64,000 bases of DNA from Saccharopolyspora soli. Lineage in GTDB: Bacteria > Actinomycetota > Actinomycetes > Mycobacteriales > Pseudonocardiaceae. The stretch spans positions 62,001 through 126,000 of the forward strand of contig NZ_JALBWV010000014.1 in the NCBI RefSeq assembly GCF_022678645.1, read 5' to 3'. Below, piece after piece: positions 1 through 64,000 of this stretch. Numbering within the stretch: the first letter of the stretch is position 1; each line of letters opens with the position of its first letter. Under the pieces are notes generated by a model. That model saw only the letters and a list, made by a program, of their open reading frames with translations. It made no database searches and was not told where the DNA came from. A program made the position numbers and the translations under genes.

Positions 1-387
1 CCACTTTGTCATCGGTCGAAACGTCGCCAGGACGTCCATCTCCTCGAACGCCCGTCGCTCAACCACATCTGACGGGACCTGACCGATCAGCACGAGCAGC
101 GGCACGGACTCGTCGTAGGCGTTCTGCACGGCGATGGCGAGATTGGCGGCGCCGGGCCCGCGAGAGGCCAGGCAAGTCCCGAGCCCGGTTCCGGACCGCG
201 ATATGCCGTCGGCGAGGAAACCGGCCACCTGCTCGTGCCGGGTGGACACGAAGCGGATGGTGTCCTGGCGCGCGAAGCTGTCGATGAGGTCCATGACAGT
301 TGTGCCCGGGACACCCGCGACCAGCCGTACCCCTTCGACGGCCAAGCATTCGACCACCAGGTCTGCTCCGGTGCGGACCGGGACCAT
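1..387 (-). CDS. Thiamine-diphosphate-dependent enzyme, N-terminal part (cut by window edge)
   Basis: The 129 visible residues run off the left edge. They form the pyrimidine-binding domain of the acetolactate synthase/benzoylformate decarboxylase superfamily. An early VAGVPG stretch is followed by RHEQVAGFLADG, whose Glu52 is the family's cofactor-activating glutamate, and then by SRGPGAANLA. Enzymes of this family cleave or form bonds next to a keto group of 2-oxo acids. The ATG at 385-387 is preceded by GAGGTGAGC, a good ribosome binding site. The gene is divergent from the MatC-like carrier, and operator-like repeats lie between them, so both may answer to the same regulator. Substrate cannot be told from this fragment. 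A role in 2-oxo-acid decarboxylation within the aromatic pathway is inference. Confidence 0.8.
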   Translation of the reverse strand, partial: MVPVRTGADLVVECLAVEGVRLVAGVPGTTVMDLIDSFARQDTIRFVSTRHEQVAGFLADGISRSGTGLGTCLASRGPGAANLAIAVQNAYDESVPLLVLIGQVPSDVVERRAFEEMDVLATFRPMTKW

Positions 388-410
388 CGCGCTCACCTCT
401 TCGGTTGCGA

Positions 411-445
411 CTCTGTACAGAGGAGAAGTTATCTGTGGTGCAGAA
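411..445. promoter_or_regulatory. Tandem IclR-type operator-like repeats
   Basis: Two related 15-bp sites lie exactly 20 bp apart. Site 411-425 contains the perfect palindrome CTCTGTACAGAG, and site 431-445 reads ATCTGTGGTGCAGAA. The same 20-bp arrangement recurs at 3756-3790 in front of the dioxygenase. The sites lie between divergent genes, so a regulator dimer pair here could control both. IclR as the binder is inference from the nearby IclR genes. Confidence 0.55.
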
Positions 446-522
446 GTGTCTATCGGGGATGTTCGGTCGTCAACCCTGTTGATGTCGAGTCTTGACGGAC
501 ACGGCGAATTGGCAGAAGGTAC

Positions 523-537
523 CTCTGCACAACAGAA
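523..537. promoter_or_regulatory. Operator-like inverted repeat before the carrier gene
   Basis: CTCTGCACAACAGAA fits the TTCTGC-N3-GCAGAA family found at five other places here. A TTGACG hexamer at 492-497 could serve as a -35 element upstream. The site lies 63 bp before the chosen GTG start at 600, which argues against the longer reading frame beginning at 492. Confidence 0.5.
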
Positions 538-599
538 GTGGCCAACCGGGCGGGAGCCCTCTCCCGTTTGTCACTGTCCCGTCGGCCCAGGGAGAGCTC

Positions 600-1898
600 G
601 TGTCCATCCACGCCATCGGAGTCGTGGCCCTATTACTCGTCTTCATCATCGGAACGCTGCGCCCGGTCAACATCGGTGTGCTGGCGCTCACCGCGACCTT
701 CCTAGTCGGAACTCTCGTCGCTGGCGAGAGCTTCGACGAACTGCTGTCCGGCTTTCCGCCGGACCTGTTCGTACTCCTCGTCGGCGTCACCTACCTCTTC
801 GGCCTCGCCGCGGCCAACGGAACGATCGAATGGATCGTCGATCGGGCCGTTGGCTTGCTCGGTGACCGACCGGCGCTGGTGCCCTGGCTCATCTTCGTGT
901 TCTCCGCGGTGCCGACCACCGCAGGAGCGTTGGGGCCAGCCGGGGTGGCCATGCTCGCTCCGCTGTGCCTCAGGCTCGGCGAGAGGTACGGGGTCGATCG
1001 GCGGATGTCGGCGCTGATGGTCATGCACGGATCGTGCGCGGGGAACTTCTCGCCGCTCAATGGATTGGCGATCATCCTGCGACAGGCAGCGGCCGCGAAC
1101 GGACTCGAAACCTCGGCGGCAGCGCTCTTCCTCGGCAACGCCGCCTACAACCTCGGCCTCGCCGTCGTGATCTACCTGCTCTTCGGCGGCCGTGCGCTGC
1201 TCCGGCGGCGCCATGCGGAAGCCGTTGCCGTGGCGGTTGGCAACGGCCCCGGCGCCGCGCCCGCCACCATTTCCAGCCCGGCCGTTCGCGAGCGCGCGAA
1301 GTTGCGATTCGATCAGGCGACGACGCTCGTCGTCATCCTCGCGGTTGCGGTCGGGGCGTTGGTCTTCGAAATCGAGATCGGCATCCTCGCCCTGGCGGCC
1401 GCCGCTTTGCTGCACGCCTGCTTCCCCAGCCGCTTCGCCGGGGCCGACCGGCGCATCGTCTGGTCGGTCGTACTGCTGATCTGCGGTGTGGTCACGTTCG
1501 TCGCGGCATTGCAGCGCTACGGCACGGTCGATCTCGTCGGGGGAGCCATCGCCGGGCTCGGCGCGCCGCTGCTGACCGCATTCCTGCTCTGCATCGTGGC
1601 GGCCTTTACCTCGGCCTTCGCTTCCAGCGCCGGGCTGCTCGGCGTGCTTTTGCCGCTCGCGGTGCCGTTTCTCGTCCAGGGGAAGGTCGGCGTGACCGCG
1701 ATGGTCATCGCCCTGGCGATCTCGGCCACCGTCGTCGATTCGACCCCGTTCTCCTCGGTGGGTGCGCTGACCCTGGCCAATGCGCCGGAAGACGAGCGCA
1801 AATCGCTGTTCCGCGTGATGTTCGCCTGGGGCATCGGGATGGCCGTCAGCGCGCCCGCGCTCACCTGGCTGATCTTCATCTTGCCGAGCGTTGTTTAG
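600..1898 (+). CDS. MatC-like dicarboxylate carrier (SLC13/ArsB-type permease)
   Basis: This 432-residue integral membrane protein resembles the malonate/dicarboxylate carrier MatC. Its first 100 residues (RPVNIGVLAL, then GFPPDLFVLLVGVTYLF) match the family's N-terminal domain. About ten hydrophobic segments follow, with a charged cytoplasmic loop near residues 205-235. The C-terminal half has the SATVVDSTPFSS stretch typical of the family. The GTG at 600 is preferred over an upstream ATG at 492 because GGGAGAG precedes it and an operator-like repeat lies in between. The position beside a Rieske operon suggests uptake of an aromatic or dicarboxylic acid. The exact substrate is unknown. Confidence 0.8.
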   Translation: MSIHAIGVVALLLVFIIGTLRPVNIGVLALTATFLVGTLVAGESFDELLSGFPPDLFVLLVGVTYLFGLAAANGTIEWIVDRAVGLLGDRPALVPWLIFVFSAVPTTAGALGPAGVAMLAPLCLRLGERYGVDRRMSALMVMHGSCAGNFSPLNGLAIILRQAAAANGLETSAAALFLGNAAYNLGLAVVIYLLFGGRALLRRRHAEAVAVAVGNGPGAAPATISSPAVRERAKLRFDQATTLVVILAVAVGALVFEIEIGILALAAAALLHACFPSRFAGADRRIVWSVVLLICGVVTFVAALQRYGTVDLVGGAIAGLGAPLLTAFLLCIVAAFTSAFASSAGLLGVLLPLAVPFLVQGKVGVTAMVIALAISATVVDSTPFSSVGALTLANAPEDERKSLFRVMFAWGIGMAVSAPALTWLIFILPSVV

Positions 1899-1900
1899 GA

Positions 1901-2085
1901 GAGTGCGCGAATTCGGTTGCGTGGCGGTGCGGGTGGCGGAACCTCAGACGCCGTCTCGGTCCGGGATCCCGACATCATGTATGCCATACACCACGTCGTG
2001 GCTGTCCTCCCGAGACGACGTCTGAGAACCCGCGGCGGTGCAAGTGCCGTAGGTGGGCTAAGCGGCTGCGCCGCTTCAAAACAAG
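1901..2085 (-). repeat. Dispersed repeat R2, copy A
   Basis: This stretch between the carrier and the dehydrogenase matches, on the opposite strand, 12568-12745, and in part 41081-41175. Shared blocks include GCGGTGCGGGTGGCGGAACC (about 1923-1942), a GGATCCC block and GAACCCGCGGCGG at 2026-2038. A small hairpin, AAGCGGC-TGC-GCCGCTT, sits at 2060-2076 and is kept in copy B with a different loop. No convincing reading frame is conserved. Function is unknown. Confidence 0.7.
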
Positions 2086-2155
2086 AACAAGAGACAGGCA
2101 CCAAGCCAGCGCTCGGACGCCGGAATCGGCTGGAATCCAGAGAGGACGACCCACA

Positions 2156-3616
2156 ATGAGAGATCCGGAAACTGCCGTCGTGGACCGGTCGTGGCAGGTG
2201 CTGCTCGACGGGCGGCCGATGCGGACGCGCGCCCGGTACGAGGTGGAGGACCCGACTACCGGTGCTCAGCTCGCAGAGGTCCCGGACTGCTCACCCGAGG
2301 AAGTCGACCGAATCGTCCGCGCCGCAGGCGATGCCCAACGATCGTGGGCGCTGCTGCCGCCTCGCGAGCGCGCTGGGAAGGTCCGCGAGTTCGCCGCACT
2401 CCTGCGCGGCAACGCCGTCGAACTGGCCACGCTCGATGCCGTCGACGCGGGTTTCCCGCTGCCCGTGATGACCGCCGATGTGGAGGCCGCCGCGACCGTC
2501 CTGGAGATCATGGCCGACCATGCGTTGGGCATCGGCGGTGCGACGTATCCCTTGTCGCGCAACCTGCATTACAGCGTGCAGCAGCCTTACGGCGTGGTGG
2601 CGCGAATCGTGCCGTTCAACCACCCGCTGTTCTTCGCGGCGAGCAAGGCGGCCGCCCCGCTGGTGGCTGGCAATGCTGTCGTGGTCAAAGCTGCGGACCA
2701 GACGCCGCTGTCCGCGCTGCGCATGGCTGAGATCGCCGCTGAGGTGTTCGGCCCTGATCTGTGTGCGGTGGTGACCGGTCGTGGGGCGGTCACCGGTCAG
2801 GCCGTGGTGCGGCATCCGCTGATTCGCCGCATCGGCTTCATCGGAGCCCCGGAAACCGGTCGTCTGGTGCAGCGCCAGGCCGCGGAAAGCGGGGTGAAGC
2901 ACGTCAGCCTGGAGCTCGGAGGCAAGAACGCGTTGATCGTGATGCCCGACGCGGACCTGGTTCGGGCAGCTGACAGCGCGGTGTTCGGGATGAACTTCAC
3001 CGCGACCGCTGGGCAGTCGTGCGGCTCGACCAGTCGTCTCCTGTTGCACGAGTCGATCGCCGAAGAGGTTCTCGGCAGGGTGGTCGAACAGGTGCGGGCG
3101 ATCCGGGTCGGGCACCCGCTGGCCGATGGGACCGAAATGGGGCCGCTGATCGACCGCAGGCAGTACGAGAAAGCCCTGAGCGCGATCGGGCGGGCGACCG
3201 CCGCCGGGGCCCGAGTGCTGGTCGGTGGTGGTCGGCCGGACGGTGTCGGTGCGGACGGCTGGTACGTCGAACCGACCGTCCTGGGGGAGCTGGCAGCCGA
3301 CAACCCCGCAGCGGTCGAAGAGATCTTCGGTCCGGTGCTGTCCGTGCTGACCTTTCGAGACGAGGACGACGCGGTCGAGATCACCAACCGGAGCGAATAC
3401 GGGCTCACCGCTGGTGTTTGGACGAGCGACGTCAACCGCGCGCACCGGATGGCGGCTCGACTGCAAGCGGGTTATGTCTGGGTCAACGGGAGCTCCCGGC
3501 ACTTCTGGGGGCTGCCGTTCGGCGGGGTGAAGGCGTCCGGGGTCGGCCGCGAGGAGTCGATCGACGAGCTCCTGTCCTACACCGAGACCAAGGCCGTCAC
3601 GGTCTTGCTCGACTGA
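2156..3616 (+). CDS. NAD(P)-dependent aldehyde dehydrogenase
   Basis: This 486-residue protein is a full-length member of the aldehyde dehydrogenase superfamily, which oxidises aldehydes to acids. The oxyanion-hole Asn155 (PFNHP), the general-base region with Glu253 (SLELGGKN) and the catalytic Cys289 (GQSCGSTSR) are all present. A cofactor-binding Rossmann segment lies between them. The ATG follows GAGAGGACGACC, a reasonable ribosome binding site. A strong hairpin follows the stop codon. The gene lies between the carrier and the dioxygenase operon, so it probably oxidises an aldehyde made in the same pathway. The substrate is not predictable from sequence alone. Confidence 0.9.
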   Translation: MRDPETAVVDRSWQVLLDGRPMRTRARYEVEDPTTGAQLAEVPDCSPEEVDRIVRAAGDAQRSWALLPPRERAGKVREFAALLRGNAVELATLDAVDAGFPLPVMTADVEAAATVLEIMADHALGIGGATYPLSRNLHYSVQQPYGVVARIVPFNHPLFFAASKAAAPLVAGNAVVVKAADQTPLSALRMAEIAAEVFGPDLCAVVTGRGAVTGQAVVRHPLIRRIGFIGAPETGRLVQRQAAESGVKHVSLELGGKNALIVMPDADLVRAADSAVFGMNFTATAGQSCGSTSRLLLHESIAEEVLGRVVEQVRAIRVGHPLADGTEMGPLIDRRQYEKALSAIGRATAAGARVLVGGGRPDGVGADGWYVEPTVLGELAADNPAAVEEIFGPVLSVLTFRDEDDAVEITNRSEYGLTAGVWTSDVNRAHRMAARLQAGYVWVNGSSRHFWGLPFGGVKASGVGREESIDELLSYTETKAVTVLLD

Positions 3617-3647
3617 GCCGGTCGCGCAGAACCGAGTCGAGGAACCG

Positions 3648-3679
3648 CTGCGAGGCGTCGTGCGAGCGACGCCTCGCAG
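3648..3679. terminator. Stem-loop after the aldehyde dehydrogenase
   Basis: A perfect 13-bp inverted repeat, CTGCGAGGCGTCG and CGACGCCTCGCAG, encloses a 6-nt loop 32 bp after the stop codon. There is no T-run, as is common for actinomycete terminators. Confidence 0.65.
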
Positions 3680-3755
3680 TCATGCGTGCCCATCGCTGGA
3701 AGCCGCGAGCAACAGGATTCGGTACCGGGTTGACAGGTCCCAGCACCACGGTTCA

Positions 3756-3790
3756 CTCTGTATAGAAGAACATAACTCTGCAAAGCAGAG
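3756..3790. promoter_or_regulatory. Tandem IclR-type operator-like repeats before the dioxygenase operon
   Basis: Two sites lie 20 bp apart: CTCTGTATAGAAGAA (3756-3770) and CTCTGCAAAGCAGAG (3776-3790). The second has perfect 6-bp arms. A TTGACA -35 hexamer sits at 3730-3735, so bound protein would cover or adjoin the promoter. The layout copies that at 411-445, which points to one regulator for both promoters. Confidence 0.6.
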
Positions 3791-3849
3791 AATGGTTGGT
3801 TGCCGTTGAACGGTCCTGGCCAGCTCAACACGTCAGGTGGGAGTCACTG

Positions 3850-5256
3850 ATGGCGGAACTGCCCTTCGATCCGGAGGCGGTGCGACGCGGGATGATCCCG
3901 GCGCACATCTACAACGACGAAGAAGTCTTCCGGCTCGAACGCGAGCGGTTGTTCAACCGTGCGTGGATCTTCGTGGGACACGTCTCGGAAGTTCCGCAGC
4001 CCGGCGACTACGTGGTGCGCCAAGTGCTGGACGACTCGTTCATCATCTCGCGGGGTGAGGACGGGGAAGTCCGGGCGCTGTTCAACATGTGCCTGCACCG
4101 CGGGATGCAGGTCTGCCGGGCGGAGATGGGCAACGCATCCCACTTCCGCTGCCCGTACCACGGTTGGTCCTACCGCAACGACGGGCGGCTCGTCGGGCTG
4201 CCGTTCCACAAGGACGCCTACGGCGGCGAGGCCGGATTCCGGCGGAAGGGCCAGACGCTGCTTCCGGCGCCGTCGCTGGACACCTACAACGGGTTGATCT
4301 TCATCAGCCTCGACCCGGATGCGCCGCCACTGGTGGACTACCTCGGGGACTTCGCGTTCTACCTCGACTACTACACCAAGCAGTCGCCCAGCGGGATCGA
4401 ACTGTCCGGGCCGCAACGTTGGCGCATCAAGGCCAACTGGAAGATCGGCGCGGAGAACTTCGCCGGGGACATGTACCACACCCCGCAGACGCATACGAGC
4501 GTTGTGGAGATCGGCCTGTTCCGCGAGCCGAAGGCGGAGAAGCGCAAGGACGGCAACACCTACTGGGCTGGCAACGGCGGCGGCACGACCTACAAGCTGC
4601 CGCCGGGCACCCTCGAAGAGCGGCTGCGCTACGTCGGCTATCCCGAATCGGTGATCGAAGGGATGAAGCGGTCCTGGACAGCGGACCAACTCGACGTCGT
4701 GGGGCGGGACGGCTTCATGGTTTCCGCCGCATCGCTGTTTCCCAACATGAGCCTGGTGCACAACTGGCCGCGGGTCGAGGATTCCGAGGACGTGTTGCCG
4801 TTCATCTCGATCCGCACCTGGCAGCCGATCTCCGCTGGCGAGACGGAAGTGCTGTCCTGGTTCGCGGTCGATGCCGAGGCACCTGAGGAGTTCAAGGCGC
4901 TGTCCTACAAGGCGTACCTGATGTGCTTCGGCAGCACCGGGATGTTCGAGCAGGACGACGTCGAGAACTGGGTTTCGCTGACGCACACCGCTGGTGGCGC
5001 GATGGCCCGCCGACTGCTGCTGAACAGCCGCATGGGTCTGCTGGAAGACGGTGCGGCAACAACACCGGCGCTGACGAAGGAGCAGTTCGCCGGTCCAGGC
5101 GAAGCCCACGTCGGCTACGGCGAATACAACCAGCGCCACATGCTGAACCGTTGGTCCGACTACCTGGCGCGGCCAAGTGCCCCGGTGGCATCCGTGAGGG
5201 TGGGCGAAGCACCGGTCGGCGCGACTTCCAACGAGACCGAGGCGGTGACGGCATGA
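3850..5256 (+). CDS. Rieske ring-hydroxylating dioxygenase, alpha (catalytic) subunit
   Basis: This 468-residue subunit holds the Rieske [2Fe-2S] centre and the mononuclear iron that adds O2 to an aromatic ring. The Rieske ligands are Cys81-x-His83 and Cys101-x2-His104 (CPYHGW). The iron site is seen in AENFAGDMYHTPQTH: His210 and His215 as ligands and Asp207 as the electron-bridge residue. An EQDDVENW segment near the C-terminus supplies the usual carboxylate. The ATG follows GGTGGGAG and is preferred to an upstream start at 3796. The stop overlaps the beta-subunit ATG. Gene order suggests a three-component, possibly phthalate-like, dioxygenase. Substrate is inferred, not shown. Confidence 0.93.
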   Translation: MAELPFDPEAVRRGMIPAHIYNDEEVFRLERERLFNRAWIFVGHVSEVPQPGDYVVRQVLDDSFIISRGEDGEVRALFNMCLHRGMQVCRAEMGNASHFRCPYHGWSYRNDGRLVGLPFHKDAYGGEAGFRRKGQTLLPAPSLDTYNGLIFISLDPDAPPLVDYLGDFAFYLDYYTKQSPSGIELSGPQRWRIKANWKIGAENFAGDMYHTPQTHTSVVEIGLFREPKAEKRKDGNTYWAGNGGGTTYKLPPGTLEERLRYVGYPESVIEGMKRSWTADQLDVVGRDGFMVSAASLFPNMSLVHNWPRVEDSEDVLPFISIRTWQPISAGETEVLSWFAVDAEAPEEFKALSYKAYLMCFGSTGMFEQDDVENWVSLTHTAGGAMARRLLLNSRMGLLEDGAATTPALTKEQFAGPGEAHVGYGEYNQRHMLNRWSDYLARPSAPVASVRVGEAPVGATSNETEAVTA

Positions 5257-5385
5257 GCAGCCCTGTGTCAACCCCAGTAGTCCTCAACCGCACCTCAGGG
5301 GACCGCGACGCAAACCAGCCACAAGAAACCACGCAACAGGAGATTGGGCTGGACGCAACCACCACTGTAAATCGCGGAGAAGCGG
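5253..5385 (+). repeat. Dispersed repeat R1, copy A
   Basis: This 133-bp stretch begins exactly at the ATG that overlaps the alpha-subunit stop codon. It matches 9553-9685 and 39922-40055 at roughly 80-85 percent by eye. The first ~31 codons share one frame in all copies (MSSPVS, later GDR and ETT/ETA). The 3' end carries a ribosome-binding-like AATCGCGGAGA. Here it forms the N-terminus of the beta subunit. Confidence 0.8.
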
Positions 5386-5963
5386 ACGAGTCCGCTGTGG
5401 ACTCCAGGCTCGGTGCCCACGCTTCGCGGATCCAGCGGGTCGGCCAGACCTTGCCGTTCTCGGACGAGCGACACCTGCAAGCACACCAGTGGCTCGTCGA
5501 CGAAGCCTACGTGCTCGACGCCCAGGACTACGAGCGTTGGCTGGAGCTGCTCACCGACGACATCCACTACCTCATGCCGGTGCGGGTCACCACCGCGCGG
5601 GGCGCCGGTTACGACTGCGCGCCCGGCATGGCGCACTTCGACGAGAACAAGTACTCGTTGAACCGGCGCGTGGCGCGCTTCCAGACCGAGCACGCCTGGA
5701 CGGAGGACCCGCCGTCCAGGTTGCGGCACTACGTGACCAATGTGCGGACCTTCGCCACCGATGATCCGGACCACCTCGTGGTGGACTCCGCGGTGCTGCT
5801 CTACCGCAGCCGTGGCGATGTCCGCGAACCGGCGGTGATCTCCGCGGGGCGCGAGGACCTGCTCCGCCGCACCGCCGATGTCGGGCAATGGCGGCTCGCC
5901 CGGCGAACGATCCTGGTGGACGACGCTGTGCTGCGGACCCAGAACCTGGCGATATTCCTATGA
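5253..5963 (+). CDS. Rieske dioxygenase beta subunit (with repeat-derived N-terminus)
   Basis: The beta subunit is the SnoaL/NTF2-like structural partner of the catalytic subunit. The family core starts near residue 68, with LQAHQWLVDEAYVLDAQDYERW followed by LTDDIHYLMPV in the typical place. The C-terminus has the usual RTILVDDAVLRTQNLAIFL ending. The first ~45 residues come from repeat R1 and are not part of the family fold. A GTG at 5396 could be the original start, although its spacing to GGAGAAG is long. The ATG at 5253 is coupled to the alpha stop (ATGA). The next gene overlaps the stop in the same way. Confidence 0.88.
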   Translation: MSSPVSTPVVLNRTSGDRDANQPQETTQQEIGLDATTTVNRGEADESAVDSRLGAHASRIQRVGQTLPFSDERHLQAHQWLVDEAYVLDAQDYERWLELLTDDIHYLMPVRVTTARGAGYDCAPGMAHFDENKYSLNRRVARFQTEHAWTEDPPSRLRHYVTNVRTFATDDPDHLVVDSAVLLYRSRGDVREPAVISAGREDLLRRTADVGQWRLARRTILVDDAVLRTQNLAIFL

Positions 5964-6271
5964 AACTCGGTTGGGAAGGCGAAGATGAGGACGCGCGGGC
6001 CGCGGCGCGCGCTGCGGCCGAGCACCGCGAGTTGCGCGCCCGGCAACGCGGGGAAGCGATCGTGCTGGGCAACGAGTTCGCCGAGGTCCGGGTCTGCCGG
6101 GTGGACACGCGCAACGGCGCGCGGCTGCTGATCGAGTCGCCGAAGTCGGGGCAGTGGGTGGCGCTGTGCCCGTACGAGGTGGAGGCGCTCACCTGGCAGA
6201 ACCCGGACACGTATTCGGCCCTGATCGGCAACCCGTACGCACCGCTGATCACCCCGGAGGAGGAGACATGA
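5960..6271 (+). CDS. Small accessory protein of dioxygenase clusters, function unknown
   Basis: This 103-residue soluble protein has an acidic, Ala/Arg/Glu-rich helical start (residues 5-32). A compact beta-rich part follows, with NEFAEVRVCRVDTRNGARL and a TWQNPDTYSALIGNP end. I recall similar short proteins in actinobacterial dioxygenase operons that are labelled dihydrodiol dehydrogenase, but no dehydrogenase motif is visible. Start and stop overlap both neighbours by four bases, so it is made together with the dioxygenase subunits. It may assist assembly or electron transfer, which is speculation. Confidence 0.75.
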   Translation: MKLGWEGEDEDARAAARAAAEHRELRARQRGEAIVLGNEFAEVRVCRVDTRNGARLLIESPKSGQWVALCPYEVEALTWQNPDTYSALIGNPYAPLITPEEET

Positions 6272-7053
6272 GTGGATGGCTGGCCGGTCAGCGGGCCCTC
6301 GTGGTCGGGGCGGGCTCGGGCATCGGTCGTGCGGTGATCGACGCCTTCCGCGCTGAAGGAGCAGAGGTCGCCGCCCTGGAGATCGACGAAGCCAAGGCGC
6401 GGCAGCTCACCGCGGACGTCGCGGGAATGCCGGTGGTGGTCGGTGACGCCACTACCCGGGATGCCAACGACGAAGCGGTGTCCGCCGCACTGGACGCGTT
6501 CGGCGGGCTCGACGTGCTCGTCAACTGCGTGGGCGTCTTCGACTTCTACCGGGGTATCGAAGAGGTGGCACCGGACGCCGTGGACAGCGCCTTCGACGAG
6601 ATGTTCAGCGTGAACGTCAAGAGCCACCTGCACTCGGTCAAGGCCGCGTTGCCAGCTCTGCGGGAAAGTCGCGGCTCGATCGTCCTCACCGAGTCCACAT
6701 CGGCCTACTACCCGGGTCGCGGTGGGGTGCTCTACGTGTCCTCCAAGTTCGCGGTGCGCGGACTCGTCACGGCATTGGCCCACGAATTGGCCCCCGAGAT
6801 CCGGGTGAACGGAGTCGCCCCCGGCGGAACGCTCAACACGGACCTGCGCGGACTCGGCAGCCTCGGACTGGGCGACGAACGGCTCAACGACAGCCCGGGA
6901 CGCGAAGCCGAACTGGCCGGACGCGTGCCACTGCGAGTAGCCCTCTCGGGCGAGGACCACGCCTGGAGCTACGTGTTCCTGGCCGCGCCTCGATCGCGCG
7001 GGATCACCGGAGAAGTGGTGCACACCGACGGCGGAATCGGGGTCAAGGCGTGA
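6268..7053 (+). CDS. Short-chain dehydrogenase, likely cis-dihydrodiol dehydrogenase
   Basis: This 261-residue SDR has the cofactor motif GAGSGIG (residues 13-19), NCVG in place of NNAG, and a catalytic Ser...Tyr-x3-Lys set in the STSAYY / LYVSSKFAV region. It is followed by the PGG turn. In this operon its likely job is to oxidise the cis-dihydrodiol made by the dioxygenase, restoring the aromatic ring as a catechol-type product. The ATG overlaps the previous stop and follows GGAGGAGGAG. Assignment to the diol step rests on context plus similarity to BphB-type enzymes. Confidence 0.85.
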   Translation: MSGWLAGQRALVVGAGSGIGRAVIDAFRAEGAEVAALEIDEAKARQLTADVAGMPVVVGDATTRDANDEAVSAALDAFGGLDVLVNCVGVFDFYRGIEEVAPDAVDSAFDEMFSVNVKSHLHSVKAALPALRESRGSIVLTESTSAYYPGRGGVLYVSSKFAVRGLVTALAHELAPEIRVNGVAPGGTLNTDLRGLGSLGLGDERLNDSPGREAELAGRVPLRVALSGEDHAWSYVFLAAPRSRGITGEVVHTDGGIGVKA

Positions 7054-7087
7054 CGGCGTGCCGCGTCACGCCGACGAGGAGGTAACC

Positions 7088-7285
7088 ATGCTGAAGCTGA
7101 CGGCGAACCTGGAGATGTGCCAGGGCTACGCCAATTGCGTTGTGGCCGCCGATGATGCGTTCGACATCGATGATGACGGCCTAGTCGTGCTGTTGAAGCA
7201 CGAGGTCCCGGAGGAGGAGCGGGCCAGGTTGGAAGCAGCGGTGCGGACGTGTCCGGTTTCGGCGCTGTCGATCGGAGATCGATGA
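7088..7285 (+). CDS. [3Fe-4S] ferredoxin
   Basis: This 65-residue protein has Cys11 and Cys17 in CQGYANC and Cys55 in CPVSAL, the three-cysteine pattern of actinobacterial [3Fe-4S] ferredoxins. The acidic middle (AFDIDDDGLVV) is typical. It should carry electrons from the reductase encoded next to the Rieske centre. The ATG follows GAGGAGGTAACC, the strongest ribosome binding site in the operon. The counterpart at 45239-45436 has the same length and cysteine spacing. Confidence 0.92.
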   Translation: MLKLTANLEMCQGYANCVVAADDAFDIDDDGLVVLLKHEVPEEERARLEAAVRTCPVSALSIGDR

Positions 7286-8508
7286 GAACCGTGATCGTGG
7301 GTTCTTCGGTCGGCGGGGTGCGCACCGCGCAGGCGCTGCGCGGTGCCGGGTACGACGGCGATGTCGTGCTCGTCGGCCAGGAACGCGTTCTGCCGTACGA
7401 CAAGCCACCGTTGTCCAAGTCGCTGTTGGCTGGCACCAACGATCGAGCTGGCATCACGCTGCTCTCCGAGAGCGCAGCGGCCGAAGCCGGTATCCGGTTG
7501 GAGCTGGGATGTGCCGCGACCCGGCTGGACCTCGACGGTAGTCGCGTCGAACTGGCGGACGGTCGGCGCCTGGAGTTCGACGACGTGGTGATCGCGACCG
7601 GGGCACGAGCGCGCCCGTCCCCGTGGGGGCGGCCGCCCGGCCTGCACGTGTTGCGCACCCTGGACGACGCCGAGGCACTACGCGCGGATCTTCGGCGAGG
7701 CGGCCCGCTGGTGGTGATCGGCGCTGGCTTCATCGGGGCGGAAGTTGCCGCTACCGCTCGGGAAATCGGCATCGAGGACGTGTCGATCGTCGACCCGCAG
7801 CCGGTGCCGATGAGCCGCGCGTTGGACCCCGCGGTCGCAGCCAGGTTCGCCGCGCTGCACCGCGAACGCGGTGTCGCCACCCGGTTCGGAGTCGGCGTGC
7901 GGGCCATCGACGAGTCCGGGGGTTCTCTGGTGGTCCGGCTGACCGACGGCTCGGCACTGGCAGCCACCACCGTGGTGGTGGGCATCGGTGCGATACCCGA
8001 CGTCGAGTGGCTTCGCTCAAGCGGTCTGCGGATCGACGACGGGCTGGTTTGCGATCAGTACAGCCGGGCCCTCGACGCACCACATGTCCACGGCGTTGGC
8101 GACGTCGCGCGTTGGTTCCACCCAGGACACGGCAGGTTGGTGCGCGTCGAGCACTGGACGAACGCTGTGGAGCAGGCGGCATGCGTGGCGCACAACATCA
8201 CGCAGTCGAACAACCCGCGTGTGCACGCGCCGGTGGAATACGTCTGGAGTGACCAGTACGACTGGAAGTTCCAGTTGGCAGGTCGAACCGGCAACGGGCT
8301 CGCAGCGCACTTCGTCGCTGGCGCGGACCCGCGGAGCTTTGCCGTGCTGTACGCCGACTCCGATGGCAGGCTCGCCGGAGCGGCGACCATCAACTGGCCG
8401 CGCGCGCTCGTCGCCTGCCGAAGGGCCCTGCACCGGGATGCGCACCTCGACGACGTCAGGAGCGCAGTGGCGCCCACCACGCATCCGGGAGCACCGATCG
8501 CCCGTTGA
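7282..8508 (+). CDS. FAD-dependent ferredoxin reductase
   Basis: This 408-residue flavoprotein belongs to the oxygenase-coupled NAD(H) ferredoxin reductase family (BphA4-like). It has an FAD-binding VIVGSSVGG start, a YDKPPLSK segment, an ATG motif near residue 100, a second Rossmann motif VIGAGFIGAEVAA for NADH, and VHGVGDVA near the flavin. It passes electrons from NADH to the ferredoxin encoded just upstream, whose stop it overlaps. The reductase at 44016-45242 has the same length. It ends this six-gene translationally coupled run. Confidence 0.92.
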   Translation: MRTVIVGSSVGGVRTAQALRGAGYDGDVVLVGQERVLPYDKPPLSKSLLAGTNDRAGITLLSESAAAEAGIRLELGCAATRLDLDGSRVELADGRRLEFDDVVIATGARARPSPWGRPPGLHVLRTLDDAEALRADLRRGGPLVVIGAGFIGAEVAATAREIGIEDVSIVDPQPVPMSRALDPAVAARFAALHRERGVATRFGVGVRAIDESGGSLVVRLTDGSALAATTVVVGIGAIPDVEWLRSSGLRIDDGLVCDQYSRALDAPHVHGVGDVARWFHPGHGRLVRVEHWTNAVEQAACVAHNITQSNNPRVHAPVEYVWSDQYDWKFQLAGRTGNGLAAHFVAGADPRSFAVLYADSDGRLAGAATINWPRALVACRRALHRDAHLDDVRSAVAPTTHPGAPIAR

Positions 8509-8556
8509 TCAACGACCGCGGATCATCCGCCCAGCAAACGAATACGGGGACCGACG

Positions 8557-8634
8557 ATGACCGACACCAGCACCGAACCAGCACCGCTGCGCGAGGAGAT
8601 CGCATGGCGCCACGAACTGGCCGGACTGGATTGA
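8557..8634 (+). pseudogene. Very short reading frame, possible gene remnant
   Basis: A 25-codon frame (MTDTSTEPAPLREEIAWRHE, then five more residues) has an ACGGGGACCGACG leader. The sequence looks like the beginning of a larger catabolic protein that stops abruptly. It lies between the reductase and the IclR gene. It could equally be a chance frame. Confidence 0.25.
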
Positions 8635-8705
8635 GATGGCTCGACGGGCAGCGCCATCGCACCGGCCGATTCGGACAGTAGATGGGCAACGCATACGCTC
8701 GACAC

Positions 8706-9500
8706 ATGGATGGAACCGAGGCCTATCCGGCCCCGCCCGAGTACGGGGTCGCTCCGCAGTACCCGATCGAGTCGGTCGACAATGCCCTTCGCGTCCTGCT
8801 CCTGCTCGGAGAGCGGCCGAGCGTGCGGCTGACCGAGGTCAGCCAGCTGCTGGGAGTGGCCTCCTCCACCGCGCACCGGTTGCTGGCGATGCTGCAGTTC
8901 CGCGGTTTCGTCCGGCAGGACAGCGAGACCCGCAGCTACATTCCGGGCCCGACGTTGGACGGGATCGCCATGGGCGTGTTGCGGCGGCTCGACGTCCGGG
9001 CCCGCGCGCATCCGGTGTTGGAACGGCTCAACGCCGAACTCGACGAGACCGTGCACCTCGGCCGGTTGGAGGGGCGCGACGTGCACTTCATCGACTCCAT
9101 CGAGAGCAGCCGCGCGCTCCGCGTCGGTGGTCGACTCGGCCGCTCCATCCCGGCGCACTGCACGTCGAACGGCAAGGCCATGCTCGCAGGCATGTCCGAC
9201 GCGGAACTCCAAGCGCTGTACCCGAACGAGCGGCTCCCCAAGCTGACGTCCAACTCCATCGGCACCCGCACCAGGCTGTTGGAAGTCCTCGACGAGGTTC
9301 GCCGCCGCGGTTACGCCACCAGCGACGAGGAGAGCGAAGAAGGCGTCACCTCGGTCGCCGTTGCCCTCAAACCCACCCAGTCGACGAGGCTGGCCGTAAC
9401 CGCGTCGGCGCCCGTCAACAGGATGTCCGCGAGCAACCGCAAGAAGATCCTCGCCCAGCTCAAGAAGGCAGCGGAGGAGATCAACTCACTCCTGCTGTGA
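8706..9500 (+). CDS. IclR-family transcriptional regulator
   Basis: This 264-residue regulator has an N-terminal winged helix-turn-helix (VRLTEVSQLLGVASSTAHRL) and a C-terminal GAF-like effector domain (HLGRLEGRDVHFIDS). A C-terminal lysine-rich helix follows. It is a paralogue of the regulator at 41192-41974: both begin YPI-x-SVDNALR. The ATG at 8706 lies 6 nt after a TACGCT -10-like hexamer, which suggests a leaderless mRNA; an ATG at 8682 is the alternative. It most likely controls the surrounding dioxygenase operon through the TTCTGC-N3-GCAGAA repeats. Repressor or activator cannot be told. Confidence 0.9.
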   Translation: MDGTEAYPAPPEYGVAPQYPIESVDNALRVLLLLGERPSVRLTEVSQLLGVASSTAHRLLAMLQFRGFVRQDSETRSYIPGPTLDGIAMGVLRRLDVRARAHPVLERLNAELDETVHLGRLEGRDVHFIDSIESSRALRVGGRLGRSIPAHCTSNGKAMLAGMSDAELQALYPNERLPKLTSNSIGTRTRLLEVLDEVRRRGYATSDEESEEGVTSVAVALKPTQSTRLAVTASAPVNRMSASNRKKILAQLKKAAEEINSLLL

Positions 9501-9552
9501 CGCCCCGCGATCGTGCGGGACGTCGCCCGCACGATCCGAGGAGTACCAACGC

Positions 9553-9685
9553 ATGAGTAGCCCTGTGTCAAACTCAGTCCTCCTCAACCGCACCCCAGGG
9601 GACCGTGACGCGAGCCAGCCACCAGAAACCACGCAACGCGAGATTCGTGCTGGAGGTACCACAACTGTGAATCGCGGAGAGGCGG
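9553..9685 (+). repeat. Dispersed repeat R1, copy B
   Basis: This is a 133-bp copy of R1 between the IclR gene and the class II aldolase. It starts ATGAGTAGCCCTGTGTCAAA and ends in GCGGAGAGGCGG. Relative to copies A and C it has small indels after codon 31, so the shared frame ends there. Confidence 0.8.
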
Positions 9686-9708
9686 TACTGGAGGCGGACC
9701 AGTCATGA
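9553..9708 (+). CDS. 51-codon leader-type reading frame carried by repeat R1
   Basis: The frame starts at the R1 ATG and ends in a TGA that overlaps the ATG of the aldolase gene (ATGA at 9705-9708). The product would be polar and Gln/Thr/Arg-rich, with no known domain. The exact overlap suggests translational coupling: ribosomes reading this leader would deliver initiation at 9705. Whether the peptide is made or matters is unknown. Confidence 0.45.
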   Translation: MSSPVSNSVLLNRTPGDRDASQPPETTQREIRAGGTTTVNRGEAVLEADQS

Positions 9709-10394
9709 GCAGTTCAGTCCGCGAACTGGTCGCGACCTCGTCCCGCATCCTGGCCGCGGCCGGGCACGGTGATCTCATCTGGGGACATGCCGCCGCGCGA
9801 GACCCCGAGGGCAGGGGGGCTTGGATCAAGTCCGCCGAGTGGGGGCTCGACGAAGTCACCGCCGACCGGGTGCACCTCGTCGACGAAGACGGGAACGTGC
9901 TCGTCGGGGAAGGGCTGCGGCACAGCGAGTTCCCCATCCACACCGAGATCATGGGCGCCCGCGCGGACATCGGCGGGGTGGTGCACACCCACCCGCCGCA
10001 CGCGGTGGCGCTCGCGGCATCAGGCCAAGCGCTGCGCCCGGTCAGCCACGCCGCGAACCACTTCGTGCCACCGGAGGTCCCCAGGTTCACCAAGACCGCG
10101 GACTTGATCCTCACCAGAGAGCTCGGACGCTCAGTCGCACTGGAACTCGGGGACGCCCGCGCGATCTTCCTCGTCAACCACGGGATCGTCGCCGTCGGAG
10201 CGACGCTGCAAACCGCCACGGTCGCAGCAGTGCTGCTCGAACGCGCCTGCGCGCAGCAGTTGCTCACCGCCTCGGCCGGTGGCTGGCCGACCTGGTCGTC
10301 GCCAGCGGAATCGATGGCCAAGCGCGAGCACATCTACCACGACCAAGCCGTGGCGGCGGTCTGGGACTACCTCGAACGCCAACTACCGAGCTGA
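9705..10394 (+). CDS. Class II aldolase/adducin-family protein, possible decarboxylase
   Basis: This 229-residue protein belongs to the zinc-dependent class II aldolase family (fuculose-phosphate aldolase-like). The metal ligands are visible in VVHTHPPHAVALA, and a later NHG (LVNHGIVAVG) supplies the third histidine. An early Glu/His-rich loop (HSEFPIHTEI) is also in place. In actinobacterial phthalate clusters a family member removes CO2 from 3,4-dihydroxyphthalate. The context here makes that kind of reaction plausible, but a sugar-phosphate or 4-hydroxy-2-oxo acid aldolase cannot be excluded. A bidirectional hairpin follows. Confidence 0.82.
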   Translation: MSSSVRELVATSSRILAAAGHGDLIWGHAAARDPEGRGAWIKSAEWGLDEVTADRVHLVDEDGNVLVGEGLRHSEFPIHTEIMGARADIGGVVHTHPPHAVALAASGQALRPVSHAANHFVPPEVPRFTKTADLILTRELGRSVALELGDARAIFLVNHGIVAVGATLQTATVAAVLLERACAQQLLTASAGGWPTWSSPAESMAKREHIYHDQAVAAVWDYLERQLPS

Positions 10395-10399
10395 ACGAG

Positions 10400-10418
10400 G
10401 CGACGCGGATAGCGTCGC
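10400..10418. terminator. Stem-loop between convergent genes
   Basis: GCGACGC-GGATA-GCGTCGC forms a 7-bp stem in the 23-bp gap between the aldolase and the convergent SorC-type gene, touching the latter's stop codon. It could end both transcripts. Confidence 0.5.
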
Positions 10419-11395
10419 TACCGGGGCGGGCGTTGCTTGGCGAGGTCGAGTAGCAGGTCGGCGGATTCGGCGTCGGTGATCAGGGTTGTCACGATGCCGG
10501 AGCGCAGGACCGCGTCTATCGCTTTCGCTTTCGGTGTCGTGTAGCCGAGGGCGATCACCTCCGGAACCCGGCGGAGTTGGTCGTGGGGGATGGCCAGCAC
10601 GTGGTGGGCCAGGCCGGTGGACAGGGCGTTGCCGTCCGCGTCGAACAGGCGGGCCGCCACCTCGGCCGCGGCCCCTCGTTCGCCTATCGCCTCGCGCTCG
10701 GCTGGGCTCAGGGCGTCGTAGACCGTTGACTCGCCGGGCAGCCAGGCTCCGATGCTGACCACCGCTTTGGTCAGGTGCTGGAACTGCTCGAACGTTTCGG
10801 CGATGCCTGGTTGCTTGCGCAGGATGTCATTGGTGCGGCGGTCGGGGAGCACCAGCGGGCCGTAGATCGGGTAGGCGTCGCCACCCCCGACGGCCGCCAC
10901 CCGGCCGACCGTCTCCACCGAGCGGTCGCGCATGTCCATGCCCGCCTGCACGCCGCACAGTTGCACGATCGGGCACTTCGGGAGCGTCCGGACGGCTTCC
11001 GACATGGCGTTGACCGAACGTGCCCAGGCCAGGCCGATCACGTCGTCGGGCGTGGCGATCTCGGCCAGCAGCGCCGCCGCCAGGGCCCCGATCCGGCGGC
11101 GCAGTTCGGTCCGCTCGGCCTTGGTTTGCGCTCGATTGAGCACCAGCACCCGGCGGAGCCCGTAGGCGGCCCGGATTTCGGCGGACAGCGGGAGGTCGAC
11201 CGGCACCGGCAGGTCGAAATCGATCGTGACCAGGCCGGTTTCCTGCGCTGCGGCGAGGATTCGAGCCACCTTGAACCGGCTGACGCCGAACTCCGCCGCG
11301 ATCTCCAGCTTCGCGCGGCCCTCGACGAAGTACCGGTGCGCGATGGACGCGGCGGTGATGGTGTCCGTCGGGAGCCGTCGTCTTCTGGCGCTCAT
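10418..11395 (-). CDS. SorC/DeoR-type sugar-binding transcriptional regulator
   Basis: This 325-residue regulator has an N-terminal helix-turn-helix (AKLEIAAEFGVSRFKVARIL). A long sugar-binding domain of the SorC type follows, including VIGLAWARSVNAM and the VVSIGAW stretch. Such proteins sense phosphorylated sugars or polyols and commonly work as tetramers. A palindrome overlaps its own start codon and is repeated at the divergent dehydrogenase promoter, so it probably controls both itself and the polyol operon. Confidence 0.88.
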   Translation of the reverse strand: MSARRRRLPTDTITAASIAHRYFVEGRAKLEIAAEFGVSRFKVARILAAAQETGLVTIDFDLPVPVDLPLSAEIRAAYGLRRVLVLNRAQTKAERTELRRRIGALAAALLAEIATPDDVIGLAWARSVNAMSEAVRTLPKCPIVQLCGVQAGMDMRDRSVETVGRVAAVGGGDAYPIYGPLVLPDRRTNDILRKQPGIAETFEQFQHLTKAVVSIGAWLPGESTVYDALSPAEREAIGERGAAAEVAARLFDADGNALSTGLAHHVLAIPHDQLRRVPEVIALGYTTPKAKAIDAVLRSGIVTTLITDAESADLLLDLAKQRPPR

Positions 11396-11401
11396 ATGAG
11401 C
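11390..11401. promoter_or_regulatory. SorC operator-like palindrome 1
   Basis: The perfect palindrome GCTCATATGAGC covers the start codon of the SorC-type gene. An identical copy lies 104 bp away at 11494-11505, about ten helical turns. Confidence 0.6.
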
Positions 11402-11428
11402 ACCTTAGCGTGAAATCTGGCTGAAAGG

Positions 11429-11458
11429 TTGACGTAACTGGCAGGTAAGCAATTCAAT
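11429..11458 (+). promoter_or_regulatory. Candidate promoter of the polyol operon
   Basis: TTGACG (11429-11434) and TTCAAT (11453-11458) are separated by 18 bp and lie between the two palindromes, pointing toward the dehydrogenase. The match to the consensus is moderate. Confidence 0.4.
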
Positions 11459-11493
11459 GCTCGGCATATCGCGGGGTACCCGCGAGCACAATC

Positions 11494-11505
11494 GCTCATA
11501 TGAGC
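11494..11505. promoter_or_regulatory. SorC operator-like palindrome 2
   Basis: This second exact GCTCATATGAGC lies 18 bp before the chosen dehydrogenase start. It overlaps an alternative in-frame ATG at 11500. Confidence 0.6.
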
Positions 11506-11523
11506 AGTACGAAATGGAGTGTC

Positions 11524-12525
11524 ATGCGCGCCGCGATCATTGATCAGCCCGGCTCGATCAGGGTTGGCGACGTGCCGGATCCGAAGCCGGAACACGGGCA
11601 GCTGGTGGTCAAGGTCGGTGCGTGCGGGATCTGCGGCACGGACCTGCACATCGCCGACGGGCACTTCCCGCCGACGCCTTACCCGATCGTTCCGGGGCAC
11701 GAGTTCGCCGGTGAGGTCGTCGAGATCGGCGCGGACGTACCGGGCGACTGGAAGATCGGTGACCGGGTCGCGGTGGACCCGTCGCTGTACTGCGGATACT
11801 GCACGCCCTGCCGCTCCGGCCACGGCAACCTCTGCGCGAACTGGAACGCCACCGGCGACACCGTCGACGGCGCCTTCGCCGAATACGTCGCAGTGCCCGC
11901 GGCCACCTGCCACCGGATGCCCGACTCGATGACCTGGCAGCAGGGCGCACTGGTCGAACCCGTGTCGTGCGCGGTGCACGGCGTCCGCCAGATCGGCGTC
12001 GAGGCGGGGGAGCGGTTCCTCGTGGTGGGCGCGGGCACGATGGGGCTGCTGATGCAGCAGTTGCTCCAACGTGGTGGCGCCCGAGTCACGGTGGTCGACC
12101 GCAACGAAGCGCGGCTGGGCCGGGCGACCCAACTCGGTGCGGTGGCGGTGGCGACCGACGTCGCCGCGCTCGACGAGCGATTCGATGCCGCCGTCGACTG
12201 CACCGGTGCGGCGCCCGCGATCGAGGCGGCCTTCGACTCGTTGCGCCGCGGTGGCCGGTTGCTGGTGTTCGGGGTCGCCCCGGCCGAGGCGCGGGTGTCG
12301 CTGTCCCCGTTTCGGATCTACAACGACGAAATCACCATCGTCGGTTCGATGGCCGTGCTGCACAGCTTCGGTGCCGCACTCGATCTGGTGGCGGCGGGAG
12401 CGATCGACACCGAGGCGCTGCTCACCCACACGCTGCCGCTGGAGGAGTTCCCCGCGGCCCTGGAGCTGATGCGTAGCGGCAGCGGGCTGAAGGTTCAGGT
12501 CCTGCCAGGAGGTGTTGATGCTTAG
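11524..12525 (+). CDS. Zinc-dependent polyol/alcohol dehydrogenase
   Basis: This 333-residue medium-chain dehydrogenase has catalytic zinc ligands in GACGICGTD and PGHEFAG, and the four-cysteine structural zinc loop (CGYCTPCRSGHGNLC). Its Rossmann motif is VVGAGTMGLL. The nearby Asp in VVDRNEA suggests NAD(H). It resembles sorbitol dehydrogenases and likely oxidises a polyol brought in by the ABC importer downstream. The ATG at 11524 follows ATGGAG. An in-frame ATG at 11500 lies inside the operator-like palindrome and has no ribosome binding site. The stop overlaps the start of the next gene. Confidence 0.88.
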   Translation: MRAAIIDQPGSIRVGDVPDPKPEHGQLVVKVGACGICGTDLHIADGHFPPTPYPIVPGHEFAGEVVEIGADVPGDWKIGDRVAVDPSLYCGYCTPCRSGHGNLCANWNATGDTVDGAFAEYVAVPAATCHRMPDSMTWQQGALVEPVSCAVHGVRQIGVEAGERFLVVGAGTMGLLMQQLLQRGGARVTVVDRNEARLGRATQLGAVAVATDVAALDERFDAAVDCTGAAPAIEAAFDSLRRGGRLLVFGVAPAEARVSLSPFRIYNDEITIVGSMAVLHSFGAALDLVAAGAIDTEALLTHTLPLEEFPAALELMRSGSGLKVQVLPGGVDA

Positions 12526-14083
12526 AGGTCGCGCGGACTGGGCGTGGCTGCGGTTCGGCGTCAGGCGAGCGGCGAAGCCGCTTTCCACCACGCACGCAGA
12601 TGGACCACCCGCGGGTTCTCCGGGGTCGTCCCGCGAGGGCGGCTCCGACGAGGTGTCGGACGTACATGGGTCGGGGATCCCGGAGCCGAGGCGCCCGCTG
12701 CGGTTCCGCTACCTGACCACCAAGGCGAAGCGATCCCGGCTCAGGCCGAGCAAGCTGGCGCTGCTCGCGGTGGCCGCGCTGCTCGGGCTCACCAGCTGCG
12801 CTGGAGCGGGGTCGCTGGGTTCGGGCGGGCGGACGCTGGTGATCGCGATCGTGTCCAACCCGCAGATGGAGGACGCCATCGCGCTGTCGGACCAGTTCGA
12901 GCGCGAGAACCCCGGCATCCGGCTGAAGTTCGTGCAGCTGCCGGAGAACCAGGCGCGCGCCAAGATCACCGCATCGACCGCCACCCAGGGTGGCGAGTTC
13001 GACGTGGTGATGATCAGCAACTACGAAACCCCGCAGTGGGCGGCCAACGGCTGGTTGGAGAACCTGCAGCCCTACATCAACGCCAGCCCGGACTACGACC
13101 AGAACGACTTCATCCCCAGCATTCGGGATTCGCTGTCGTACCAGGGGTCGATGTACGCGGTGCCGTTCTACGGCGAGTCGTCGTTCCTGACCTACCGCAA
13201 GGACTTGTTCGAGCGGGCCGGGCTGACCATGCCGGAACACCCGACCTGGCAGCAGATCGCGGACTTCGCCGCCAAGCTCGACGACAAGGCCGCGGGCGTG
13301 TCGGGCATCTGCTTGCGCGGCAAGCCGGGTTGGGGTGAGAGCCTGGCGCCGTTCACCACGGTCGCCAACACCTTCGGCGCCCGCTGGTTCGACGAGAACT
13401 GGAACGCGCAGCTGACCTCGCCGGAATTCCGGGCCGCTGCGGAGTTCTACGTCAACCTGGTGCGCCAGCACGGTGAGGTCGGCGCCTCCAGCGCGGGCTT
13501 CTCCGAATGCGGCACGCGGTACGCACAGGGCCAGGCGGCGATGTGGTACGACGCCACGGTCATGGCCGGGACCAACGAGGACCCGGAAAGCAGCAATGTC
13601 GTCGGCAAGTCCGGTTACGTGGCTGCGCCGGTGGATCGCACCGCCGCCAGCGGCTGGCTCTACACCTGGTCGCTGGCCATGCCGAAGGTGGCTGAGGACA
13701 AGGACGCCGCCTGGCGGTTCATGCGGTGGATGACCGACAAGCAGTTCGTGCGCACGGTCGGCAACACCTTCGGCTGGAACCGGGTTCCGCCGGGATGCCG
13801 CCTGTCGACCTACCAGATCCCGGAGTACCAGCAGGCCGCTCAAGCCTACGCACAGCCCACTTTGGACGGAATCGATCAGGCGCAGCAGCGCAACACGATG
13901 GTGAACCCGGTGCCCTATCCGGGGATCCAGTTCGTCGGCATCCCGGAGTTCCAGGACCTCGGCACGCGGGTCAGCCAGCAGTTGTCCGCGGCCATCGCCG
14001 GGCAGATCTCAGTCGATGAAGCGTTGCGGCAGTCGCAGGAATACGCCGAATCGGTCGGCGAGTCCTACCGGGAGACAAGATGA
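12518..14083 (+). CDS. ABC importer sugar/polyol-binding lipoprotein with odd N-terminal extension
   Basis: This is an extracellular solute-binding protein of family 1, the type used for sorbitol, mannitol or other sugars. The lipobox LTSC has its lipid-anchored Cys at residue 94, far later than normal. The 60-70 residues before the signal peptide are largely encoded by repeat R2, which keeps the frame open. AGGAGGTG directly precedes the ATG at 12518, so translation probably begins there; a GTG at 12653 is a shorter alternative. The mature part has a typical fold, with ANGWLENLQPYI and PFYGESSFLTYRKDLFE. Whether the long extension hinders export is unclear. Confidence 0.85.
   Translation: MLRGRADWAWLRFGVRRAAKPLSTTHADGPPAGSPGSSREGGSDEVSDVHGSGIPEPRRPLRFRYLTTKAKRSRLRPSKLALLAVAALLGLTSCAGAGSLGSGGRTLVIAIVSNPQMEDAIALSDQFERENPGIRLKFVQLPENQARAKITASTATQGGEFDVVMISNYETPQWAANGWLENLQPYINASPDYDQNDFIPSIRDSLSYQGSMYAVPFYGESSFLTYRKDLFERAGLTMPEHPTWQQIADFAAKLDDKAAGVSGICLRGKPGWGESLAPFTTVANTFGARWFDENWNAQLTSPEFRAAAEFYVNLVRQHGEVGASSAGFSECGTRYAQGQAAMWYDATVMAGTNEDPESSNVVGKSGYVAAPVDRTAASGWLYTWSLAMPKVAEDKDAAWRFMRWMTDKQFVRTVGNTFGWNRVPPGCRLSTYQIPEYQQAAQAYAQPTLDGIDQAQQRNTMVNPVPYPGIQFVGIPEFQDLGTRVSQQLSAAIAGQISVDEALRQSQEYAESVGESYRETR
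12568..12745 (+). repeat. Dispersed repeat R2, copy B (inside a gene)
   Basis: This copy matches the reverse complement of 1901-2085. It begins with the hairpin AGCGGC-GAA-GCCGCT, followed by ACCCGCGGGTTCTC, then GGGGATCCCGGAG and a GGTTCCGC block. It lies fully inside the 5' part of the solute-binding protein gene without breaking the frame. Confidence 0.7.
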
Positions 14084-15006
14084 CAGAGACCGCCGCGAAA
14101 CCCGGCGTCGTCCCGATGCGCAAGCCGGTCAGCACTTGGTCCACCGCCGCGTGGTTGCGACGGGCGCCGCTGCTGCCCGCGTTGTTGTTCACCGTCCTGG
14201 TGACCCAGATCCCCTTCCTGCTGACCGTTTTCTACTCGTTCCAGTCCTGGAACCTGGTACGCCCCGGTTCCCGGCACTTCGTCGGGCTGCGCAACTACGT
14301 CGACGTCTTCGCCGACAGCCAGTTCCGGGTGGCCTTGATCAACACCGTGGTGTTGACCGTGGTCTGCGTGCTGGTGGCGATGCTGCTCGGTCTGGGGTTG
14401 GCCATCCTGCTGGACCGGCAGTTCCTCGGCCGCGGCGTGGTGCGCACGCTGCTGATCACGCCGTTCCTGATCCTCCCGGCAGCCGGTGCGCTGCTGTGGA
14501 AGACCACGATGTTCGACCCGACCTACGGGCTGCTGAACTTCGTCTTCGGCGGCGACACCGACTGGTTGTCCGAGTTCCCGCTGGCCTCGGTGATGGCGCA
14601 GATCGTCTGGCAGTGGACGCCGTTCATGATGCTGCTCATCCTCGCCGGTCTGCAGGCGCAGTCCAAGGAAGTTCTCGAAGCCGCGGCGGTGGACGGCGCG
14701 GGCCGGTGGCGCACGTTCATCTCGATCACGCTGCCGCAGCTCAGCCGCTACCTGCAGCTGGCGATCCTGCTGGGCGCCATCTACATCGTCAACAGCTTCG
14801 ACGCGATCTTCCTGATGACCCAGGGCGGTCCGGGCACGGCCAGCACCAACCTGCCCTACTACATCTACCAACGGGCCTTCGAAGGCTTCGACATCGGCCA
14901 GTCCTCGGCGATGGGCGTCATCGTCGTGATCCTGACCCTGATCGTGGCGACCTTCGCACTGCGCCTGATGTTCCGCACCTTCGGCATCAGCGGTGAGGTG
15001 AAATGA
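14080..15006 (+). CDS. ABC sugar/polyol importer permease (MalF type)
   Basis: This 308-residue inner-membrane permease has six predicted membrane segments. The ATPase-docking EAA loop is seen at EAAAVDGAGRWRTFISITLP. A hydrophilic N-terminus of about 28 residues precedes the first segment. The ATG overlaps the stop of the binding-protein gene. It forms the translocation channel together with the next gene. No ATPase is encoded here, so a shared MsiK-type ATPase elsewhere probably powers it, as in other actinomycetes. Confidence 0.92.
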   Translation: MTETAAKPGVVPMRKPVSTWSTAAWLRRAPLLPALLFTVLVTQIPFLLTVFYSFQSWNLVRPGSRHFVGLRNYVDVFADSQFRVALINTVVLTVVCVLVAMLLGLGLAILLDRQFLGRGVVRTLLITPFLILPAAGALLWKTTMFDPTYGLLNFVFGGDTDWLSEFPLASVMAQIVWQWTPFMMLLILAGLQAQSKEVLEAAAVDGAGRWRTFISITLPQLSRYLQLAILLGAIYIVNSFDAIFLMTQGGPGTASTNLPYYIYQRAFEGFDIGQSSAMGVIVVILTLIVATFALRLMFRTFGISGEVK

Positions 15007-15830
15007 CCATGCGTACCCACAACCCGGCCGGGCGCTGGGCGCTGACCACGTTCACCTGGGTGGTCGCGATCCTGTTCGTGTTCCCCCTGCTGTGGATGGT
15101 CCTCACCGCGTTCAAGCAGGAGGCCGACGCCTACACCGACCCACCGCGCCTGCTGTTCACCCCCACGCTGGACCAGTTCGCCGGGATCCTGGAACGCGGA
15201 TTCCTGCCGTACCTGGGCAATTCGGCGTTCGTCACGGTCGTGTCCACATTGCTGGTCCTGCTGCTGGCGGTCCCGGCGTCGTACGCGCTGTCGATCGCAC
15301 CGGTGCCCGCCACCCGCGATTCGCTCGGTTTCTTCTTGTCCACCAAGATGTTGCCGATCGTCGCGGCGATCATCCCGCTGTACGTGATCTCGCAGAACCT
15401 CAAGCTGCTGGACAACGTCTGGGCCCTGGTCATCCTCTACACGGCGATGAACCTGCCACTGGCGATCTGGATGATGCGCTCCTTCTTCCTGGAAGTCCCG
15501 AGGGAGATCGTGGAGGCCGGACGCGTCGACGGCGCGAACCTGCCGACGCTGCTGTTCCGGGTGATCCTGCCGGTGGTCGCGCCGGGAATCGCGGCGACCG
15601 CGCTGATCTGCGTGATCTTCTCCTGGACGGAGTTCTTCTACGCGGTGAACCTCACGGCGGCCCAGGCGGGCACGGTGCCGGTGTTCCTCGTCGGCTTCAT
15701 CACCAGCGAAGGTCTCTACTGGGCGCAGCTGTCCGCCGCGGCCCTGATGGCCTCGTTGCCGGTGATGATCATCGGCTGGATAGCCCAGAACCACCTCGTC
15801 CGAGGACTGTCGATGGGAGCCGTCAAATAG
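15003..15830 (+). CDS. ABC sugar/polyol importer permease (MalG type)
   Basis: This 275-residue second permease also has six membrane segments and an EAA loop (EAGRVDGANLPTLLFRVILP). Its start overlaps the previous stop by four bases, so the two are co-translated. The family resemblance is to mannitol/sorbitol and maltose-type importers. A strong terminator hairpin follows five bases after the stop and closes the operon of dehydrogenase, binding protein and two permeases. Confidence 0.92.
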   Translation: MTMRTHNPAGRWALTTFTWVVAILFVFPLLWMVLTAFKQEADAYTDPPRLLFTPTLDQFAGILERGFLPYLGNSAFVTVVSTLLVLLLAVPASYALSIAPVPATRDSLGFFLSTKMLPIVAAIIPLYVISQNLKLLDNVWALVILYTAMNLPLAIWMMRSFFLEVPREIVEAGRVDGANLPTLLFRVILPVVAPGIAATALICVIFSWTEFFYAVNLTAAQAGTVPVFLVGFITSEGLYWAQLSAAALMASLPVMIIGWIAQNHLVRGLSMGAVK

Positions 15831-15834
15831 CCGT

Positions 15835-15874
15835 TGCCCCGGATCGGGCCACGCCCCCTACCCGATCCGGGGCA
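15835..15874. terminator. Strong stem-loop ending the polyol operon
   Basis: A perfect 14-bp inverted repeat, TGCCCCGGATCGGG and CCCGATCCGGGGCA, has a 12-nt loop. It starts five bases after the permease stop and is followed by a run of C rather than T. Confidence 0.8.
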
Positions 15875-16092
15875 GCCCCCCCGAGGCGACCCGGGCCACG
15901 GAGTTGTCCGTTGAGCCGGTCCGCGATCAAGCTGAGGCATGCCCTACCTCGGATTCGGGGGTTGGCGGTTGGGGTTTCGGGGGTTTGCTCCATCGATGCT
16001 GTTCCGCGTGGCTGCCAGGCTTTTCCACGTCCGGCCCGGAAGGGCGAACTTGGGAAAGCGCCGGGGATCACCGGCATCGGGGAGGCAACGAA

Positions 16093-17475
16093 ATGGCGAA
16101 CAACGCCGCGCAGCGCGGGAAGTCCACACGCGTCAAGGTCACCACGGCAGGCATGGCGGGTGCGCTCGCGCTCGGGCTGGTCGGTGGTATCGCGTGCAGT
16201 CAGCAGTCGCAGTCGCACGAGGTTCAACTGGAGGCGGTCTCGACGGCCGGGGCGAATCCGTTCTCGGCTCCGGTGGGTCAGGACCGGACCGGTGTCACAC
16301 CACCAGCGGGCAGCGCGGGTGAGTACTCGGGCGACACCTCGGGGCTGTTCGCTGACAACGGCGACACGCCTGCCTGCGACGCGCAGAGCCTGGTCTCGAA
16401 CCTGCAGGCCGATGACGCCAAGGCGCAGGCGTGGGCGGAGGTCGAGGGCATCAAGGCCGCCGACATCCCGGCGTTCGTCAAGAGCCTGACCCCGGTCGTG
16501 CTGCGTTCGGACACCTCGGTCACCAGCCACGGCTACGACGCTGGCAAGTTCGTGCCCTACCCGGCGGTGTTGCAGGCGGGCACCGCGGTGTTCATCGACG
16601 GCCACGGCCAGCCGACGGTCAAGTGCTTCAACGGCAACCCGCTGACCAAGAGCGACGCGAACCAGCAGGGCGGCTACGCCGGTGCCGGGTGGGCGGGCTT
16701 CCAGCCCGGCTCGGTCACCATGATCCAGCCCAGCAGCCACGTGATCAACGAGCACTCCCTGGTCGACGTCGACACCGGTGGCCCGGTCAACCGCCCCGGC
16801 GGGCCGAACCCGGGCAAGGCCGACCCGTTCCTGGACGCCCTCGCCAAGGAGGCGCAGGAACGCGCCGCGAAGTCCCGCCTGGATGCCGACAAGGCGCTCC
16901 AGGACGCCAAGGACGCGGCCAAGGCCGCTGAGCGGTCCCAGGAGGTCGCGAACAAGAAGTTGCGCGAGCGCGACGACGCGTTGGAGGTGTTCCAGAACTT
17001 CTTGAAGCTGTTCGGCCCGAACGACCCGCGGACGATCCAGGCCAAGCAGGACTTCGACACCAGGTTCAACCAGCACAAGTTCGCGCAGGCGAAGGCCGAC
17101 AACGACAAGAACGTCGCGACGTTCGCCGACGAGAACGCCAAGAAGAAGGACGAGGACGCCAAGAAGGCTGAGCAGGAGGCGAAGCAGCGGCAGCAGGACG
17201 CCGACGACGCCCGCAACGGCAAGCCGGTCAAGAAGCCGACCGAGCCGACCACCAAGCCCCAGCCAGCGCCCAAGCCGCTCGACGACCAGCAGCAGGGCAA
17301 GCAGCAGCTGGACGAGCAGCAGGACGAGCAGGCGGTTGAGCCGGACCAGCAGTTGGTCGACCAGGACCAGCAGCAGCCGGAGCAGGAGCAGGCCGACACC
17401 GGCCAGGGCGGCGACGAGCAGGCCCCTGACCAGCCACAACCGAACAACTCGGAGCAGTCCAGCAGCGGCAGCTGA
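16093..17475 (+). CDS. DUF6777-containing surface lipoprotein with coiled coil and Gln-rich tail
   Basis: This 460-residue protein starts with a basic, hydrophobic signal and a lipobox-like GGIAC (Cys35). Residues 84-185 match the domain I know as DUF6777 in actinobacteria: GLFADNG, LTPVVLRSDTSVTSHGY and VLQAGTAVFIDGHGQP. Residues about 245-365 are a charged Ala/Lys/Asp coiled coil. The last 80 residues are Pro, Gln, Glu and Asp-rich and disordered. The ATG follows GGGGAGGCAACGAA. It is likely an extracytoplasmic protein of unknown function. DUF6777 often occurs near FHA or kinase proteins, and an FHA gene follows here. Confidence 0.8.
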   Translation: MANNAAQRGKSTRVKVTTAGMAGALALGLVGGIACSQQSQSHEVQLEAVSTAGANPFSAPVGQDRTGVTPPAGSAGEYSGDTSGLFADNGDTPACDAQSLVSNLQADDAKAQAWAEVEGIKAADIPAFVKSLTPVVLRSDTSVTSHGYDAGKFVPYPAVLQAGTAVFIDGHGQPTVKCFNGNPLTKSDANQQGGYAGAGWAGFQPGSVTMIQPSSHVINEHSLVDVDTGGPVNRPGGPNPGKADPFLDALAKEAQERAAKSRLDADKALQDAKDAAKAAERSQEVANKKLRERDDALEVFQNFLKLFGPNDPRTIQAKQDFDTRFNQHKFAQAKADNDKNVATFADENAKKKDEDAKKAEQEAKQRQQDADDARNGKPVKKPTEPTTKPQPAPKPLDDQQQGKQQLDEQQDEQAVEPDQQLVDQDQQQPEQEQADTGQGGDEQAPDQPQPNNSEQSSSGS

Positions 17476-17490
17476 CCACAGCGCAGGCGG

Positions 17491-17538
17491 CGTCGGGCCC
17501 GGATCCACATCCCGCACGGGATCGGATCCGGGCCTGAC
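17491..17538. terminator. Stem-loop after the DUF6777 gene
   Basis: GGCCCGGATCC and GGATCCGGGCC pair over 11 bp, extended by CGTC/GACG after a one-base bulge, around a 17-nt loop. Confidence 0.65.
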
Positions 17539-17675
17539 GCTCGATTGGGACGGTTGCGAAAAACGGGACGAAGGTCCCGGTCACAGCGTGTTCGGTGTTG
17601 GGCATGCTGGCAGTGGCCGCCGCACCCGAGGGAATGTCCGCAGCGGCATTTCGAGCTGTTTTCGCTAGGAGAACG

Positions 17676-18104
17676 ATGATGAATCAGACCTGGATCGGCG
17701 CGCCCGCATCGAGCGGCATCGAGGAGTTGGACGAGTCGACTCGGTCTTGGTTGGAATCCGTCCCGGCAGCGCAGCCGGTCCCGGCGCCTCGCGGGCCGGG
17801 GGATCCGTGCGGGCGCGCCCGGCTCGTGATCAGCCGGGGACCGGACGCGGGTACCGGGTTCGCGATCAGCACCCCGCGCACCACCATCGGGCGCGGCCGC
17901 GAATGCGACATCGTCGTCGACGACATCACCGTCTCGCGGGAGCACGCCGAGCTGCGTCGGCGGGCGGGCCAGTACGTCCTGGTGGACGGCGGCTCGCTAA
18001 ACGGCACCTACCTCAACCGGCTGCCGGTGGAATCCGCCGAGCTCGCCGACGGCGACGAGATCTGGGTCGGCAAGGTCCGCTTCACCTTCCGCACCGACGC
18101 GTAG
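17676..18104 (+). CDS. FHA-domain phosphothreonine-binding protein
   Basis: This 142-residue protein has a disordered Pro-rich N-terminus (residues 15-45) and an FHA domain from about 60 to 140. The phosphothreonine-binding signature is clear: TIGRGRECDI, SREHAEL and GSLNGTYLN. Layout and size recall GarA/OdhI, which are switched by serine/threonine kinases, but the short N-terminus lacks an obvious ETTS motif. AGGAG precedes the double ATG. It probably relays a Ser/Thr kinase signal; partners are not visible here. Confidence 0.88.
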   Translation: MMNQTWIGAPASSGIEELDESTRSWLESVPAAQPVPAPRGPGDPCGRARLVISRGPDAGTGFAISTPRTTIGRGRECDIVVDDITVSREHAELRRRAGQYVLVDGGSLNGTYLNRLPVESAELADGDEIWVGKVRFTFRTDA

Positions 18105-18176
18105 TCGAAGGTCCACCGGTCCCGGCCGGTAGGTTGTCAACTCGAACCATCCGCGCACCGACCGTAGCCTGGACGC

Positions 18177-18842
18177 GTGAAAGGCTTACACGACGGTGTG
18201 ATCACGGTATTCCTGGTGGACGACCACGAGGTAGTGCGGGTCGGCCTGGCTGACCTGCTCGACGCGGAGCACGACCTCGAAGTGATCGGGCAGGCATCCA
18301 CGGTGCGCGAGGCGTTGGCCCGCGTTCCAGCCCTGCGGCCGGACGTGGCGGTGCTGGACGTCCGGCTGCCGGATGGCAACGGCATCGAGCTGTGCCGCGA
18401 GCTGCTCTCCAGCACGCCGGGGTTGAACTGCCTGATGCTGACCTCGTTCCCGGACGAGCAGGCCACCCTGGACGCCATGCTGGCCGGGGCCGCGGGCTAC
18501 GTGATCAAGAACATCAAGGGGATGGAGCTCGCGGCGGCGGTGCGCAAGGTCGGGTCGGGGGAGTCGTTGCTCGGCGAGCAGGCGACCGCGGCGCTGGTGG
18601 ACAAGTTGCGCACCAGGCTGGACACCTCGGCGACCTTGTCCGACCTGACCAACCAGGAGCGCATCCTGCTGGACCTCATCCGCAAGGGCATGACCAACCG
18701 GCAGATCGCCGACCAGATGCACCTGGCCGAGAAGACGGTCAAGAACTACGTGTCCCGCCTGTTGTCCAAGCTCGGCTTGCAGCGCCGAACCCAGGCCGCG
18801 GTCCTGGCCACCCAGCTGCACCACCGCCCGAGCTCGGCCTAG
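18177..18842 (+). CDS. devR: DevR/DosR-like response regulator
   Basis: This NarL/LuxR-family regulator closely follows the mycobacterial dormancy regulator DevR. It has a receiver domain with DDHEVV and phosphoacceptor Asp61 in [15 protein letters not shown]. That Asp would be residue 54, as in DevR, if translation began at the GTG at 18198. The C-terminal helix-turn-helix includes [20 protein letters not shown]. The GTG at 18177 lies 6 nt after TAGCCT, suggesting a leaderless mRNA. With the DevS-like kinase at 20132 it should form a two-component system for hypoxia or NO. Orthology rests on remembered sequence similarity. Confidence 0.88.
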
Positions 18843-18854
18843 CCGGTGCGCGGG

Positions 18855-21865
<3,011 letters not shown>

Positions 21866-21878
21866 GGATTTTGCCGAT

Positions 21879-22523
21879 TCAGGGGAGAGTTTGGGTGACG
21901 CGCCACAACCGGCGAGGTAGTTCGCCTTCTTCGAAGGGGTGGACCTCGTCGAGGTGCCAGCCGGTGGCGAGCTGGTCGACGAGGTCGCGGTCGAAGAAGT
22001 GCACCGCGAAGCCGCCGTGCTCGTAGATGTCGTCACCACGGGCGATTCCCGCTCCGTAGTGGGCATCGCCGGTGTGCCGTACGGTGTAGACGAGACTGCC
22101 GCCGGGCCGCAGGACTCGCCTGATCTCGCCGACGAGCGCGTGAATGTCGCTTGTGGACAGGGACATGCAAAGCAGCATGTGCGCGAAGACCGCGTCAACG
22201 CTCTCATCAGGTAGCGGGAGCGGGTTTCGCACGTCGTGAACCGTGGTCGTGATCCGGTCGGCGATGCCGTCGTGCTCGGCGGCGCGGGCCAGTTGCTCCA
22301 GTCCGCTGGGGCTGAAATCGACGGCGTGCACGGTGAAACCGGCTCGGGCGAAGAGCAAGGAGTCCCGCCCGTGGCCCGCGCCGAGTTCGAGCACGATGCT
22401 GGCGCCTCGGCCGCGGAAGAGCTCAGCGGCGTAGCGCGCCGGTTCCGACGGCATCTCGCCGTACATGTGGGGATGGCGCTGGTAGACGGACTGCCAATGC
22501 GCCTGTTGGGCGTTCCCGGCCAT
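21879..22523 (-). CDS. Class I SAM-dependent methyltransferase
   Basis: This 214-residue methyltransferase has motif I in VLELGAGHGRDSLLFA, an acidic motif II end (VHAVDFSP), and post-motif steps DAVFAHMLLCM and LRPGGSLVYTVRH. This resembles the tellurite-resistance TehB or ubiquinone-type methyltransferase branch. The acceptor is unknown. It converges on the kinase gene with a 13-bp gap and shows no operon partner. Confidence 0.85.
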   Translation of the reverse strand: MAGNAQQAHWQSVYQRHPHMYGEMPSEPARYAAELFRGRGASIVLELGAGHGRDSLLFARAGFTVHAVDFSPSGLEQLARAAEHDGIADRITTTVHDVRNPLPLPDESVDAVFAHMLLCMSLSTSDIHALVGEIRRVLRPGGSLVYTVRHTGDAHYGAGIARGDDIYEHGGFAVHFFDRDLVDQLATGWHLDEVHPFEEGELPRRLWRVTQTLP

Positions 22524-22587
22524 CGGTCAAGCAGTCTAGCTGCCCGAACGCGGAGATCGAGGGGCCGCTGTGGTGGGCAACACCCCG

Positions 22588-22619
22588 CGCGCCGGGGCCG
22601 AGCAGTCGGGCCCGGCGCG
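22588..22619. terminator. Stem-loop after the luciferase-like gene
   Basis: CGCGCCGGG and CCCGGCGCG form a perfect 9-bp stem with a 14-nt loop, directly after the stop of the minus-strand gene at 22620. Confidence 0.65.
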
Positions 22620-23609
22620 TCAAGCCGTCTTCAGACCCCGGACCTCGGCGAGGAGTTCGAGCGACCGCAGCCAGGCGGCGCGATCGGTGGCCGCGGACAC
22701 CACGATCAGTTCGTCGGCCTGGGCCTGCTTGGCGAAGCGGTCCAGGTAGTCGTCCACCTCGGCCGGGGTGCCGACCGCGGTGTACCTGGTCATCTGCAGA
22801 ACCTGCTGTCCGGCTGGAGAGGCGAGGATCGCGTCCGCTTCCTCCCGCGTGAACTCCCGGCCCTGACCCAGCATCCGGGTCACCCGGTAACGCTTCGCGG
22901 CCTCGAACTGCTCCTCGGCGTACTGGGCGGTGTCCGCCGCGATCACGTTGACCCCGGCGATCACGTACGGCTCGGCGAGCTGCGCGGACGGCTGGAACTC
23001 GCGCCGGTAGAGCGCGGTGGCCGCTTCGAGCGCGTCCGGCGCGAAGTGGGAGGCGAAGGCGTACGGCAGGCCGAGCAACGCGGCGAGCTTGGCGCCGAAC
23101 ATCGACGAACCGAGGATGTACAGCGGCACGTTGGTGCCCTCGCCTGGCGTCGCGTTGACCCCGGCGATCCGGGTCTCGCCCGACAGATAACCCTGCAGTT
23201 CCAACACGTCCTGCGGGAAGGCGTCGGCCGATGTCGGATCGCGGCGCAGCGCGCGCATGGTCTTCTGATCGCTGCCGGGCGCCCGCCCCAGACCGAGGTC
23301 GATCCGTCCCGGATACAGCGTTTCGAGGGTGCCGAACTGCTCGGCGATGGTCAGCGGCGCGTGGTTGGGCAGCATCACCCCGCCCGCGCCGAGGCGGATG
23401 CTGCGGGTGTGCGCGGCCACATGCCCGATCAGCACGCTGGTGGCCGAAGACGCGATCGTGGGCATGTTGTGGTGCTCGGCGTACCAGATCCGCTGGTAAC
23501 CCCACTCCTCGGCGTGCTTTGCCAGGTCGACGCTGGCGGCGAAGCTGTCAGCCGCTGTCTCCCCCGAGCCGATGTGTGCCAGATCGAGGATGGAGAGAGC
23601 AACAGCCAC
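22620..23609 (-). CDS. Luciferase-like flavin monooxygenase (MsnO8 type)
   Basis: This 329-residue TIM-barrel protein belongs to the bacterial luciferase-like family. It has [12 protein letters not shown] at the start, [10 protein letters not shown], then [13 protein letters not shown] and [14 protein letters not shown]. These mark the subfamily often annotated MsnO8-like. It would use reduced FMN (or F420) to oxidise an unknown substrate. Not linked to a neighbour by overlap. Confidence 0.88.
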
Positions 23610-23761
23610 GGCAGCATCAGCCTTTCATCGCGCGAAACAGGACGAGGCCGTCGCCTCGCGCCAGTTGCAACAGCACAACTACCCCGGTTATTTCCGTGCA
23701 CCGCGTGGCTGTCGGTGCTCCGGGCTAGCTTCGCTAGGACTGCTCACCAATGGAGGTCGTA

Positions 23762-23839
23762 GTGCTACGCGCGGTGTTCGTCCGGACCCTCAAACCAGGA
23801 GTCAGCTACGAACAGATCCTCGACAACGGTTCGCTGTAG
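23762..23839 (+). pseudogene. Short frame resembling the start of a monooxygenase-like protein
   Basis: A GTG start behind ATGGAGGTCGTA opens a 25-codon frame reading VLRAVFVRTLKPGVSYEQIL and five more residues. The V-R-T-L-K-P-G pattern resembles the first strand and helix of small ferredoxin-fold (ABM-like) proteins, but the frame then stops. A decayed gene is one reading; chance is another. Confidence 0.3.
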
Positions 23840-23915
23840 GCACCCGGTAACGCCGCTGGGCGTGGGCGGCGGGTCCGTGCCGTCGTCACGGACCCGCCGC
23901 ATAGACCTGCGCAGG

Positions 23916-24227
23916 TCACCAGATGTTGCCGCCGCCGTTGCCGCCGATGCCGCCGCCGCCGTAACCGTTGCCGCCGAAGCCGTTGCCGCCGGGGCCACCG
24001 TGACCGGCCGGGGCACGTGAGCCGCCGTCGCCGCCGTCACCACCGTCACCGCCACCGGTGCCGCCACCGGTGCCGCCGCCGTCGCCGCCGTCGCCACCAT
24101 TGATCTCGAAGTCGCCCCAGATCGGGCCAGCGAGCGGCCATGTCGTCAGAACAGTTCGCGCGGGCAGGAACTCCACCCGCTGGTCATCGAGCTCCGTGGA
24201 GCTCAACGGCTGAGTCGAATCGAACAC
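23916..24227 (-). CDS. Gly-rich mini-protein with conserved leader core (paralogue 1)
   Basis: This 103-residue protein has a Ser/Thr-rich start, then DQRVEFLPARTV at residues 15-26, TTWPLAGPIWGDFEI, and a tail of GGDGG/GGTGG and GGNGFGGNGYGG repeats ending NIW. The 12-residue core is identical, at the same position, in the protein at 26564-26944, while the tails differ in detail. The GTG start is fixed by AAGGAGGACCAA; the longer frame reaching 24401 has no such site. No signal peptide or membrane segment is seen. Conserved leader plus variable low-complexity tail is the layout of a precursor peptide. The role is unknown. Confidence 0.75.
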   Translation of the reverse strand: MFDSTQPLSSTELDDQRVEFLPARTVLTTWPLAGPIWGDFEINGGDGGDGGGTGGGTGGGDGGDGGDGGSRAPAGHGGPGGNGFGGNGYGGGGIGGNGGGNIW

Positions 24228-24917
24228 TTGGTCCTCCTTCGCCGATTGGGCTCGGAACCGACGCGGAGATCGATGCCTAAGCAAGGTCATAAACGCCCCC
24301 AGATCCCCATTCCAACGCCCCAGATTCGTTGGCATCAGCACGCAGCCTAGGTCGACTTGGAAACGCGCGCAGCACGAAAGTGTCAGCATGCCGACCGTCA
24401 TCGTGAACCACTAACAAAACCCCAGCTCAGCGTCGAGTTGGTGATATTCCAGCAGGCGCTTGCGCGTTCAACTACGCGCCGCAGCCGTTGATGATAATCA
24501 ACTGCCGCTGGTAGCCGCCGCGGATCGACATCAATGCGACATCGCACCGGTGTTTGCGATACCCGGTCAGCGCCTTTTGTGATCGTACTGGTCGCCAGTG
24601 GATGCCGTTGTTCCGCGGTTTCCGGAATAACCGGCGCGACCTGGCCGAACATTGTTTCCAACCGGCTGGACGGCATTGATCCGTTTCCGCTGATTTTCAA
24701 ACCCGCGCCTATTCAACCAATTCGTCGGCGGGGTCGCCGCCGACCGGCGAAGCGGGACGCGGTGGCTCCGGAACCGGCGGCGAGTCCTGCCGAGCGGATC
24801 AACCCGGCGATGCGGAGCACGACACAAGCCGATCAATACCACGTGTTCTGGTTCTCCTGGCCTAAAATCCTCGGCTGTTTAGCCTAGTGAAATTACTCTG
24901 AGTAAGGAGTTCTCTCG
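24228..24917. other. Non-coding, lower-GC stretch between divergent Gly-rich genes
   Basis: About 690 bp without a convincing gene. GC content drops visibly between 24400 and 24700. Frames on both strands have poor actinomycete codon usage and no ribosome binding sites. It probably holds the promoters of the two divergent Gly-rich genes. No clear operator was found. Confidence 0.5.
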
Positions 24918-26189
24918 ATGAGTCATCGTCCCTGCTGGGCTGCTCCCGCCGAAGGTTTGGGCGCGGCGAACTCCCAGGCCGTCTCCGGCGGCAGCCAGGC
25001 TTCGGGGGTCGGACGCCATCGCTGGTGGCCGCTGTCCGGCGTCGGCATGCTCGCCGTCACCTTCGGCCTCGTCTCGGTCCAGCCAGCCGCCGCCGCCCCG
25101 GATACCTGCACGCGCACCGACAACGGTTCCGGGGACAACATCGTCTGCAGTCGAGGTCTCCCAGCCGGACAAACGCTCAACGGCACGGACGGGAACGACC
25201 GGATCATCTTGAGCGGGTCGGTGGCGGGCGCCATCAACACCGGTGCCGGGGACGACACGGTGATCGTGACCGGTCGCAACGGTGGCAATGGCGGCGCTGG
25301 TGGAAACGGCCATCTCGACGGCTGGAGCGGCATCAACGGCGACGGGAAGACCAGTGCCAGTGCGCGGGCTGGCGGTAGCGCCGGTACCGGTGGTCATGGC
25401 GGCAGCGGCAGTGCCGGGGTGGAGAGCACCGGCACGATCGACACCGGTGCCGGAGACGACGCGATCACCATCATCGGCGGCAGGGGAGGCAACGGCGGCA
25501 GAGGAGGCAATGCCGGTCCGGGCAGTCCCGATCCAGCTGACGCCCGTGGCGGCGACGGCGGCAACGCGGGCAGTGGCGGCGTTGGCAACCTCGGCCAGAT
25601 CTCAGCGGGTGACGGCAACAACAAGATCACCGTCACCGGAGGCGACAACGGCACGGCCGGGAACGGCGGCCGGGGCGCCGACGGGGGAGCGAACACTCGC
25701 AGCGGCGACGGCGGTAATGGCGGCAACGGCGGCGGGGGCGTTTTGTACGAGAACGGCCGCGGCGGTGCGGGCAACGGCGAGACCGGCACCATCATCACGA
25801 CGGGTAACGACATGATCACCGTGCAGGGTGGCAAGGGCGGCCTCGGCGGCGACGGCGGCAGTGGCGGCGGCAACAGCACGATGCTCAGCCAGGACGGCGG
25901 CCGTGCTAACGAAGGCACCGGCGGCACGGGCGGCACCGGTGGCAGTGGTGGGTTCGCCAACGTCGGCAAGATCGTCGCCATGAGCGGCGCCGCGGCCACA
26001 GTGGACACCTTCAACGGCGTCGGCGGCGATGGTGGCGACGGCGGCTACGGCGGCGACGGAAGCACCCGCGGTGTCGGCGGCCACCAGGGGCTCAACGCCA
26101 CTGCGAACACGGGCGGCGTTGGCGGAGTTGGTGGTGCCGGAGGGCACATCGTCTCCGAAGGAGTCGAGGCGACTCGGCGCGATTACTGA
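24918..26189 (+). CDS. Secreted modular Gly-rich (PGRS/RTX-like) repeat protein
   Basis: This 423-residue protein has a long signal peptide ending in VSVQPAAAA (about residue 60), so it is exported. The mature part repeats a module: a beta-like core (INTGAGDDTVIVT at 106-118, IDTGAGDDAITII at 174-186, ISAGDGNNKITVT at 228-240, IITTGNDMITVQ at 292-303, a decayed one at 352-364), each followed by GGNGG-type glycine runs. The cores recall half of an RTX calcium motif, and the glycine runs recall mycobacterial PE_PGRS tails. AAGGAG precedes the ATG. It lies between two Gly-rich mini-proteins and upstream of a peptidase. A cell-surface or matrix role is a guess. Confidence 0.8.
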   Translation: MSHRPCWAAPAEGLGAANSQAVSGGSQASGVGRHRWWPLSGVGMLAVTFGLVSVQPAAAAPDTCTRTDNGSGDNIVCSRGLPAGQTLNGTDGNDRIILSGSVAGAINTGAGDDTVIVTGRNGGNGGAGGNGHLDGWSGINGDGKTSASARAGGSAGTGGHGGSGSAGVESTGTIDTGAGDDAITIIGGRGGNGGRGGNAGPGSPDPADARGGDGGNAGSGGVGNLGQISAGDGNNKITVTGGDNGTAGNGGRGADGGANTRSGDGGNGGNGGGGVLYENGRGGAGNGETGTIITTGNDMITVQGGKGGLGGDGGSGGGNSTMLSQDGGRANEGTGGTGGTGGSGGFANVGKIVAMSGAAATVDTFNGVGGDGGDGGYGGDGSTRGVGGHQGLNATANTGGVGGVGGAGGHIVSEGVEATRRDY

Positions 26190-26563
26190 CGAGAGTGGAC
26201 GGAGCGCGGCCGAGGTAGCCCGATGTGATCACCGCGACCTCGGGCTGGTGTCGGGCGCGTGCGCAGGATTCGTGGGGATCGCTTGGGTTTTCGCCAGGCG
26301 ATCCGGCCCTCCTAGTACACAATGGACATTGCTTCCGCAACGACCCCCGGAATTGATGTCATGTCCCGTTACCACGTTCTCGAATTCCCCACAAACGGCG
26401 GAATGCCGAGCACACCCCTGGGTGATTCGAGGTGCGGTGGGTTCCCCGCGCTCCTATCTTCTGCCCCGAGTGCCAGGAAAACGTCGCGGGAGCGCGAACC
26501 AGGGGGGCGGCGTTGTTCCGGGTCTTCCCGGTGAATTCGGTTCAATTTGCTAAGGAGCAGCAG
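26190..26563. other. Intergenic stretch upstream of the second mini-protein
   Basis: These 374 bp contain no supported gene. The last 80 bp are less GC-rich and probably hold the promoter of the mini-protein gene. No repeat or hairpin stands out. Confidence 0.4.
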
Positions 26564-26944
26564 ATGCCAAAAAGGTCTCGGTCGCTGAGCGTTGCCGAGC
26601 TGGCTGACCAGCGCGTGGAGTTCTTGCCAGCGCGAACCGTGATGTCGACGATGTGGCTCCCCTGGAACGGCGACGACGTGGTCGTGCTGCACGACACCCC
26701 GAACTGGGACGACCACCCCCACCCGGCTGACCACCACGACGTGACCACCGGGGACATCACCGGCGGCAGCGGCGGCACCGGCGGCGGCTCGGGCGGCGGC
26801 CAGGGTGGCGGCAACGGCGGCAATGGCGGCGACGGTGGTGATGGTGGCGATGGCGGCAACGGCGGCGATGGCGGTGATGGGATAGGCGGCAACGGCATCG
26901 GTGGCGCCGGTATCGGTGGAGACGGCGGCGGAACCGTCCACTGA
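26564..26944 (+). CDS. Gly-rich mini-protein with conserved leader core (paralogue 2)
   Basis: This 126-residue protein starts with a basic stretch (MPKRSRSLSVAELA), then DQRVEFLPARTV at residues 15-26, the same core and position as in the protein at 23916-24227. An Asp/His-rich linker follows (HDTPNWDDHPHPADHHD), then a 65-residue tail of GGxGG units with regularly spaced Asp and Asn. The ATG has AAGGAGCAGCAG upstream. The M50/PqqD gene follows 235 bp downstream on the same strand. The leader could be the recognition element for that protein's PqqD-like domain. No homologous characterised peptide is known to me. Confidence 0.78.
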   Translation: MPKRSRSLSVAELADQRVEFLPARTVMSTMWLPWNGDDVVVLHDTPNWDDHPHPADHHDVTTGDITGGSGGTGGGSGGGQGGGNGGNGGDGGDGGDGGNGGDGGDGIGGNGIGGAGIGGDGGGTVH

Positions 26945-27093
26945 TCTCACGTGACAGGCGTTCACGCCGAGACAGTGGCATGGTGCTGACCTACTACCGA
27001 TAAATGCCGAAGGCACGTCTTCGAATCCGCTTGCGCGGGTAGCGCGAACCCGCGGCGGCGCTGCTTCGAAGGCGAAGAGCTGAAAGTGCACTG

Positions 27094-27146
27094 CCGGTCG
27101 GCGGGGCGGCGTTCTTCTGACGGGGAATGCCCGGCCCGCCGACCGG
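27094..27146 (+). promoter_or_regulatory. Stem-loop in the leader of the M50 peptidase gene
   Basis: CCGGTCGGCGGG and CCCGCCGACCGG pair perfectly over 12 bp around a 29-nt loop, ending 33 bp before the peptidase start. It could end transcription from the mini-protein gene or limit read-through into the peptidase. A GAACCCGCGGCGG block at 27046-27058 resembles part of repeat R2. Confidence 0.5.
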
Positions 27147-27179
27147 GCCTGTTTCATGCGAGTACTCCAGGGAGTCGTC

Positions 27180-28514
27180 ATGGTCGCCACTCCGGAGGCC
27201 GAGACGCCCTCGGCCGACGAGGAAGTCGCGGATCTCCCGGTGCCCGCCCTCGTCGCGGGCAGCGAGCTGATCGGCCAGTACCAGGGTTCGGGGCACCGCG
27301 AACCGCCCTACCTGGCCCGCCGTGCCGATGGTCAGATCCTGCAGCTCTCGCACCTGCTGTACCTGGTCGCCGCTGGCCTCGACGGACAGCGCACCTACCA
27401 GCAGCTCGCAGCGCGCCTCAGCGACGAGTGGGGCCGCGACATCACCGCCGGGCAGGTGTCCTTCCTCGTCGAGAACAGGTTGCGCCGGGCGGGTTTGGTG
27501 GCGGCCGACCCGGCGGCCGACCAGCCCGCGCCAGCCTTCCCAAAGGGCCGCGATCGGTTGTTGGCGCTGAAGTTCCGCGTCGCGTTGGTGCCGGAACGCG
27601 TCGTCTGGGCGATCGCCGGGTTCTTCCAGCCGCTGTACTGGCCGTTGGTGATGGTCATCGCATTGGCGTGCTTCGCCGCCGCAGACATCTGGTTGGTCAT
27701 GCGCATCGGCATGGGCCAGGTCCTCTCCGGCGCGCAGGCGCTGATCAACCAGCCCGAGCAGCTTCTGCTGGTCATCGGTGTGCTGGCGCTCGCCGGGATG
27801 TTCCACGAGTTCGGCCACGTCGCCGCCTGCCGTTACGGCGGCGCCCGTCCTGGGGTGATGGGCCTGGGCATCTACCTGGTGTGGCCCGCGATGTACAGCA
27901 CCGTCACCGAGTCCTACCGGCTCAGCCGTGGTGGCAGGCTGCGCACCGATCTCGGCGGCATCTACTTCAACGCGCTGGCCATCCTGGTCATGATCGTGCT
28001 CTACGCGCAGACCGGGCTCCCCTGGTTGCTGGTCGCGCTGCTGGCGTGGCAGATCACCACAGTCTGGCAGTTCCTGCCTTCGATTCGACTGGACGGCTAC
28101 TACATCCTCAGCGATCTGGTCGGGGTTCCCGACCTGTTTGACCGGATGGGGCCCATGCTGCGCAGCATGATCCCAGGCCGCCCGCTGCACCCTCGCGTTC
28201 GCGAGCTCAAGCCCTGGGCACGGCGGGTGATCGCGGTCTGGGTCGTGTTGGTGATCCCCTTCCTGGCGTACTGGCTCATCGGATTCCTCGTCCTCGCGCC
28301 GTACGTCCTGCCTTCGATGTGGCAGGCGCTGCTGCACCAGGGCGAGGGTGTGGGCAGCGCGGCGCAGGCCGGGGATGTCGCCGCGACGTTGGTCGCCATC
28401 CTGCGGATCTTCCTGCTGGCGCTGCCGTGGGCGGGTGTCACCCTGATCCTCTTCTACCTGGGCCGCAGTTTCGTGCGGAAACTCCGGGCCTGGCGCCGCC
28501 GCGCGAAAAGCTGA
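27180..28514 (+). CDS. Membrane M50 zinc metallopeptidase with PqqD-like N-terminal domain
   Basis: This 444-residue protein has a PqqD-like winged-helix region at about 44-108 (GQILQLSHLLYLV, DGQRTYQQLAARL, FLVENRLRRAGLV). Six or more membrane segments follow, with the zinc site HEFGH at 209-213 and a second ligand region LDGYYILSD at 304-312. This is the architecture of YydH/peptide zinc-metalloprotease proteins. PqqD-like domains bind leader peptides in RiPP pathways. The Gly-rich proteins upstream have a conserved leader-like core, so this enzyme may recognise and cut them during export. GGGAG supports the ATG at 27180 over 27156. Confidence 0.88.
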   Translation: MVATPEAETPSADEEVADLPVPALVAGSELIGQYQGSGHREPPYLARRADGQILQLSHLLYLVAAGLDGQRTYQQLAARLSDEWGRDITAGQVSFLVENRLRRAGLVAADPAADQPAPAFPKGRDRLLALKFRVALVPERVVWAIAGFFQPLYWPLVMVIALACFAAADIWLVMRIGMGQVLSGAQALINQPEQLLLVIGVLALAGMFHEFGHVAACRYGGARPGVMGLGIYLVWPAMYSTVTESYRLSRGGRLRTDLGGIYFNALAILVMIVLYAQTGLPWLLVALLAWQITTVWQFLPSIRLDGYYILSDLVGVPDLFDRMGPMLRSMIPGRPLHPRVRELKPWARRVIAVWVVLVIPFLAYWLIGFLVLAPYVLPSMWQALLHQGEGVGSAAQAGDVAATLVAILRIFLLALPWAGVTLILFYLGRSFVRKLRAWRRRAKS

Positions 28515-28971
28515 CGCCGCGTCGGATCGGTGCTGCTCGGTGCTGGCGAGCCGGTCCAGGAGGCGGCGCCAGCATCCTTGCAGACCGCGGCGCGGGCCAG
28601 CTGCCGACGTTCGGCCAAGGTGGTGGCGAGGTCGGCGCGGCCGGTGGCAGGCGAGCAGACCGGCATGGCCGTGGCAGAGGGTGGGCGCGAATGCCTGTCG
28701 TTCGACTTCTCGCGCGTTGATCATCTGCGGCGTTTTTGGCGCGATACCTTTCGGTGGCTTGGGGCTTCGAGTGGAAAGCAATCCCAAGTGGACTCCTCGG
28801 ATGTCCGTTGGGCGCGGACTCCGAGCAGCGGTAGGCACCGCGACACATGACGTAGTCGTGGTGGTCGCGAGGGGCGTTCTGGTTGCGACATCGATCCGAT
28901 CCCCCGGTCCTCGGACGGGCTTACGTTCAGACCTGAGCGTGATCTGGATCCTGACCGAGGGAGGTCCGTGC
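28515..28971. other. Gap after the peptidase, possible decayed gene on the minus strand
   Basis: No intact gene is supported in these 457 bp. On the minus strand 28659-28676 encodes CHGHAG inside APTLCHGHAGLLA, which resembles the C-terminal zinc motif of LanC-type cyclases. Continuation would need a frame change to reach a segment reading GRADLATTLAERRQLARA. This is at best a remnant. Confidence 0.3.
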
Positions 28972-29934
28972 ATGCTCCCGTCCACCGTGCCGAGCCGCAC
29001 AGCTTCGGACTTCGAAGCCGATCTGGTCGTCGTGGACCGTCGTGACGAAGCGACGGGCGTCGTCGGAGTCGGCTTCGAGCTCCCGACCGGCGGCGAGCTG
29101 CCCGACTGGGCGCCCGGAGCCCACGTCGACGTCCTGCTGCCCGGCGGCCTGACCCGCCAGTACTCGCTGTGCGGCGACCCGGCGGACCGGCAGCGGTGGC
29201 GGATAGCCGTGCTCCGGGAACCCGACGGGCGCGGCGGTTCCAGGTGGATCGCCGAGGAGTTGGCGGTCGGGATGGCACTGCGGGTGCGCGGGCCGCGCAA
29301 CAACTTCCCACTGCTGCCAGCCCAGCGGTACGTCTTCATCGCCGGTGGCATCGGGATCACACCGCTGCTGCCCATGATCCGAGCAGTGGCGGCATCCGGC
29401 GCCGACTGGGTGCTGCACTACGGCGGTCGCACCCGCCGGTCGATGGCCTTCCTCGAACCGCTGGCCGAGTACGCGGACCGGGTGCGCATCCACCCGCAGG
29501 ACGAGGTCGGCCTGCTCGACCTGGACAGCGTGCTCGACAGGCATCCGAAGTCGCTCGTCTACTGCTGCGGGCCGACCGGCCTGATCGACGCGGTCCAACA
29601 GCGCTGCCCGGAGCCGGGAGCGCTGCATGTCGAGCGCTTCACCGCGGCTGCTTCTTCCGGCGAGAACACCGAATTCGAGGTCGTCTGCGACCGCTCGGGG
29701 ATCAGCGCCGTGGTCACTCCGGACCTGACGATCCTCGAAGCGCTTGAGAACGCGGGGCTCGACGTCCTCTCGTCGTGCACCGAAGGCATCTGCGGCACGT
29801 GCGAGACGGCGGTGCTGGCGGGCGAGCCGGACCACCGGGACTCCCTGCTCACCGACGAGGAGCAGGCGGCGGGCGACACGATGATGATCTGCGTCTCCCG
29901 CTGCCGAGGTGCCAGGCTGGTGCTGGACCTCTGA
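28972..29934 (+). CDS. Phthalate-dioxygenase-reductase-type oxidoreductase (FMN, [2Fe-2S])
   Basis: This 320-residue protein combines a flavin/NAD reductase module with a C-terminal plant-type ferredoxin. The flavin-binding RQYSLCGDP, the NAD region GGIGITPLLPMIR and CCGPTGLIDAV are in order. The ferredoxin ligands are in CTEGICGTCETAVLAG plus a Cys near the end (ICVSRC). It is the single-protein electron donor of two-component (class IA) Rieske oxygenases, but no oxygenase lies next to it. The ATG follows GAGGGAGG. It may serve an oxygenase elsewhere or demethylate-type reactions. Confidence 0.9.
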   Translation: MLPSTVPSRTASDFEADLVVVDRRDEATGVVGVGFELPTGGELPDWAPGAHVDVLLPGGLTRQYSLCGDPADRQRWRIAVLREPDGRGGSRWIAEELAVGMALRVRGPRNNFPLLPAQRYVFIAGGIGITPLLPMIRAVAASGADWVLHYGGRTRRSMAFLEPLAEYADRVRIHPQDEVGLLDLDSVLDRHPKSLVYCCGPTGLIDAVQQRCPEPGALHVERFTAAASSGENTEFEVVCDRSGISAVVTPDLTILEALENAGLDVLSSCTEGICGTCETAVLAGEPDHRDSLLTDEEQAAGDTMMICVSRCRGARLVLDL

Positions 29935-30037
29935 CCCGCGGGCTCCGCCACGCGGAGGGGGTCGATAGGCCCTTGCGCTGGGGTAGCTGACTGCCTGACG
30001 TTGGCTTGACGTCGACTCGTTGGCGGAGGTGAGGGCA

Positions 30038-30979
30038 GTGCGCGCAGTGGTCCAGCACGAGTTCGGCCCGCCAGAGGTCCTCAAGGTGGAGGAGGTCGAC
30101 GCACCGGAACCGATTCCGACCGAGATCCAGGTGCGGGTGCACGCGGCAGGCGTGAACCCGGTCGACTTCAAGACGCGGGTGGGGGAGGGGGTTGCGGCCG
30201 TGCTGGGTGACCCGCCGCTGCGCCTCGGTTGGGACGTTTCCGGCGTGGTCTCCGAAGTCGGCTTCGGCGTCACCCGCTTCTCGGTGGGCGATGAGGTGTT
30301 CGGCATGCCGTGGTTCCCGCGTCAGGCGGGTGCCTACGCCGAGTTCGTCACGGCACCGGCCCGCGAGTTCGCCGCCAAGCCCGAGCGGCTTTCCCACACC
30401 GAGGCGGGAGCGTTGCCGCTGGCCGGTCTGACCGCGTGGCAACTGGTGGTTGACACGATCCGGCTGGAGCCCGGCCAACGCATCCTGATCCACGGCGCGG
30501 CAGGCGGCGTCGGACATCTGGCCGTCCAGGTGGCCAAGGCGCGCGGCGGGGTGGTGATCGGAACGGCACGGGCGGACCAGGCGAGCTTCCTGCACGGGCT
30601 GGGTGTCGATGAGGTCATCGACTACCGGCGCACGGCCTTCGACGAGGTCGTGTCCGATCTGGACGCGGTCATCGACTTTCCCGGGGCGTACGGGCAGCGG
30701 TCGCTTTCGGTGCTGCGGCCCGGTGGCATCCTCGTTTCGGTGCCCAGCGGCGCGCACCAGGACGTGCTCGACTTGGCGGCGCAGACCGGGCGGCGGGCGG
30801 CCAGTTTCCTGGTGGAGCCCGATCAGGTCGGCTTGGCCGGGCTCGCCGACCTGATCGCGACCGGCAAGCTCGAGGTGGAGGTGGCCCGGGTCTTCGACCT
30901 GGCGGACGTCGTCGCGGCACATCGGCTCGCCGAGAGCGGTCCAGGACGGGGCAAGGTCGTTCTCCAGGTGAATTCCTGA
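30038..30979 (+). CDS. NADP-dependent quinone oxidoreductase-like (zeta-crystallin type)
   Basis: This 313-residue medium-chain reductase lacks zinc-binding cysteines and has HGAAGGVGHLAVQVA as its cofactor motif. The N-terminal domain reads QVRVHAAGVNPVDFKTR. It would use NADPH to reduce quinones or enones. The GTG at 30038 is placed by GGAGGTGAGG; the TTG at 30020 is less likely. Stands alone between two transcription units. Confidence 0.88.
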   Translation: MRAVVQHEFGPPEVLKVEEVDAPEPIPTEIQVRVHAAGVNPVDFKTRVGEGVAAVLGDPPLRLGWDVSGVVSEVGFGVTRFSVGDEVFGMPWFPRQAGAYAEFVTAPAREFAAKPERLSHTEAGALPLAGLTAWQLVVDTIRLEPGQRILIHGAAGGVGHLAVQVAKARGGVVIGTARADQASFLHGLGVDEVIDYRRTAFDEVVSDLDAVIDFPGAYGQRSLSVLRPGGILVSVPSGAHQDVLDLAAQTGRRAASFLVEPDQVGLAGLADLIATGKLEVEVARVFDLADVVAAHRLAESGPGRGKVVLQVNS

Positions 30980-31048
30980 CCCTGGCGCCAGACCCTCGCG
31001 TCGCCGGGCGGTCGTCGAAGAACCTGCGCATCGACACCCGTTGGGCGG

Positions 31049-31423
31049 TCAGCTGCGGTCGATCACGCAGAATCGGTTGCCTTCGGTGTCCGCCAGCACC
31101 ACGAAATCCGCGTCTGGTGGGTAATCCTGCCAGTCCACTCGGGACGCGCCGAGGCCGAGCAACCGATCGACCTCGCCAGCTTGATCGCTGGTGTACAGGT
31201 CCAGGTGCACCCGAGGCCGGTGCTGCACCGGTGTCTCGGACAGTCCGAGCGAGATGTTCGGCCCGTCCCCGGACGCCGGGGTGAGCACCACCCACGTGTC
31301 CTCCGGCTCCTCGCGCGGCAGGTAGCCCAACGCCCGGCTCCAGAACGCCATCGCACGGCGCACGTCCGACGCGCCCATCACGATCGATCCGATCCGCATC
31401 GTCATGCCCCGATTGTCGGGCAT
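31049..31423 (-). CDS. VOC (glyoxalase/bleomycin-resistance fold) protein
   Basis: This 124-residue protein has a single vicinal-oxygen-chelate unit pair: MGASDVRRAMAFWSRALGY, then VHLDLYTSD and DFVVLADTEGNRFCVI. The start overlaps the stop of the luciferase-like gene (TGATG); an in-frame ATG at 31405 is possible. Function in this broad family ranges from small-molecule binding to dioxygenase chemistry, and no catalytic assignment is safe. Confidence 0.85.
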   Translation of the reverse strand: MPDNRGMTMRIGSIVMGASDVRRAMAFWSRALGYLPREEPEDTWVVLTPASGDGPNISLGLSETPVQHRPRVHLDLYTSDQAGEVDRLLGLGASRVDWQDYPPDADFVVLADTEGNRFCVIDRS

Positions 31424-32289
31424 CAGGTCGAATTCGCGCGCCCGAAAAGGACTTCGGCGAGTTCGCGAAAGCCCGGCATCGGGCTGTCGGTGCCCGCGGT
31501 GAGCACCTGGATGCCGACGTGGTCGGCTCCGGCGTCGAGGTGCGCGGTGAGTCCGGCGGCGATGGCCTCCGGGGTGCCGTGCAGGCTGAGGGCGTCGATC
31601 AGGCGGTCGCTGCCGCCGTCGGCCACGTCCTGCTCGGTGTAGCCGTGCCGCCGCAGGTTGCTGACGTAGTTGGTCAACCCGAGGTAGGGATGCTGGATGA
31701 ACGGTCGGCCGATGGCGCGGGCTGCGTCCGCATCGGAATCCAGCACGACTTTCTGTTCAGGAGCGAGAATCCTGTTCTGGCCGAGGATTTCCCGCGCGGT
31801 GCGGGTGTGGTCCGCGACGACCAGGTACGGGTGGGAGCCCGCGGTCCGAGCGGCGGCCAGTTCCAGCGCCCGTGGCCCGAGCGCCGCCAGGATCCGGCGG
31901 TCGCCCGGCACCCCGCCGTCGTCGAGCTCGTCGAGGTAGTCGACCATCTTGTCGTAGGGCTTGCGGTAGGTCCGGACGGATTCGGGATGGCCGATGCCGA
32001 TGCCGAGCAGCAGGCGGTCACCGTGCGCCGCGCGGATTCGCCGGTAGGACTTGGCGATAGCGGTGGCGTCGTTGATCCACATGTTCACGATGGCTGTCGC
32101 GACCGTGATCGTCGACGTCGCCTCCAGAATCCGTTCGACCAGCGCGAGATCTTCGATGTGCTGGGTGCCGAATCCCAGCCAGGCGGCGCCGTAGCCGAGT
32201 GCTTCGGCCTCCACGGCGTACTTCGTGCGTGCATCGTCGTCGTGCAGCGGATTCAGCCAGGCGCCGAATGTGCCTAGGTGGAGCGACAT
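31423..32289 (-). CDS. F420-type luciferase-like oxidoreductase
   Basis: This 288-residue TIM-barrel oxidoreductase is of the LLM class, in the branch that commonly uses coenzyme F420. It has AAWLGFGTQH near the start, ATAIVNMW, and RLLLGIGIGHPE. The start at 32289 has GAGGAG upstream. It is the middle gene of a three-gene minus-strand run with the VOC and SnoaL-like genes. The whole run is divergent from an HxlR regulator. Confidence 0.87.
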   Translation of the reverse strand: MSLHLGTFGAWLNPLHDDDARTKYAVEAEALGYGAAWLGFGTQHIEDLALVERILEATSTITVATAIVNMWINDATAIAKSYRRIRAAHGDRLLLGIGIGHPESVRTYRKPYDKMVDYLDELDDGGVPGDRRILAALGPRALELAAARTAGSHPYLVVADHTRTAREILGQNRILAPEQKVVLDSDADAARAIGRPFIQHPYLGLTNYVSNLRRHGYTEQDVADGGSDRLIDALSLHGTPEAIAAGLTAHLDAGADHVGIQVLTAGTDSPMPGFRELAEVLFGRANST

Positions 32290-32340
32290 TTGCTGATGAC
32301 TCCTCATGGGTTCTTGCGCCGTGCCAGGCGGCGCACGCGG

Positions 32341-32670
32341 TCAGGTGCAGATCGTCAGCGCGCTGATCTTGTCCTCGGCCAGGGAGAAGTGGTGGTGCAG
32401 GTCGACCGGGCTGCCGGGGAAGTCGCCCGCCACCTCGGTGAGCACGATCGCCGCATTGCCGATGAGCGTGGTGTCGGTGACGGTTCGGGTGAAGTTGAAC
32501 CCGGCTGCGATGCTGTCGGTCCAGGCGCGGATCGCCGCGAGGCCGTGGTAGGTCCGACCGTCGTCGTGCACTACGGCGTCATCGGTGAAGAGTTCGCCGA
32601 GCAGCGGGCTCAGGTCGCTCTTCGACGTGGCGAGGTAGGTGTTGACGGCTGCGGGCAGGTCGTTCGTCAT
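32341..32670 (-). CDS. SnoaL/NTF2-like small protein
   Basis: This 109-residue protein has the cone-shaped NTF2-like pattern: an N-terminal helix with TYLATSKSD, LFTDDAVVHDDGRTYHG, and a C-terminal strand with HHHFSLAEDKISALTI. Family members act as small isomerases, hydrolases or binding proteins. It is the first gene after the HxlR-controlled promoter. Its substrate is unknown. Confidence 0.83.
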   Translation of the reverse strand: MTNDLPAAVNTYLATSKSDLSPLLGELFTDDAVVHDDGRTYHGLAAIRAWTDSIAAGFNFTRTVTDTTLIGNAAIVLTEVAGDFPGSPVDLHHHFSLAEDKISALTICT

Positions 32671-32751
32671 CGGATTTCTCCATGCTGGGGCGCGCGATCA
32701 CAGTGCTGGGCAGTCCTAGGCGCTAGCAGCGGCGTCGCGGATGCTAAAATA

Positions 32752-32766
32752 GAAGTTAGTGACTTC
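32752..32766. promoter_or_regulatory. Inverted repeat between SnoaL-like and HxlR genes
   Basis: GAAGT-TAGTG-ACTTC is an inverted repeat nested in a wider GCTAA...TTAGC pair (32743-32775). It is AT-rich against the background and sits between divergent genes. This fits an HxlR operator. Confidence 0.5.
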
Positions 32767-32799
32767 GAACTTAGCACCTATAGGTGGGGTGGTCAAACA

Positions 32800-33303
32800 G
32801 TGGTGAGCAAGATTCGCCTGGAAGATCGTGAATGTCCATTGTCGACAGCGCTGGGCTACGTCGGCGAGTGGTGGACTTTGCTGATCCTGCACGACGTCTT
32901 CGACGGCTACACCCGCTTCGACCAGTTCCAGCGGAACATCGGGATCTCCTCCAGCATGCTGACCGCACGGCTGAAGGCCCTGGTGGCGAACGGACTGCTG
33001 GCGCGCCAGCCCTACCAGACCAATCCGGTCCGGTACGAGTACGTCCTGACCGACCTCGGCCGGTCGCTGCGCCCGGTGCTGATCGCGTTGGCGGCGTGGG
33101 GGAACTCGCGGCTGGAACCGACCGAGCGCAGCATGATCCTGGTCGATGCGACCACGGGCGTCGAGGTCGAACCGGTCGTCGTCGACCGGGCCACCGGCCG
33201 CAGGCTCGACGACGAGAACTTCATCTTCACCGCGGGCCCAGCCGCCAGCGAACCCTTCCGGACCCGCTACCCGCACGAGTTCCCGCGAGAAGACGCGTCG
33301 TAG
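32800..33303 (+). CDS. HxlR-family transcriptional regulator
   Basis: This 167-residue regulator has the HxlR signature: RECPLSTALGYVGEWWTLLIL, then FDQFQRNIGISSSMLTARLKAL and RYEYVLTDLGRSL. The conserved cysteine (Cys11) after the first strand can sense redox or aldehydes in family members. The GTG pair at 32800/32803 follows AGGTGGGG. An extra 50-residue tail beyond the usual HxlR length follows the winged helix. It probably controls the divergent minus-strand genes and itself. Confidence 0.88.
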   Translation: MVSKIRLEDRECPLSTALGYVGEWWTLLILHDVFDGYTRFDQFQRNIGISSSMLTARLKALVANGLLARQPYQTNPVRYEYVLTDLGRSLRPVLIALAAWGNSRLEPTERSMILVDATTGVEVEPVVVDRATGRRLDDENFIFTAGPAASEPFRTRYPHEFPREDAS

Positions 33304-33333
33304 GACGACGACGGCTAGGTATGTGTCGTGCTC

Positions 33334-33894
33334 TCAACGAGGGCGGAGACCGTCGACAATGACCAGCACTATCGTGTGCGCCCGCGTGTCCCACTCCGAT
33401 TCGGGTATCCGCGACAACGCGCCCAAGAGAAGGATGATGTCAGCGGCATCAACCTCGTCGCGCACTTGACCGGCGGCTTTTCCCCGATCGAGCAACATCC
33501 CGAGCGCTTCATCGAGTCGGTGGTGCTGGTCTGAGTAGAGGTCGTGCCACGCCGATGCCTCGATCGCCGCCATGACACCGCGTTTGACCCGCGCATACTC
33601 GACCAGCCGCTGTAGCCAGCAGGTCAGTGCCCGAAGTGGGGGATGCGCTGCCAGCAGTGGTGCCACGGCGTCGACAAGCTGGGTCAACTCGTGCCGATAC
33701 ACCTCCGCCAGCAGGTGCTCGCGGGTCGGGAAGTGCCGATAAAGGGTGCCCTGTCCCACGCCCGCCGACTTGGCGACCCTGTGGAGCTTCAGTTCAGCGG
33801 CCGCACCGTTGGACTTGCTCAGTTCGGCTCGCGCAGCCTCGACAATGCGGTCACTGTTGGCGACTGCGTCTGACCGGCGCTCACGACTCGCCAC
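33334..33894 (-). CDS. TetR-family transcriptional regulator
   Basis: This 186-residue regulator has the TetR helix-turn-helix LKLHRVAKSAGVGQGTLYRHF and a divergent ligand-binding half with a C-terminal dimerisation helix. The GTG at 33894 is chosen because GGGAGGTCGCGCC precedes it; the TTG at 33918 would overlap the operator. A nearly perfect operator lies between it and the divergent short-chain dehydrogenase, so it likely represses both. Confidence 0.88.
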   Translation of the reverse strand: MASRERRSDAVANSDRIVEAARAELSKSNGAAAELKLHRVAKSAGVGQGTLYRHFPTREHLLAEVYRHELTQLVDAVAPLLAAHPPLRALTCWLQRLVEYARVKRGVMAAIEASAWHDLYSDQHHRLDEALGMLLDRGKAAGQVRDEVDAADIILLLGALSRIPESEWDTRAHTIVLVIVDGLRPR

Positions 33895-33910
33895 GGCGCG
33901 ACCTCCCTTC

Positions 33911-33954
33911 CCGGACAACTGTCCGGTACAGTGGGCTGTAACCGGACAGTTGTC
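33911..33954. promoter_or_regulatory. TetR operator pair
   Basis: GACAACTGTCCGGT (33914-33927) and ACCGGACAGTTGTC (33941-33954) form a perfect 14-bp inverted repeat. Each arm holds its own palindrome, CCGGAC-AACT-GTCCGG in the left one. It fills the gap between divergent genes. Confidence 0.75.
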
Positions 33955-33977
33955 AGTTTAGAGCAGGGGACGTCTCG

Positions 33978-34718
33978 ATGAGCAGGCTGGACAGCAAGGT
34001 CGTCGCCATCACCGGAGCCAGTAGCGGTATCGGCGCGGCAACCGCCCTGGAGCTAGCGACCCGTGGTGCGGCTGTCGTGTTGGGCGCCCGGCGCACTGAC
34101 CGGCTCGACTCGCTCGTAGCGCGAATCCGGACCGAGGGTGGCCGCGCGGAGATGCTGGAAGTCGACGTCACCAAACGCGCCGATCTTGAGCAACTGGTGA
34201 CCCTGGCCGTGAACCGGTTCGGACGCCTCGATGTCCTGGTGGGTAATGCCGGAGTCGCCCGGATCGCCCCCATGGCAGACGTCGACGTCGACGACTGGGA
34301 CGTGATGATCGACGTCAACCTGCGAGGTGTCCTGCACGGCATCGCCGCTGCGCTGCCGGTGTTCCGCAAGCAGGGCCATGGGCACCTCGTCACCACTGTG
34401 TCGACGTCGGGCCTCAAGATCGTCCCGACTCAAGCTGTCTACGCGGGTACCAAGAACGCCGTACGCACGCTGCTCGAAGCGCTACGCCAGGAGTCCACCG
34501 ACGGCGTTCTGCGCACGACCTCCATCTCGCCGGGATTCGTACACACCGAACTCGTCGACTACATCGACGACGCCGAGCAGCGAGAGCAAGCCCAGCTTGC
34601 CATGGCGGCACTCGGCATCAGCCCCGACGCCGTGGCGCGCGCCATCGCGTTCGCCATCGAGCAGCCCGATGACGTCGAAATCGGCGACATGACCATCCGG
34701 CCTGCCAGGCAAGGCTGA
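33978..34718 (+). CDS. Short-chain dehydrogenase/reductase
   Basis: This 246-residue classical SDR has GASSGIG for the cofactor, VGNAGVA in place of NNAG, and Ser...Tyr-x3-Lys in STSG / AVYAGTKNAVRT. The Arg after the first strand (ARRTDRL) points to NADP(H). It resembles the YdfG/serine-type dehydrogenases often controlled by TetR regulators. It is divergent from the TetR gene with an operator in between; its substrate is unknown. Confidence 0.9.
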   Translation: MSRLDSKVVAITGASSGIGAATALELATRGAAVVLGARRTDRLDSLVARIRTEGGRAEMLEVDVTKRADLEQLVTLAVNRFGRLDVLVGNAGVARIAPMADVDVDDWDVMIDVNLRGVLHGIAAALPVFRKQGHGHLVTTVSTSGLKIVPTQAVYAGTKNAVRTLLEALRQESTDGVLRTTSISPGFVHTELVDYIDDAEQREQAQLAMAALGISPDAVARAIAFAIEQPDDVEIGDMTIRPARQG

Positions 34719-34853
34719 GAGGGGAATCTGGGGGCGGTGCCGGTCGTTGCCGATCCCGGTGTCCACCAGGACGGTCTTGCTTTCGTTGCGCGGCCGCGAT
34801 CTCCTGGCTCGGCGTCAATCCGGGTCCGTCCATTTTGGACCGGTGTCTGGTGT

Positions 34854-35981
34854 TCAGCTGGTTCGGGTCAATACGACCGGAGCGGACATCAACGCTCCTG
34901 CCAGACCCAGCGCCAGCGCCACCGGAGCTACCGCGACCAGGCCGGAGACCGCGAACGGCGCGAGGAACAGCGCCGCCGCGCGGAACGTGCCGGTGGCGGC
35001 GACGGCTTCGCCGCGCTGGTCCGGGCTCACCGCCTCGGTGGCAACCGCTGGTCCCACCGTTTGCAGCACCCCAGCTCCGAGCCCGGATACGGCCAGGGCC
35101 ACCGCGACTGCTGGCAGGTTCGCGGCCAGCAAGCCGACCACGCCAGTTCCGATGCCGGTGCTGAGGATTCCCAGCGCCAGCGACCAGCCCACGCCGCGCC
35201 CGCGCACCCGCCCGACCAGGCCGCTGCCAGCCAGCGAAGCGCCCGTGGCCACCGAGACCAGCACGCCGATCGTCGTCGCGGACTGGTCGGCGCGCTCCAG
35301 CGCAAGTGGCACGTAAGAGCCGAGCAGTCCGCGCCACGCCCCTGCGGTGGCCCCTGCCCAGCAGGCGCTGGCCACGCCGGGCTGGCGCCAAAGCGCGCCT
35401 CGGCGGTGGTCTTCGGCCTTGGGTGCGAACGGCGGCAGCGGTACCAGCAGCAGCGCGATCAGCACTGTGAGTACGCCCAGAACGGCACCGACAGCCAACG
35501 CGAGTTGCGCGGAGTGCTCGGCCAGCGCCCCGGCCAGCGCCGGGCCGACGAGCAGTCCGACGCCGCCGAGCACGTTCAGCTGGGCCAACGCCTTGACCGC
35601 GGGAGCCGACATCCGGACCGCGTGCGTTTGCGTGCCGGTCCAGAAGAATCCGCGTGCCACGCCCTGCAGCAGTTGGGCGGCAAGCAGTGCGACGACCCCG
35701 CTGGACAGCGCGCCCAGTCCGCACGAGACGGCGAGGCAGGCGCCCGAGAGGGCGACGAAGATGCGGTCCGGCAGCTTGCGCAACATCGCGCTCATCACCA
35801 GTCGGATCGCTAACTGCGACACCGCGGACGACGCGGTGAGCACCCCGAGCGCTGTCGGGCCGTAACCGGCGTCGATCGCCAACAGCGGTAGCGCCAGACT
35901 GGCGATGCCCAGCGAACACGAGAAGATCGCGGCCCCGCCACCGCTGGCCAGCACGTCCAGCCGGTGCCGGTCTGGGGTCAC
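34854..35981 (-). CDS. MFS transporter
   Basis: This 375-residue membrane protein has about 11-12 hydrophobic segments. It has a typical loop (LRKLPDRIFVA) between segments 2 and 3 and a charged middle loop (FAPKAEDHRRGALWRQ). It starts at a GTG that overlaps the stop of the aldolase gene, so the pair is co-translated. It may export or import the aldolase's substrate or product. Family size is slightly short but complete. Confidence 0.87.
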   Translation of the reverse strand: MTPDRHRLDVLASGGGAAIFSCSLGIASLALPLLAIDAGYGPTALGVLTASSAVSQLAIRLVMSAMLRKLPDRIFVALSGACLAVSCGLGALSSGVVALLAAQLLQGVARGFFWTGTQTHAVRMSAPAVKALAQLNVLGGVGLLVGPALAGALAEHSAQLALAVGAVLGVLTVLIALLLVPLPPFAPKAEDHRRGALWRQPGVASACWAGATAGAWRGLLGSYVPLALERADQSATTIGVLVSVATGASLAGSGLVGRVRGRGVGWSLALGILSTGIGTGVVGLLAANLPAVAVALAVSGLGAGVLQTVGPAVATEAVSPDQRGEAVAATGTFRAAALFLAPFAVSGLVAVAPVALALGLAGALMSAPVVLTRTS

Positions 35982-36712
35982 GAGCAGAGCCCGGCGTGCC
36001 GCAGCCGCGCGAGCTGGTGGCGCCAGATCTGGCCGTCGTTGAAGCCGCTGCCGAGGTCGGGCAGTTCCGCCAGATCTTCCGGCGGCAGGTCGGGCACGTC
36101 GTGCAGCGTGGTACCCAGCCGCAGCGTGAGGCGGGCCAGCGCGTCGATGTTCAGCGCGCGCACCACGGCCTGCGCCACGGTGTCGCCGACGGTGACCAGG
36201 CCGTGCGCCCGCAGCAGGCAGACCGGCGCGTCGCCCATCGCTTGGGCGAGTTCAACACCCAGCTCACGTCGGGTGATCAGCGCGCCGCGCGGGAACACCG
36301 GGATACCGGCCTCGGCCATCCGCAGCGCCGGGATGTTGTAGGCGCCGATGATCGGCCGCAGCGGCAGCCCGGCCAAGTCCGCGGCCACCACCGCTGGCGG
36401 GTGCACGTGCACCACGGCCCGCACGTCGGGGCGGGCCCGCATCACCTCGGCGTGGATGGGCAGTTCGTTGGGTGGTCGATAGCCGTCACCGAGCTCACCG
36501 GTCGCGTCGAGATCGACTTCCCGAACGTCCTTGGTGGTGCTGAACAGCAGCCCTTCCTCTTCCGGGCCTCGGCTGCGGACCAGCATCGTGGTCGGCCCGG
36601 TGCGCAGGCTGACGTGGCCCAGCACGTCTTCGGCGAGCCCCTGGTGCGCGAGCACCCGGCAGGCCAGTGCGACGGTCTGGGCGTCTTCGCTGCCAGGACT
36701 GCTTTCGGTCAT
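35978..36712 (-). CDS. Class II aldolase/adducin-family protein (second copy)
   Basis: This 244-residue protein has the family's metal site in VVHVHPPAVVAADLAG and a later AHG (LLRAHGLVTVGD). NELPIHAEV matches the loop of the first family member at 9705. It could be an aldolase or a decarboxylase of a hydroxylated acid. It lies in a minus-strand run with an MFS transporter and a 3-hydroxyisobutyrate-dehydrogenase-like gene, divergent from the Tct transporter. Confidence 0.85.
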   Translation of the reverse strand: MTESSPGSEDAQTVALACRVLAHQGLAEDVLGHVSLRTGPTTMLVRSRGPEEEGLLFSTTKDVREVDLDATGELGDGYRPPNELPIHAEVMRARPDVRAVVHVHPPAVVAADLAGLPLRPIIGAYNIPALRMAEAGIPVFPRGALITRRELGVELAQAMGDAPVCLLRAHGLVTVGDTVAQAVVRALNIDALARLTLRLGTTLHDVPDLPPEDLAELPDLGSGFNDGQIWRHQLARLRHAGLCS

Positions 36713-36763
36713 GGTTCGGGCCTCCGAACTACGTGCGGACTTGTCGTGAGACGCGGATGTGCC

Positions 36764-37639
36764 TCATCGGTGGTCTTCGCGCATGGTCTCCAGCAGCGCG
36801 CAGCTCTCCGGGAATGGCCTGCTCCGCCAGGGGGTTTGCGCCACCGCGCGGAAGAAGTCGACCACCGGGGCGAGCATTCGGCTGCGGGTTCCGGCTCGGG
36901 CGGTCATCGCCTCGGCGAGCAGCATGTCCTTTTCGATCGTGCTGGCCGGTGCGTGCGTGCGCATCGCCTCGTCATCGCCGAGGAAGTACTCGGCGGCGTT
37001 GGCGAATCCGGCGTCGCCGCCGCTGCTCCTGCGCACCGCGTCGACCACCACCGCCGGGTCCAGGCCCAGCTTCCGGGCGGTCGCGAGGGCTTCGGCGGAG
37101 GCCAGGTACCAGGTGTACTTGATCTGCTGGTTGAGCAGCTTGGTGGCGTAGCCGGACCCGATTCGTCCACAGTAGACGATGTGCTCGGCGGCGGCGGTGA
37201 GCACCGGTTCCGCAGCGCCGAGCGATCCTCGCGGGCCGCCGACTAGAACAGTCATCCTCGGCGCCTGCCGACTCACCGGGCAATCGGCGAATTTCCGGCC
37301 AACGGCGCGAAACTCCGCGTCGAGTTCGGTGGCCAGGTCCGGTTCGCAGGTCGACATGTCCAACATCGCCGCCCCTCGCTCAAGACCGGCCAGCACGCCG
37401 TTGACCGGGTCCAACGCGACTTCGCGGACCTGCGCCGGGCCGGGCAGGAAGGTCAACACCAGCTCGACCTCGGCGGCCAGTTCGCGGGCGCTACCGGTGA
37501 CCCGCGCGCCGAGCTCGGCCAACGGGGCCGCCGCGGCCACCCGGCGGTCCCAGCAGCTGACCGAATAACCCGCTGCGAGCAGGCTTTTCGTCAACGCCGT
37601 ACCCATCGCGCCGAGTCCGATCACTCCTATTCGCCGCAA
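36764..37639 (-). CDS. 3-hydroxyisobutyrate dehydrogenase-like NAD(P) oxidoreductase
   Basis: This 291-residue beta-hydroxyacid dehydrogenase has GVIGLGAMG at the N-terminus and DCPVSRQAPRM in place of the usual substrate motif DAPVSGG. The catalytic Lys is in GYATKLLNQQ. Loss of the GG pair hints at an unusual substrate. Translation appears to start at a TTG (37637-37639) behind AGGAGGG. Its promoter region contains two copies of a CAAGAA/TTCTTG repeat shared with the divergent TctA gene. Confidence 0.85.
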   Translation of the reverse strand: MRRIGVIGLGAMGTALTKSLLAAGYSVSCWDRRVAAAAPLAELGARVTGSARELAAEVELVLTFLPGPAQVREVALDPVNGVLAGLERGAAMLDMSTCEPDLATELDAEFRAVGRKFADCPVSRQAPRMTVLVGGPRGSLGAAEPVLTAAAEHIVYCGRIGSGYATKLLNQQIKYTWYLASAEALATARKLGLDPAVVVDAVRRSSGGDAGFANAAEYFLGDDEAMRTHAPASTIEKDMLLAEAMTARAGTRSRMLAPVVDFFRAVAQTPWRSRPFPESCALLETMREDHR

Positions 37640-37667
37640 CCGCAGGCCCTCCTGAGCTTTCCCTATT

Positions 37668-37684
37668 CAAGAAAATACTTCTTG
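37668..37684. promoter_or_regulatory. Operator-like repeat 1 of the Tct locus
   Basis: CAAGAA-AATAC-TTCTTG is a perfect inverted repeat in an AT-rich island just before the dehydrogenase gene. A 14-of-17 match lies 98 bp away. Confidence 0.55.
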
Positions 37685-37765
37685 TTCGTGCACAGTAGCG
37701 AGGCGATGCACGGCGAGCAATCTTGACGCTCCTGGTGGCCTCGGTTACCTTGATCCCGCCACAGA

Positions 37766-37782
37766 GCAGAAAAAACTTCTTG
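37766..37782. promoter_or_regulatory. Operator-like repeat 2 of the Tct locus
   Basis: GCAGAAAAAACTTCTTG matches the site at 37668-37684 in 14 of 17 bases. It lies 129 bp before TctA. The pair could serve a looping regulator of both divergent operons. Confidence 0.5.
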
Positions 37783-37910
37783 GTGGCGGCAAGAAGGCTC
37801 GGCGCAGGACTTCCCGAGTCCCACCACGTGCCCCGGTCGTCAAAGTGGACGAACTCTGCTTCCCCGGCCGAAGCGGCGCGGCCCGCGAGACCGCTCCCGG
37901 CGGAGGAACT

Positions 37911-39410
37911 GTGACAGACGCGCTCCTAGCCAGCCTCGACCAAGTGGTGCAGTTGCAGACGATCGCGATGATGCTGCTCGGCATCGCGATCGGCTTCCTG
38001 GTCGGCATCCTGCCCGGACTCGGCGGCGCCGTGACGTTGGCGCTGATGTTGCCGTTCACCTTCAACATGGACCCGATCCCGGCCTTCGCGCTGCTGCTGG
38101 GGATGTACGTGGTCACCGCGACGACCGGCGACCTGACCTCGATCCTCTTCGGGGTCCCCGGCGAGGCGACATCCGCGGCCGTGGTGCTCGACGGCTACCC
38201 GCTGACCCGGCGTGGCCAGGCCGGACGGGCGTTGGGGGCGGCGCTGGCCAGCTCCGCGGTCGGTGCCATCTTCGGCGCCGTGGTGCTGGCCCTGTCGGTG
38301 CCGATCGTCCGGCCCCTGGTGCTACAACTCGGTCCGCCGGAGTTCTTCGGCCTCGCGCTGCTGGCCCTGACCTTCGTGGTGATCCTCGCCGGTCGCGACC
38401 TGTACAAGGGCCTGATCATGGCCTGCCTCGGCCTGCTGGTCGCGCTGGTGGGCATGGACCCGGTCGACGGCGTGCCGCGCTACACCTTCGGCGAGATCTA
38501 CCTGTGGGACGGCATCGACATCATCCCGGTGGTGGTCGGGCTCTTCGGCGGCGCCGAGGTGCTGCAGCTGATGCTGTCCAAGACCAGCGTTGCGCAGCAC
38601 ACCGCGCCGAGCGACGTCCACCGCGCCGGAACGGGCGCGCGCGAGGCGCTGCGGCACTGGAGCCTGGTGCTGCGCTCCAGCGCGATCGGCACCGGCGTCG
38701 GCCTGGTACCGGGGCTGGGCGGCTCGGTGGCGCAGTTCATCGCCTACGGCCACGCCAAGCAGACTTCCAAGCACCCCGAGGAATTCGGCAACGGCTCCAT
38801 CGAGGGCGTGATCGCCGCCAGCGCCACCAACAACGCCAAGGACTCCGGCTCGCTGATCCCCACCATCGCCTTCGGCATCCCCGGCTCGGCGGGCAGCGCG
38901 GTGTTGCTCAGCGCCTTCCTGATCGTCGGGCTCGACCCCGGCTTCGAGATGCTCACCAACGACCTCGACGTGACCTTCTCGATGGTGTGGATCACCGTGG
39001 CGGCCACGCTGATCTCCACCGCGCTGGCCTTCGCGGTGCTGCGACCGCTGACCAAGCTGGTGCACATCCCCGGCCAGACTTTGGTGCCGTTCCTGCTGCT
39101 GTTCCTCTGCCTCGGCGCGTACAGCTCCACCAACAGCTTCGGCGACGTGCTGGTGATGCTGGCCTTCGGCGCTCTCGGCGTGGCCTGCATCCACTTCAAC
39201 TGGCCGAGGGTTCCGCTGCTGCTGGGCATCGTGCTCGGCGACATCGCGGAGCGCTACTTCTTCCTGTCCTACTCGCTTTTCGGCTGGAGTTGGTTGACCC
39301 GGCCGATCTTCCTCGGCATCGCGGTCCTCATCGTCCTCGCGCTCGGCCTGCCGTGGTGGCGCGAACGCCGCAACCGGCGGCGTGAACTGAGCAAGGTGGC
39401 CAGCAAATGA
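37911..39410 (+). CDS. Tripartite tricarboxylate transporter, large membrane subunit (TctA)
   Basis: This 499-residue permease has about 11-12 membrane segments and TctA signatures: GILPGLGGAVTLALMLPFTF, GVPGEATSAAVVLDGYPLTRRGQAGRAL and GVGLVPGLGGSVAQF. It imports carboxylates with a periplasmic-type binding protein. The GTG follows GGAGGAAC; the longer frame from 37845 has no ribosome binding site. Order is A-B-C here, with overlaps. Nearby dioxygenases make an aromatic carboxylate a plausible substrate. Confidence 0.93.
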   Translation: MTDALLASLDQVVQLQTIAMMLLGIAIGFLVGILPGLGGAVTLALMLPFTFNMDPIPAFALLLGMYVVTATTGDLTSILFGVPGEATSAAVVLDGYPLTRRGQAGRALGAALASSAVGAIFGAVVLALSVPIVRPLVLQLGPPEFFGLALLALTFVVILAGRDLYKGLIMACLGLLVALVGMDPVDGVPRYTFGEIYLWDGIDIIPVVVGLFGGAEVLQLMLSKTSVAQHTAPSDVHRAGTGAREALRHWSLVLRSSAIGTGVGLVPGLGGSVAQFIAYGHAKQTSKHPEEFGNGSIEGVIAASATNNAKDSGSLIPTIAFGIPGSAGSAVLLSAFLIVGLDPGFEMLTNDLDVTFSMVWITVAATLISTALAFAVLRPLTKLVHIPGQTLVPFLLLFLCLGAYSSTNSFGDVLVMLAFGALGVACIHFNWPRVPLLLGIVLGDIAERYFFLSYSLFGWSWLTRPIFLGIAVLIVLALGLPWWRERRNRRRELSKVASK

Positions 39411-39925
39411 CCCAGGCACAGCCAACTTCCGCACTCCGCAGCGATACGAGGAAGACCGATCTGGTCATCACGGCCGTGCTGGTGCTGCTGTTCGGCGCCG
39501 CGCTGCTGGCCACCACGGCTTGGCCGTTCCGCACCGCGCTGTTCCCGACCATCGTCAGCGGCGCCGCGCTGCTGCTGAGCCTGGCGCACCTGGCGACGCT
39601 GCTGTTGCGCCGCCGCCGCGCGGAACCGGCGGAGCAACAGCGGGAGGCCGCGGCCGACGGGGACGTCGACTACGTCTTCGCCACCGCTGGTCGACGGGCG
39701 TGGACGGCGGCACTGGCCTGGGCCGCGGCCTTCTTCGTCGCGCTCTACGTGGTGGGACTGCTCATCGCCGCGCCGCTCTTCTCGTTCTGCTACCTGCGTT
39801 TCGCGGCACGCCGGTCGTGGCTGTTCAGCCTGGTCTACGCGGCCGTGGTGCTGGCCGCGATCTACCTGGCCTTCGAGTTCGTGCTGACCATTCCGATCCC
39901 CGCCGCAGTCTGGGAGCAGTCGTGA
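39407..39925 (+). CDS. Tripartite tricarboxylate transporter, small membrane subunit (TctB)
   Basis: This 172-residue subunit has four hydrophobic segments split by a charged loop (RRRRAEPAEQQ). It has the WPFRTALFPTIVSGAALL motif near residue 40. It overlaps TctA by four bases. Its stop codon lies inside the first bases of repeat R1 copy C. TctB is essential for transport in known systems. Confidence 0.9.
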   Translation: MTQAQPTSALRSDTRKTDLVITAVLVLLFGAALLATTAWPFRTALFPTIVSGAALLLSLAHLATLLLRRRRAEPAEQQREAAADGDVDYVFATAGRRAWTAALAWAAAFFVALYVVGLLIAAPLFSFCYLRFAARRSWLFSLVYAAVVLAAIYLAFEFVLTIPIPAAVWEQS

Positions 39926-40055
39926 GTAGTCCTGTATCAACCCCAGTTCTCCTCAACCGCGCCTCAGGGGACCGTGAAGCAAGCCAGCCACAAGAAACCG
40001 CGAAACGAGAGATTCGTGCTGGACGCGACCACCACTGTGAATCGCGGAGAGGCGG
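39922..40055 (+). repeat. Dispersed repeat R1, copy C
   Basis: This 134-bp copy begins GTGAGTAGTCCTGTATCAAC, overlapping the TctB stop, and ends GCGGAGAGGCGG right before the TctC start. The repeat thus supplies both the stop of one gene and the ribosome binding site of the next. Confidence 0.8.
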
Positions 40056-40059
40056 GACA

Positions 40060-41073
40060 GTGATCCGCCGGACCCTCGCCGCATTCGCCGCGGTCACGTT
40101 GCTCGCGGGCTGCTCGGTGTTCGACCGGGCCGACGCCGACACCGCCCAAGGCCCGCTGGCCGGGCAGACCATCGAGCTGATCGTGCCGTTCGAGCCCGGT
40201 GGCGGTTATGACCTCTACGCCCGCCAGCTGGCTCCGGAACTCGGCAAGAAGCTGCACGCCGAAGTGGTGGTGATCAACAAGCCCGGTGCTGGCGGACTGC
40301 TGGCCACCAACGACGTGTGGAAGTCCAAACCGGACGGCACCAAGATCACCCTGCTGAACACCGTCGGCCACCTGGGCAGCGCGCTCGCTGGCGCGCAGGG
40401 GGTCCGCTACCGGGCGCAGGACTTCTCCTACATCGGCCGGATCAGCGGCGAGCCGGACCTGACGATGGCCGCCGCCAGCAGCCCGTACGACACGTTGCAG
40501 GACCTCTACAACGCCCACGAGCAGATCCGGGCGGTGGCCACCGGACCGGGCTCCAACGAGTACATCGACGCGGTGGTGGTCAATGCGGCGCTGAAGCTGG
40601 ACTCCAAGGTCGTGACCGGATTCGTCGGCAGCGGCGAGGCTTGGCTCGCGGTGATGTCCGGATACGCGACGTGCCACAGCCGCTCGCTGTCCAGCCAGCT
40701 GCCAGCGGTCAACAGCGGCGATGCGAAGCCGCTGCTGATCATCGGTGACCAGCCGGTTCCGGAACTGCCCGGCGTGCCGACGCTGAGTTCGCTGGCCAAC
40801 GACGCGAACCGGAACATCATCGAGGACCACGTGCGGCTGATCGCCAGCGGACGCTCGCTGGCCGGACCGCCGGGCATGGACCCGGCGGTGCTTGAGGCGC
40901 TGCGGACGGCCTTCCGAGAAGTGGTGACCGACCCGCGCTACATCGCGGACGCCAAGACGCAGAAGCGCCCGGTCGACTTCGCCAGCGGCGAGGACATCGA
41001 CCGGCTCGTCGACGAAGTGATGCACAGCTCCCCGGAGTACGTGGCCCTACTGCGCGAAGCGTTCGGCGGCTGA
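40060..41073 (+). CDS. Tripartite tricarboxylate transporter, binding lipoprotein (TctC)
   Basis: This 337-residue solute-binding lipoprotein has a short signal (IRRTLAAFAAVTLLAGC) with Cys18 as the lipid anchor. It has TctC/Bug-type motifs: ELIVPFEPGGGYDLYARQLA and NKPGAGGL. Bug-type proteins bind carboxylates through main-chain contacts in these loops. The GTG follows GGAGAGGCGG contributed by repeat R1. In-frame translation through R1 from 39922 is possible but would hide the signal peptide. Confidence 0.9.
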   Translation: MIRRTLAAFAAVTLLAGCSVFDRADADTAQGPLAGQTIELIVPFEPGGGYDLYARQLAPELGKKLHAEVVVINKPGAGGLLATNDVWKSKPDGTKITLLNTVGHLGSALAGAQGVRYRAQDFSYIGRISGEPDLTMAAASSPYDTLQDLYNAHEQIRAVATGPGSNEYIDAVVVNAALKLDSKVVTGFVGSGEAWLAVMSGYATCHSRSLSSQLPAVNSGDAKPLLIIGDQPVPELPGVPTLSSLANDANRNIIEDHVRLIASGRSLAGPPGMDPAVLEALRTAFREVVTDPRYIADAKTQKRPVDFASGEDIDRLVDEVMHSSPEYVALLREAFGG

Positions 41074-41080
41074 ATGTATT

Positions 41081-41175
41081 GAGAGTGCTCGGGTCGGTTA
41101 GCGTGGCGGTGCGGGTGGCGGAACCTCAGAGGCTTTCTCGACTCCGGGATCCCCGATTTACGTATGAGCTCTGCG
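41081..41175 (-). repeat. Dispersed repeat R2, copy C (partial)
   Basis: This shorter copy matches 1901-1985 closely: GCGTGGCGGTGCGGGTGGCG and then GGAACCTCAGA, followed by TCTCGAC and a GGGATCCCC block. It lies between the convergent TctC and IclR genes. The hairpin end present in copies A and B is missing. Confidence 0.7.
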
Positions 41176-41191
41176 CCAATCCGCACACCGC

Positions 41192-41974
41192 TCAGCCGCT
41201 GACAACTCCGGCGAGGATTTCCTCCAGCTGTCGGGCGCCGGACTGCAACTGCCGCACCACTTGGAGCTGCTTCTTCTTCGGCAGCCGGGTCGCGGGCGAG
41301 GACGCGTTGATCGCCGCGATCGCGGTGCCCCGGGGGTTTCGCACCACCGTCGCCACCGACACGATGTCCTCGTCGCTTTCCCGGGTGTTGGTGGCGTAAC
41401 CCTGCTCCCGCACTCGGGCGAGCTCCGCGTCGAGGGCCTTGCGGCTGGACTCGGAGTGCCTGGTCGAGGTGGGCAGGCGCTTGCCGGGCGGGAACAGCTC
41501 GTCGAGCTGTTCCGTGCTGAGTTCGGCCAGCAGCGCCTTGCCGGTGGCGGTGCAGTTGGCGGGCAGCAGTTGCCCGGTGCGGGCGGCCACCCGGAGCACG
41601 CGGCTGCATTCGGCGGCGTCGAGGTAGCGGACCTTGTTGCCCTCCATCTGCGCTAGGTGGACGGTCTCCTCCACCTCGTCGGCCAGCGCCTCCAGGATGG
41701 GACGGGCATGCGTGCGGATGTCCATGTTGCGCACCGCGGCGAAGCCGATGTCCACTAGCGCGGGACCGGCGATGTAGGTCCGCAGGTTGGGTTCCTGGCG
41801 CACGAAGTCGTGGTAGGCCAGCATCGCCAGCAGGCGGTGCGCGGTGGAGTGCGCGACGTCCAGCGAGGCGCTCACGTCGGACAGCCGAAGCCGCTGCCGG
41901 TCGCGGAACATCAGCAGCAACCGCAGCGCGTTGTCGACCGAGGAGATGGGGTAGGCCGGTGGTTCTTTCTGCAC
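41192..41974 (-). CDS. IclR-family transcriptional regulator of the second Rieske system
   Basis: This 260-residue regulator has a winged helix (RLRLSDVSASLDVAHSTAHRL) and a GAF-like effector domain, and is a paralogue of the gene at 8706. The N-terminal YPISSVDNALR is shared. Its GTG start lies inside the operator-like palindrome at 41967-41981, and TATTCT just upstream could be a -10 box. The mRNA may be near leaderless and strongly autorepressed. It follows the second dioxygenase operon on the same strand, separated by a terminator hairpin. Confidence 0.9.
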   Translation of the reverse strand: MQKEPPAYPISSVDNALRLLLMFRDRQRLRLSDVSASLDVAHSTAHRLLAMLAYHDFVRQEPNLRTYIAGPALVDIGFAAVRNMDIRTHARPILEALADEVEETVHLAQMEGNKVRYLDAAECSRVLRVAARTGQLLPANCTATGKALLAELSTEQLDELFPPGKRLPTSTRHSESSRKALDAELARVREQGYATNTRESDEDIVSVATVVRNPRGTAIAAINASSPATRLPKKKQLQVVRQLQSGARQLEEILAGVVSG

Positions 41975-41981
41975 AGCAGAA
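41967..41981. promoter_or_regulatory. IclR operator-like palindrome over the regulator start codon
   Basis: TTCTGC-ACA-GCAGAA is the best member of the repeat family, with perfect 6-bp arms. It covers the GTG start of the IclR gene. Confidence 0.65.
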
Positions 41982-42019
41982 TACTACCGCCTCAGACCAA
42001 CCCACCGCTCGAGTGAAGA

Positions 42020-42066
42020 GTGAAGGGCACCTTTTACCAACTTACTTGGTAAGAGGTGCCCTTCAC
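42020..42066. terminator. Long stem-loop ending the second Rieske operon
   Basis: A 21-bp stem with one mismatch runs from GTGAAGGGCACC to GGTGCCCTTCAC around the loop CTTAC. It lies 10 bp past the beta-subunit stop. The core GTG-A-GGGCACC is shared with the inverted repeat at 58978-59192. Confidence 0.8.
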
Positions 42067-42076
42067 CCAGCTTTCA

Positions 42077-42604
42077 TCACACGAAGGTGGAGAGGTTTTT
42101 GGCCAGGAGTACGGATTGGTCCAGGAGGAGTTCTCGGCGGTAGACCTGCCAGGTGTCGCCGACTTGGCGGAGTCGGTCCCGGCGGCGGCCCACCAGGAAG
42201 TCCGTCTCGTCCGCGACTCTGTTGCGGTACACCAGGAATCGGGAGCTCACCGCCACCTCGGGCAGCGCCACCTCGGTGAGCCGGACGTTGGTGACCAGGT
42301 GGGAGACTCGGGACACCGGTTCCTCCGCCCAATGCTTGCCCGTCATCAGCTGATCGACTCGCAGCCGCACGGTGTCCTTGCTCTCGTCGAACCAGCAGAT
42401 GTCCGCGCCCGCTCGGGTCTGCTCCTGCTCGTCCGGCTGGTCGAAGGAGACGTTCATCCGGATCGGCATCGAGTACTGGAAGTCCTCGGCCAGCAGGTCC
42501 AGCCACTCGTGGTAGCGCCGCTGGTCGAGCAGATCTGCCTCCGCGTAGAGGAAATCCGCGACTTCGGCGGTCAGCAGCAACCGCTGCTGTCGTTCGTCGG
42601 TCAT
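42077..42604 (-). CDS. Rieske dioxygenase beta subunit (second system)
   Basis: This 175-residue beta subunit has the NTF2-like core from its start: DFLYAEADLLDQRRYHEWLDLLAEDF and YSMPIRMNV. It has a C-terminal RRELLLDQSVLLAKNLSTF that parallels the first system's ending. AAGGAGGCGTGACG precedes the ATG at 42604. Unlike the first beta subunit it has no R1-derived extension, which supports the view that the extension is foreign to the fold. It is the last gene of the operon. Confidence 0.9.
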   Translation of the reverse strand: MTDERQQRLLLTAEVADFLYAEADLLDQRRYHEWLDLLAEDFQYSMPIRMNVSFDQPDEQEQTRAGADICWFDESKDTVRLRVDQLMTGKHWAEEPVSRVSHLVTNVRLTEVALPEVAVSSRFLVYRNRVADETDFLVGRRRDRLRQVGDTWQVYRRELLLDQSVLLAKNLSTFV

Positions 42605-42606
42605 CG

Positions 42607-44016
42607 TCACGCCTCCTTCGCAACCGGCTTGGCGCGCTCGTCCTGCTCGGCGAGTTCGGTGAGCTCGGACCAGGGCAGCCCGTCGGTGAATTCGGCCCAC
42701 CGCCGGTAGAACGCGCGAGCGTTCACCTCACCGGCGATCGCGTGGTGCGAGTGCACCGCGCCGTGCAGCTCGCTGGATTGCTCGTCGCCGAGTCCCTGCT
42801 GGTAGTTGTACGGGTAGCGGCGGGCCACCACGCCCCGACTGGCCTCGGTGGCGTAGTCCCAGTTCTCCATGTCGTCCTGCTCGGTCATGCCGCCCGGACC
42901 CGAGTAGCGCATGTAGTAGTGCCGCAGCCAGTCCCGGACGTGCTCCGGGGCGCTCTTGTCCACCAGGTACCAACGCCACACCTCGGTCTCCCACGGTCCG
43001 CGCGGGTGGGAGACCAGGATGGTGCGGGGAAAACCGGCCGAGAAGGACATGTTCGGGAACATCGTGGCCGGACCCCGGCCGCCCAGCGGGCGGCCCTCGG
43101 CGCGCAGTTTCGCCGCGCGGGTCTGCCAGGCGTCGGCGAAGTATTCGGTCAGTTCCGCTTCGGCGAAGTCCGGGTAGGGCAGCTCGTAGTCGAGGTTGTC
43201 GGAGGCGCCGTGCCCGAGCCGGAAGGAGGTCTTCATCCGGCCCCTGGAGAAGCCGCCCTGGTTCTGCTGCTCGCCGTGCCGACGCTTTCCCCTGCCGCCG
43301 GGACCGATGCCGACCGCTTCGACGGAGGCGTGCGTTGACTCGCCGTGGTAGGTGTCGCCGAGGAAGTTCTCCGAGACGAACTTCCAATTCGACTTGATGC
43401 GCCACTTCTGCACGCCGTGGAAGACCTCGGTCCCGGCCTCCGCGCCGTCGAAGGCGTCGGCGAGGTTGTCCAGCCAGAACCGGAAATCGCCGACGTAGTC
43501 GTCGAATTCCGGTGCCTGCGCGTCCCAGCTGGCGAACACCAGGCCCTTGTAGTCCTCGATCTTGGGGGCGCGCACCAGGCCCCACTTCTCCTTCTCCAAC
43601 CGGCCACCGTAGGCGGCGCGGTTGTGCGGCACGCCGTGCAGGTCACCGGGCACCGCGACCAGCGACCCGTCCATCGAGTACGACCAGGCGTGGTACGGGC
43701 AGGTGAACTGCATCGAGTTGCCCGCGTCGTACCGGCAGACCCGCATGCCCCGATGGCGGCACGAGTTCAGCAGCACGTGCACCTCGCCCTTGTCGTCCCG
43801 GGTCAGCAGCACCGGGTCGGCGCCCATCCAGGACGAGAAGAAGTCGCCCGGCTCGGGCACCTGGGTGGCGTGCCCGACGAACAGCCACGCGCGTGGGAAC
43901 AGGTTCTCCAGCTCCGCTTGGTGAATCCGCTCGCTCATGAAGATGTCGCGGCTGATCATCCCGTCGCGGGTGTTCACCATCTCCCGCACGCCGGGGTAGG
44001 AGCGGTCCTTGCCCAT
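42607..44016 (-). CDS. Rieske dioxygenase alpha subunit (second system)
   Basis: This 469-residue catalytic subunit has Rieske ligands Cys86-x-His88 and Cys106-x2-His109 (CPYHAW). The iron site is Asp221, His224 and His229 in SENFLGDTYHGESTH, with EQDDMENW further on. An insertion of about 25 residues rich in Gly, Arg and Gln (around 236-260) distinguishes it from the first alpha subunit. The ATG follows GAGAGGG and overlaps the reductase stop. Its substrate is unknown and probably differs from that of the first system. Confidence 0.93.
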   Translation of the reverse strand: MGKDRSYPGVREMVNTRDGMISRDIFMSERIHQAELENLFPRAWLFVGHATQVPEPGDFFSSWMGADPVLLTRDDKGEVHVLLNSCRHRGMRVCRYDAGNSMQFTCPYHAWSYSMDGSLVAVPGDLHGVPHNRAAYGGRLEKEKWGLVRAPKIEDYKGLVFASWDAQAPEFDDYVGDFRFWLDNLADAFDGAEAGTEVFHGVQKWRIKSNWKFVSENFLGDTYHGESTHASVEAVGIGPGGRGKRRHGEQQNQGGFSRGRMKTSFRLGHGASDNLDYELPYPDFAEAELTEYFADAWQTRAAKLRAEGRPLGGRGPATMFPNMSFSAGFPRTILVSHPRGPWETEVWRWYLVDKSAPEHVRDWLRHYYMRYSGPGGMTEQDDMENWDYATEASRGVVARRYPYNYQQGLGDEQSSELHGAVHSHHAIAGEVNARAFYRRWAEFTDGLPWSELTELAEQDERAKPVAKEA

Positions 44017-45242
44017 CAATTCACCCTCTCGCGTTGTCGTTCGATTGCTTCGGCAGGTTCGAGGGCCGCCAGTGCGGCATCCAGGTCCGCGCCTCGGCGC
44101 AGCAGGCGGCGGCAGGTGGCCAGGGCGCGCGGCCAGCCGAACGTCACGGCGGCGGTGAGGCGGCCAGCCGCGGAATACAGCGCGATGGTGCGATTTCCGG
44201 CGCGGCGCAGCTCGACGTGGTCTTCGGGGTCGACCCGGCCGACCAGCTGGATCTTCACGCCGTGCTGATCGGACCAGAAGTACGGCACGTCGGTGTGCGC
44301 GCGACGCGCATCGGGCTCGGCGAGCAGGTTGTGCGCGACCAGGTCGCCGTGCTCGTTGGCGGTGGTCCAGTGCTCGACCCGGCGGCACGAGCCGTCTTCG
44401 GGATTGGTCCACCGCGCGACGTCGCCAACGGCGTAGACGTGCTCCGCGCCGCGCACTGCGCCGTGCTCGTCGCACACCACGCCGTCGTCCACCAACACCG
44501 GGGAACCGGCCAGCCATTCGGTGTTGGGCGTGACGCCGACACCGACCACGACGACGTTGGCCGCCACTTTGGCGCCGCCTTCCAGCACGACCGCGCGCAC
44601 GCTGCCGCGGCCGCGTTCGAACCCCGCCACCCGCACCCCGGTGAGCAGCCCGACCTCGTGCTCTTCGTGCAGCTCAGCGAGCAGTTCGCCGACGACCGGT
44701 CCGACAGCTCGGAAGAACGGGGTGGGCAGTGCCTCGATGATGGTGCTCGGGACGTCGAGGCCGCGTGCGGTGGCGGCGACCTCGCCGCCGACGAAGCCGC
44801 CGCCGACGACCGCCAGCGGGCCGCCGCGCAGCAGGTCGGCGCGCAGCGCCGTCGCGTCGGCGAGGCTGCGCAACACGTGCACGCCGGGGATCGGTTCACC
44901 AGGCAGGGTGCGAGCCCGTGCCCCGGTGGCGATGATCAGCGCCTCGTAGCCGACCTTTTCGCCGTCGTTGAGCCGAACTTCGCGTCGATCGACGTCCAGA
45001 CCGGTCGCGGCGATGCCGCGGCGCAGATCGACTCCGGCGAGGGTTTCAGCGTCCAGCAGCGAAATCTGCTCGGCGTCGAATTCCCCGGCCAGCAGCTGCT
45101 TGGAAAGCGGCGGCTTGTCGTGCGGTAGGTGGGGGTCGGCGGAGATGACCGTGATCTCGCCGTCGAAGCCCCTGGAACGCAGCCCGCGCACTGCGGCGGC
45201 CCCGGCGACGGAGGCGCCGACCACCACGACGCGGCGGATCAT
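44016..45242 (-). CDS. FAD-dependent ferredoxin reductase (second system)
   Basis: This 408-residue reductase has VVVVGASVAGAAAVRGL for FAD, HDKPPLSKQLLAG, and VVGGGFVGGEVAATARG for NADH, matching the first system's enzyme in length and motifs. It overlaps the alpha-subunit start (TGATG) and the ferredoxin stop. It transfers electrons from NADH to the small ferredoxin encoded before it. Confidence 0.92.
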   Translation of the reverse strand: MIRRVVVVGASVAGAAAVRGLRSRGFDGEITVISADPHLPHDKPPLSKQLLAGEFDAEQISLLDAETLAGVDLRRGIAATGLDVDRREVRLNDGEKVGYEALIIATGARARTLPGEPIPGVHVLRSLADATALRADLLRGGPLAVVGGGFVGGEVAATARGLDVPSTIIEALPTPFFRAVGPVVGELLAELHEEHEVGLLTGVRVAGFERGRGSVRAVVLEGGAKVAANVVVVGVGVTPNTEWLAGSPVLVDDGVVCDEHGAVRGAEHVYAVGDVARWTNPEDGSCRRVEHWTTANEHGDLVAHNLLAEPDARRAHTDVPYFWSDQHGVKIQLVGRVDPEDHVELRRAGNRTIALYSAAGRLTAAVTFGWPRALATCRRLLRRGADLDAALAALEPAEAIERQRERVN

Positions 45243-45436
45243 CCTTCGCTGACCCAGATCGCGTTGACCGGACAACTGCGCACGGCGGCGTTGACGGTTT
45301 CGCGTTCGTCGTCTTCGACCGCCTCGCGCAGGACCACCACCAGGCCGTCGTCGTCGAGGTCGAAGTGCTCGCTGTCCAGCGCGACGCAGTTGGCGTAGCC
45401 CTGGCACTTGGTGACATCGGACTGGATGTGCGGCAT
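45239..45436 (-). CDS. [3Fe-4S] ferredoxin (second system)
   Basis: This 65-residue ferredoxin has Cys11, Cys17 (CQGYANC) and Cys55 (CPVNAI), the same positions as in the first system. GAGGGAGCGG precedes the ATG. It is the first gene of this operon, whereas in the first system the ferredoxin follows the oxygenase. The gene order is therefore rearranged between paralogous clusters. Confidence 0.92.
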   Translation of the reverse strand: MPHIQSDVTKCQGYANCVALDSEHFDLDDDGLVVVLREAVEDDERETVNAAVRSCPVNAIWVSEG

Positions 45437-45463
45437 TCCGCTCCCTCGCGCTCGTCCAGTATT

Positions 45464-45478
45464 TTCTTTATTACAGAA
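45464..45478. promoter_or_regulatory. Weak operator-like repeat before the second Rieske operon
   Basis: TTCTTT-ATT-ACAGAA keeps the outer bases of the TTCTGC-N3-GCAGAA family and lies 28 bp before the ferredoxin start in an AT-rich patch. Confidence 0.4.
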
Positions 45479-45547
45479 ATTTTGTCTCCACAACGTACAG
45501 TTTTCGCCTGTCGCTAGGCAAGGGTCCGCGTCGTGAAACGGTGGAAT

Positions 45548-45562
45548 GTCTGCTGTGCAGAA
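45548..45562. promoter_or_regulatory. Operator-like palindrome between divergent genes
   Basis: GTCTGC-TGT-GCAGAA has near-perfect arms of the IclR-type repeat. It is placed between the ferredoxin operon and the divergent hydrolase, and may act on either. Confidence 0.55.
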
Positions 45563-45715
45563 AGTCGGGACGGTGCTCGATCCGCCCATTTGTCCACAGT
45601 GGATCCCGATGTCCGGAACGCGGCAGCACCGCCGGTCGGGCGGTATCGTGCGGCTGTTTGGTCGATGGCTGGTCGGTCGAGCCGGTGGCCAGCCGAATCC
45701 GGAGGGAAACAGATC

Positions 45716-46276
45716 GTGCCCAAGGCAGCCTTGCTGGTCATGGACGTGCAGCGCGGCATCGTCGAGCGATACGCCGACGACGCCGAATACCTGCCCCGGC
45801 TCGGGACGGCGATCGCCGCGGCCCGCGCGGCGGACGTCCCGGTGATCTACGTGCAGGTGGCGTTCCGACCCGGCTACCCGGAAGTCAGCCAACGCAACCG
45901 GGGGTTCTCCGCCATCGCGGGATCCGGGGCCGCCTTCAGCACCGAGGATGCCGCCACCGAGATCCACCCGGCCGTCGCGCCTGCGGCTGGCGAAGTGCTG
46001 GTGACCAAACGACGCGTCTCCGCCTTCTCCGGCAGCGACCTCGACGTGGTGCTGCGGTCCGGCGAGATCGACACCCTGGTGCTGACCGGTATCGCCACCA
46101 GCGGGGTGGTGCTGTCAACCCTGCGCCAGGCCGCCGACCTGGACTACGGGCTGATGGTGCTCTCCGACGGCTGCCTGGACGGCGACCCCGAGGTGCACGG
46201 GGTGCTGGTGGAGAAGGTCTTCCCACGCCAGGCCGAGGTCACCACGATCGCCGAATGGACGACCTCGCTGCCCTAG
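45716..46276 (+). CDS. Isochorismatase-like hydrolase lacking the usual cysteine
   Basis: This 186-residue protein has the isochorismatase fold: ALLVMDVQRGIVERY with the catalytic-type Asp, VTKRRVSAFSGSDL with the Lys, and VLTGIATSGVVLSTLRQA. Cysteine hydrolases carry a Cys in that last motif; here it reads SGVVLS. The protein may follow a phenazine-PhzD-like, cysteine-free mechanism or may not be a hydrolase. The GTG follows GGAGGGAAACAG. It is divergent from the second Rieske operon and may share its regulator. Confidence 0.83.
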   Translation: MPKAALLVMDVQRGIVERYADDAEYLPRLGTAIAAARAADVPVIYVQVAFRPGYPEVSQRNRGFSAIAGSGAAFSTEDAATEIHPAVAPAAGEVLVTKRRVSAFSGSDLDVVLRSGEIDTLVLTGIATSGVVLSTLRQAADLDYGLMVLSDGCLDGDPEVHGVLVEKVFPRQAEVTTIAEWTTSLP

Positions 46277-46351
46277 CGGCGGACCTGGGCGTGGCAATGG
46301 GAATCTCAAGCCTGGCGGGATCGCCTGCCGCGGACCGCGGGTCTCGTCGGC

Positions 46352-47440
46352 TCAACCGGCGGTGGTGGCGGTCCCGGCGCTGATCAACGATCCCATCGTC
46401 GGGCCGGAGAAGTAGTACGGGTAGACCGGCTCCGGACGGCTGACCTCCTGCAGGCGCTCCGCCAACTCCTCCGGGATCTCGAAGTCGAGGGCCCGCAGGT
46501 TGTCTTCGAGTTGCGCCGAGCGTGTCACGCTGATCAGCGTTGAGACGACGCCGGGGCGCCGGGCGATCCAGTTGAGCGCCACCTGCGCCGGGGTGCGGCC
46601 GAGTTCACGCGCGCATTCGCGGAGTACCGCCACGATGGCGAAGTTCCGCTCGGTGAGCAGCTTGGACACCGCCGGGTTGCCGGTGGCGTTCAGGGCGTCG
46701 AGGGTGCCGTCGGCCATCATCCGGCTCAGGCGCCCCTCGCCTTGAACCTCGCCCTGCCTCCCCTGGGTGTACTTCCCGGCCAGCAGGCCGTTCGCCAGCG
46801 GGGACCACGGGACGATGCCGATGCCGAGGTCGCGAGCGGCGGGGACGTGCTCGCGTTCGATGGCACGTTCGGCGAGGGAGTACTCCATTTGCAGCGCGGC
46901 GACCGGTTCCCAATGGCAGGAGCGGGCGATCATCTGGGCTTTGGCGGCGTACCAGGCAGGGACGTTGCTCAGCCCGATGGCGCGGACCTTGCCGTTGCGG
47001 ATCAGCGCGTCGAGCGTCGACATGACCTCTTCGACCGGTGTCATCGCGTCCCACATGTGCAGCCAGTACAGATCTACGTAGTCGGTCCGCAAGCGCCGCA
47101 GCGACGTGTCGAGCGAGGCCACGATGTTCTTGCGGCCGTTGCCCCCGGAGTTCGGGTCACCGGGTCGGGTCGCGACGGCGAACTTGGTCGCTACCACGAG
47201 GCGGTCCCGCAGCCCGGTCTCCTTCATGAATGTGCCCAGCAGTTCCTCGCTGCGGCCACCGGCGTAGTTGATCGAGGTGTCGACGAAGTTGCCGCCCGCT
47301 GCCACGTAGTGGCGGAAGATAGAGCGGGCGGTGTCCTCGTCGGCGTGCCAGCCTTCCCCGCCGAACGTCAACGCGCCGAGCGCGATCGGCGAGACCCGCA
47401 AACCCGTGCGCCCGAGCAGGCGGTATTGCTGCGTCGTCAT
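46352..47440 (-). CDS. Aldo/keto reductase
   Basis: This 362-residue AKR of the voltage-channel-beta/YghZ-like branch has all four catalytic positions: Asp and Tyr in FVDTSINYAGGRSEE, Lys in VVATKFAV, His in YWLHMWD. The NADPH pocket SNVPAW and PLANGLLAGKY are present. It is divergent from a MerR regulator; a MerR-type promoter with 19-bp spacing faces it, so it is probably induced by the MerR ligand. The substrate is unknown. Confidence 0.9.
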   Translation of the reverse strand: MTTQQYRLLGRTGLRVSPIALGALTFGGEGWHADEDTARSIFRHYVAAGGNFVDTSINYAGGRSEELLGTFMKETGLRDRLVVATKFAVATRPGDPNSGGNGRKNIVASLDTSLRRLRTDYVDLYWLHMWDAMTPVEEVMSTLDALIRNGKVRAIGLSNVPAWYAAKAQMIARSCHWEPVAALQMEYSLAERAIEREHVPAARDLGIGIVPWSPLANGLLAGKYTQGRQGEVQGEGRLSRMMADGTLDALNATGNPAVSKLLTERNFAIVAVLRECARELGRTPAQVALNWIARRPGVVSTLISVTRSAQLEDNLRALDFEIPEELAERLQEVSRPEPVYPYYFSGPTMGSLISAGTATTAG

Positions 47441-47481
47441 GGTGACTCCCGTCGAAGTAGTCGATGCCGGTCACCATGCGG

Positions 47482-47499
47482 CCTGGAGTGTGCTCCAGG
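47482..47499 (-). promoter_or_regulatory. MerR operator facing the aldo/keto reductase
   Basis: CCTGGAGTGTGCTCCAGG is a palindrome with one central mismatch. On the minus strand TTGACC and CATGGT flank it with MerR-like 19-bp spacing. Confidence 0.6.
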
Positions 47500-47511
47500 T
47501 CAACTCCGGCC

Positions 47512-47542
47512 TTGACCTGGAGCACGCTCCAGGTGCGATGCT
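47512..47542 (+). promoter_or_regulatory. MerR-type promoter of the regulator gene
   Basis: TTGACC (47512-47517) and GATGCT (47537-47542) are spaced by 19 bp, with the palindrome ACCTGGAGC-AC-GCTCCAGGT (47515-47534) between and overlapping. This is the classic MerR layout. It implies a start site near the ATG at 47550. Confidence 0.65.
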
Positions 47543-47549
47543 CGACGGC

Positions 47550-47939
47550 ATGGACTTCTACTCGCCCGGTGAGGTCGCCGAACGGACGGGTTTCAGCCTG
47601 GACACCCTCCGGTACTACGAGCGGATCGGCCTGCTGCACGAGATCGACCGGACCGCGGGCGGACAGCGCCGTTTCACCGAGTACGACGTGCTGTGGTTGC
47701 TGATGCTGCGCTGCCTGCGCGAGTCCGGCATGCCGATCGCGCAGATGCGCCGCTTCAGCGAACTGGCCCGAGGCAGTGACGAGACCGTGGCCGAACGCCT
47801 CGCACTGCTCGAAGCGCACGACCGGAAGATCGAGGAGCAGATCGCCGGGCTGCGTGCGCACCAGGAGCAGATCCGGCAGAAGATCCGCATCTACCGGGCG
47901 AAGCGGTGGCATCCCGAGTCGATTGGCACGGAGTCGTAG
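47550..47939 (+). CDS. MerR-family transcriptional regulator
   Basis: This 129-residue regulator has the MerR winged helix (YSPGEVAERTGFSLDTLRYYERIGLL) and a C-terminal dimerisation helix (residues 80-118) without the metal-binding cysteines of metal sensors. The promoter's -10 box covers an ATG at 47538, so the leaderless ATG at 47550 is chosen. It resembles regulators of aldo/keto reductase genes that respond to small organic molecules. It should activate the divergent reductase by twisting the 19-bp-spaced promoter. Confidence 0.88.
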   Translation: MDFYSPGEVAERTGFSLDTLRYYERIGLLHEIDRTAGGQRRFTEYDVLWLLMLRCLRESGMPIAQMRRFSELARGSDETVAERLALLEAHDRKIEEQIAGLRAHQEQIRQKIRIYRAKRWHPESIGTES

Positions 47940-47981
47940 GAGCGACGTCGCCCAGGACCGAAGGTGCCGTGGAGGGACGAA

Positions 47982-48015
47982 AGGACCGCCGATTTCGCGC
48001 GAAATCGGCGGTCCT
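47982..48015. terminator. Perfect 34-bp palindrome between convergent genes
   Basis: AGGACCGCCGATTTCGC and GCGAAATCGGCGGTCCT form a perfect 17-bp stem without a separate loop. It lies between the MerR gene and the convergent beta-propeller gene and can terminate both. Confidence 0.75.
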
Positions 48016-48055
48016 CGTGCGGGGTTGGTGGCCTGGTCGGGGCTCGTTGTTGGGC

Positions 48056-49108
48056 CTAGCTGCTGATCGGGATGCTGCGGTAGGCCGCTGGTGCTTCCCA
48101 TTGCTCGGCCGCTTCGCTCCGGCCCCACTTCTCCAGGTCGAGCAGGCCCAGGCCGCGGCCGAAGCCGGACATGTCGCCTCGGGTGTTGACCATGAACGCC
48201 AGCCAGCGGCCGTCCGGGCTGACGTTGGAGTTGCTGCACCGCCACGGCGGGTGATCGATCGCCCTGGTCATCCGCACCCGCCGACCGCTGCCGTCGAGCT
48301 TGAGCTTCCACAGGTCGATCGGCGGCCAGTAGTTCTCGAAGTCGCAGGAGGACTCCAGGCAGATGTGCTCGCCGTCGGGGAAGATGCCTTCCGGCTCGTT
48401 GTGCGTGAGGTGCTCGTCGATGTACGTCCGGACCACGCCGGTGTCCACCTCGACGCCCTTCACCACCGTCTTCCAGTCCAGCGTGTTGCGCCGGGGGAAG
48501 CGGTTGACGTATTCGGCGAAGATGACCTCGGTGTCGTTGTGCCGGAAGTCCTGCGGCTCTGGGCAACGTCCGTTGCGGGTCGTGTAAACGACCTTGCGGT
48601 CCACCAGTTCCGGCTGGTCGCCGGAGTAGTCGAGGTCCGCGACGCGGATCTCGAAGTCCTCCGGCGCGCCGGTGCTCGGGTCGATCCGGCCGTACACCGA
48701 GTACGTCACGGTCGGCGTCCGCGTGGAAACCCCGCAGCCCTCGAAGATCGTGGGGCCCAGCGGCCTAGGTGGCTCGGCGGCGTCGCGGTCCATGAACCAC
48801 AGCTCCGAGGAGCCGAACCGGCTGCGCTCCCGGTCCTCGAAGTGCCTCGGCCCGATGAGCAGGTAGTCGCCGTTGGGCAGGAACAGCACCCGCAGGAAGC
48901 TGTGGTGCGCGCCGTTGTCCTTGGTGAGGTTGCGAACTTGGCGCGAGGCCAGGTCCAGTTCGCAGACATCGCCGAAGTTCTTGTCGATGAACGCGATCCG
49001 GCGGCCATCCGGCGACCAGTACGGACGTTCGCCGTAGTCGAGCAGCTTTTCGTGGAATTCCGGTGGCTCGTCCAAGAAGCCGCGCTGGTCAGCGCTCGGC
49101 TTGGTCAT
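48056..49108 (-). CDS. PD40/TolB-like beta-propeller protein
   Basis: This 350-residue protein has several PD40-type blades: RPYWSPDGRRIAFID, VLFLPNGDYLLIG, and SNVSPDGRWLAFMVN. No signal peptide is seen, so it is cytoplasmic unless exported by Tat. The blade style resembles oligogalacturonate-lyase-like propellers, but lyase residues cannot be assigned. GAAGGGGAGAAG supports the ATG at 49108. It follows a TctC gene on the same strand, separated by a hairpin. Confidence 0.78.
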   Translation of the reverse strand: MTKPSADQRGFLDEPPEFHEKLLDYGERPYWSPDGRRIAFIDKNFGDVCELDLASRQVRNLTKDNGAHHSFLRVLFLPNGDYLLIGPRHFEDRERSRFGSSELWFMDRDAAEPPRPLGPTIFEGCGVSTRTPTVTYSVYGRIDPSTGAPEDFEIRVADLDYSGDQPELVDRKVVYTTRNGRCPEPQDFRHNDTEVIFAEYVNRFPRRNTLDWKTVVKGVEVDTGVVRTYIDEHLTHNEPEGIFPDGEHICLESSCDFENYWPPIDLWKLKLDGSGRRVRMTRAIDHPPWRCSNSNVSPDGRWLAFMVNTRGDMSGFGRGLGLLDLEKWGRSEAAEQWEAPAAYRSIPISS

Positions 49109-49139
49109 CTTCTCCCCTTCGATGAGCGGGTGGTTGCGG

Positions 49140-49185
49140 GTCGTTAGTGCCCAACCGGGCTCCAGCCGGGTTGCGCACTCACGAC
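49140..49185. terminator. GTGAGTG-family stem-loop
   Basis: GTCGTTAGTGC and GCACTCACGAC pair with one mismatch, and an inner CAACCGG/CCGGGTTG stem extends the hairpin. It sits after the TctC gene at 49195. The outer arm recurs at 58915 and 59092. Confidence 0.65.
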
Positions 49186-49194
49186 CGTCGGTGC

Positions 49195-50166
49195 TCAGCC
49201 GATCGTCTTGATGACTTCGCGGAGGTTGTTCTCCTGCTGGGCCCACAGCGCCGAAAGCTGTTGGCCGTCCAGGAATTTCACCTGCATGCCGACCTTCGCG
49301 TTCGCCTCCTGGTACTTCGGGTCGGCGCTGACCTCGCGCATCGCGTTCTCCAGGCTCGCCCGCGCCTGCTCCGGAGCGTCAGCGGCCATCGTGACGCAGA
49401 AGTACGAGTCGGAGAGCAGGTCGACACCCTGCTCCTTGGCGGTGGGCACGTCCGGGAGGTACGGGCTGCGCTGGTCGGCCAGCGCAGCCAGGATCCGGAA
49501 CTGCCCCGCCTTGTACTGCGCCTGGAGTCCGGTTAGGCCGCCGCTGAAGAAGTCCACCTGCTTGCCGAGCAACGCGGTCACCTTCTCCGACGCGCCGTCC
49601 ACCACAACGGTGTTGAAGTTCGCCGAAGCCGCGCGCGCGAAGTTCGCGTACGCCACGGTGTCGTCGCTGAGCGCGCCGTCCGCGGCGGCGTTGACCTTGC
49701 CTGGCCGGGCGTGGATGTCGTTGAGCAGGTCGGAAAGCGTTCGGTACGGCGAATCGGCGTGCACCGCGATGACGTTCGGGGTGTATCCGGTGCAGCCGAC
49801 CAACGAGAAGTCCTGCCGCGAGTAGTTCGCCTGCGCGTTCGGGTAGAGGTACTTCAGCGCGGTGGGCAGGTTGACGTTCGCGATCACGTTGGTGTCCTTC
49901 TTGGCCAGCAGCTCGTTGATGGCGAGCTGTCCGCCGGAGCCGGGCTTGTTCACCACCTGGAACTTGGCGCCGGATTTCTGCGACAGCTCGTCGGCGAGGA
50001 TCCGCGCCCAGGTGTCGGTCGTGCCGCCCGCGGACAGCCCGAGCAGCAGCTGAACGGTGTCGCCCTGCTTCGGGTAACCGCCCTGGTCGGAGTTGCTGAG
50101 CGTGCCGCAGGCGCTCAGGCACAGCAGTGCTGCGCTCAGCGCGGCGGCCAACGGGGTTCGCTTCAT
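49195..50166 (-). CDS. TctC-type binding lipoprotein (second Tct system)
   Basis: This 323-residue Bug-family protein has a signal peptide ending in LCLSAC (Cys20 lipid anchor). It has LLLGLSAGGTTDTWARILADEL and NKPGSGGQLAINEL as the ligand loops. It overlaps the TctA stop by four bases. A second, independent Tct system within 15 kb of the first suggests broad carboxylate use. Confidence 0.9.
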   Translation of the reverse strand: MKRTPLAAALSAALLCLSACGTLSNSDQGGYPKQGDTVQLLLGLSAGGTTDTWARILADELSQKSGAKFQVVNKPGSGGQLAINELLAKKDTNVIANVNLPTALKYLYPNAQANYSRQDFSLVGCTGYTPNVIAVHADSPYRTLSDLLNDIHARPGKVNAAADGALSDDTVAYANFARAASANFNTVVVDGASEKVTALLGKQVDFFSGGLTGLQAQYKAGQFRILAALADQRSPYLPDVPTAKEQGVDLLSDSYFCVTMAADAPEQARASLENAMREVSADPKYQEANAKVGMQVKFLDGQQLSALWAQQENNLREVIKTIG

Positions 50167-51701
50167 CGCGTCTCCAGTTCTTCGGGGGACTGCTCCCGGT
50201 GTCCGACGACGTCGGCGGTGCGCCGACGCGCCAGACCTCGGGCGGTCTTGACCGCCTTGACCACGATGGTCAGCACGATCAACAGGTAGGCCGTCACGGC
50301 GACCGGGCTGGTGAAGAATCCGGCGAAACTGCCCTGGTGGATGGAAAGGGCCCGGCGGAAGTTCTCCTCCAGCATCGGACCGAGCACCAACGTCAGCGCC
50401 GCTGGCGCCAGCGGGACGTCCAAGCGGCGCAGCACGAGTCCGACCAGTCCCGCGATCCACATCACCGCGATGTCGAAGACGCGGTTGTTGATGGTGTAGG
50501 CGCCGACGGTCATGAAGCCGAGGGTGAGCGCGTAGAGCACCATCGGCGGGACCCGCAGCACCGCCACCCACATCCGGACCATCGGCAGCGCCATGATCAG
50601 CAGGATGACGTTGGACACCGCCAAGCTGGCGATGAAACCCCAGGCGACCTCGGGTTGCTGGGCGAACAGCAGCGGTCCGGGCTGCAGGCCGTTGATGGTG
50701 AAGGCGCCGAGCAGGATCGCCATCGTCGCGGACGACGGGATGCCCAGCGTCAGCAGCGGGATGAAGTTCGAGATGGCCAGCGCGTTGTTGGCGGTCTCCG
50801 GACCGGCGACGCCCTGGATGGCGCCCCTGCCGAAGCGGTGCGGAGTTTTCGACACTCGCTTCTCGACGGCGTAGGACGCGAACGAGCAGGCGGCCGCGGG
50901 GGAGCCCGGCACCAGGCCGAAGAAGAACCCGATCCCGGTGCCACGGGCGATGGCGCCGAGGCTGTCCCGGAAGTCCTGCCAGCTCAGCCGAACCGAGCCG
51001 ATCTTGCCGGAGAAGTCGACCGTGGTGCGGCTGCCGATGTGTTCGAGGATTTCGGCGAGTCCGAACAGGCCCATGATCACCGCGACGAACTCCACCCCGT
51101 CGCGCAGTTCGATGATGCCCATCGTGAAGCGCGGCGCACCGGTGACCAGGTCGAGCCCGATGGCGCCCACGAACAGCCCCAGCAGCGCCGACACCAGGCC
51201 CTTGACCACCGACCTGCCCGCCAGCCCGATGACCAGGCCGAGCGCCAGCAGGCTGAGCGCGAAGAGTTCGGGCGGGCCCAGCGCCAGCGCCAGGTCGGCG
51301 AGCTGGCTGGCGAAGACCATGCCGACCAGCGCGACCATGCCGCCGATGAACGACCCGATCGCGGCGATCGACAGCGCTTTGCCCGCCTGGCCGCGTCTGG
51401 TCATCTCGTAGCCGTCCAGGCAGGTCGCCACGGAGGCGACCTCGCCGGGCACCCGCAGCAGCACGGAAGTGATCGTGCCGCCGTACATGGAGCCGTAGTA
51501 GATGGCCGAGATCATCACGATCGAGGCGGTGGGACCGACGACGAAGGCCAGCGGCAGCAGCAGCGTGGTGGCCGCGGACGGGCCGAAACCCGGCAGCACG
51601 CCGGTGATCATGCCCAGTGCGCAGCCGAGCACCGCGTAGCTGAGGTTCTGCGGGGTCAGGACGTGGGAGAAACCCAACGCCAGATCGCTGATGATGTCCA
51701 T
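50163..51701 (-). CDS. TctA-type membrane subunit (second Tct system)
   Basis: This 512-residue permease has TctA motifs GVLPGFGPSAATTLLLPLAF, GTITSVLLRVPGE and GLVPGSPAAACSF. It has about 12 membrane segments. The ATG is at 51699-51701, 5 bp after the TctB stop. Order in this operon is B-A-C, unlike the A-B-C order at 37911. Confidence 0.92.
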   Translation of the reverse strand: MDIISDLALGFSHVLTPQNLSYAVLGCALGMITGVLPGFGPSAATTLLLPLAFVVGPTASIVMISAIYYGSMYGGTITSVLLRVPGEVASVATCLDGYEMTRRGQAGKALSIAAIGSFIGGMVALVGMVFASQLADLALALGPPELFALSLLALGLVIGLAGRSVVKGLVSALLGLFVGAIGLDLVTGAPRFTMGIIELRDGVEFVAVIMGLFGLAEILEHIGSRTTVDFSGKIGSVRLSWQDFRDSLGAIARGTGIGFFFGLVPGSPAAACSFASYAVEKRVSKTPHRFGRGAIQGVAGPETANNALAISNFIPLLTLGIPSSATMAILLGAFTINGLQPGPLLFAQQPEVAWGFIASLAVSNVILLIMALPMVRMWVAVLRVPPMVLYALTLGFMTVGAYTINNRVFDIAVMWIAGLVGLVLRRLDVPLAPAALTLVLGPMLEENFRRALSIHQGSFAGFFTSPVAVTAYLLIVLTIVVKAVKTARGLARRRTADVVGHREQSPEELETR

Positions 51702-51706
51702 CGGCC

Positions 51707-52246
51707 TCACAGCCCCAGCAACTGGATGATGTTCAGCGGGTCCGGCAGCACGATGCCGAGCGCGTTCGCGCCGTAGGCGGTGCCGAGCACGCCGACCGCG
51801 GTCGCGGGCAACGCGATCCAGATCCGACTGCGGGCGATGAAGATCAGCAGCCCGGCGACGTAGACCGTCAACGAGATCAGGTAGCCGACCGTTTCCAACA
51901 GCAGCAGCGGGACCAGGGTCCAGGCGACGACGAACGCGATGCGCCGGAACCCGGCGGAGTCGATGGGCGGCTGCTCGTCGATCGGTGCGTCCGCATCTTC
52001 GGGGTCGTCCGCGGGCGTCGCATTCTCTTGCTGGGCTTGGCTTTCCGCTCCGGTGATCAGCCAGGTCAGCGAGACGAGCAGCAGCCCACCGGAGATGATC
52101 GCCGGATACATGCCCGGTCCCGGCCGGTTCCCGTCGAAGAATCCATAACCGAGCGAAACGGTCAGCAGCAGCACCGACAGTGCGAGCAGCACGCCTGCCG
52201 CGATCCGTTCGGCGATGGGGCGTTTTCCGCGTACGGCGACCGGCAT
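51707..52246 (-). CDS. TctB-type small membrane subunit (second Tct system)
   Basis: This 179-residue protein has four membrane segments with an acidic loop (PADDPEDADAPIDEQ) in the middle, and GPGMYPAIISGGLLLVSL as the TctB motif. AGGAG precedes the ATG at 52246. It is first in the operon and divergent from an IclR regulator, which probably controls it. Confidence 0.88.
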   Translation of the reverse strand: MPVAVRGKRPIAERIAAGVLLALSVLLLTVSLGYGFFDGNRPGPGMYPAIISGGLLLVSLTWLITGAESQAQQENATPADDPEDADAPIDEQPPIDSAGFRRIAFVVAWTLVPLLLLETVGYLISLTVYVAGLLIFIARSRIWIALPATAVGVLGTAYGANALGIVLPDPLNIIQLLGL

Positions 52247-52525
52247 CACGGCTCCTGTGGACGGAAGAACGCGCGGTGGTCCGCACGAAGATTCCTAAAT
52301 GGACGTCCGAGATTCGTCCGGGCAACCGAGAAGTCCGGGCTATGCGGGGGAATTGGACAGATCAAGGCTGCTCGCATCTCCTCTCCGTTGAGAGACGCAT
52401 GGCGTTCACACGGACGGACCCAGGTCATCGGCTCGGTGTCGCCATTGGTGGGAGCCAGGCGGTGGCTCGGCAAACGCTAAGCCATGACTCTCAATATGAA
52501 CAACACATTCTTGTAGAGTGAGAGG

Positions 52526-53254
52526 ATGGCGACGAGTGCTGATCGGGCGTTGGACCTGCTCGACGAGATCGCGGCCCGGCCCGCGCCGACCGGCTTGATG
52601 GAGTTGGCCACTGCGGCGGGTTTGGACAAGAGCACGGCGTCTCGGCTGCTCGCGGTGCTGTGCGGCCGGGGATTGGTGACGCGCGACCCGGACACCCGCC
52701 GGTACGAACCCGGTCCCGCGCTGCTGCTGTTGGCCACCCGCGTGCTGGACAACTCGCCGCTGCGGGCCACGGCGCACAGCCACCTGCAACGGCTGCGGGA
52801 TGCCAGCGGCGAGACGGTGACGCTGCAACTGCGGGTCGGCCTGCAACGGGTGTGCGTCGATGGCGCGGACAGCTCGCAGCCGGTGCGCCGCGTCGCGCAC
52901 ATCGGCGAGGCCAACCCGCTCTACGTGGGCGTCACCGGCAAGGTCATCACCGCGTTCCTGCCGTCGGAACAGGTCGCCTCGGTGCTTGCCGACGGTGCCT
53001 CAGCCGGACGGGACATGAGCCGCCTGCCGCGCGAGCTGGAGCTGATCCGCCGCCGCGGTTACCACGCGAGCATCGGCGACAAGGGCGTGGGCATCGCCGG
53101 GATCTCCGCGCCGGTGCTGACTTCTCGCGGGGTGATCGCGGGTCTGACGGTCAGCGGACCGCACGACCGCTGGACCGTGCCGCGGATGGAGGAGTTCGCC
53201 CCGACGCTGCTCGCCGCGGCCCGCGAAGTCAGCACCGCGCTGGGCGGCCGGTAG
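52526..53254 (+). CDS. IclR-family transcriptional regulator of the second Tct operon
   Basis: This 242-residue IclR protein is shorter and of a different branch from the two dioxygenase-linked ones. Its helix-turn-helix is LATAAGLDKSTASRLLAVL; its effector half includes VGVTGKVITAFLP. The ATG follows GTGAGAGG. An AT-rich patch with CTCT...AGAG ends (52489-52520) precedes it and may hold its operator. The 3' end overlaps the convergent MFS gene by 26 bp. Confidence 0.88.
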   Translation: MATSADRALDLLDEIAARPAPTGLMELATAAGLDKSTASRLLAVLCGRGLVTRDPDTRRYEPGPALLLLATRVLDNSPLRATAHSHLQRLRDASGETVTLQLRVGLQRVCVDGADSSQPVRRVAHIGEANPLYVGVTGKVITAFLPSEQVASVLADGASAGRDMSRLPRELELIRRRGYHASIGDKGVGIAGISAPVLTSRGVIAGLTVSGPHDRWTVPRMEEFAPTLLAAAREVSTALGGR

Positions 53255-54449
53255 CGCGGTTCCTGGTCAGCGCGGCGAACGCGAGTGCCGCACCTACTCC
53301 GGACACCGCCAGCACGATGATCGGGATCGACATCCCGAACCGCTCGTAGAGCCAGCCGAGCAACACCGGACCCAGCACCGTCGCCAGATCGCCGCAGGTG
53401 CGGAAGATGCCGGTGGCCACGCCGATGCGGTTCGGCGGCGCGTGGTCGGCCAGCATCGCCGCTGGCAGCGGCCCGCTGATCGCGGTCAGGGCGCCGACCA
53501 CCAGCAGCACGCCGAGCAAGCCCATCGGTTCGTCGACCGCCAGGTACAACCCGGTGGCAGCGCCGCTGGCCAGCAGCGACGCCGCGAGCACCGGCCGTCG
53601 GCCGAACCGCTCGGCCAGTTGCACGGTCAGCGGCAGCAGCAACAGCGACAAGCCGGTCACCACGCCCAACCCCAGCCCGAACAATTGCGGCGAAACACCG
53701 ATCCGCTCGTAGGCGATCAGCGGAACCAGCGACTGCTGGCCGCCGAACCGGGCGAAGAAGACCGCGAAACCCACGATGTTCACCGCCAGCAACGCGTTGC
53801 TGGCCAACGACCGGGGTGGCGGCGCGTCGTCGAAATCCGGCGGCGTGGCGCCATCCTGCGCCGTCGGCCCGTCGTCGGGTCGGATCAGCGCCCAGCAGAC
53901 GAAAATCGCGGCGGCCCCGCCCGCGAGGCCGAATACCAGCGTCGGACCGCCGAGCGCCATCGCCAGACCGCCGAGTGCGGGCCCGCCCGCCCCGCCGACC
54001 AGCTGCATCGCCTGCAACGTCGCCATGTCGCGACCACGCCGCCACTTCGGCGTGCGCTGCGCCAACAAGGTCTGTCCGCTGGTGATCGCCACCGCGCCGA
54101 GCACCCCGTTGACCACGCGCGCTGCGACCAGCTGCGCCAGCGAGGTGACGAAGCCGGTCGCGACGGTCACGACCACCACACCAGCAACCGAGATCAGCAG
54201 CAGGTGCCGCGCTGGCACTCGGGCCAACAGCAGCCCCGCTGGCAGGTTCGCCAGCAGCCGACCGACCCCGAAGATCCCGACCACCAGGCCGAGCATCGCC
54301 GGTCCGGCACCGAAGGACGCCGCGTACACCGGCAGCACCGGGACGACCGAGCCCCAGGTCATCTGGGTAGCCGCGACGAGCCCGCAGCAGATGACCAACT
54401 GCTCCCGCCGAAGCCCGACCGGCAGCAGCCGTTGTTGCGTTGTGCTCAT
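53229..54449 (-). CDS. MFS transporter
   Basis: This 406-residue transporter has 12 hydrophobic segments. It has a loop-2/3 motif region (FGVGRLLANLPAGLLLAR) and a long acidic central loop (DDGPTAQDGATPPDFDDAPP). It is the last gene of the minus-strand run that starts at 57977, so it may handle the same compound as the ABC importer. Direction of transport cannot be told. Confidence 0.88.
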   Translation of the reverse strand: MSTTQQRLLPVGLRREQLVICCGLVAATQMTWGSVVPVLPVYAASFGAGPAMLGLVVGIFGVGRLLANLPAGLLLARVPARHLLLISVAGVVVVTVATGFVTSLAQLVAARVVNGVLGAVAITSGQTLLAQRTPKWRRGRDMATLQAMQLVGGAGGPALGGLAMALGGPTLVFGLAGGAAAIFVCWALIRPDDGPTAQDGATPPDFDDAPPPRSLASNALLAVNIVGFAVFFARFGGQQSLVPLIAYERIGVSPQLFGLGLGVVTGLSLLLLPLTVQLAERFGRRPVLAASLLASGAATGLYLAVDEPMGLLGVLLVVGALTAISGPLPAAMLADHAPPNRIGVATGIFRTCGDLATVLGPVLLGWLYERFGMSIPIIVLAVSGVGAALAFAALTRNRATGRPARC

Positions 54450-54459
54450 CGGCCGAGGA

Positions 54460-55518
54460 CTACTTCGGGGCGGCGGCCCGGACGAACTCCGGGTCGACGA
54501 CATCCGCGTAGGTCACCGGCTTGTCGCCGTCCTTGAGCACACCCGCGCGGCGCACCACGTTCAACGCCGTGGCCACGGCCGGTTCGGTGATGTCGCCGGA
54601 GTACTCCCACAACTGGTCGGCGTAGGCCCGTTCCAGGGTGGCCTCGACGACCTCCGGCGGCAGGTTGCTGAACTGCTTCTTGGCGACCTCGGTCGCGGCC
54701 TGCCGATCGTCGCGGACCACCGCGAGCGCCTCCAGCATGCCCTGCACGAACTTCCGGGTGGTCTCCGCGCCGTCGCCGGTCGCGGTGTCCATCCGGACGT
54801 TGACGGTCGAATAGGCGTAAGGGCCGAGCCCATTCGGCGGGCTGAAGAACGGTTCCTGCCAAACACCCTGCCGCACGCCCTGCGCCAACACCGGATCGGC
54901 GACCACCGCGACGTCGGCTTGGCCCTGCGCCACGATGCTCATCGGTGCGGCGGCGTCCACCGCCTCGATGAGCTTCACATCGGATGCCTGCAACCCGCCC
55001 TCGGCCAGCACGTAGCGCAGGATCGAGTTCGGGGTACCGCCGTAGGCACCGGTCACCACGCGCTTGCCGCGCAGGTAGCTCGCGACCGACCGCACGTCGG
55101 TCATCGGCGGCGCGGGTTGCCCGGCAGCCGCGGTGAAGTACACGTTGCCCCGGTTGACCACGTTGACCACTGCCTTGATCGCCGCGCTCTGCGACGGGTT
55201 CTGCGCCTGCACGAAGCCGTTGTGCTCGGGACCGCCGATGAAGCCCCAAGCCTGCCTGCTGAGCACGGCGTTGGTGTGCGCGGCGCCGCCCTGCAAGGTC
55301 AGCGCGCGCACGTTGAGGCCGTGCTTGGCGAAGATGCCCCGGTCGATGCCGACGTACAGGGGCAGGTAGCCCAGGCTGTGCGCGGGCTCGGCGATGACCA
55401 GCTCACCGGAGTCGCCGCCCGAAGCCGCACCGCAGCCGGTCAGCACCAACGCCGCGGCGGCGCTGGCCGCCGCGAGCCGCAGTACCGCGCGGCGCGAGCC
55501 GTACCACATAGGCCGCAT
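54460..55518 (-). CDS. NitT/TauT-type ABC substrate-binding lipoprotein
   Basis: This 352-residue binding protein has a lipobox LVLTGC (Cys29). It has a SsuA/ThiY-like fold: LGYLPLYVGIDRGIFAKHGLNV, then GGPEHNGFV and QGQADVAVVADPV. It lies one base after the permease stop. Such systems import sulfonates, nitrate, pyrimidine precursors, or aromatic acids. The co-transcribed amidohydrolase favours an amide-bearing or N-heterocyclic compound, as inference. Confidence 0.88.
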   Translation of the reverse strand: MRPMWYGSRRAVLRLAAASAAAALVLTGCGAASGGDSGELVIAEPAHSLGYLPLYVGIDRGIFAKHGLNVRALTLQGGAAHTNAVLSRQAWGFIGGPEHNGFVQAQNPSQSAAIKAVVNVVNRGNVYFTAAAGQPAPPMTDVRSVASYLRGKRVVTGAYGGTPNSILRYVLAEGGLQASDVKLIEAVDAAAPMSIVAQGQADVAVVADPVLAQGVRQGVWQEPFFSPPNGLGPYAYSTVNVRMDTATGDGAETTRKFVQGMLEALAVVRDDRQAATEVAKKQFSNLPPEVVEATLERAYADQLWEYSGDITEPAVATALNVVRRAGVLKDGDKPVTYADVVDPEFVRAAAPK

Positions 55519-55519
55519 G

Positions 55520-56383
55520 TCAATTGCCTCCGTGCAGTAGTTGGGCGCGCAGTCGGCGCTCCACGAGTCCGACGACCAGGTACAACACCAGCGAGAGCAG
55601 TGCGAGGATGACCACGCCGACCCAGATCAGCGAGATGTCGTACACCGTGCCCGCGTAGACGACCAGTCGCCCGAGCCCGCGCTCGGAGCCGATGTACTCG
55701 CCGACGATCGCGCCAGCGAGCGCGAGCCCGATGGTGACCCGCAGCCCGGAGATGATCCACGGCATCGTGCCGGGCACCACGACGCTGCGGAACACCTTCC
55801 ACCTGCTCGCCCCGAGGCTGTTGAGCATCCTGGTCAGGTCGGGGTCGATGGCGCGCACCCCGGCGGCGGCGTTGAGCGCCTGCACCGCGACCACCAGCGC
55901 GGTGGCCATCGCGATCTTCGAAGAGATCCCGATGCCTAGCACCAGCACCACGATCGGCGCCAACGCGAGTTTCGGAATCGCCTCCAGCGCCACCACGAAC
56001 GGCTCGGCGACCTTGGCGTAGGTCCGCGACCACCAGAAGGACAGGCCGATGGCCACGCCGAGCACGGTGCCGAGCGCGAATCCGGCGATGGCGCTGCCGA
56101 AGGTGTAGGCGGTGTCGCTGATCAGCGTGGCCGACGAGAACTGCTGCACGGCCTTGGCCCAGATCTCGCTCGGCATGGACCAGAAGAACGGATCGACCAC
56201 GCCCAACCGCGCGCACCACTCCCAGCCGCCGACGGCGGCCGCGATCACCACCACGCGCAGCAGGATCACCACCGCCCGGTTGGGTGGCGCGGCACGGCGT
56301 TCCTTGCGCGGTCGAACCTTGTCCCTGGAGCCGAGCAGTTCGTCCAGAGTGGACAGCACCTGGGAAGGTGTGCTGGCGGTCAT
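55520..56383 (-). CDS. NitT/TauT-type ABC permease
   Basis: This 287-residue permease has six membrane segments. It has the EAA loop in NSLGASRWKVFRSVVVPGTMP. A 40-residue charged N-terminus precedes the first segment. It overlaps the ATPase gene by four bases and is followed at once by the binding-protein gene, giving a complete importer. Confidence 0.92.
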   Translation of the reverse strand: MTASTPSQVLSTLDELLGSRDKVRPRKERRAAPPNRAVVILLRVVVIAAAVGGWEWCARLGVVDPFFWSMPSEIWAKAVQQFSSATLISDTAYTFGSAIAGFALGTVLGVAIGLSFWWSRTYAKVAEPFVVALEAIPKLALAPIVVLVLGIGISSKIAMATALVVAVQALNAAAGVRAIDPDLTRMLNSLGASRWKVFRSVVVPGTMPWIISGLRVTIGLALAGAIVGEYIGSERGLGRLVVYAGTVYDISLIWVGVVILALLSLVLYLVVGLVERRLRAQLLHGGN

Positions 56384-57222
56384 CGCGGTTCCTCTGCTCG
56401 CTTGGCTTCCCGCAGCAGCGCGCGCACCCGCGCCCGGATCGCGGTGAACTCCGGCGTGCTGGAGAGGTCCGGATGGTGCTGCCGGGGCTTGGGCAGATCG
56501 ACCGGCACGGTGTCGATCACCCGGCCGGGCCGACCGGAGAGCACGTAGATGGTGTCGGACAGGTAGACGGCCTCGTCGATGTCGTGCGTGACGAACACGA
56601 TCGTCTTGCCGAAGTCGGCCTGGATGTCCAGCAACCAGTTCTGCATCTGCTCCCTGGTCTGCGCGTCCAGCGCGGCGAACGGCTCGTCGAGCAGCATCAC
56701 GTCCCGGTGGAACAGCAGGGTGCGCAGCAGCGCGGCGCGCTGCCGCATGCCACCGGAGAGCTGCGCGGGATAGGAGTCGACGAACTCGCCCAACCCGTAG
56801 TGCCCCAGCAGCGGGCGGGCCAACTCCGCGGCCTGCTTCCTGGGAACTCCGCAGACCTCCGCGGCGAGCACCACGTTGTCCAGCACGGTGCGCCAGGGCA
56901 GCAGCATGTCCTTCTGCAGCATGAACCCGACCAGGCCGGTCTTGCCCGTGGTGTCCTGCCCGCCGATGAGCACCGAGCCACCGCTGGGCCGCTCCAACCC
57001 GGCGATGATGGAGAACAGGGTGCTCTTGCCGCACCCCGAGGGGCCGACCACCGAGACGAAGCCGCCAGCGGGCACGTGCAGGTCGATCGGCGCCAGCGCC
57101 GGGACCTCCTCGACGCGCTTGCGCGCGACCTGCCGCTGGTAGACCTTGCTGACGCCGTCGATCCGCAGGTCGGCGCCTCGGGAAGTGGTTGCGCGCGTGG
57201 GAGTTTCGGTCAGCGCGGTCAT
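56380..57222 (-). CDS. NitT/TauT-type ABC ATPase
   Basis: This 280-residue ATPase has Walker A GPSGCGKST, a Q-loop at FMLQKDMLLPW, signature LSGGMRQR, Walker B VMLLDEPFAALD and switch His in THDIDEA. These match the SsuB/TauB branch. The ATG overlaps the stop of the amidohydrolase gene. Confidence 0.94.
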   Translation of the reverse strand: MTALTETPTRATTSRGADLRIDGVSKVYQRQVARKRVEEVPALAPIDLHVPAGGFVSVVGPSGCGKSTLFSIIAGLERPSGGSVLIGGQDTTGKTGLVGFMLQKDMLLPWRTVLDNVVLAAEVCGVPRKQAAELARPLLGHYGLGEFVDSYPAQLSGGMRQRAALLRTLLFHRDVMLLDEPFAALDAQTREQMQNWLLDIQADFGKTIVFVTHDIDEAVYLSDTIYVLSGRPGRVIDTVPVDLPKPRQHHPDLSSTPEFTAIRARVRALLREAKRAEEPR

Positions 57223-57977
57223 GGTGCGGCGACCAGTTCGGCGTCCTTCGCGGGCGTGGCGGGCGCGATCCGACCGGCGAAGAGGTCCGAGGGCAGCCCG
57301 GCGAGGTAGGCCAGGCCGGTTTCCAGGTTGATCACGTCCGCGTACTTGGCGTTCATGTCGAAGAGATTGATCGCGTGCGAGGCTTCGCCGCGGTCGAAGG
57401 TGCCTTCCTCGACGATGCTGACCCGCAGGTTGTTGGAGAACGCGTCGATGACGCTGGCCCGCACGCAGCCGCTGGTGGTGGTGCCGACCACCAGCAGCGA
57501 GTCGACGGCCAGTTCGGTGAGGTAGCTCATCAGCGCGGTGCCGAAGAACGCGCTGGGCTTGGTCTTGGCGATCAGCACGTCCTGCGGTTGCGGGGCGATC
57601 TCGGCGACGATGGTGTTGCCGTCGACGTCGGGAACGTGGGAGTCCTCGCTGTTGCGGCTGTTGCGCCACAAGCCCCGGCCGAAGCCGTCCGGGCGGCGGT
57701 CGACCCCGGTGCTGTAGAAGATCGGCACGTTCTTCTCGCGAGCGCCCGCGAGCAGTTCCGCGATCGCCGCAACGCCCTGCCAGCCCTCCTCGCCGCAGCT
57801 GTTGTGCCAGTTCTTGATCGACTCCAGGATCGGCTGCGGCTCGTGCCCTACGAAGGCGTAGTTGACGTCGACGACCAGCACCGCGGGACGTTCGCCCATG
57901 CCCAGGTAGGTGCCGTAGCCGGACGCCGCGAAGACCTGGCGATCACGTTCGGTGAGGTATTCGTCCCAGATTTTCAT
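57219..57977 (-). CDS. Isochorismatase-family amidohydrolase with catalytic cysteine
   Basis: This 252-residue protein has the full triad of cysteine hydrolases: Asp in AVLVVDVNYAF, Lys in IAKTKPSAFFGTAL and Cys in TTTSGCVRASVIDAF. Length and motifs resemble N-carbamoylsarcosine or maleamate amidohydrolases. It is the first gene of the importer operon, so it probably releases ammonia or a carbamoyl group from the imported compound. Compare the cysteine-less relative at 45716. Confidence 0.88.
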   Translation of the reverse strand: MKIWDEYLTERDRQVFAASGYGTYLGMGERPAVLVVDVNYAFVGHEPQPILESIKNWHNSCGEEGWQGVAAIAELLAGAREKNVPIFYSTGVDRRPDGFGRGLWRNSRNSEDSHVPDVDGNTIVAEIAPQPQDVLIAKTKPSAFFGTALMSYLTELAVDSLLVVGTTTSGCVRASVIDAFSNNLRVSIVEEGTFDRGEASHAINLFDMNAKYADVINLETGLAYLAGLPSDLFAGRIAPATPAKDAELVAAP

Positions 57978-58104
57978 CTGCGCGCTCCCTGTCGTTGCCC
58001 AGCGTTTTCCGGGGTTGGCAGCGAACGCTAAGTTCGGCTATTTGCGCTGGCTTCTCGCCGCCGTAACGCTGGCGCTACGCCACGAAACTCGCCCGTGTCG
58101 GCCC

Positions 58105-58128
58105 TGTGACCAGCAAATATGTGACCAG
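58105..58128. promoter_or_regulatory. Direct repeats before the GntR gene
   Basis: TGTGACCAG occurs at 58105-58113 and 58120-58128 in the divergent gap between the amidohydrolase operon and the GntR gene. This may be a regulator site. GntR operators are more often inverted repeats. Confidence 0.35.
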
Positions 58129-58170
58129 GTAAGCGAACAACTCCACCAATTCTGCTCGTATGCTCCTGGT

Positions 58171-58908
58171 ATGGAGATCAGCGCCTCGCGGCCCCGGCGG
58201 CGCCACATCGCCCGACGAGCGCGGGATTTGCTGCGCGAGGATGTGAGTTCCGGCCGGTGGATTCCCGGTCCGCTGCCGTCGGAAGAGGCGTTGGCGTCGT
58301 CGCTGTCGGTGTCGCGCAACGTGGTTCGCGAGGCCTTGGCCATGCTCGTCGGCGAAGGGCTGTTGGACAGGGTTCCCGGCGCTGGCACGTTCGTCATCTC
58401 GCGCAAGGCGATTCACCGCTTCGACATGCTGCGCGCGTTGGGCGAGGACGCTGGCGAGGACACCGCGGTGCGACGGCGGACCATCACCTTGGAGACGGTT
58501 CCGGCCGCCGAGCAGGTGGCCGCGTCGCTAGGCGTGCGAGCCGGTGACCCGGTGCTGCTGCTGGAGCGCGTGACACTGGTGCGGGACACCCCGACGGCGC
58601 TGTGGACCACCTATCTGCCGCACCACCTCGCCAAGCCGCTGCTGGACCGCGACCCGCCACCAGCGGAGAACGCCTACCAGATCATCGAATCGTTGGGGCT
58701 TGAGCTGGGTTCGTCGGAGGTGCAGACCGAGGCGGTGGCCGCCGACCCGGTGGTGGCCGAACTCCTGGAGGTCCCGACGGGCTGGCCCCTGTTGCTGCTG
58801 CGCCGAACTCTGCGGCTGGTCGACGGTGTGGCGGTGGACGTGGGCACCGGTTACATGCGAGGCGACCAGGTCGTCCTGACCACCCACCTGTCCCGAGCTC
58901 GGAGCTGA
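58171..58908 (+). CDS. GntR-family regulator (UTRA type)
   Basis: This 245-residue regulator has a GntR winged helix (GPLPSEEALASSLSVSRNVVREAL) and a C-terminal UTRA-type ligand domain (LLLERVTLVRDTPTALWTTYLP). It is divergent from the amidohydrolase/importer operon and likely senses the imported compound. The ATG at 58171 begins MEISASRPRRR; no strong ribosome binding site is seen, so a leaderless mRNA is possible. Confidence 0.88.
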   Translation: MEISASRPRRRHIARRARDLLREDVSSGRWIPGPLPSEEALASSLSVSRNVVREALAMLVGEGLLDRVPGAGTFVISRKAIHRFDMLRALGEDAGEDTAVRRRTITLETVPAAEQVAASLGVRAGDPVLLLERVTLVRDTPTALWTTYLPHHLAKPLLDRDPPPAENAYQIIESLGLELGSSEVQTEAVAADPVVAELLEVPTGWPLLLLRRTLRLVDGVAVDVGTGYMRGDQVVLTTHLSRARS

Positions 58909-58914
58909 GCACCC

Positions 58915-58962
58915 GGTCGTGAGTGCGAAAGCGGGCTCCAACCCGGCTACGCACTCACGACC
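58915..58962. terminator. GTGAGTG-family stem-loop after the GntR gene
   Basis: GGTCGTGAGTGCG and CGCACTCACGACC form a perfect 13-bp stem, with an inner GCGGG/CCCGGC stem. It begins six bases after the GntR stop. Confidence 0.7.
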
Positions 58963-58977
58963 CCATTCAGGTGAGAG

Positions 58978-59192
58978 GTGAGGGGCACCTTTTGCGTGAA
59001 TTGGTGTGCGTGGTGCTGAGTCTTGCGAGTGGTTCGTTGGGTCGGAACCGGCGTGTTCACCCACGAGCGGGTGCGGTGCGAGCCGCTTGGGGTCGTGAGT
59101 GGTTGTGGTCGCTCTGGCGACCGTTACCACTCACGACTCCGAGGCGAGCTCCAATCCGCGTGCCTTTTAAGTTGGGAAAAGGTGCCCCTCAC
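58978..59192. repeat. Split inverted repeat enclosing another hairpin
   Basis: GTGAGGGGCACCTTTT (58978-58993) and AAAAGGTGCCCCTCAC (59177-59192) are perfect inverted arms 183 bp apart. The arm core resembles the terminator at 42020-42066, where the arms adjoin. Here the arms seem pushed apart by inserted sequence containing the hairpin at 59092-59137. Confidence 0.65.
59092..59137. repeat. GTGAGTG-family stem-loop inside the split repeat
   Basis: GTCGTGAGTGGT and ACCACTCACGAC pair over 12 bp, enclosing GGTCGC-TCTG-GCGACC. No gene borders it. It lies in a 524-bp gene-free stretch (58909-59432). Confidence 0.6.
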
Positions 59193-59262
59193 CTCGTTCC
59201 CATCGCCCCCTGTGGTGCCCGCGCGGGGTCGGTCGAAGGCGGTATTCGGTTGTTCGTTGTTT

Positions 59263-59298
59263 GTCTTATTTGTCTTGTTTGTCTTGTTTGTCTTTTTA
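59263..59298 (+). repeat. 9-bp tandem repeat, pyrimidine-rich
   Basis: GTCTT is repeated every 9 bp four times (unit GTCTTGTTT with variants), a T-rich run unusual in this GC-rich DNA. It could read as FVLFVLFVLF in one frame, but no convincing gene surrounds it. Confidence 0.65.
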
Positions 59299-59432
59299 GG
59301 TGGTAATGTTCTGGTGCTTTTCGATGATCCCGACGGCGAACTGGTCGTCGGGTAAGTCGCTGATTTCCTCGTCAACGCGGTCGCCAGCCAGCCGACCAAG
59401 CAGCATCGACCACTGCAGAACGGATCGCAGAC

Positions 59433-60218
59433 ATGAGCTCGGCAACCGCGGCCAGCCAGCAGGTGGCCTTCCAATTGGCGGCGCTGACCAAGAGGTTCTC
59501 CGGCAACATCGCCGCTGATCAGGTCAGCCTCGACGTGCCGCCGGGCTCGCTGACCGGACTGGTCGGCCCGAACGGTGCGGGCAAGAGCACCTCGCTGGCG
59601 ATGGCGGTCGGGTTGCTGCGCCCCGACTCCGGAACCGCCCTGGTGCACGGTGTCGACGTGTGGCGGGATCCGATGCGTGCGAAGGCGATGCTCGGTGTGC
59701 TGCCCGACGGCCTAGCGCTGCCGGAGCGGCTGACCGGCGCGGAGTTGCTGCGGCACTGGGGCGCGCTGCGGCGAATGCCCAGGGCCGAGGTCCGGGAACG
59801 GGCGCTGGAGTTGATGGAGGTCCTCGAACTCGACGGTGCCGAACGCGAGGGACGGCTGGTCATCGAGTACTCGACGGGGATGCGGAAGAAGATCGGCCTC
59901 GCGACCGCGCTGCTGCACTCGCCACGAGTGCTGGTGCTGGACGAGCCGTTCGAGGCGGTGGACCCGATTTCGGCCCGAGTGCTGCGCCGGATCCTGCGGC
60001 GGTTCGTCGACGCTGGCGGCTCGGTCGTCATCTCCTCGCACGTGATGGCCACCGTGGAAAACCTCTGCGACCGCGTCGCGATCATCGCCTCGGGCCAGGT
60101 GTTGGTGGCCGGGCCGCTGGACGAGGTGCGGGCTGGCACCACCCTCGAAGACGTCTTCGTGCGCTTGGTCGGCGAGCCTGCGCAACGGGAGCAGGAGCTG
60201 ACGTGGTTGGGGAACTGA
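59433..60218 (+). CDS. ABC exporter ATPase
   Basis: This 261-residue ATPase has Walker A GPNGAGKST, a signature written YSTGMRKK in place of LSGGQ, Walker B VLVLDEPFEAVD and switch His in SSHVMATV. The altered signature is common in the ABC-2-type drug/peptide exporter branch. It overlaps the membrane-protein gene by 16 bp. Substrate unknown. Confidence 0.9.
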   Translation: MSSATAASQQVAFQLAALTKRFSGNIAADQVSLDVPPGSLTGLVGPNGAGKSTSLAMAVGLLRPDSGTALVHGVDVWRDPMRAKAMLGVLPDGLALPERLTGAELLRHWGALRRMPRAEVRERALELMEVLELDGAEREGRLVIEYSTGMRKKIGLATALLHSPRVLVLDEPFEAVDPISARVLRRILRRFVDAGGSVVISSHVMATVENLCDRVAIIASGQVLVAGPLDEVRAGTTLEDVFVRLVGEPAQREQELTWLGN

Positions 60219-61879
60219 TCCGGCTGCGGTTCGCCGTGCAACGGCACACGCTGCCGTGGAAGCGCCGCCTCGGCGGAGCGCTGGGCGTCCTCGCGGCGGC
60301 GGCGACCTGGGCGGCCGTCGCGATCTCCTCGGCCGGAGCGCGTTCGGACGTCATCACCTTCGTACTGCTGATCTGGCTGGTGGGATGGCTGGTCGGGCCG
60401 ATCCTCACCTCCGGGGCGAGCGTGTTGCGACCGGAGTACTTCAGCCTGCTGCCGCTGCCGCCGCGTCGGCTCGGATTAGGTCTGCTGGCTTCAGTTTTCG
60501 TCGGTGTCGGTGGTGTGGTGACCGCTCTCGCGCTGACCGCGATCATCGGCCACGCGCTCCTGGCCGCCGCGTTGCTGGCCGTGGTGGTGGCGGTCGTCGT
60601 GACCGCGCTCTACTTGGTTCTGGTCATCTCGCTGTCGCGGATCGCCTACGCGCTGCTCGGGGCGGCGATGCGCACCCGGCTGGGCGTGGAGATCGCCGCC
60701 ATCCAATACGGGCTGCTGCTGTCGAGCCTGTTCGCCGGTTGGCTGATCATCTGGCCAGTGCTCTCCTCGATGCCGGGATTCCTGCGCGACGGCTTCGGTT
60801 CCGCCCCGGCTGGTGCGGTGCTCGGCTGGACACCGGCTGGCTGGCCGATCCGGGCGGTGGATGCGGCGGCGAACGGCGATTTCGGCGCGTCTGCCGCCTG
60901 GCTCGCGCTGCTGGCCTGCGCCGCGCTTCTGTCGGTGCTGGTCGCGACGGCGCTGCTGAGACCGTTCGTCGGCAATCGAACCATCGCGCGCAGGCGACGG
61001 CCCATTGGCAGCCGGGTCTTCGAACGCCGCGGTCTGCTACCGGAAAGCGCCTTCGGCGCGGTCGTCGGCAAGGAACTGCGCACCTGGCTGCGGGACCCGT
61101 GGCGCAGCCTCGAACTACGCGCATCGCTGTGGTTCGGGATCTTCCTCGCCGTTTACTCGACGATCGGGGGACTGCCGCAGCTCAGCTGGCTCGGTGGCGT
61201 GGCGGTCGCGTTGATCTCCGCGATCAGCGCCGCGAACCTCTACGGCCAGGACGGCACGGCGCTGTGGCAGCTCGTGGTCACCGATGGCCAGGACGTGATC
61301 CGGGCCGATGTGCGCGGCCGACAGGTCGGCGTCGTCGTCGCCTACGGTCTGCCCGCGGTCGTGCTCGCGGCGGCGTTGATGGCGATCAGCGGCAGTTTCG
61401 AGTTCGCCGTGCCGGTGGCGACGCTCATCATCGTGCTGCTCGGCGTCGGCAGCGGACTTTCGGCGCTGCTGTCGGTGATCGCGGTGACGCCGGGCGTCGA
61501 TCCGCACCGAAGGGTGAATCCCAGCGATGCGGGGGAGAACCAGTTGGTCGGCCAGTTGGGGCTGTACGCCGCGGCAGTGCTCAGCGCGCCCGCTGCGACC
61601 GTCGCGATCATCCTCATGGTCGCCCCGAACATCCTGCCGCCGTGGGCTCCGCTGGCCGCGCCGGTCCTGGCGCTGGTCAACGCTGCGGTGGTGGCCTTCG
61701 CGCTAGGCGATGTCGCGGCCAGGCGACTGCGCGTCCGCCTACCCGAGACCTTCGCCCGACTGCGCTACCCAGGAGTCCCGTTCGTCGGCGAAGAAGGCGG
61801 CGGACTCCTCGGATCGCTGGAGCGGGCGGCCGAAAAAGAGGCCATCGCCGCAACCCGAACCCGCGAGACCAAGAACTGA
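60203..61879 (+). CDS. ABC exporter membrane subunit
   Basis: This 558-residue membrane protein has about 12 hydrophobic segments in two halves, linked by a charged loop (FVGNRTIARRRRPIGSR). The GTG at 60203 follows AGGAG inside the end of the ATPase gene. The pattern ...VVGKELRTWLRDPWR is typical of ABC-2-like exporters. It should work with the ATPase at 59433. What is exported cannot be told. Confidence 0.85.
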   Translation: MVGELIRLRFAVQRHTLPWKRRLGGALGVLAAAATWAAVAISSAGARSDVITFVLLIWLVGWLVGPILTSGASVLRPEYFSLLPLPPRRLGLGLLASVFVGVGGVVTALALTAIIGHALLAAALLAVVVAVVVTALYLVLVISLSRIAYALLGAAMRTRLGVEIAAIQYGLLLSSLFAGWLIIWPVLSSMPGFLRDGFGSAPAGAVLGWTPAGWPIRAVDAAANGDFGASAAWLALLACAALLSVLVATALLRPFVGNRTIARRRRPIGSRVFERRGLLPESAFGAVVGKELRTWLRDPWRSLELRASLWFGIFLAVYSTIGGLPQLSWLGGVAVALISAISAANLYGQDGTALWQLVVTDGQDVIRADVRGRQVGVVVAYGLPAVVLAAALMAISGSFEFAVPVATLIIVLLGVGSGLSALLSVIAVTPGVDPHRRVNPSDAGENQLVGQLGLYAAAVLSAPAATVAIILMVAPNILPPWAPLAAPVLALVNAAVVAFALGDVAARRLRVRLPETFARLRYPGVPFVGEEGGGLLGSLERAAEKEAIAATRTRETKN

Positions 61880-61944
61880 AAGTCGAATGTGCACAATTGC
61901 CACACGTGGTTTCGCGTTGGGATGTCGATGAGTTGAGGGCGCGT

Positions 61945-62301
61945 ATGAGGACAAGCTACGAACTCGGCGAGACGGTAGCCGAGCGGCAGCTGGATGCCGT
62001 CGCCGAAGACGGAAGACGCGCGCCGGTTGTGGTGAAGATCGGCAAGCCGCTACCAGACCCGTTGCCCGGTGGGGATTGGTACTGCCCCCGGCAGATTCTG
62101 GGGCTGGGTGACGAGACCGTGGAGGCGACCTTCGGTGTTGATTCCCTGCAGGCGTTCTTGCTGTGCGTGTACACCTTGCGGCTGAAGCTGTCGCAGCGCG
62201 CGCAGGACGCATCGGTCCAGCTGGATTGGTTGGGACTGCCGGACCTCGGCCTGAAAGTCGACCCGGAAGTGCAGAAGGTCCTCCCCCCGACCGCGAGCTG
62301 A
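61945..62301 (+). CDS. DUF6968-like small protein
   Basis: This 118-residue protein contains VAERQLDAV, VVVKIGKPLPDP, DWYCPRQILGLGDE and FGVDSLQAFLLCVYTL, a pattern I associate with DUF6968. The ATG follows GAGGG; a GTG at 61906 is an alternative start. It lies downstream of the exporter genes but is not coupled to them. Function unknown. Confidence 0.7.
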   Translation: MRTSYELGETVAERQLDAVAEDGRRAPVVVKIGKPLPDPLPGGDWYCPRQILGLGDETVEATFGVDSLQAFLLCVYTLRLKLSQRAQDASVQLDWLGLPDLGLKVDPEVQKVLPPTAS

Positions 62302-62308
62302 TCCAGCC

Positions 62309-62644
62309 TCACGAAATCTTCGGCGGCACCTCAAGACTGACCAGCACTCCGTTGGTGCACCGCCACGGGCCGCCATCTTCTGGAGGCGGCTCAGACCGCA
62401 AGGATTTCGGTGCGCGCAAGACGCTGCTGAGAACGGCGGTGCCCTCGACCACCCGCCAACGGCGGCCGAACAGCCGACATTCCCACGACACCAGCCAGAC
62501 CTCGTTGATCCGCCCACCGCTTGGTGGGCCTTTCGGAAACCGGCGGCTGTGGTGGTTTTCGTAGAGCACCCCGGCGAGCGTGATGTCTGCTGGCAGCGGT
62601 CTCGGAGCCCGCACGGCCACCGAGACGCCGCCGACTCTGGCCAC
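62309..62644 (-). CDS. Hypothetical protein
   Basis: This 111-residue frame encodes a basic, soluble protein with ITLAGVLYENHHSRRFPKGP, EVWLVSWECRLFGRRW and EPPPEDGGPW. The composition is not that of a shadow frame. Codon third positions are GC-rich as expected, and the opposite strand has no competing gene. No domain is recognised, and the exact start is uncertain. It converges on the DUF6968-like gene. Confidence 0.55.
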   Translation of the reverse strand: MARVGGVSVAVRAPRPLPADITLAGVLYENHHSRRFPKGPPSGGRINEVWLVSWECRLFGRRWRVVEGTAVLSSVLRAPKSLRSEPPPEDGGPWRCTNGVLVSLEVPPKIS

Positions 62645-62680
62645 GGCGGGGACGGTTTCCTCATTCCAGCCGCTCCGCGG

Positions 62681-63184
62681 TCATTGGGGGTTTTGGGTGT
62701 TGAGTTGGGACTCCATGGTTTCGGCGAGACGGGTCAGGGCGTCGATCACGTTCTTCCGGTTCCTTCCGAGATCCCTCAGGAGTTTCCCGTGGGCTTCGAG
62801 CTCGCGCGGGAACAGGTCATCGATGATGTTCTCGCCGGTGGGGGTCATGCTGATCAGCGCAGCTCGTCGGTCCGCCGGGTTGACCTCGCGGGTGATCAGA
62901 CCTCGTTTTTCCAACTTTGCCAACGTTTTGCTGACTCCGGCTCGGGACATGCCGAGCCGGGTGGCGAGGCGACCGGCGGTCACCGGGGCGTCCGCGTGCC
63001 GGAGCGGGACGAGCAGTTCCACCTCGGCCGTGGTCAACGCAGCACCGTCGTAGATCTCCTCGACCGCTCGATCGAGCAGTCCGGTGATGCGCTTGACCAG
63101 CGCCACCACCTCCATCGGCGACGTGTCGAGACCTGGGTTGTGCTTACCCCAGAGCTCCTGGGTGCGTGCCTGGAGGGGAAGCAT
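62681..63184 (-). CDS. MarR-family transcriptional regulator
   Basis: This 167-residue regulator has a MarR winged helix: LTTAEVELLVPLR, TAGRLATRLGMSRAGVSKTLAKLEKRGLI and the wing NPADRRAALISMT. The ATG at 63184 follows AAGAGGTGACC. It is divergent from the flavoprotein at 63364, with an AT-rich gap (63190-63240) that could hold its operator. It probably regulates that gene. Confidence 0.9.
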   Translation of the reverse strand: MLPLQARTQELWGKHNPGLDTSPMEVVALVKRITGLLDRAVEEIYDGAALTTAEVELLVPLRHADAPVTAGRLATRLGMSRAGVSKTLAKLEKRGLITREVNPADRRAALISMTPTGENIIDDLFPRELEAHGKLLRDLGRNRKNVIDALTRLAETMESQLNTQNPQ

Positions 63185-63363
63185 GGTCACCTCTTTTGTT
63201 AACCAGCGAACTACCTGCTACCTTTTTATCGTAACCTGCGGTTCCGAGGTGGGGCAGCGTGGATCGCTGCCGGTCCGCCAGTTGCGCGACCGCGTTCATT
63301 CCCGGCACGACAACGGACGTCGTTGGCCTGCCCGGCGCAGCCACGAATGTGGAGGAGATTGCG

Positions 63364-64000
63364 GTGGAGTACGACGTGGTCGTGGTCGGAGGCGGCGCGG
63401 CAGGGCTGAGCGCGGCGATGATGCTGGCCCGGTCCCGCCGCCGGGTGGTGGTGATCGACGCTGGTGAACCGCGAAACGCTCCCTCGGCGCATCTGCACGG
63501 ATTCCTGTCCCGCGACGGCATGCACCCCGCGGATCTGTTGGCGGCGGGCTGGGACGAGGTGCTCGGGTACGGCGGCGAGGTGATCAAGGATCGAGCGCAG
63601 GGCATCGAGCGGGTTGACGAGCACGGCTTCCTCGTGCGGCGCTACGGCGGACCGGAACTGGCCACCCGCGCGGTGCTGGTGGCCACCGGTCTGCACGACG
63701 ACTTGCCGGAAATCCCCGGCCTGCGCGAGCGATGGGGCGCCGACGTGCTGCACTGCCCGTACTGCCACGGGTACGAAGTGCGCGACGCGCCGATCGGCGT
63801 GCTGGGCGGGGACAATCGGCCGTTCACGCTGCACCAGGCGTCGCTCGTGCGGCAGTGGTCCGCCGACGTGGTGTTCTTCCCGAACCGGATCGTCCTGGAC
63901 GCCGAGGAGCGTGAACGGCTGGTCGCCCGAGGCATCCGGATCGTTGCCGGGGAGGTCGTCCGGCTGGCGGGACGGGACGGGGAGCTGCGCGTGGCACTCG
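63364..64000 (+). CDS. Thioredoxin-reductase-like flavoprotein (cut by window edge)
   Basis: The visible 212 residues start YDVVVVGGGAAGLSAAMML, the FAD motif. They continue with HLHGFLSRDG, VLVATGLHDDLPEIPGL and a redox-active CPYCHGYEVRDAPIGVLGG. CxxC in this position marks low-molecular-weight thioredoxin reductases and related enzymes. GGAGGAG precedes the GTG. The C-terminal part lies outside the window. MarR control is likely, given the divergent gene. It may be a thioredoxin-like or dithiol-forming oxidoreductase; which one is open. Confidence 0.85.
   Translation, partial: MEYDVVVVGGGAAGLSAAMMLARSRRRVVVIDAGEPRNAPSAHLHGFLSRDGMHPADLLAAGWDEVLGYGGEVIKDRAQGIERVDEHGFLVRRYGGPELATRAVLVATGLHDDLPEIPGLRERWGADVLHCPYCHGYEVRDAPIGVLGGDNRPFTLHQASLVRQWSADVVFFPNRIVLDAEERERLVARGIRIVAGEVVRLAGRDGELRVAL

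Follow-up and report, generated by a model that had tools for sequence, protein, structure and literature searches.

The locus

The window analyzed here is a 64,000-nucleotide stretch of DNA from Saccharopolyspora soli. It holds two small precursor genes on opposite strands, a gene for a secreted glycine-rich protein between them and, downstream, the gene for a membrane protease of the M50 type. The features are listed below.

23916..24227, minus strand: precursor gene 1 (103 aa, GTG start; leader profile 64.1 bits)
24228-24239, minus strand: RBS-like AAGGAGGACCAA before the GTG of precursor gene 1
24150..24227, minus strand: leader of precursor 1, residues 1-26, ending with DQRVEFLPARTV
23919..24149, minus strand: variable Gly-rich tail of precursor 1, the presumed product (leader/tail comparison of 161 distinct precursors)
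24918..26189, plus strand: P0003, secreted Gly-rich modular protein, the presumed partner (start could be 25047)
26552-26557, plus strand: RBS-like aaggag before the ATG of precursor gene 2
26564..26944, plus strand: precursor gene 2 (126 aa, ATG start; leader profile 71.1 bits)
26564..26641, plus strand: leader of precursor 2, residues 1-26
27180..28514, plus strand: RRE-M50 membrane metalloprotease (444 aa from 27180; alternative start 27156)
27258..27503, plus strand: PqqD/RRE-like domain, about residues 27-108, predicted as bbb-aaa
27804..27818, plus strand: HEFGH zinc/catalytic motif, residues 209-213 (H209, E210 and H213 invariant in 17 aligned proteins)
28086..28103, plus strand: RLDGYY, residues 303-308 (D305 and G306 invariant in 17 aligned proteins)

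The original prediction described two small proteins with an identical 12-residue core, and both reading frames do translate that way, with DQRVEFLPARTV at residues 15-26 of each. Five of the 12 core codons differ between the two copies, all synonymously, so the identity of these residues is held at the protein level. When precursor 2 was compared with its relatives, dN/dS was about 0.30 in the leader and about 0.46 in the tail (n=15, a set in which the window and L001 are one gene counted twice and the tail of L006 looks frameshifted). The C-terminal residues of the two window precursors are W and H. P0003 is 32% Gly and has a signal-like N-terminus by eye. No Pfam or NCBIfam family matched the window precursors or P0003 at E<=1.

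The leader family and its M50 genes

As judged by sequence comparison, the window precursors are members of a large family in which the leader is conserved while the tail varies and is mostly Gly-rich; the core, proposed to be a leader element, belongs to a leader-like element of that family. At E<=1 a 33-aa leader query found matches in 22 of 41 relatives, and therefore the shared core is not due to chance. At E<=2e-8 the same query matched 14 of 22 genus genomes, the window's own counted, and G023, from a different genus, alone has 21 matches. As many as 26 leader matches occur in a single genome (G084), which has 3 M50 matches. Mean pairwise identity, over 400 random pairs from 161 precursors, was 65% for leaders, 46% for tails and 29% for tails without Gly. 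The expectation of Gly-rich products holds for the window tails and most of the others, but many tails from other lineages depart from it; among the 161 tails, 25 have less than 30% Gly. Precursors from other lineages gave Pfam and NCBIfam matches only at chance level or below cut-off. A polyglycine-II register was considered for the tails and set aside, since GGx counts are only modestly above composition (17/20 versus 14.8 when shuffled for 13 Saccharopolyspora tails; median z 0.7 over 156 tails).

Co-occurrence of leader and M50 protein had been suggested as a check. A strong leader (best E<=6e-10) was found in 23 of 200 family genomes, and a window-type M50 protein (>=438 bits; next type <=325) in exactly the same 23, where the two 200-genome samples are taken as identical since the listed genomes agree and where the genomes are related, not independent. 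Weak leader matches (E 7e-4 to 0.1) were seen in 27 of the 50 matching family genomes and were treated as noise. Since M50 proteins of other types are present in three of these genomes (G054, G063 and G152), a few of the weak matches may be real. The original prediction also held that a core occurring widely with no M50 neighbor would break the link. Locally, this was observed at 46 of 73 named leader loci, which have no M50 gene within the stretch of DNA examined, but no listed strong-leader genome is without an M50 gene of the window's type.

Each of the 22 distinct M50 genes of the window's type (type A) that the M50 search brought up is accompanied by an LPxR[TS] small gene no more than 1.5 kb away. 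Among all M50-retrieved loci, an LPx[RK] small gene lies within 1.5 kb of 54 of 64 M50 genes (it is missing for the other 10) compared to 5 of 94 control genes, and the strict motif gave 48 of 64 compared to 4 of 94. A separate count placed the strict motif beside 49 of 61 full-length M50 genes. Of the 12 genes without it, nine have a neighbor of the LPDKEV/LPAKEV type, which the regex excludes; beside the remaining three (L163, L165 and L179) no leader-type small gene was found. LPx[RK] is followed by xx[LMV][SGTA] in 93 of 118 M50-adjacent contexts, which include loci retrieved by the leader search, compared to 16 of 455 in large genes. The motifs for these neighbor and context counts were written after seeing such loci. 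Read across these contexts, the leader can be generalized across Actinomycetota to LPx[RK]xx[LMV][SGTA], which the original prediction did not anticipate.

The leader type largely follows the M50 clade, as judged from a tree of the M50 sequences. Leader labels require 13 changes on this tree, with a shuffled mean of 40.2 and none of 200 shuffles as low; the L176 label is an artefact of the regex, and in L067 and L003 the gene caller missed leaders that the profile detects. The type-A clade (25 rows) has an SH-aLRT of 100, while type-C leaders are scattered (6 changes). A single daptide row lies outside on a long branch, and its placement is unsure. In all 10 genomes that have a second M50 type besides that of the window, the second type adjoins LPxR[EK]AL leaders.

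A homologue of P0003 is present in 14 of 14 leader-bearing genus genomes and in 0 of 8 others. That a gene for a secreted partner is often present at the loci of such M50 proteins was not foreseen in the original prediction.

The RRE-M50 protein and known systems

The HEFGH motif is present at residues 209-213 of the 444-aa reading, as had been proposed, and we take RLDGYY to be the distal Asp motif of site-2 proteases. Along with these HExxH and distal Asp features, the predicted model has long helices. The Pfam M50 score of the protein is 9.8 bits, below the cut-off of 27.2. Matches outside Actinomycetota (plasmid collection; among the 20 listed of 54) span less than half of the protein.

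Structure prediction suggests, with moderate confidence, that the N-terminal domain has a fold like that of PqqD or a RiPP recognition element (RRE), in line with the PqqD-like domain originally proposed. With the full model (AF2; pLDDT 72, pTM 0.55), Foldseek matched PqqD (5sxy, probability 0.97) and the lasso RRE protein TbiB1 (5v1u, probability 0.89); with the domain alone, predicted from a single sequence, TbiB1 ranks first and PqqD second. Neither the M50 model nor the domain gave a Foldseek match at E<0.001. Carbamoyltransferases (GdmN chains) also score, with probability up to 0.85, and the two lowest E-values for the full model belong to channel proteins (probability 0.16-0.18). An HMM search against the PDB gave a weak match to PqqD (3g2b, E 0.67), ranked below rhodopsin matches to the membrane helix stretch. 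Unlike in PqqD and TbiB1, the domain is fused here to a membrane protease, and no PQQ or lasso genes were recognized among recurrent neighbors at 30 and 35 loci.

Daptide MpaP/DapP (NF041824), as presented in the available text of PMC10036551, resembles the window protein in that a site-2 protease carries an RRE at its N-terminus. In both systems several short precursor ORFs lie beside the protease, with a leader motif as the presumed recognition site, and daptide hosts include Actinomycetota, as here. The same text describes modifying enzymes, ABC transporters, an ELExMEAP leader and a C-terminal Thr at daptide loci, whereas the window has an LPARTV leader and tails ending in W and H. Membership in the daptide MpaP family was rejected for the window M50 protein (P0004), which scores 90.8 bits against a cut-off of 300 and is 28-30% identical to annotated MpaP over 57% of the query. 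By eye, no daptide B, C, D or M genes were recognized among recurrent clusters at 30 or 35 loci, and a true daptide locus does show daptide modifying genes. By analogy, the RRE-M50 protein would work like daptide MpaP yet falls outside the daptide family as that family is defined.

Membership in the YydH-type family named in the original prediction was rejected, since the protein scores 47.4 bits against the YydH/LiaK cut-off of 225 (NF058609). The two are alike in the M50 core, and PMC10885120 presents this enzyme, EpeP, as the likely cutter and exporter of its peptide; no radical SAM epimerase was recognized among recurrent neighbors at 30 and 35 loci. TmcP, the TMcin protease, belongs to the site-2 clan and removes a leader in the membrane (PMC13252029, available text). 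In contrast to the locus described here, the TMcin precursor contains a transmembrane helix and its system includes a disulfide enzyme as well as an ABC transporter, and the term PqqD is absent from the main text of that paper. Mycobacterial PE_PGRS proteins have surface modules rich in Gly triplets, proposed to form polyglycine-II sandwiches, and cleavage of their N-terminal domain has been proposed (PMC9436101, available text). They are likewise Gly-rich, whereas the small proteins and P0003 have no Pfam match and a modest GGx register. Within the open-licence PMC literature searched, no description was found of an LPARTV-type leader or of an RRE-M50 protein without modifying enzymes.

A proposed maturation system

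We consider it probable that the locus is a small-protein maturation system, in which an RRE-guided site-2 protease recognizes, cuts and perhaps releases exported tails. The precursors would carry a leader of about 26-30 residues, with an LSxxELxxQ stretch followed by LPARTVMS, and the PqqD/RRE-like domain would capture this leader. The cut by the membrane-embedded site-2 core would then fall at the small residue, mostly S or G, that follows LPxRxx[LM], or directly behind it. The tail, rich in Gly, Asp and Asn in the window, would be released outside, through or by the protease and without further modification, and may join the secreted Gly-rich partner in a surface role. Against this reading, site-2 proteases usually cut transmembrane segments and none was apparent by eye in the Gly-rich tails, and covariation between leader and M50 protein, described below, did not favor the RRE domain.

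It is rather unlikely that this is a true RiPP pathway, in which lineage-specific neighbors, or enzymes with genes elsewhere, modify the tails and the RRE-M50 protein only removes the leader last, like MpaP. The RRE-like fold, the leader/core layout, the several precursors per locus and a distant similarity of the M50 protein to NF041824 daptide_HExxH (9.6e-26) would all fit such a pathway, and precursors at orphan loci might encounter other enzymes. Also, a methyltransferase (PF13649/PF08241) and a luciferase-like monooxygenase (PF00296) are encoded upstream in the window, and such families occur in daptide loci (available text of PMC10036551 and PMC12338566). A Fer2 reductase and a zinc dehydrogenase are also encoded within about 3 kb, and all four belong to families of a kind able to tailor peptides. 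However, none of the four was found in 15 other type-A loci. By eye, no RiPP-modifying gene was recognized in clusters common to at least 3 of 30 or at least 3 of 35 loci, or in the 18 clusters common to at least 5 of 43 orphan loci (clusters built with our own gene caller and named by eye, with the starts of two window genes placed too far in). The tails have a median S+T+C content of about 10%, and 25 of 161 have at least 2 Cys.

A further explanation, which we regard as improbable, is that the M50 protein does not process the small proteins at all: these would be substrates of another exporter or intracellular, the protease would act on a membrane regulator, and the shared neighborhood would reflect co-regulation. 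Site-2 proteases often act in signaling, and regulators recur near the loci (a large LuxR-like ATPase at 9 of 30, response regulators at 10 of 35). Transporters are common to some loci, mostly of close relatives (MFS at 5 of 30, AI-2E-like at 6 of 35, an ABC ATPase at 7 of 43 orphan loci). Leader-M50 covariation was negative for the RRE domain, where mutual information did not exceed that of the membrane domain (66 pairs, one-sided p 0.97-0.99). Against this explanation, leader and M50 type occupy the same 23 of 200 genomes, and leader type largely tracks the M50 clade despite differing flanking genes. In addition, tandem precursors directly adjoin the M50 gene in distant families within Actinomycetota, and RRE-like domains read leaders in solved relatives such as TbiB1. 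It is highly improbable that the shared core is functionless and merely reflects recent duplication or gene conversion. The many paralogues per genome would fit this idea, but the synonymous divergence of the core codons already contradicts it; the leader dN/dS also speaks against it, as does the presence of similar motifs in other families within the phylum.

The proposed maturation system could, more speculatively and in our view less likely than not, be part of a phylum-wide sorting route. The RRE would be the receptor for an LPx[RK]xx[LM][SG] tag on unmodified structural proteins, the fused protease would be cutter and export gate, and a lineage-own secreted partner would nucleate a surface layer of small subunits. 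Depending on the lineage, this partner might be Gly-rich P0003, a Gly-rich DUF2807 lipoprotein or an AxAxQ/CxxC exodomain, which can be fused to the protease.

Together, the leader-tagged small proteins of soil actinobacteria and the membrane protease with its RRE-like domain suggest an undescribed route for trimming and releasing peptides. The tag and the RRE-M50 protein provide a handle for annotating many small hypothetical proteins in actinobacteria, and the system could show how an RRE hands its substrate to an intramembrane protease. If the proposal is true, one or a few proteases would serve many dispersed precursor genes, as in G084, and RiPP-type leader recognition would also serve the maturation of unmodified exported peptides.

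The precursor family

Two small genes with a common core had been described at this locus in the original prediction, and their translations agree with that description. The locus contains the following genes:

23916-24227, minus strand, precursor with an LPARTV(MS) leader and a Gly-rich tail
24918-26189, plus strand, secreted Gly-rich modular protein (P0003)
26564-26944, plus strand, second precursor, sharing the 12-residue core
27180-28514, plus strand, M50 membrane metalloprotease with an N-terminal PqqD/RRE-like domain

The two window copies use different codons at 5 of the 12 core positions, always synonymously, which means that the identity is maintained at protein level. For the plus-strand precursor gene, dN/dS was about 0.30 in the leader and about 0.46 in the tail (15 sequences, among which the window and locus L001 are the same gene). 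The best named matches of the window's leader are Saccharopolyspora species. At locus L006 (genome G005; its position coincides with L037 of S. spinosa), the tail of the precursor at about 1501-1773 becomes Arg-rich, reading QRRQRRHRWRRR. This looks like a frameshift, either a real one in the gene or one introduced by assembly.

At E<=0.1, a leader profile of 21 rows found matches in 50 of the 200 family genomes, with a best E<=6e-10 in 23. The 27 weak genomes (E 7e-4 or worse) were set aside as noise. One genome, G084, had 26 leader matches. A scan of named genomes confirmed 102 stretches, and 73 loci were kept. Their hosts are Saccharopolyspora, Pseudonocardia acidicola, P. ammonioxydans, Pseudonocardiales and Pseudonocardiaceae MAGs, and one MAG labelled just Actinobacteria. 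The tail is at least 30% Gly in 136 of 161 distinct precursors, and the family includes precursors whose tails are not Gly-rich. Mean pairwise identity was 65% for the leader, 46% for the tail and 29% for the tail without Gly (400 random pairs from the 161 precursors).

Association of leader and protease

The window-type M50 (>=438 bits) is present in the same 23 of 200 genomes as the strong leader, the two draws of 200 being taken as identical since the listed handles agree. Other M50 types alone (<=325 bits) were found in 14 further genomes. Each of the 22 distinct window-type M50 genes found by M50 search lies no more than 1.5 kb from a small gene with LPxR[TS]. An M50 homologue was present at 27 of the 73 named loci (one cut by a contig end) and was not found within the stretch examined at 46. 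The window's M50 type coexists with a second type in 10 genomes, and LPxR[EK]AL leaders adjoin the second type in all 10.

Putative secreted partner genes were also seen. Of the 22 genus genomes, 14 have a P0003 homologue; these are exactly the genomes that carry the leader at E<=2e-8, and in each of them a leader gene lies within 2 kb of the homologue. In P. acidicola and at one locus of a Pseudonocardiales MAG, the M50 gene is directly followed by a gene for a Gly-rich DUF2807 head-GIN protein. By eye, further MAG loci have comparable genes downstream of the M50. Also by eye, other clades have either a secreted protein with AxAxQ and CxxC features that overlaps or follows the M50 (L159, L161, L167 and L188) or an M50 whose own C-terminus is a comparable stretch; no gene of this kind was seen at L064 or L097.

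M50 profiles (E<=1e-8) matched 43 of 296 phylum genomes, including other families and classes; the match was near full-length in 23 and mainly to the core in 20. Many M50-adjacent small genes have leaders reading LPEREAL, LPDREEMSL, LPDKEVYS or LPERAVL. The motif contrasts are descriptive and not a blind test, because the motifs were written with such loci already in view and related genomes do not count as independent: the strict motif was found in a small gene within 1.5 kb of 48/64 M50 genes and 4/94 control genes (large genes separated by >4 kb from every M50 and leader gene), the relaxed motif at 54/64 and 5/94, and, in contexts selected by LPx[RK] alone, xx[LMV][SGTA] followed in 93/118 M50-adjacent cases compared to 16/455 in large genes.

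A quick tree was built from 70 dereplicated M50 proteins out of 128; on it, nine leader labels required 13 changes compared to 40.2 when shuffled. Type A, the window's type, forms a single clade of 25 rows (SH-aLRT 100), 23 labelled A and two whose leaders the gene caller missed. Type C leaders are not monophyletic (6 changes).

Some RRE-M50s have an extended C-terminus and reach a length of about 730-890 aa (L142 4240-6645, L143 5739-8048, L145, L146, L147, L164, L166, L171, L172, L175 and L176). Their neighbour is a precursor of 210-280 aa that carries NVAAPIDAAV-like units and a leader of the LPx[K]EV type. L158-L161 and L174, from distant actinobacterial families, have tandem small precursors reading LPDREEMSLxNANVAAPVNAAVAANVLSDDS..., an alternating pattern that may resemble amyloid-like repeats.

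Classification of the protease

The AF2 model of the window M50 has a bbb-aaa arrangement at residues 29-101 followed by long helices (pLDDT 72, pTM 0.55). In Foldseek, the model matched PqqD 5sxy with probability 0.97 (TM 0.56 by target) and TbiB1, a lasso RRE, with 0.89; GdmN chains likewise scored, up to 0.85, and no match had E<0.001. When the N-terminal domain was folded alone from a single sequence, TbiB1 ranked first and PqqD second. HExxH and a distal D are invariant across 17 aligned M50 proteins. The nearest NCBIfam families are the daptide protease and YydH/LiaK, yet scores fall far under the cut-offs and membership was rejected. We file the window's system as a probable RRE-guided site-2 protease that is neither a daptide nor a YydH member.

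Two Streptomyces plasmids carry relatives annotated as hypothetical proteins, whereas a true daptide locus is annotated by name. In the daptide-type contrast set, L180 and L189, several LEMQELEAL-like precursors adjoin the M50, and L189 carries the annotations mpaC, mpaD, mpaM and mpaP. Among open-licence PMC papers, we found no account of an LPARTV-type leader family and no RRE-M50 described as working without modifying enzymes.

Neighbouring genes and the proposed maturation

Besides the M50 and precursors, the genes recurring at 30 window-type loci, named by eye, were a P0003-like protein (8), a LuxR-like ATPase (9) and a UvrD-like helicase (9); each of the others, including an MFS transporter (5), recurred at five loci at most. 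The LuxR-like ATPase regulator (793-897 aa) is found at L044, L048, L050, L051, L052, L059, L074, L077 and L151, in Pseudonocardiales MAGs and Pseudonocardia. Response regulators recur in 10 and an AI-2E-like transporter in 6 of 35 loci of other M50 types, and an ABC ATPase recurs in 7 of 43 orphan loci. No RiPP-modifying enzyme was recognised among the recurrent neighbours of these three sets.

If this were a true RiPP pathway, the tails would be modified and the RRE-M50 would take off the leader. That reading, which we consider unlikely, is kept alive by the methyltransferase, luciferase-like monooxygenase, Fer2 reductase and zinc dehydrogenase genes that flank the window's locus (21879-23609 and 28939-30979). 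Searches of 15 other type-A loci matched none of the four, which are therefore probably chance neighbours. Elsewhere in the window, two sets of ring-hydroxylating dioxygenase-like genes accompanied by genes for ferredoxin and reductase (3850-8508 and 42077-45436) and two tripartite tricarboxylate-type transporter gene sets (37911-41073 and 49195-52246) were seen by eye.

The daptide protease MpaP is described as an intramembrane peptidase that depends on an RRE and takes off the leader (PMC10036551). By analogy, the RRE-like domain of the M50 would most likely capture the leader, the membrane core would cleave near the small residue following LPxRxx[LM], and the tail would be set free. Leader-M50 column covariation was not higher for the RRE domain than for the membrane domain (66 pairs), which counts against the proposed capture. 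The window's neighbour genes slightly lower the confidence in maturation without further modification and slightly raise that in tail modification. As a whole, the system is likely to be one in which an RRE-M50 matures leader-tagged small proteins.
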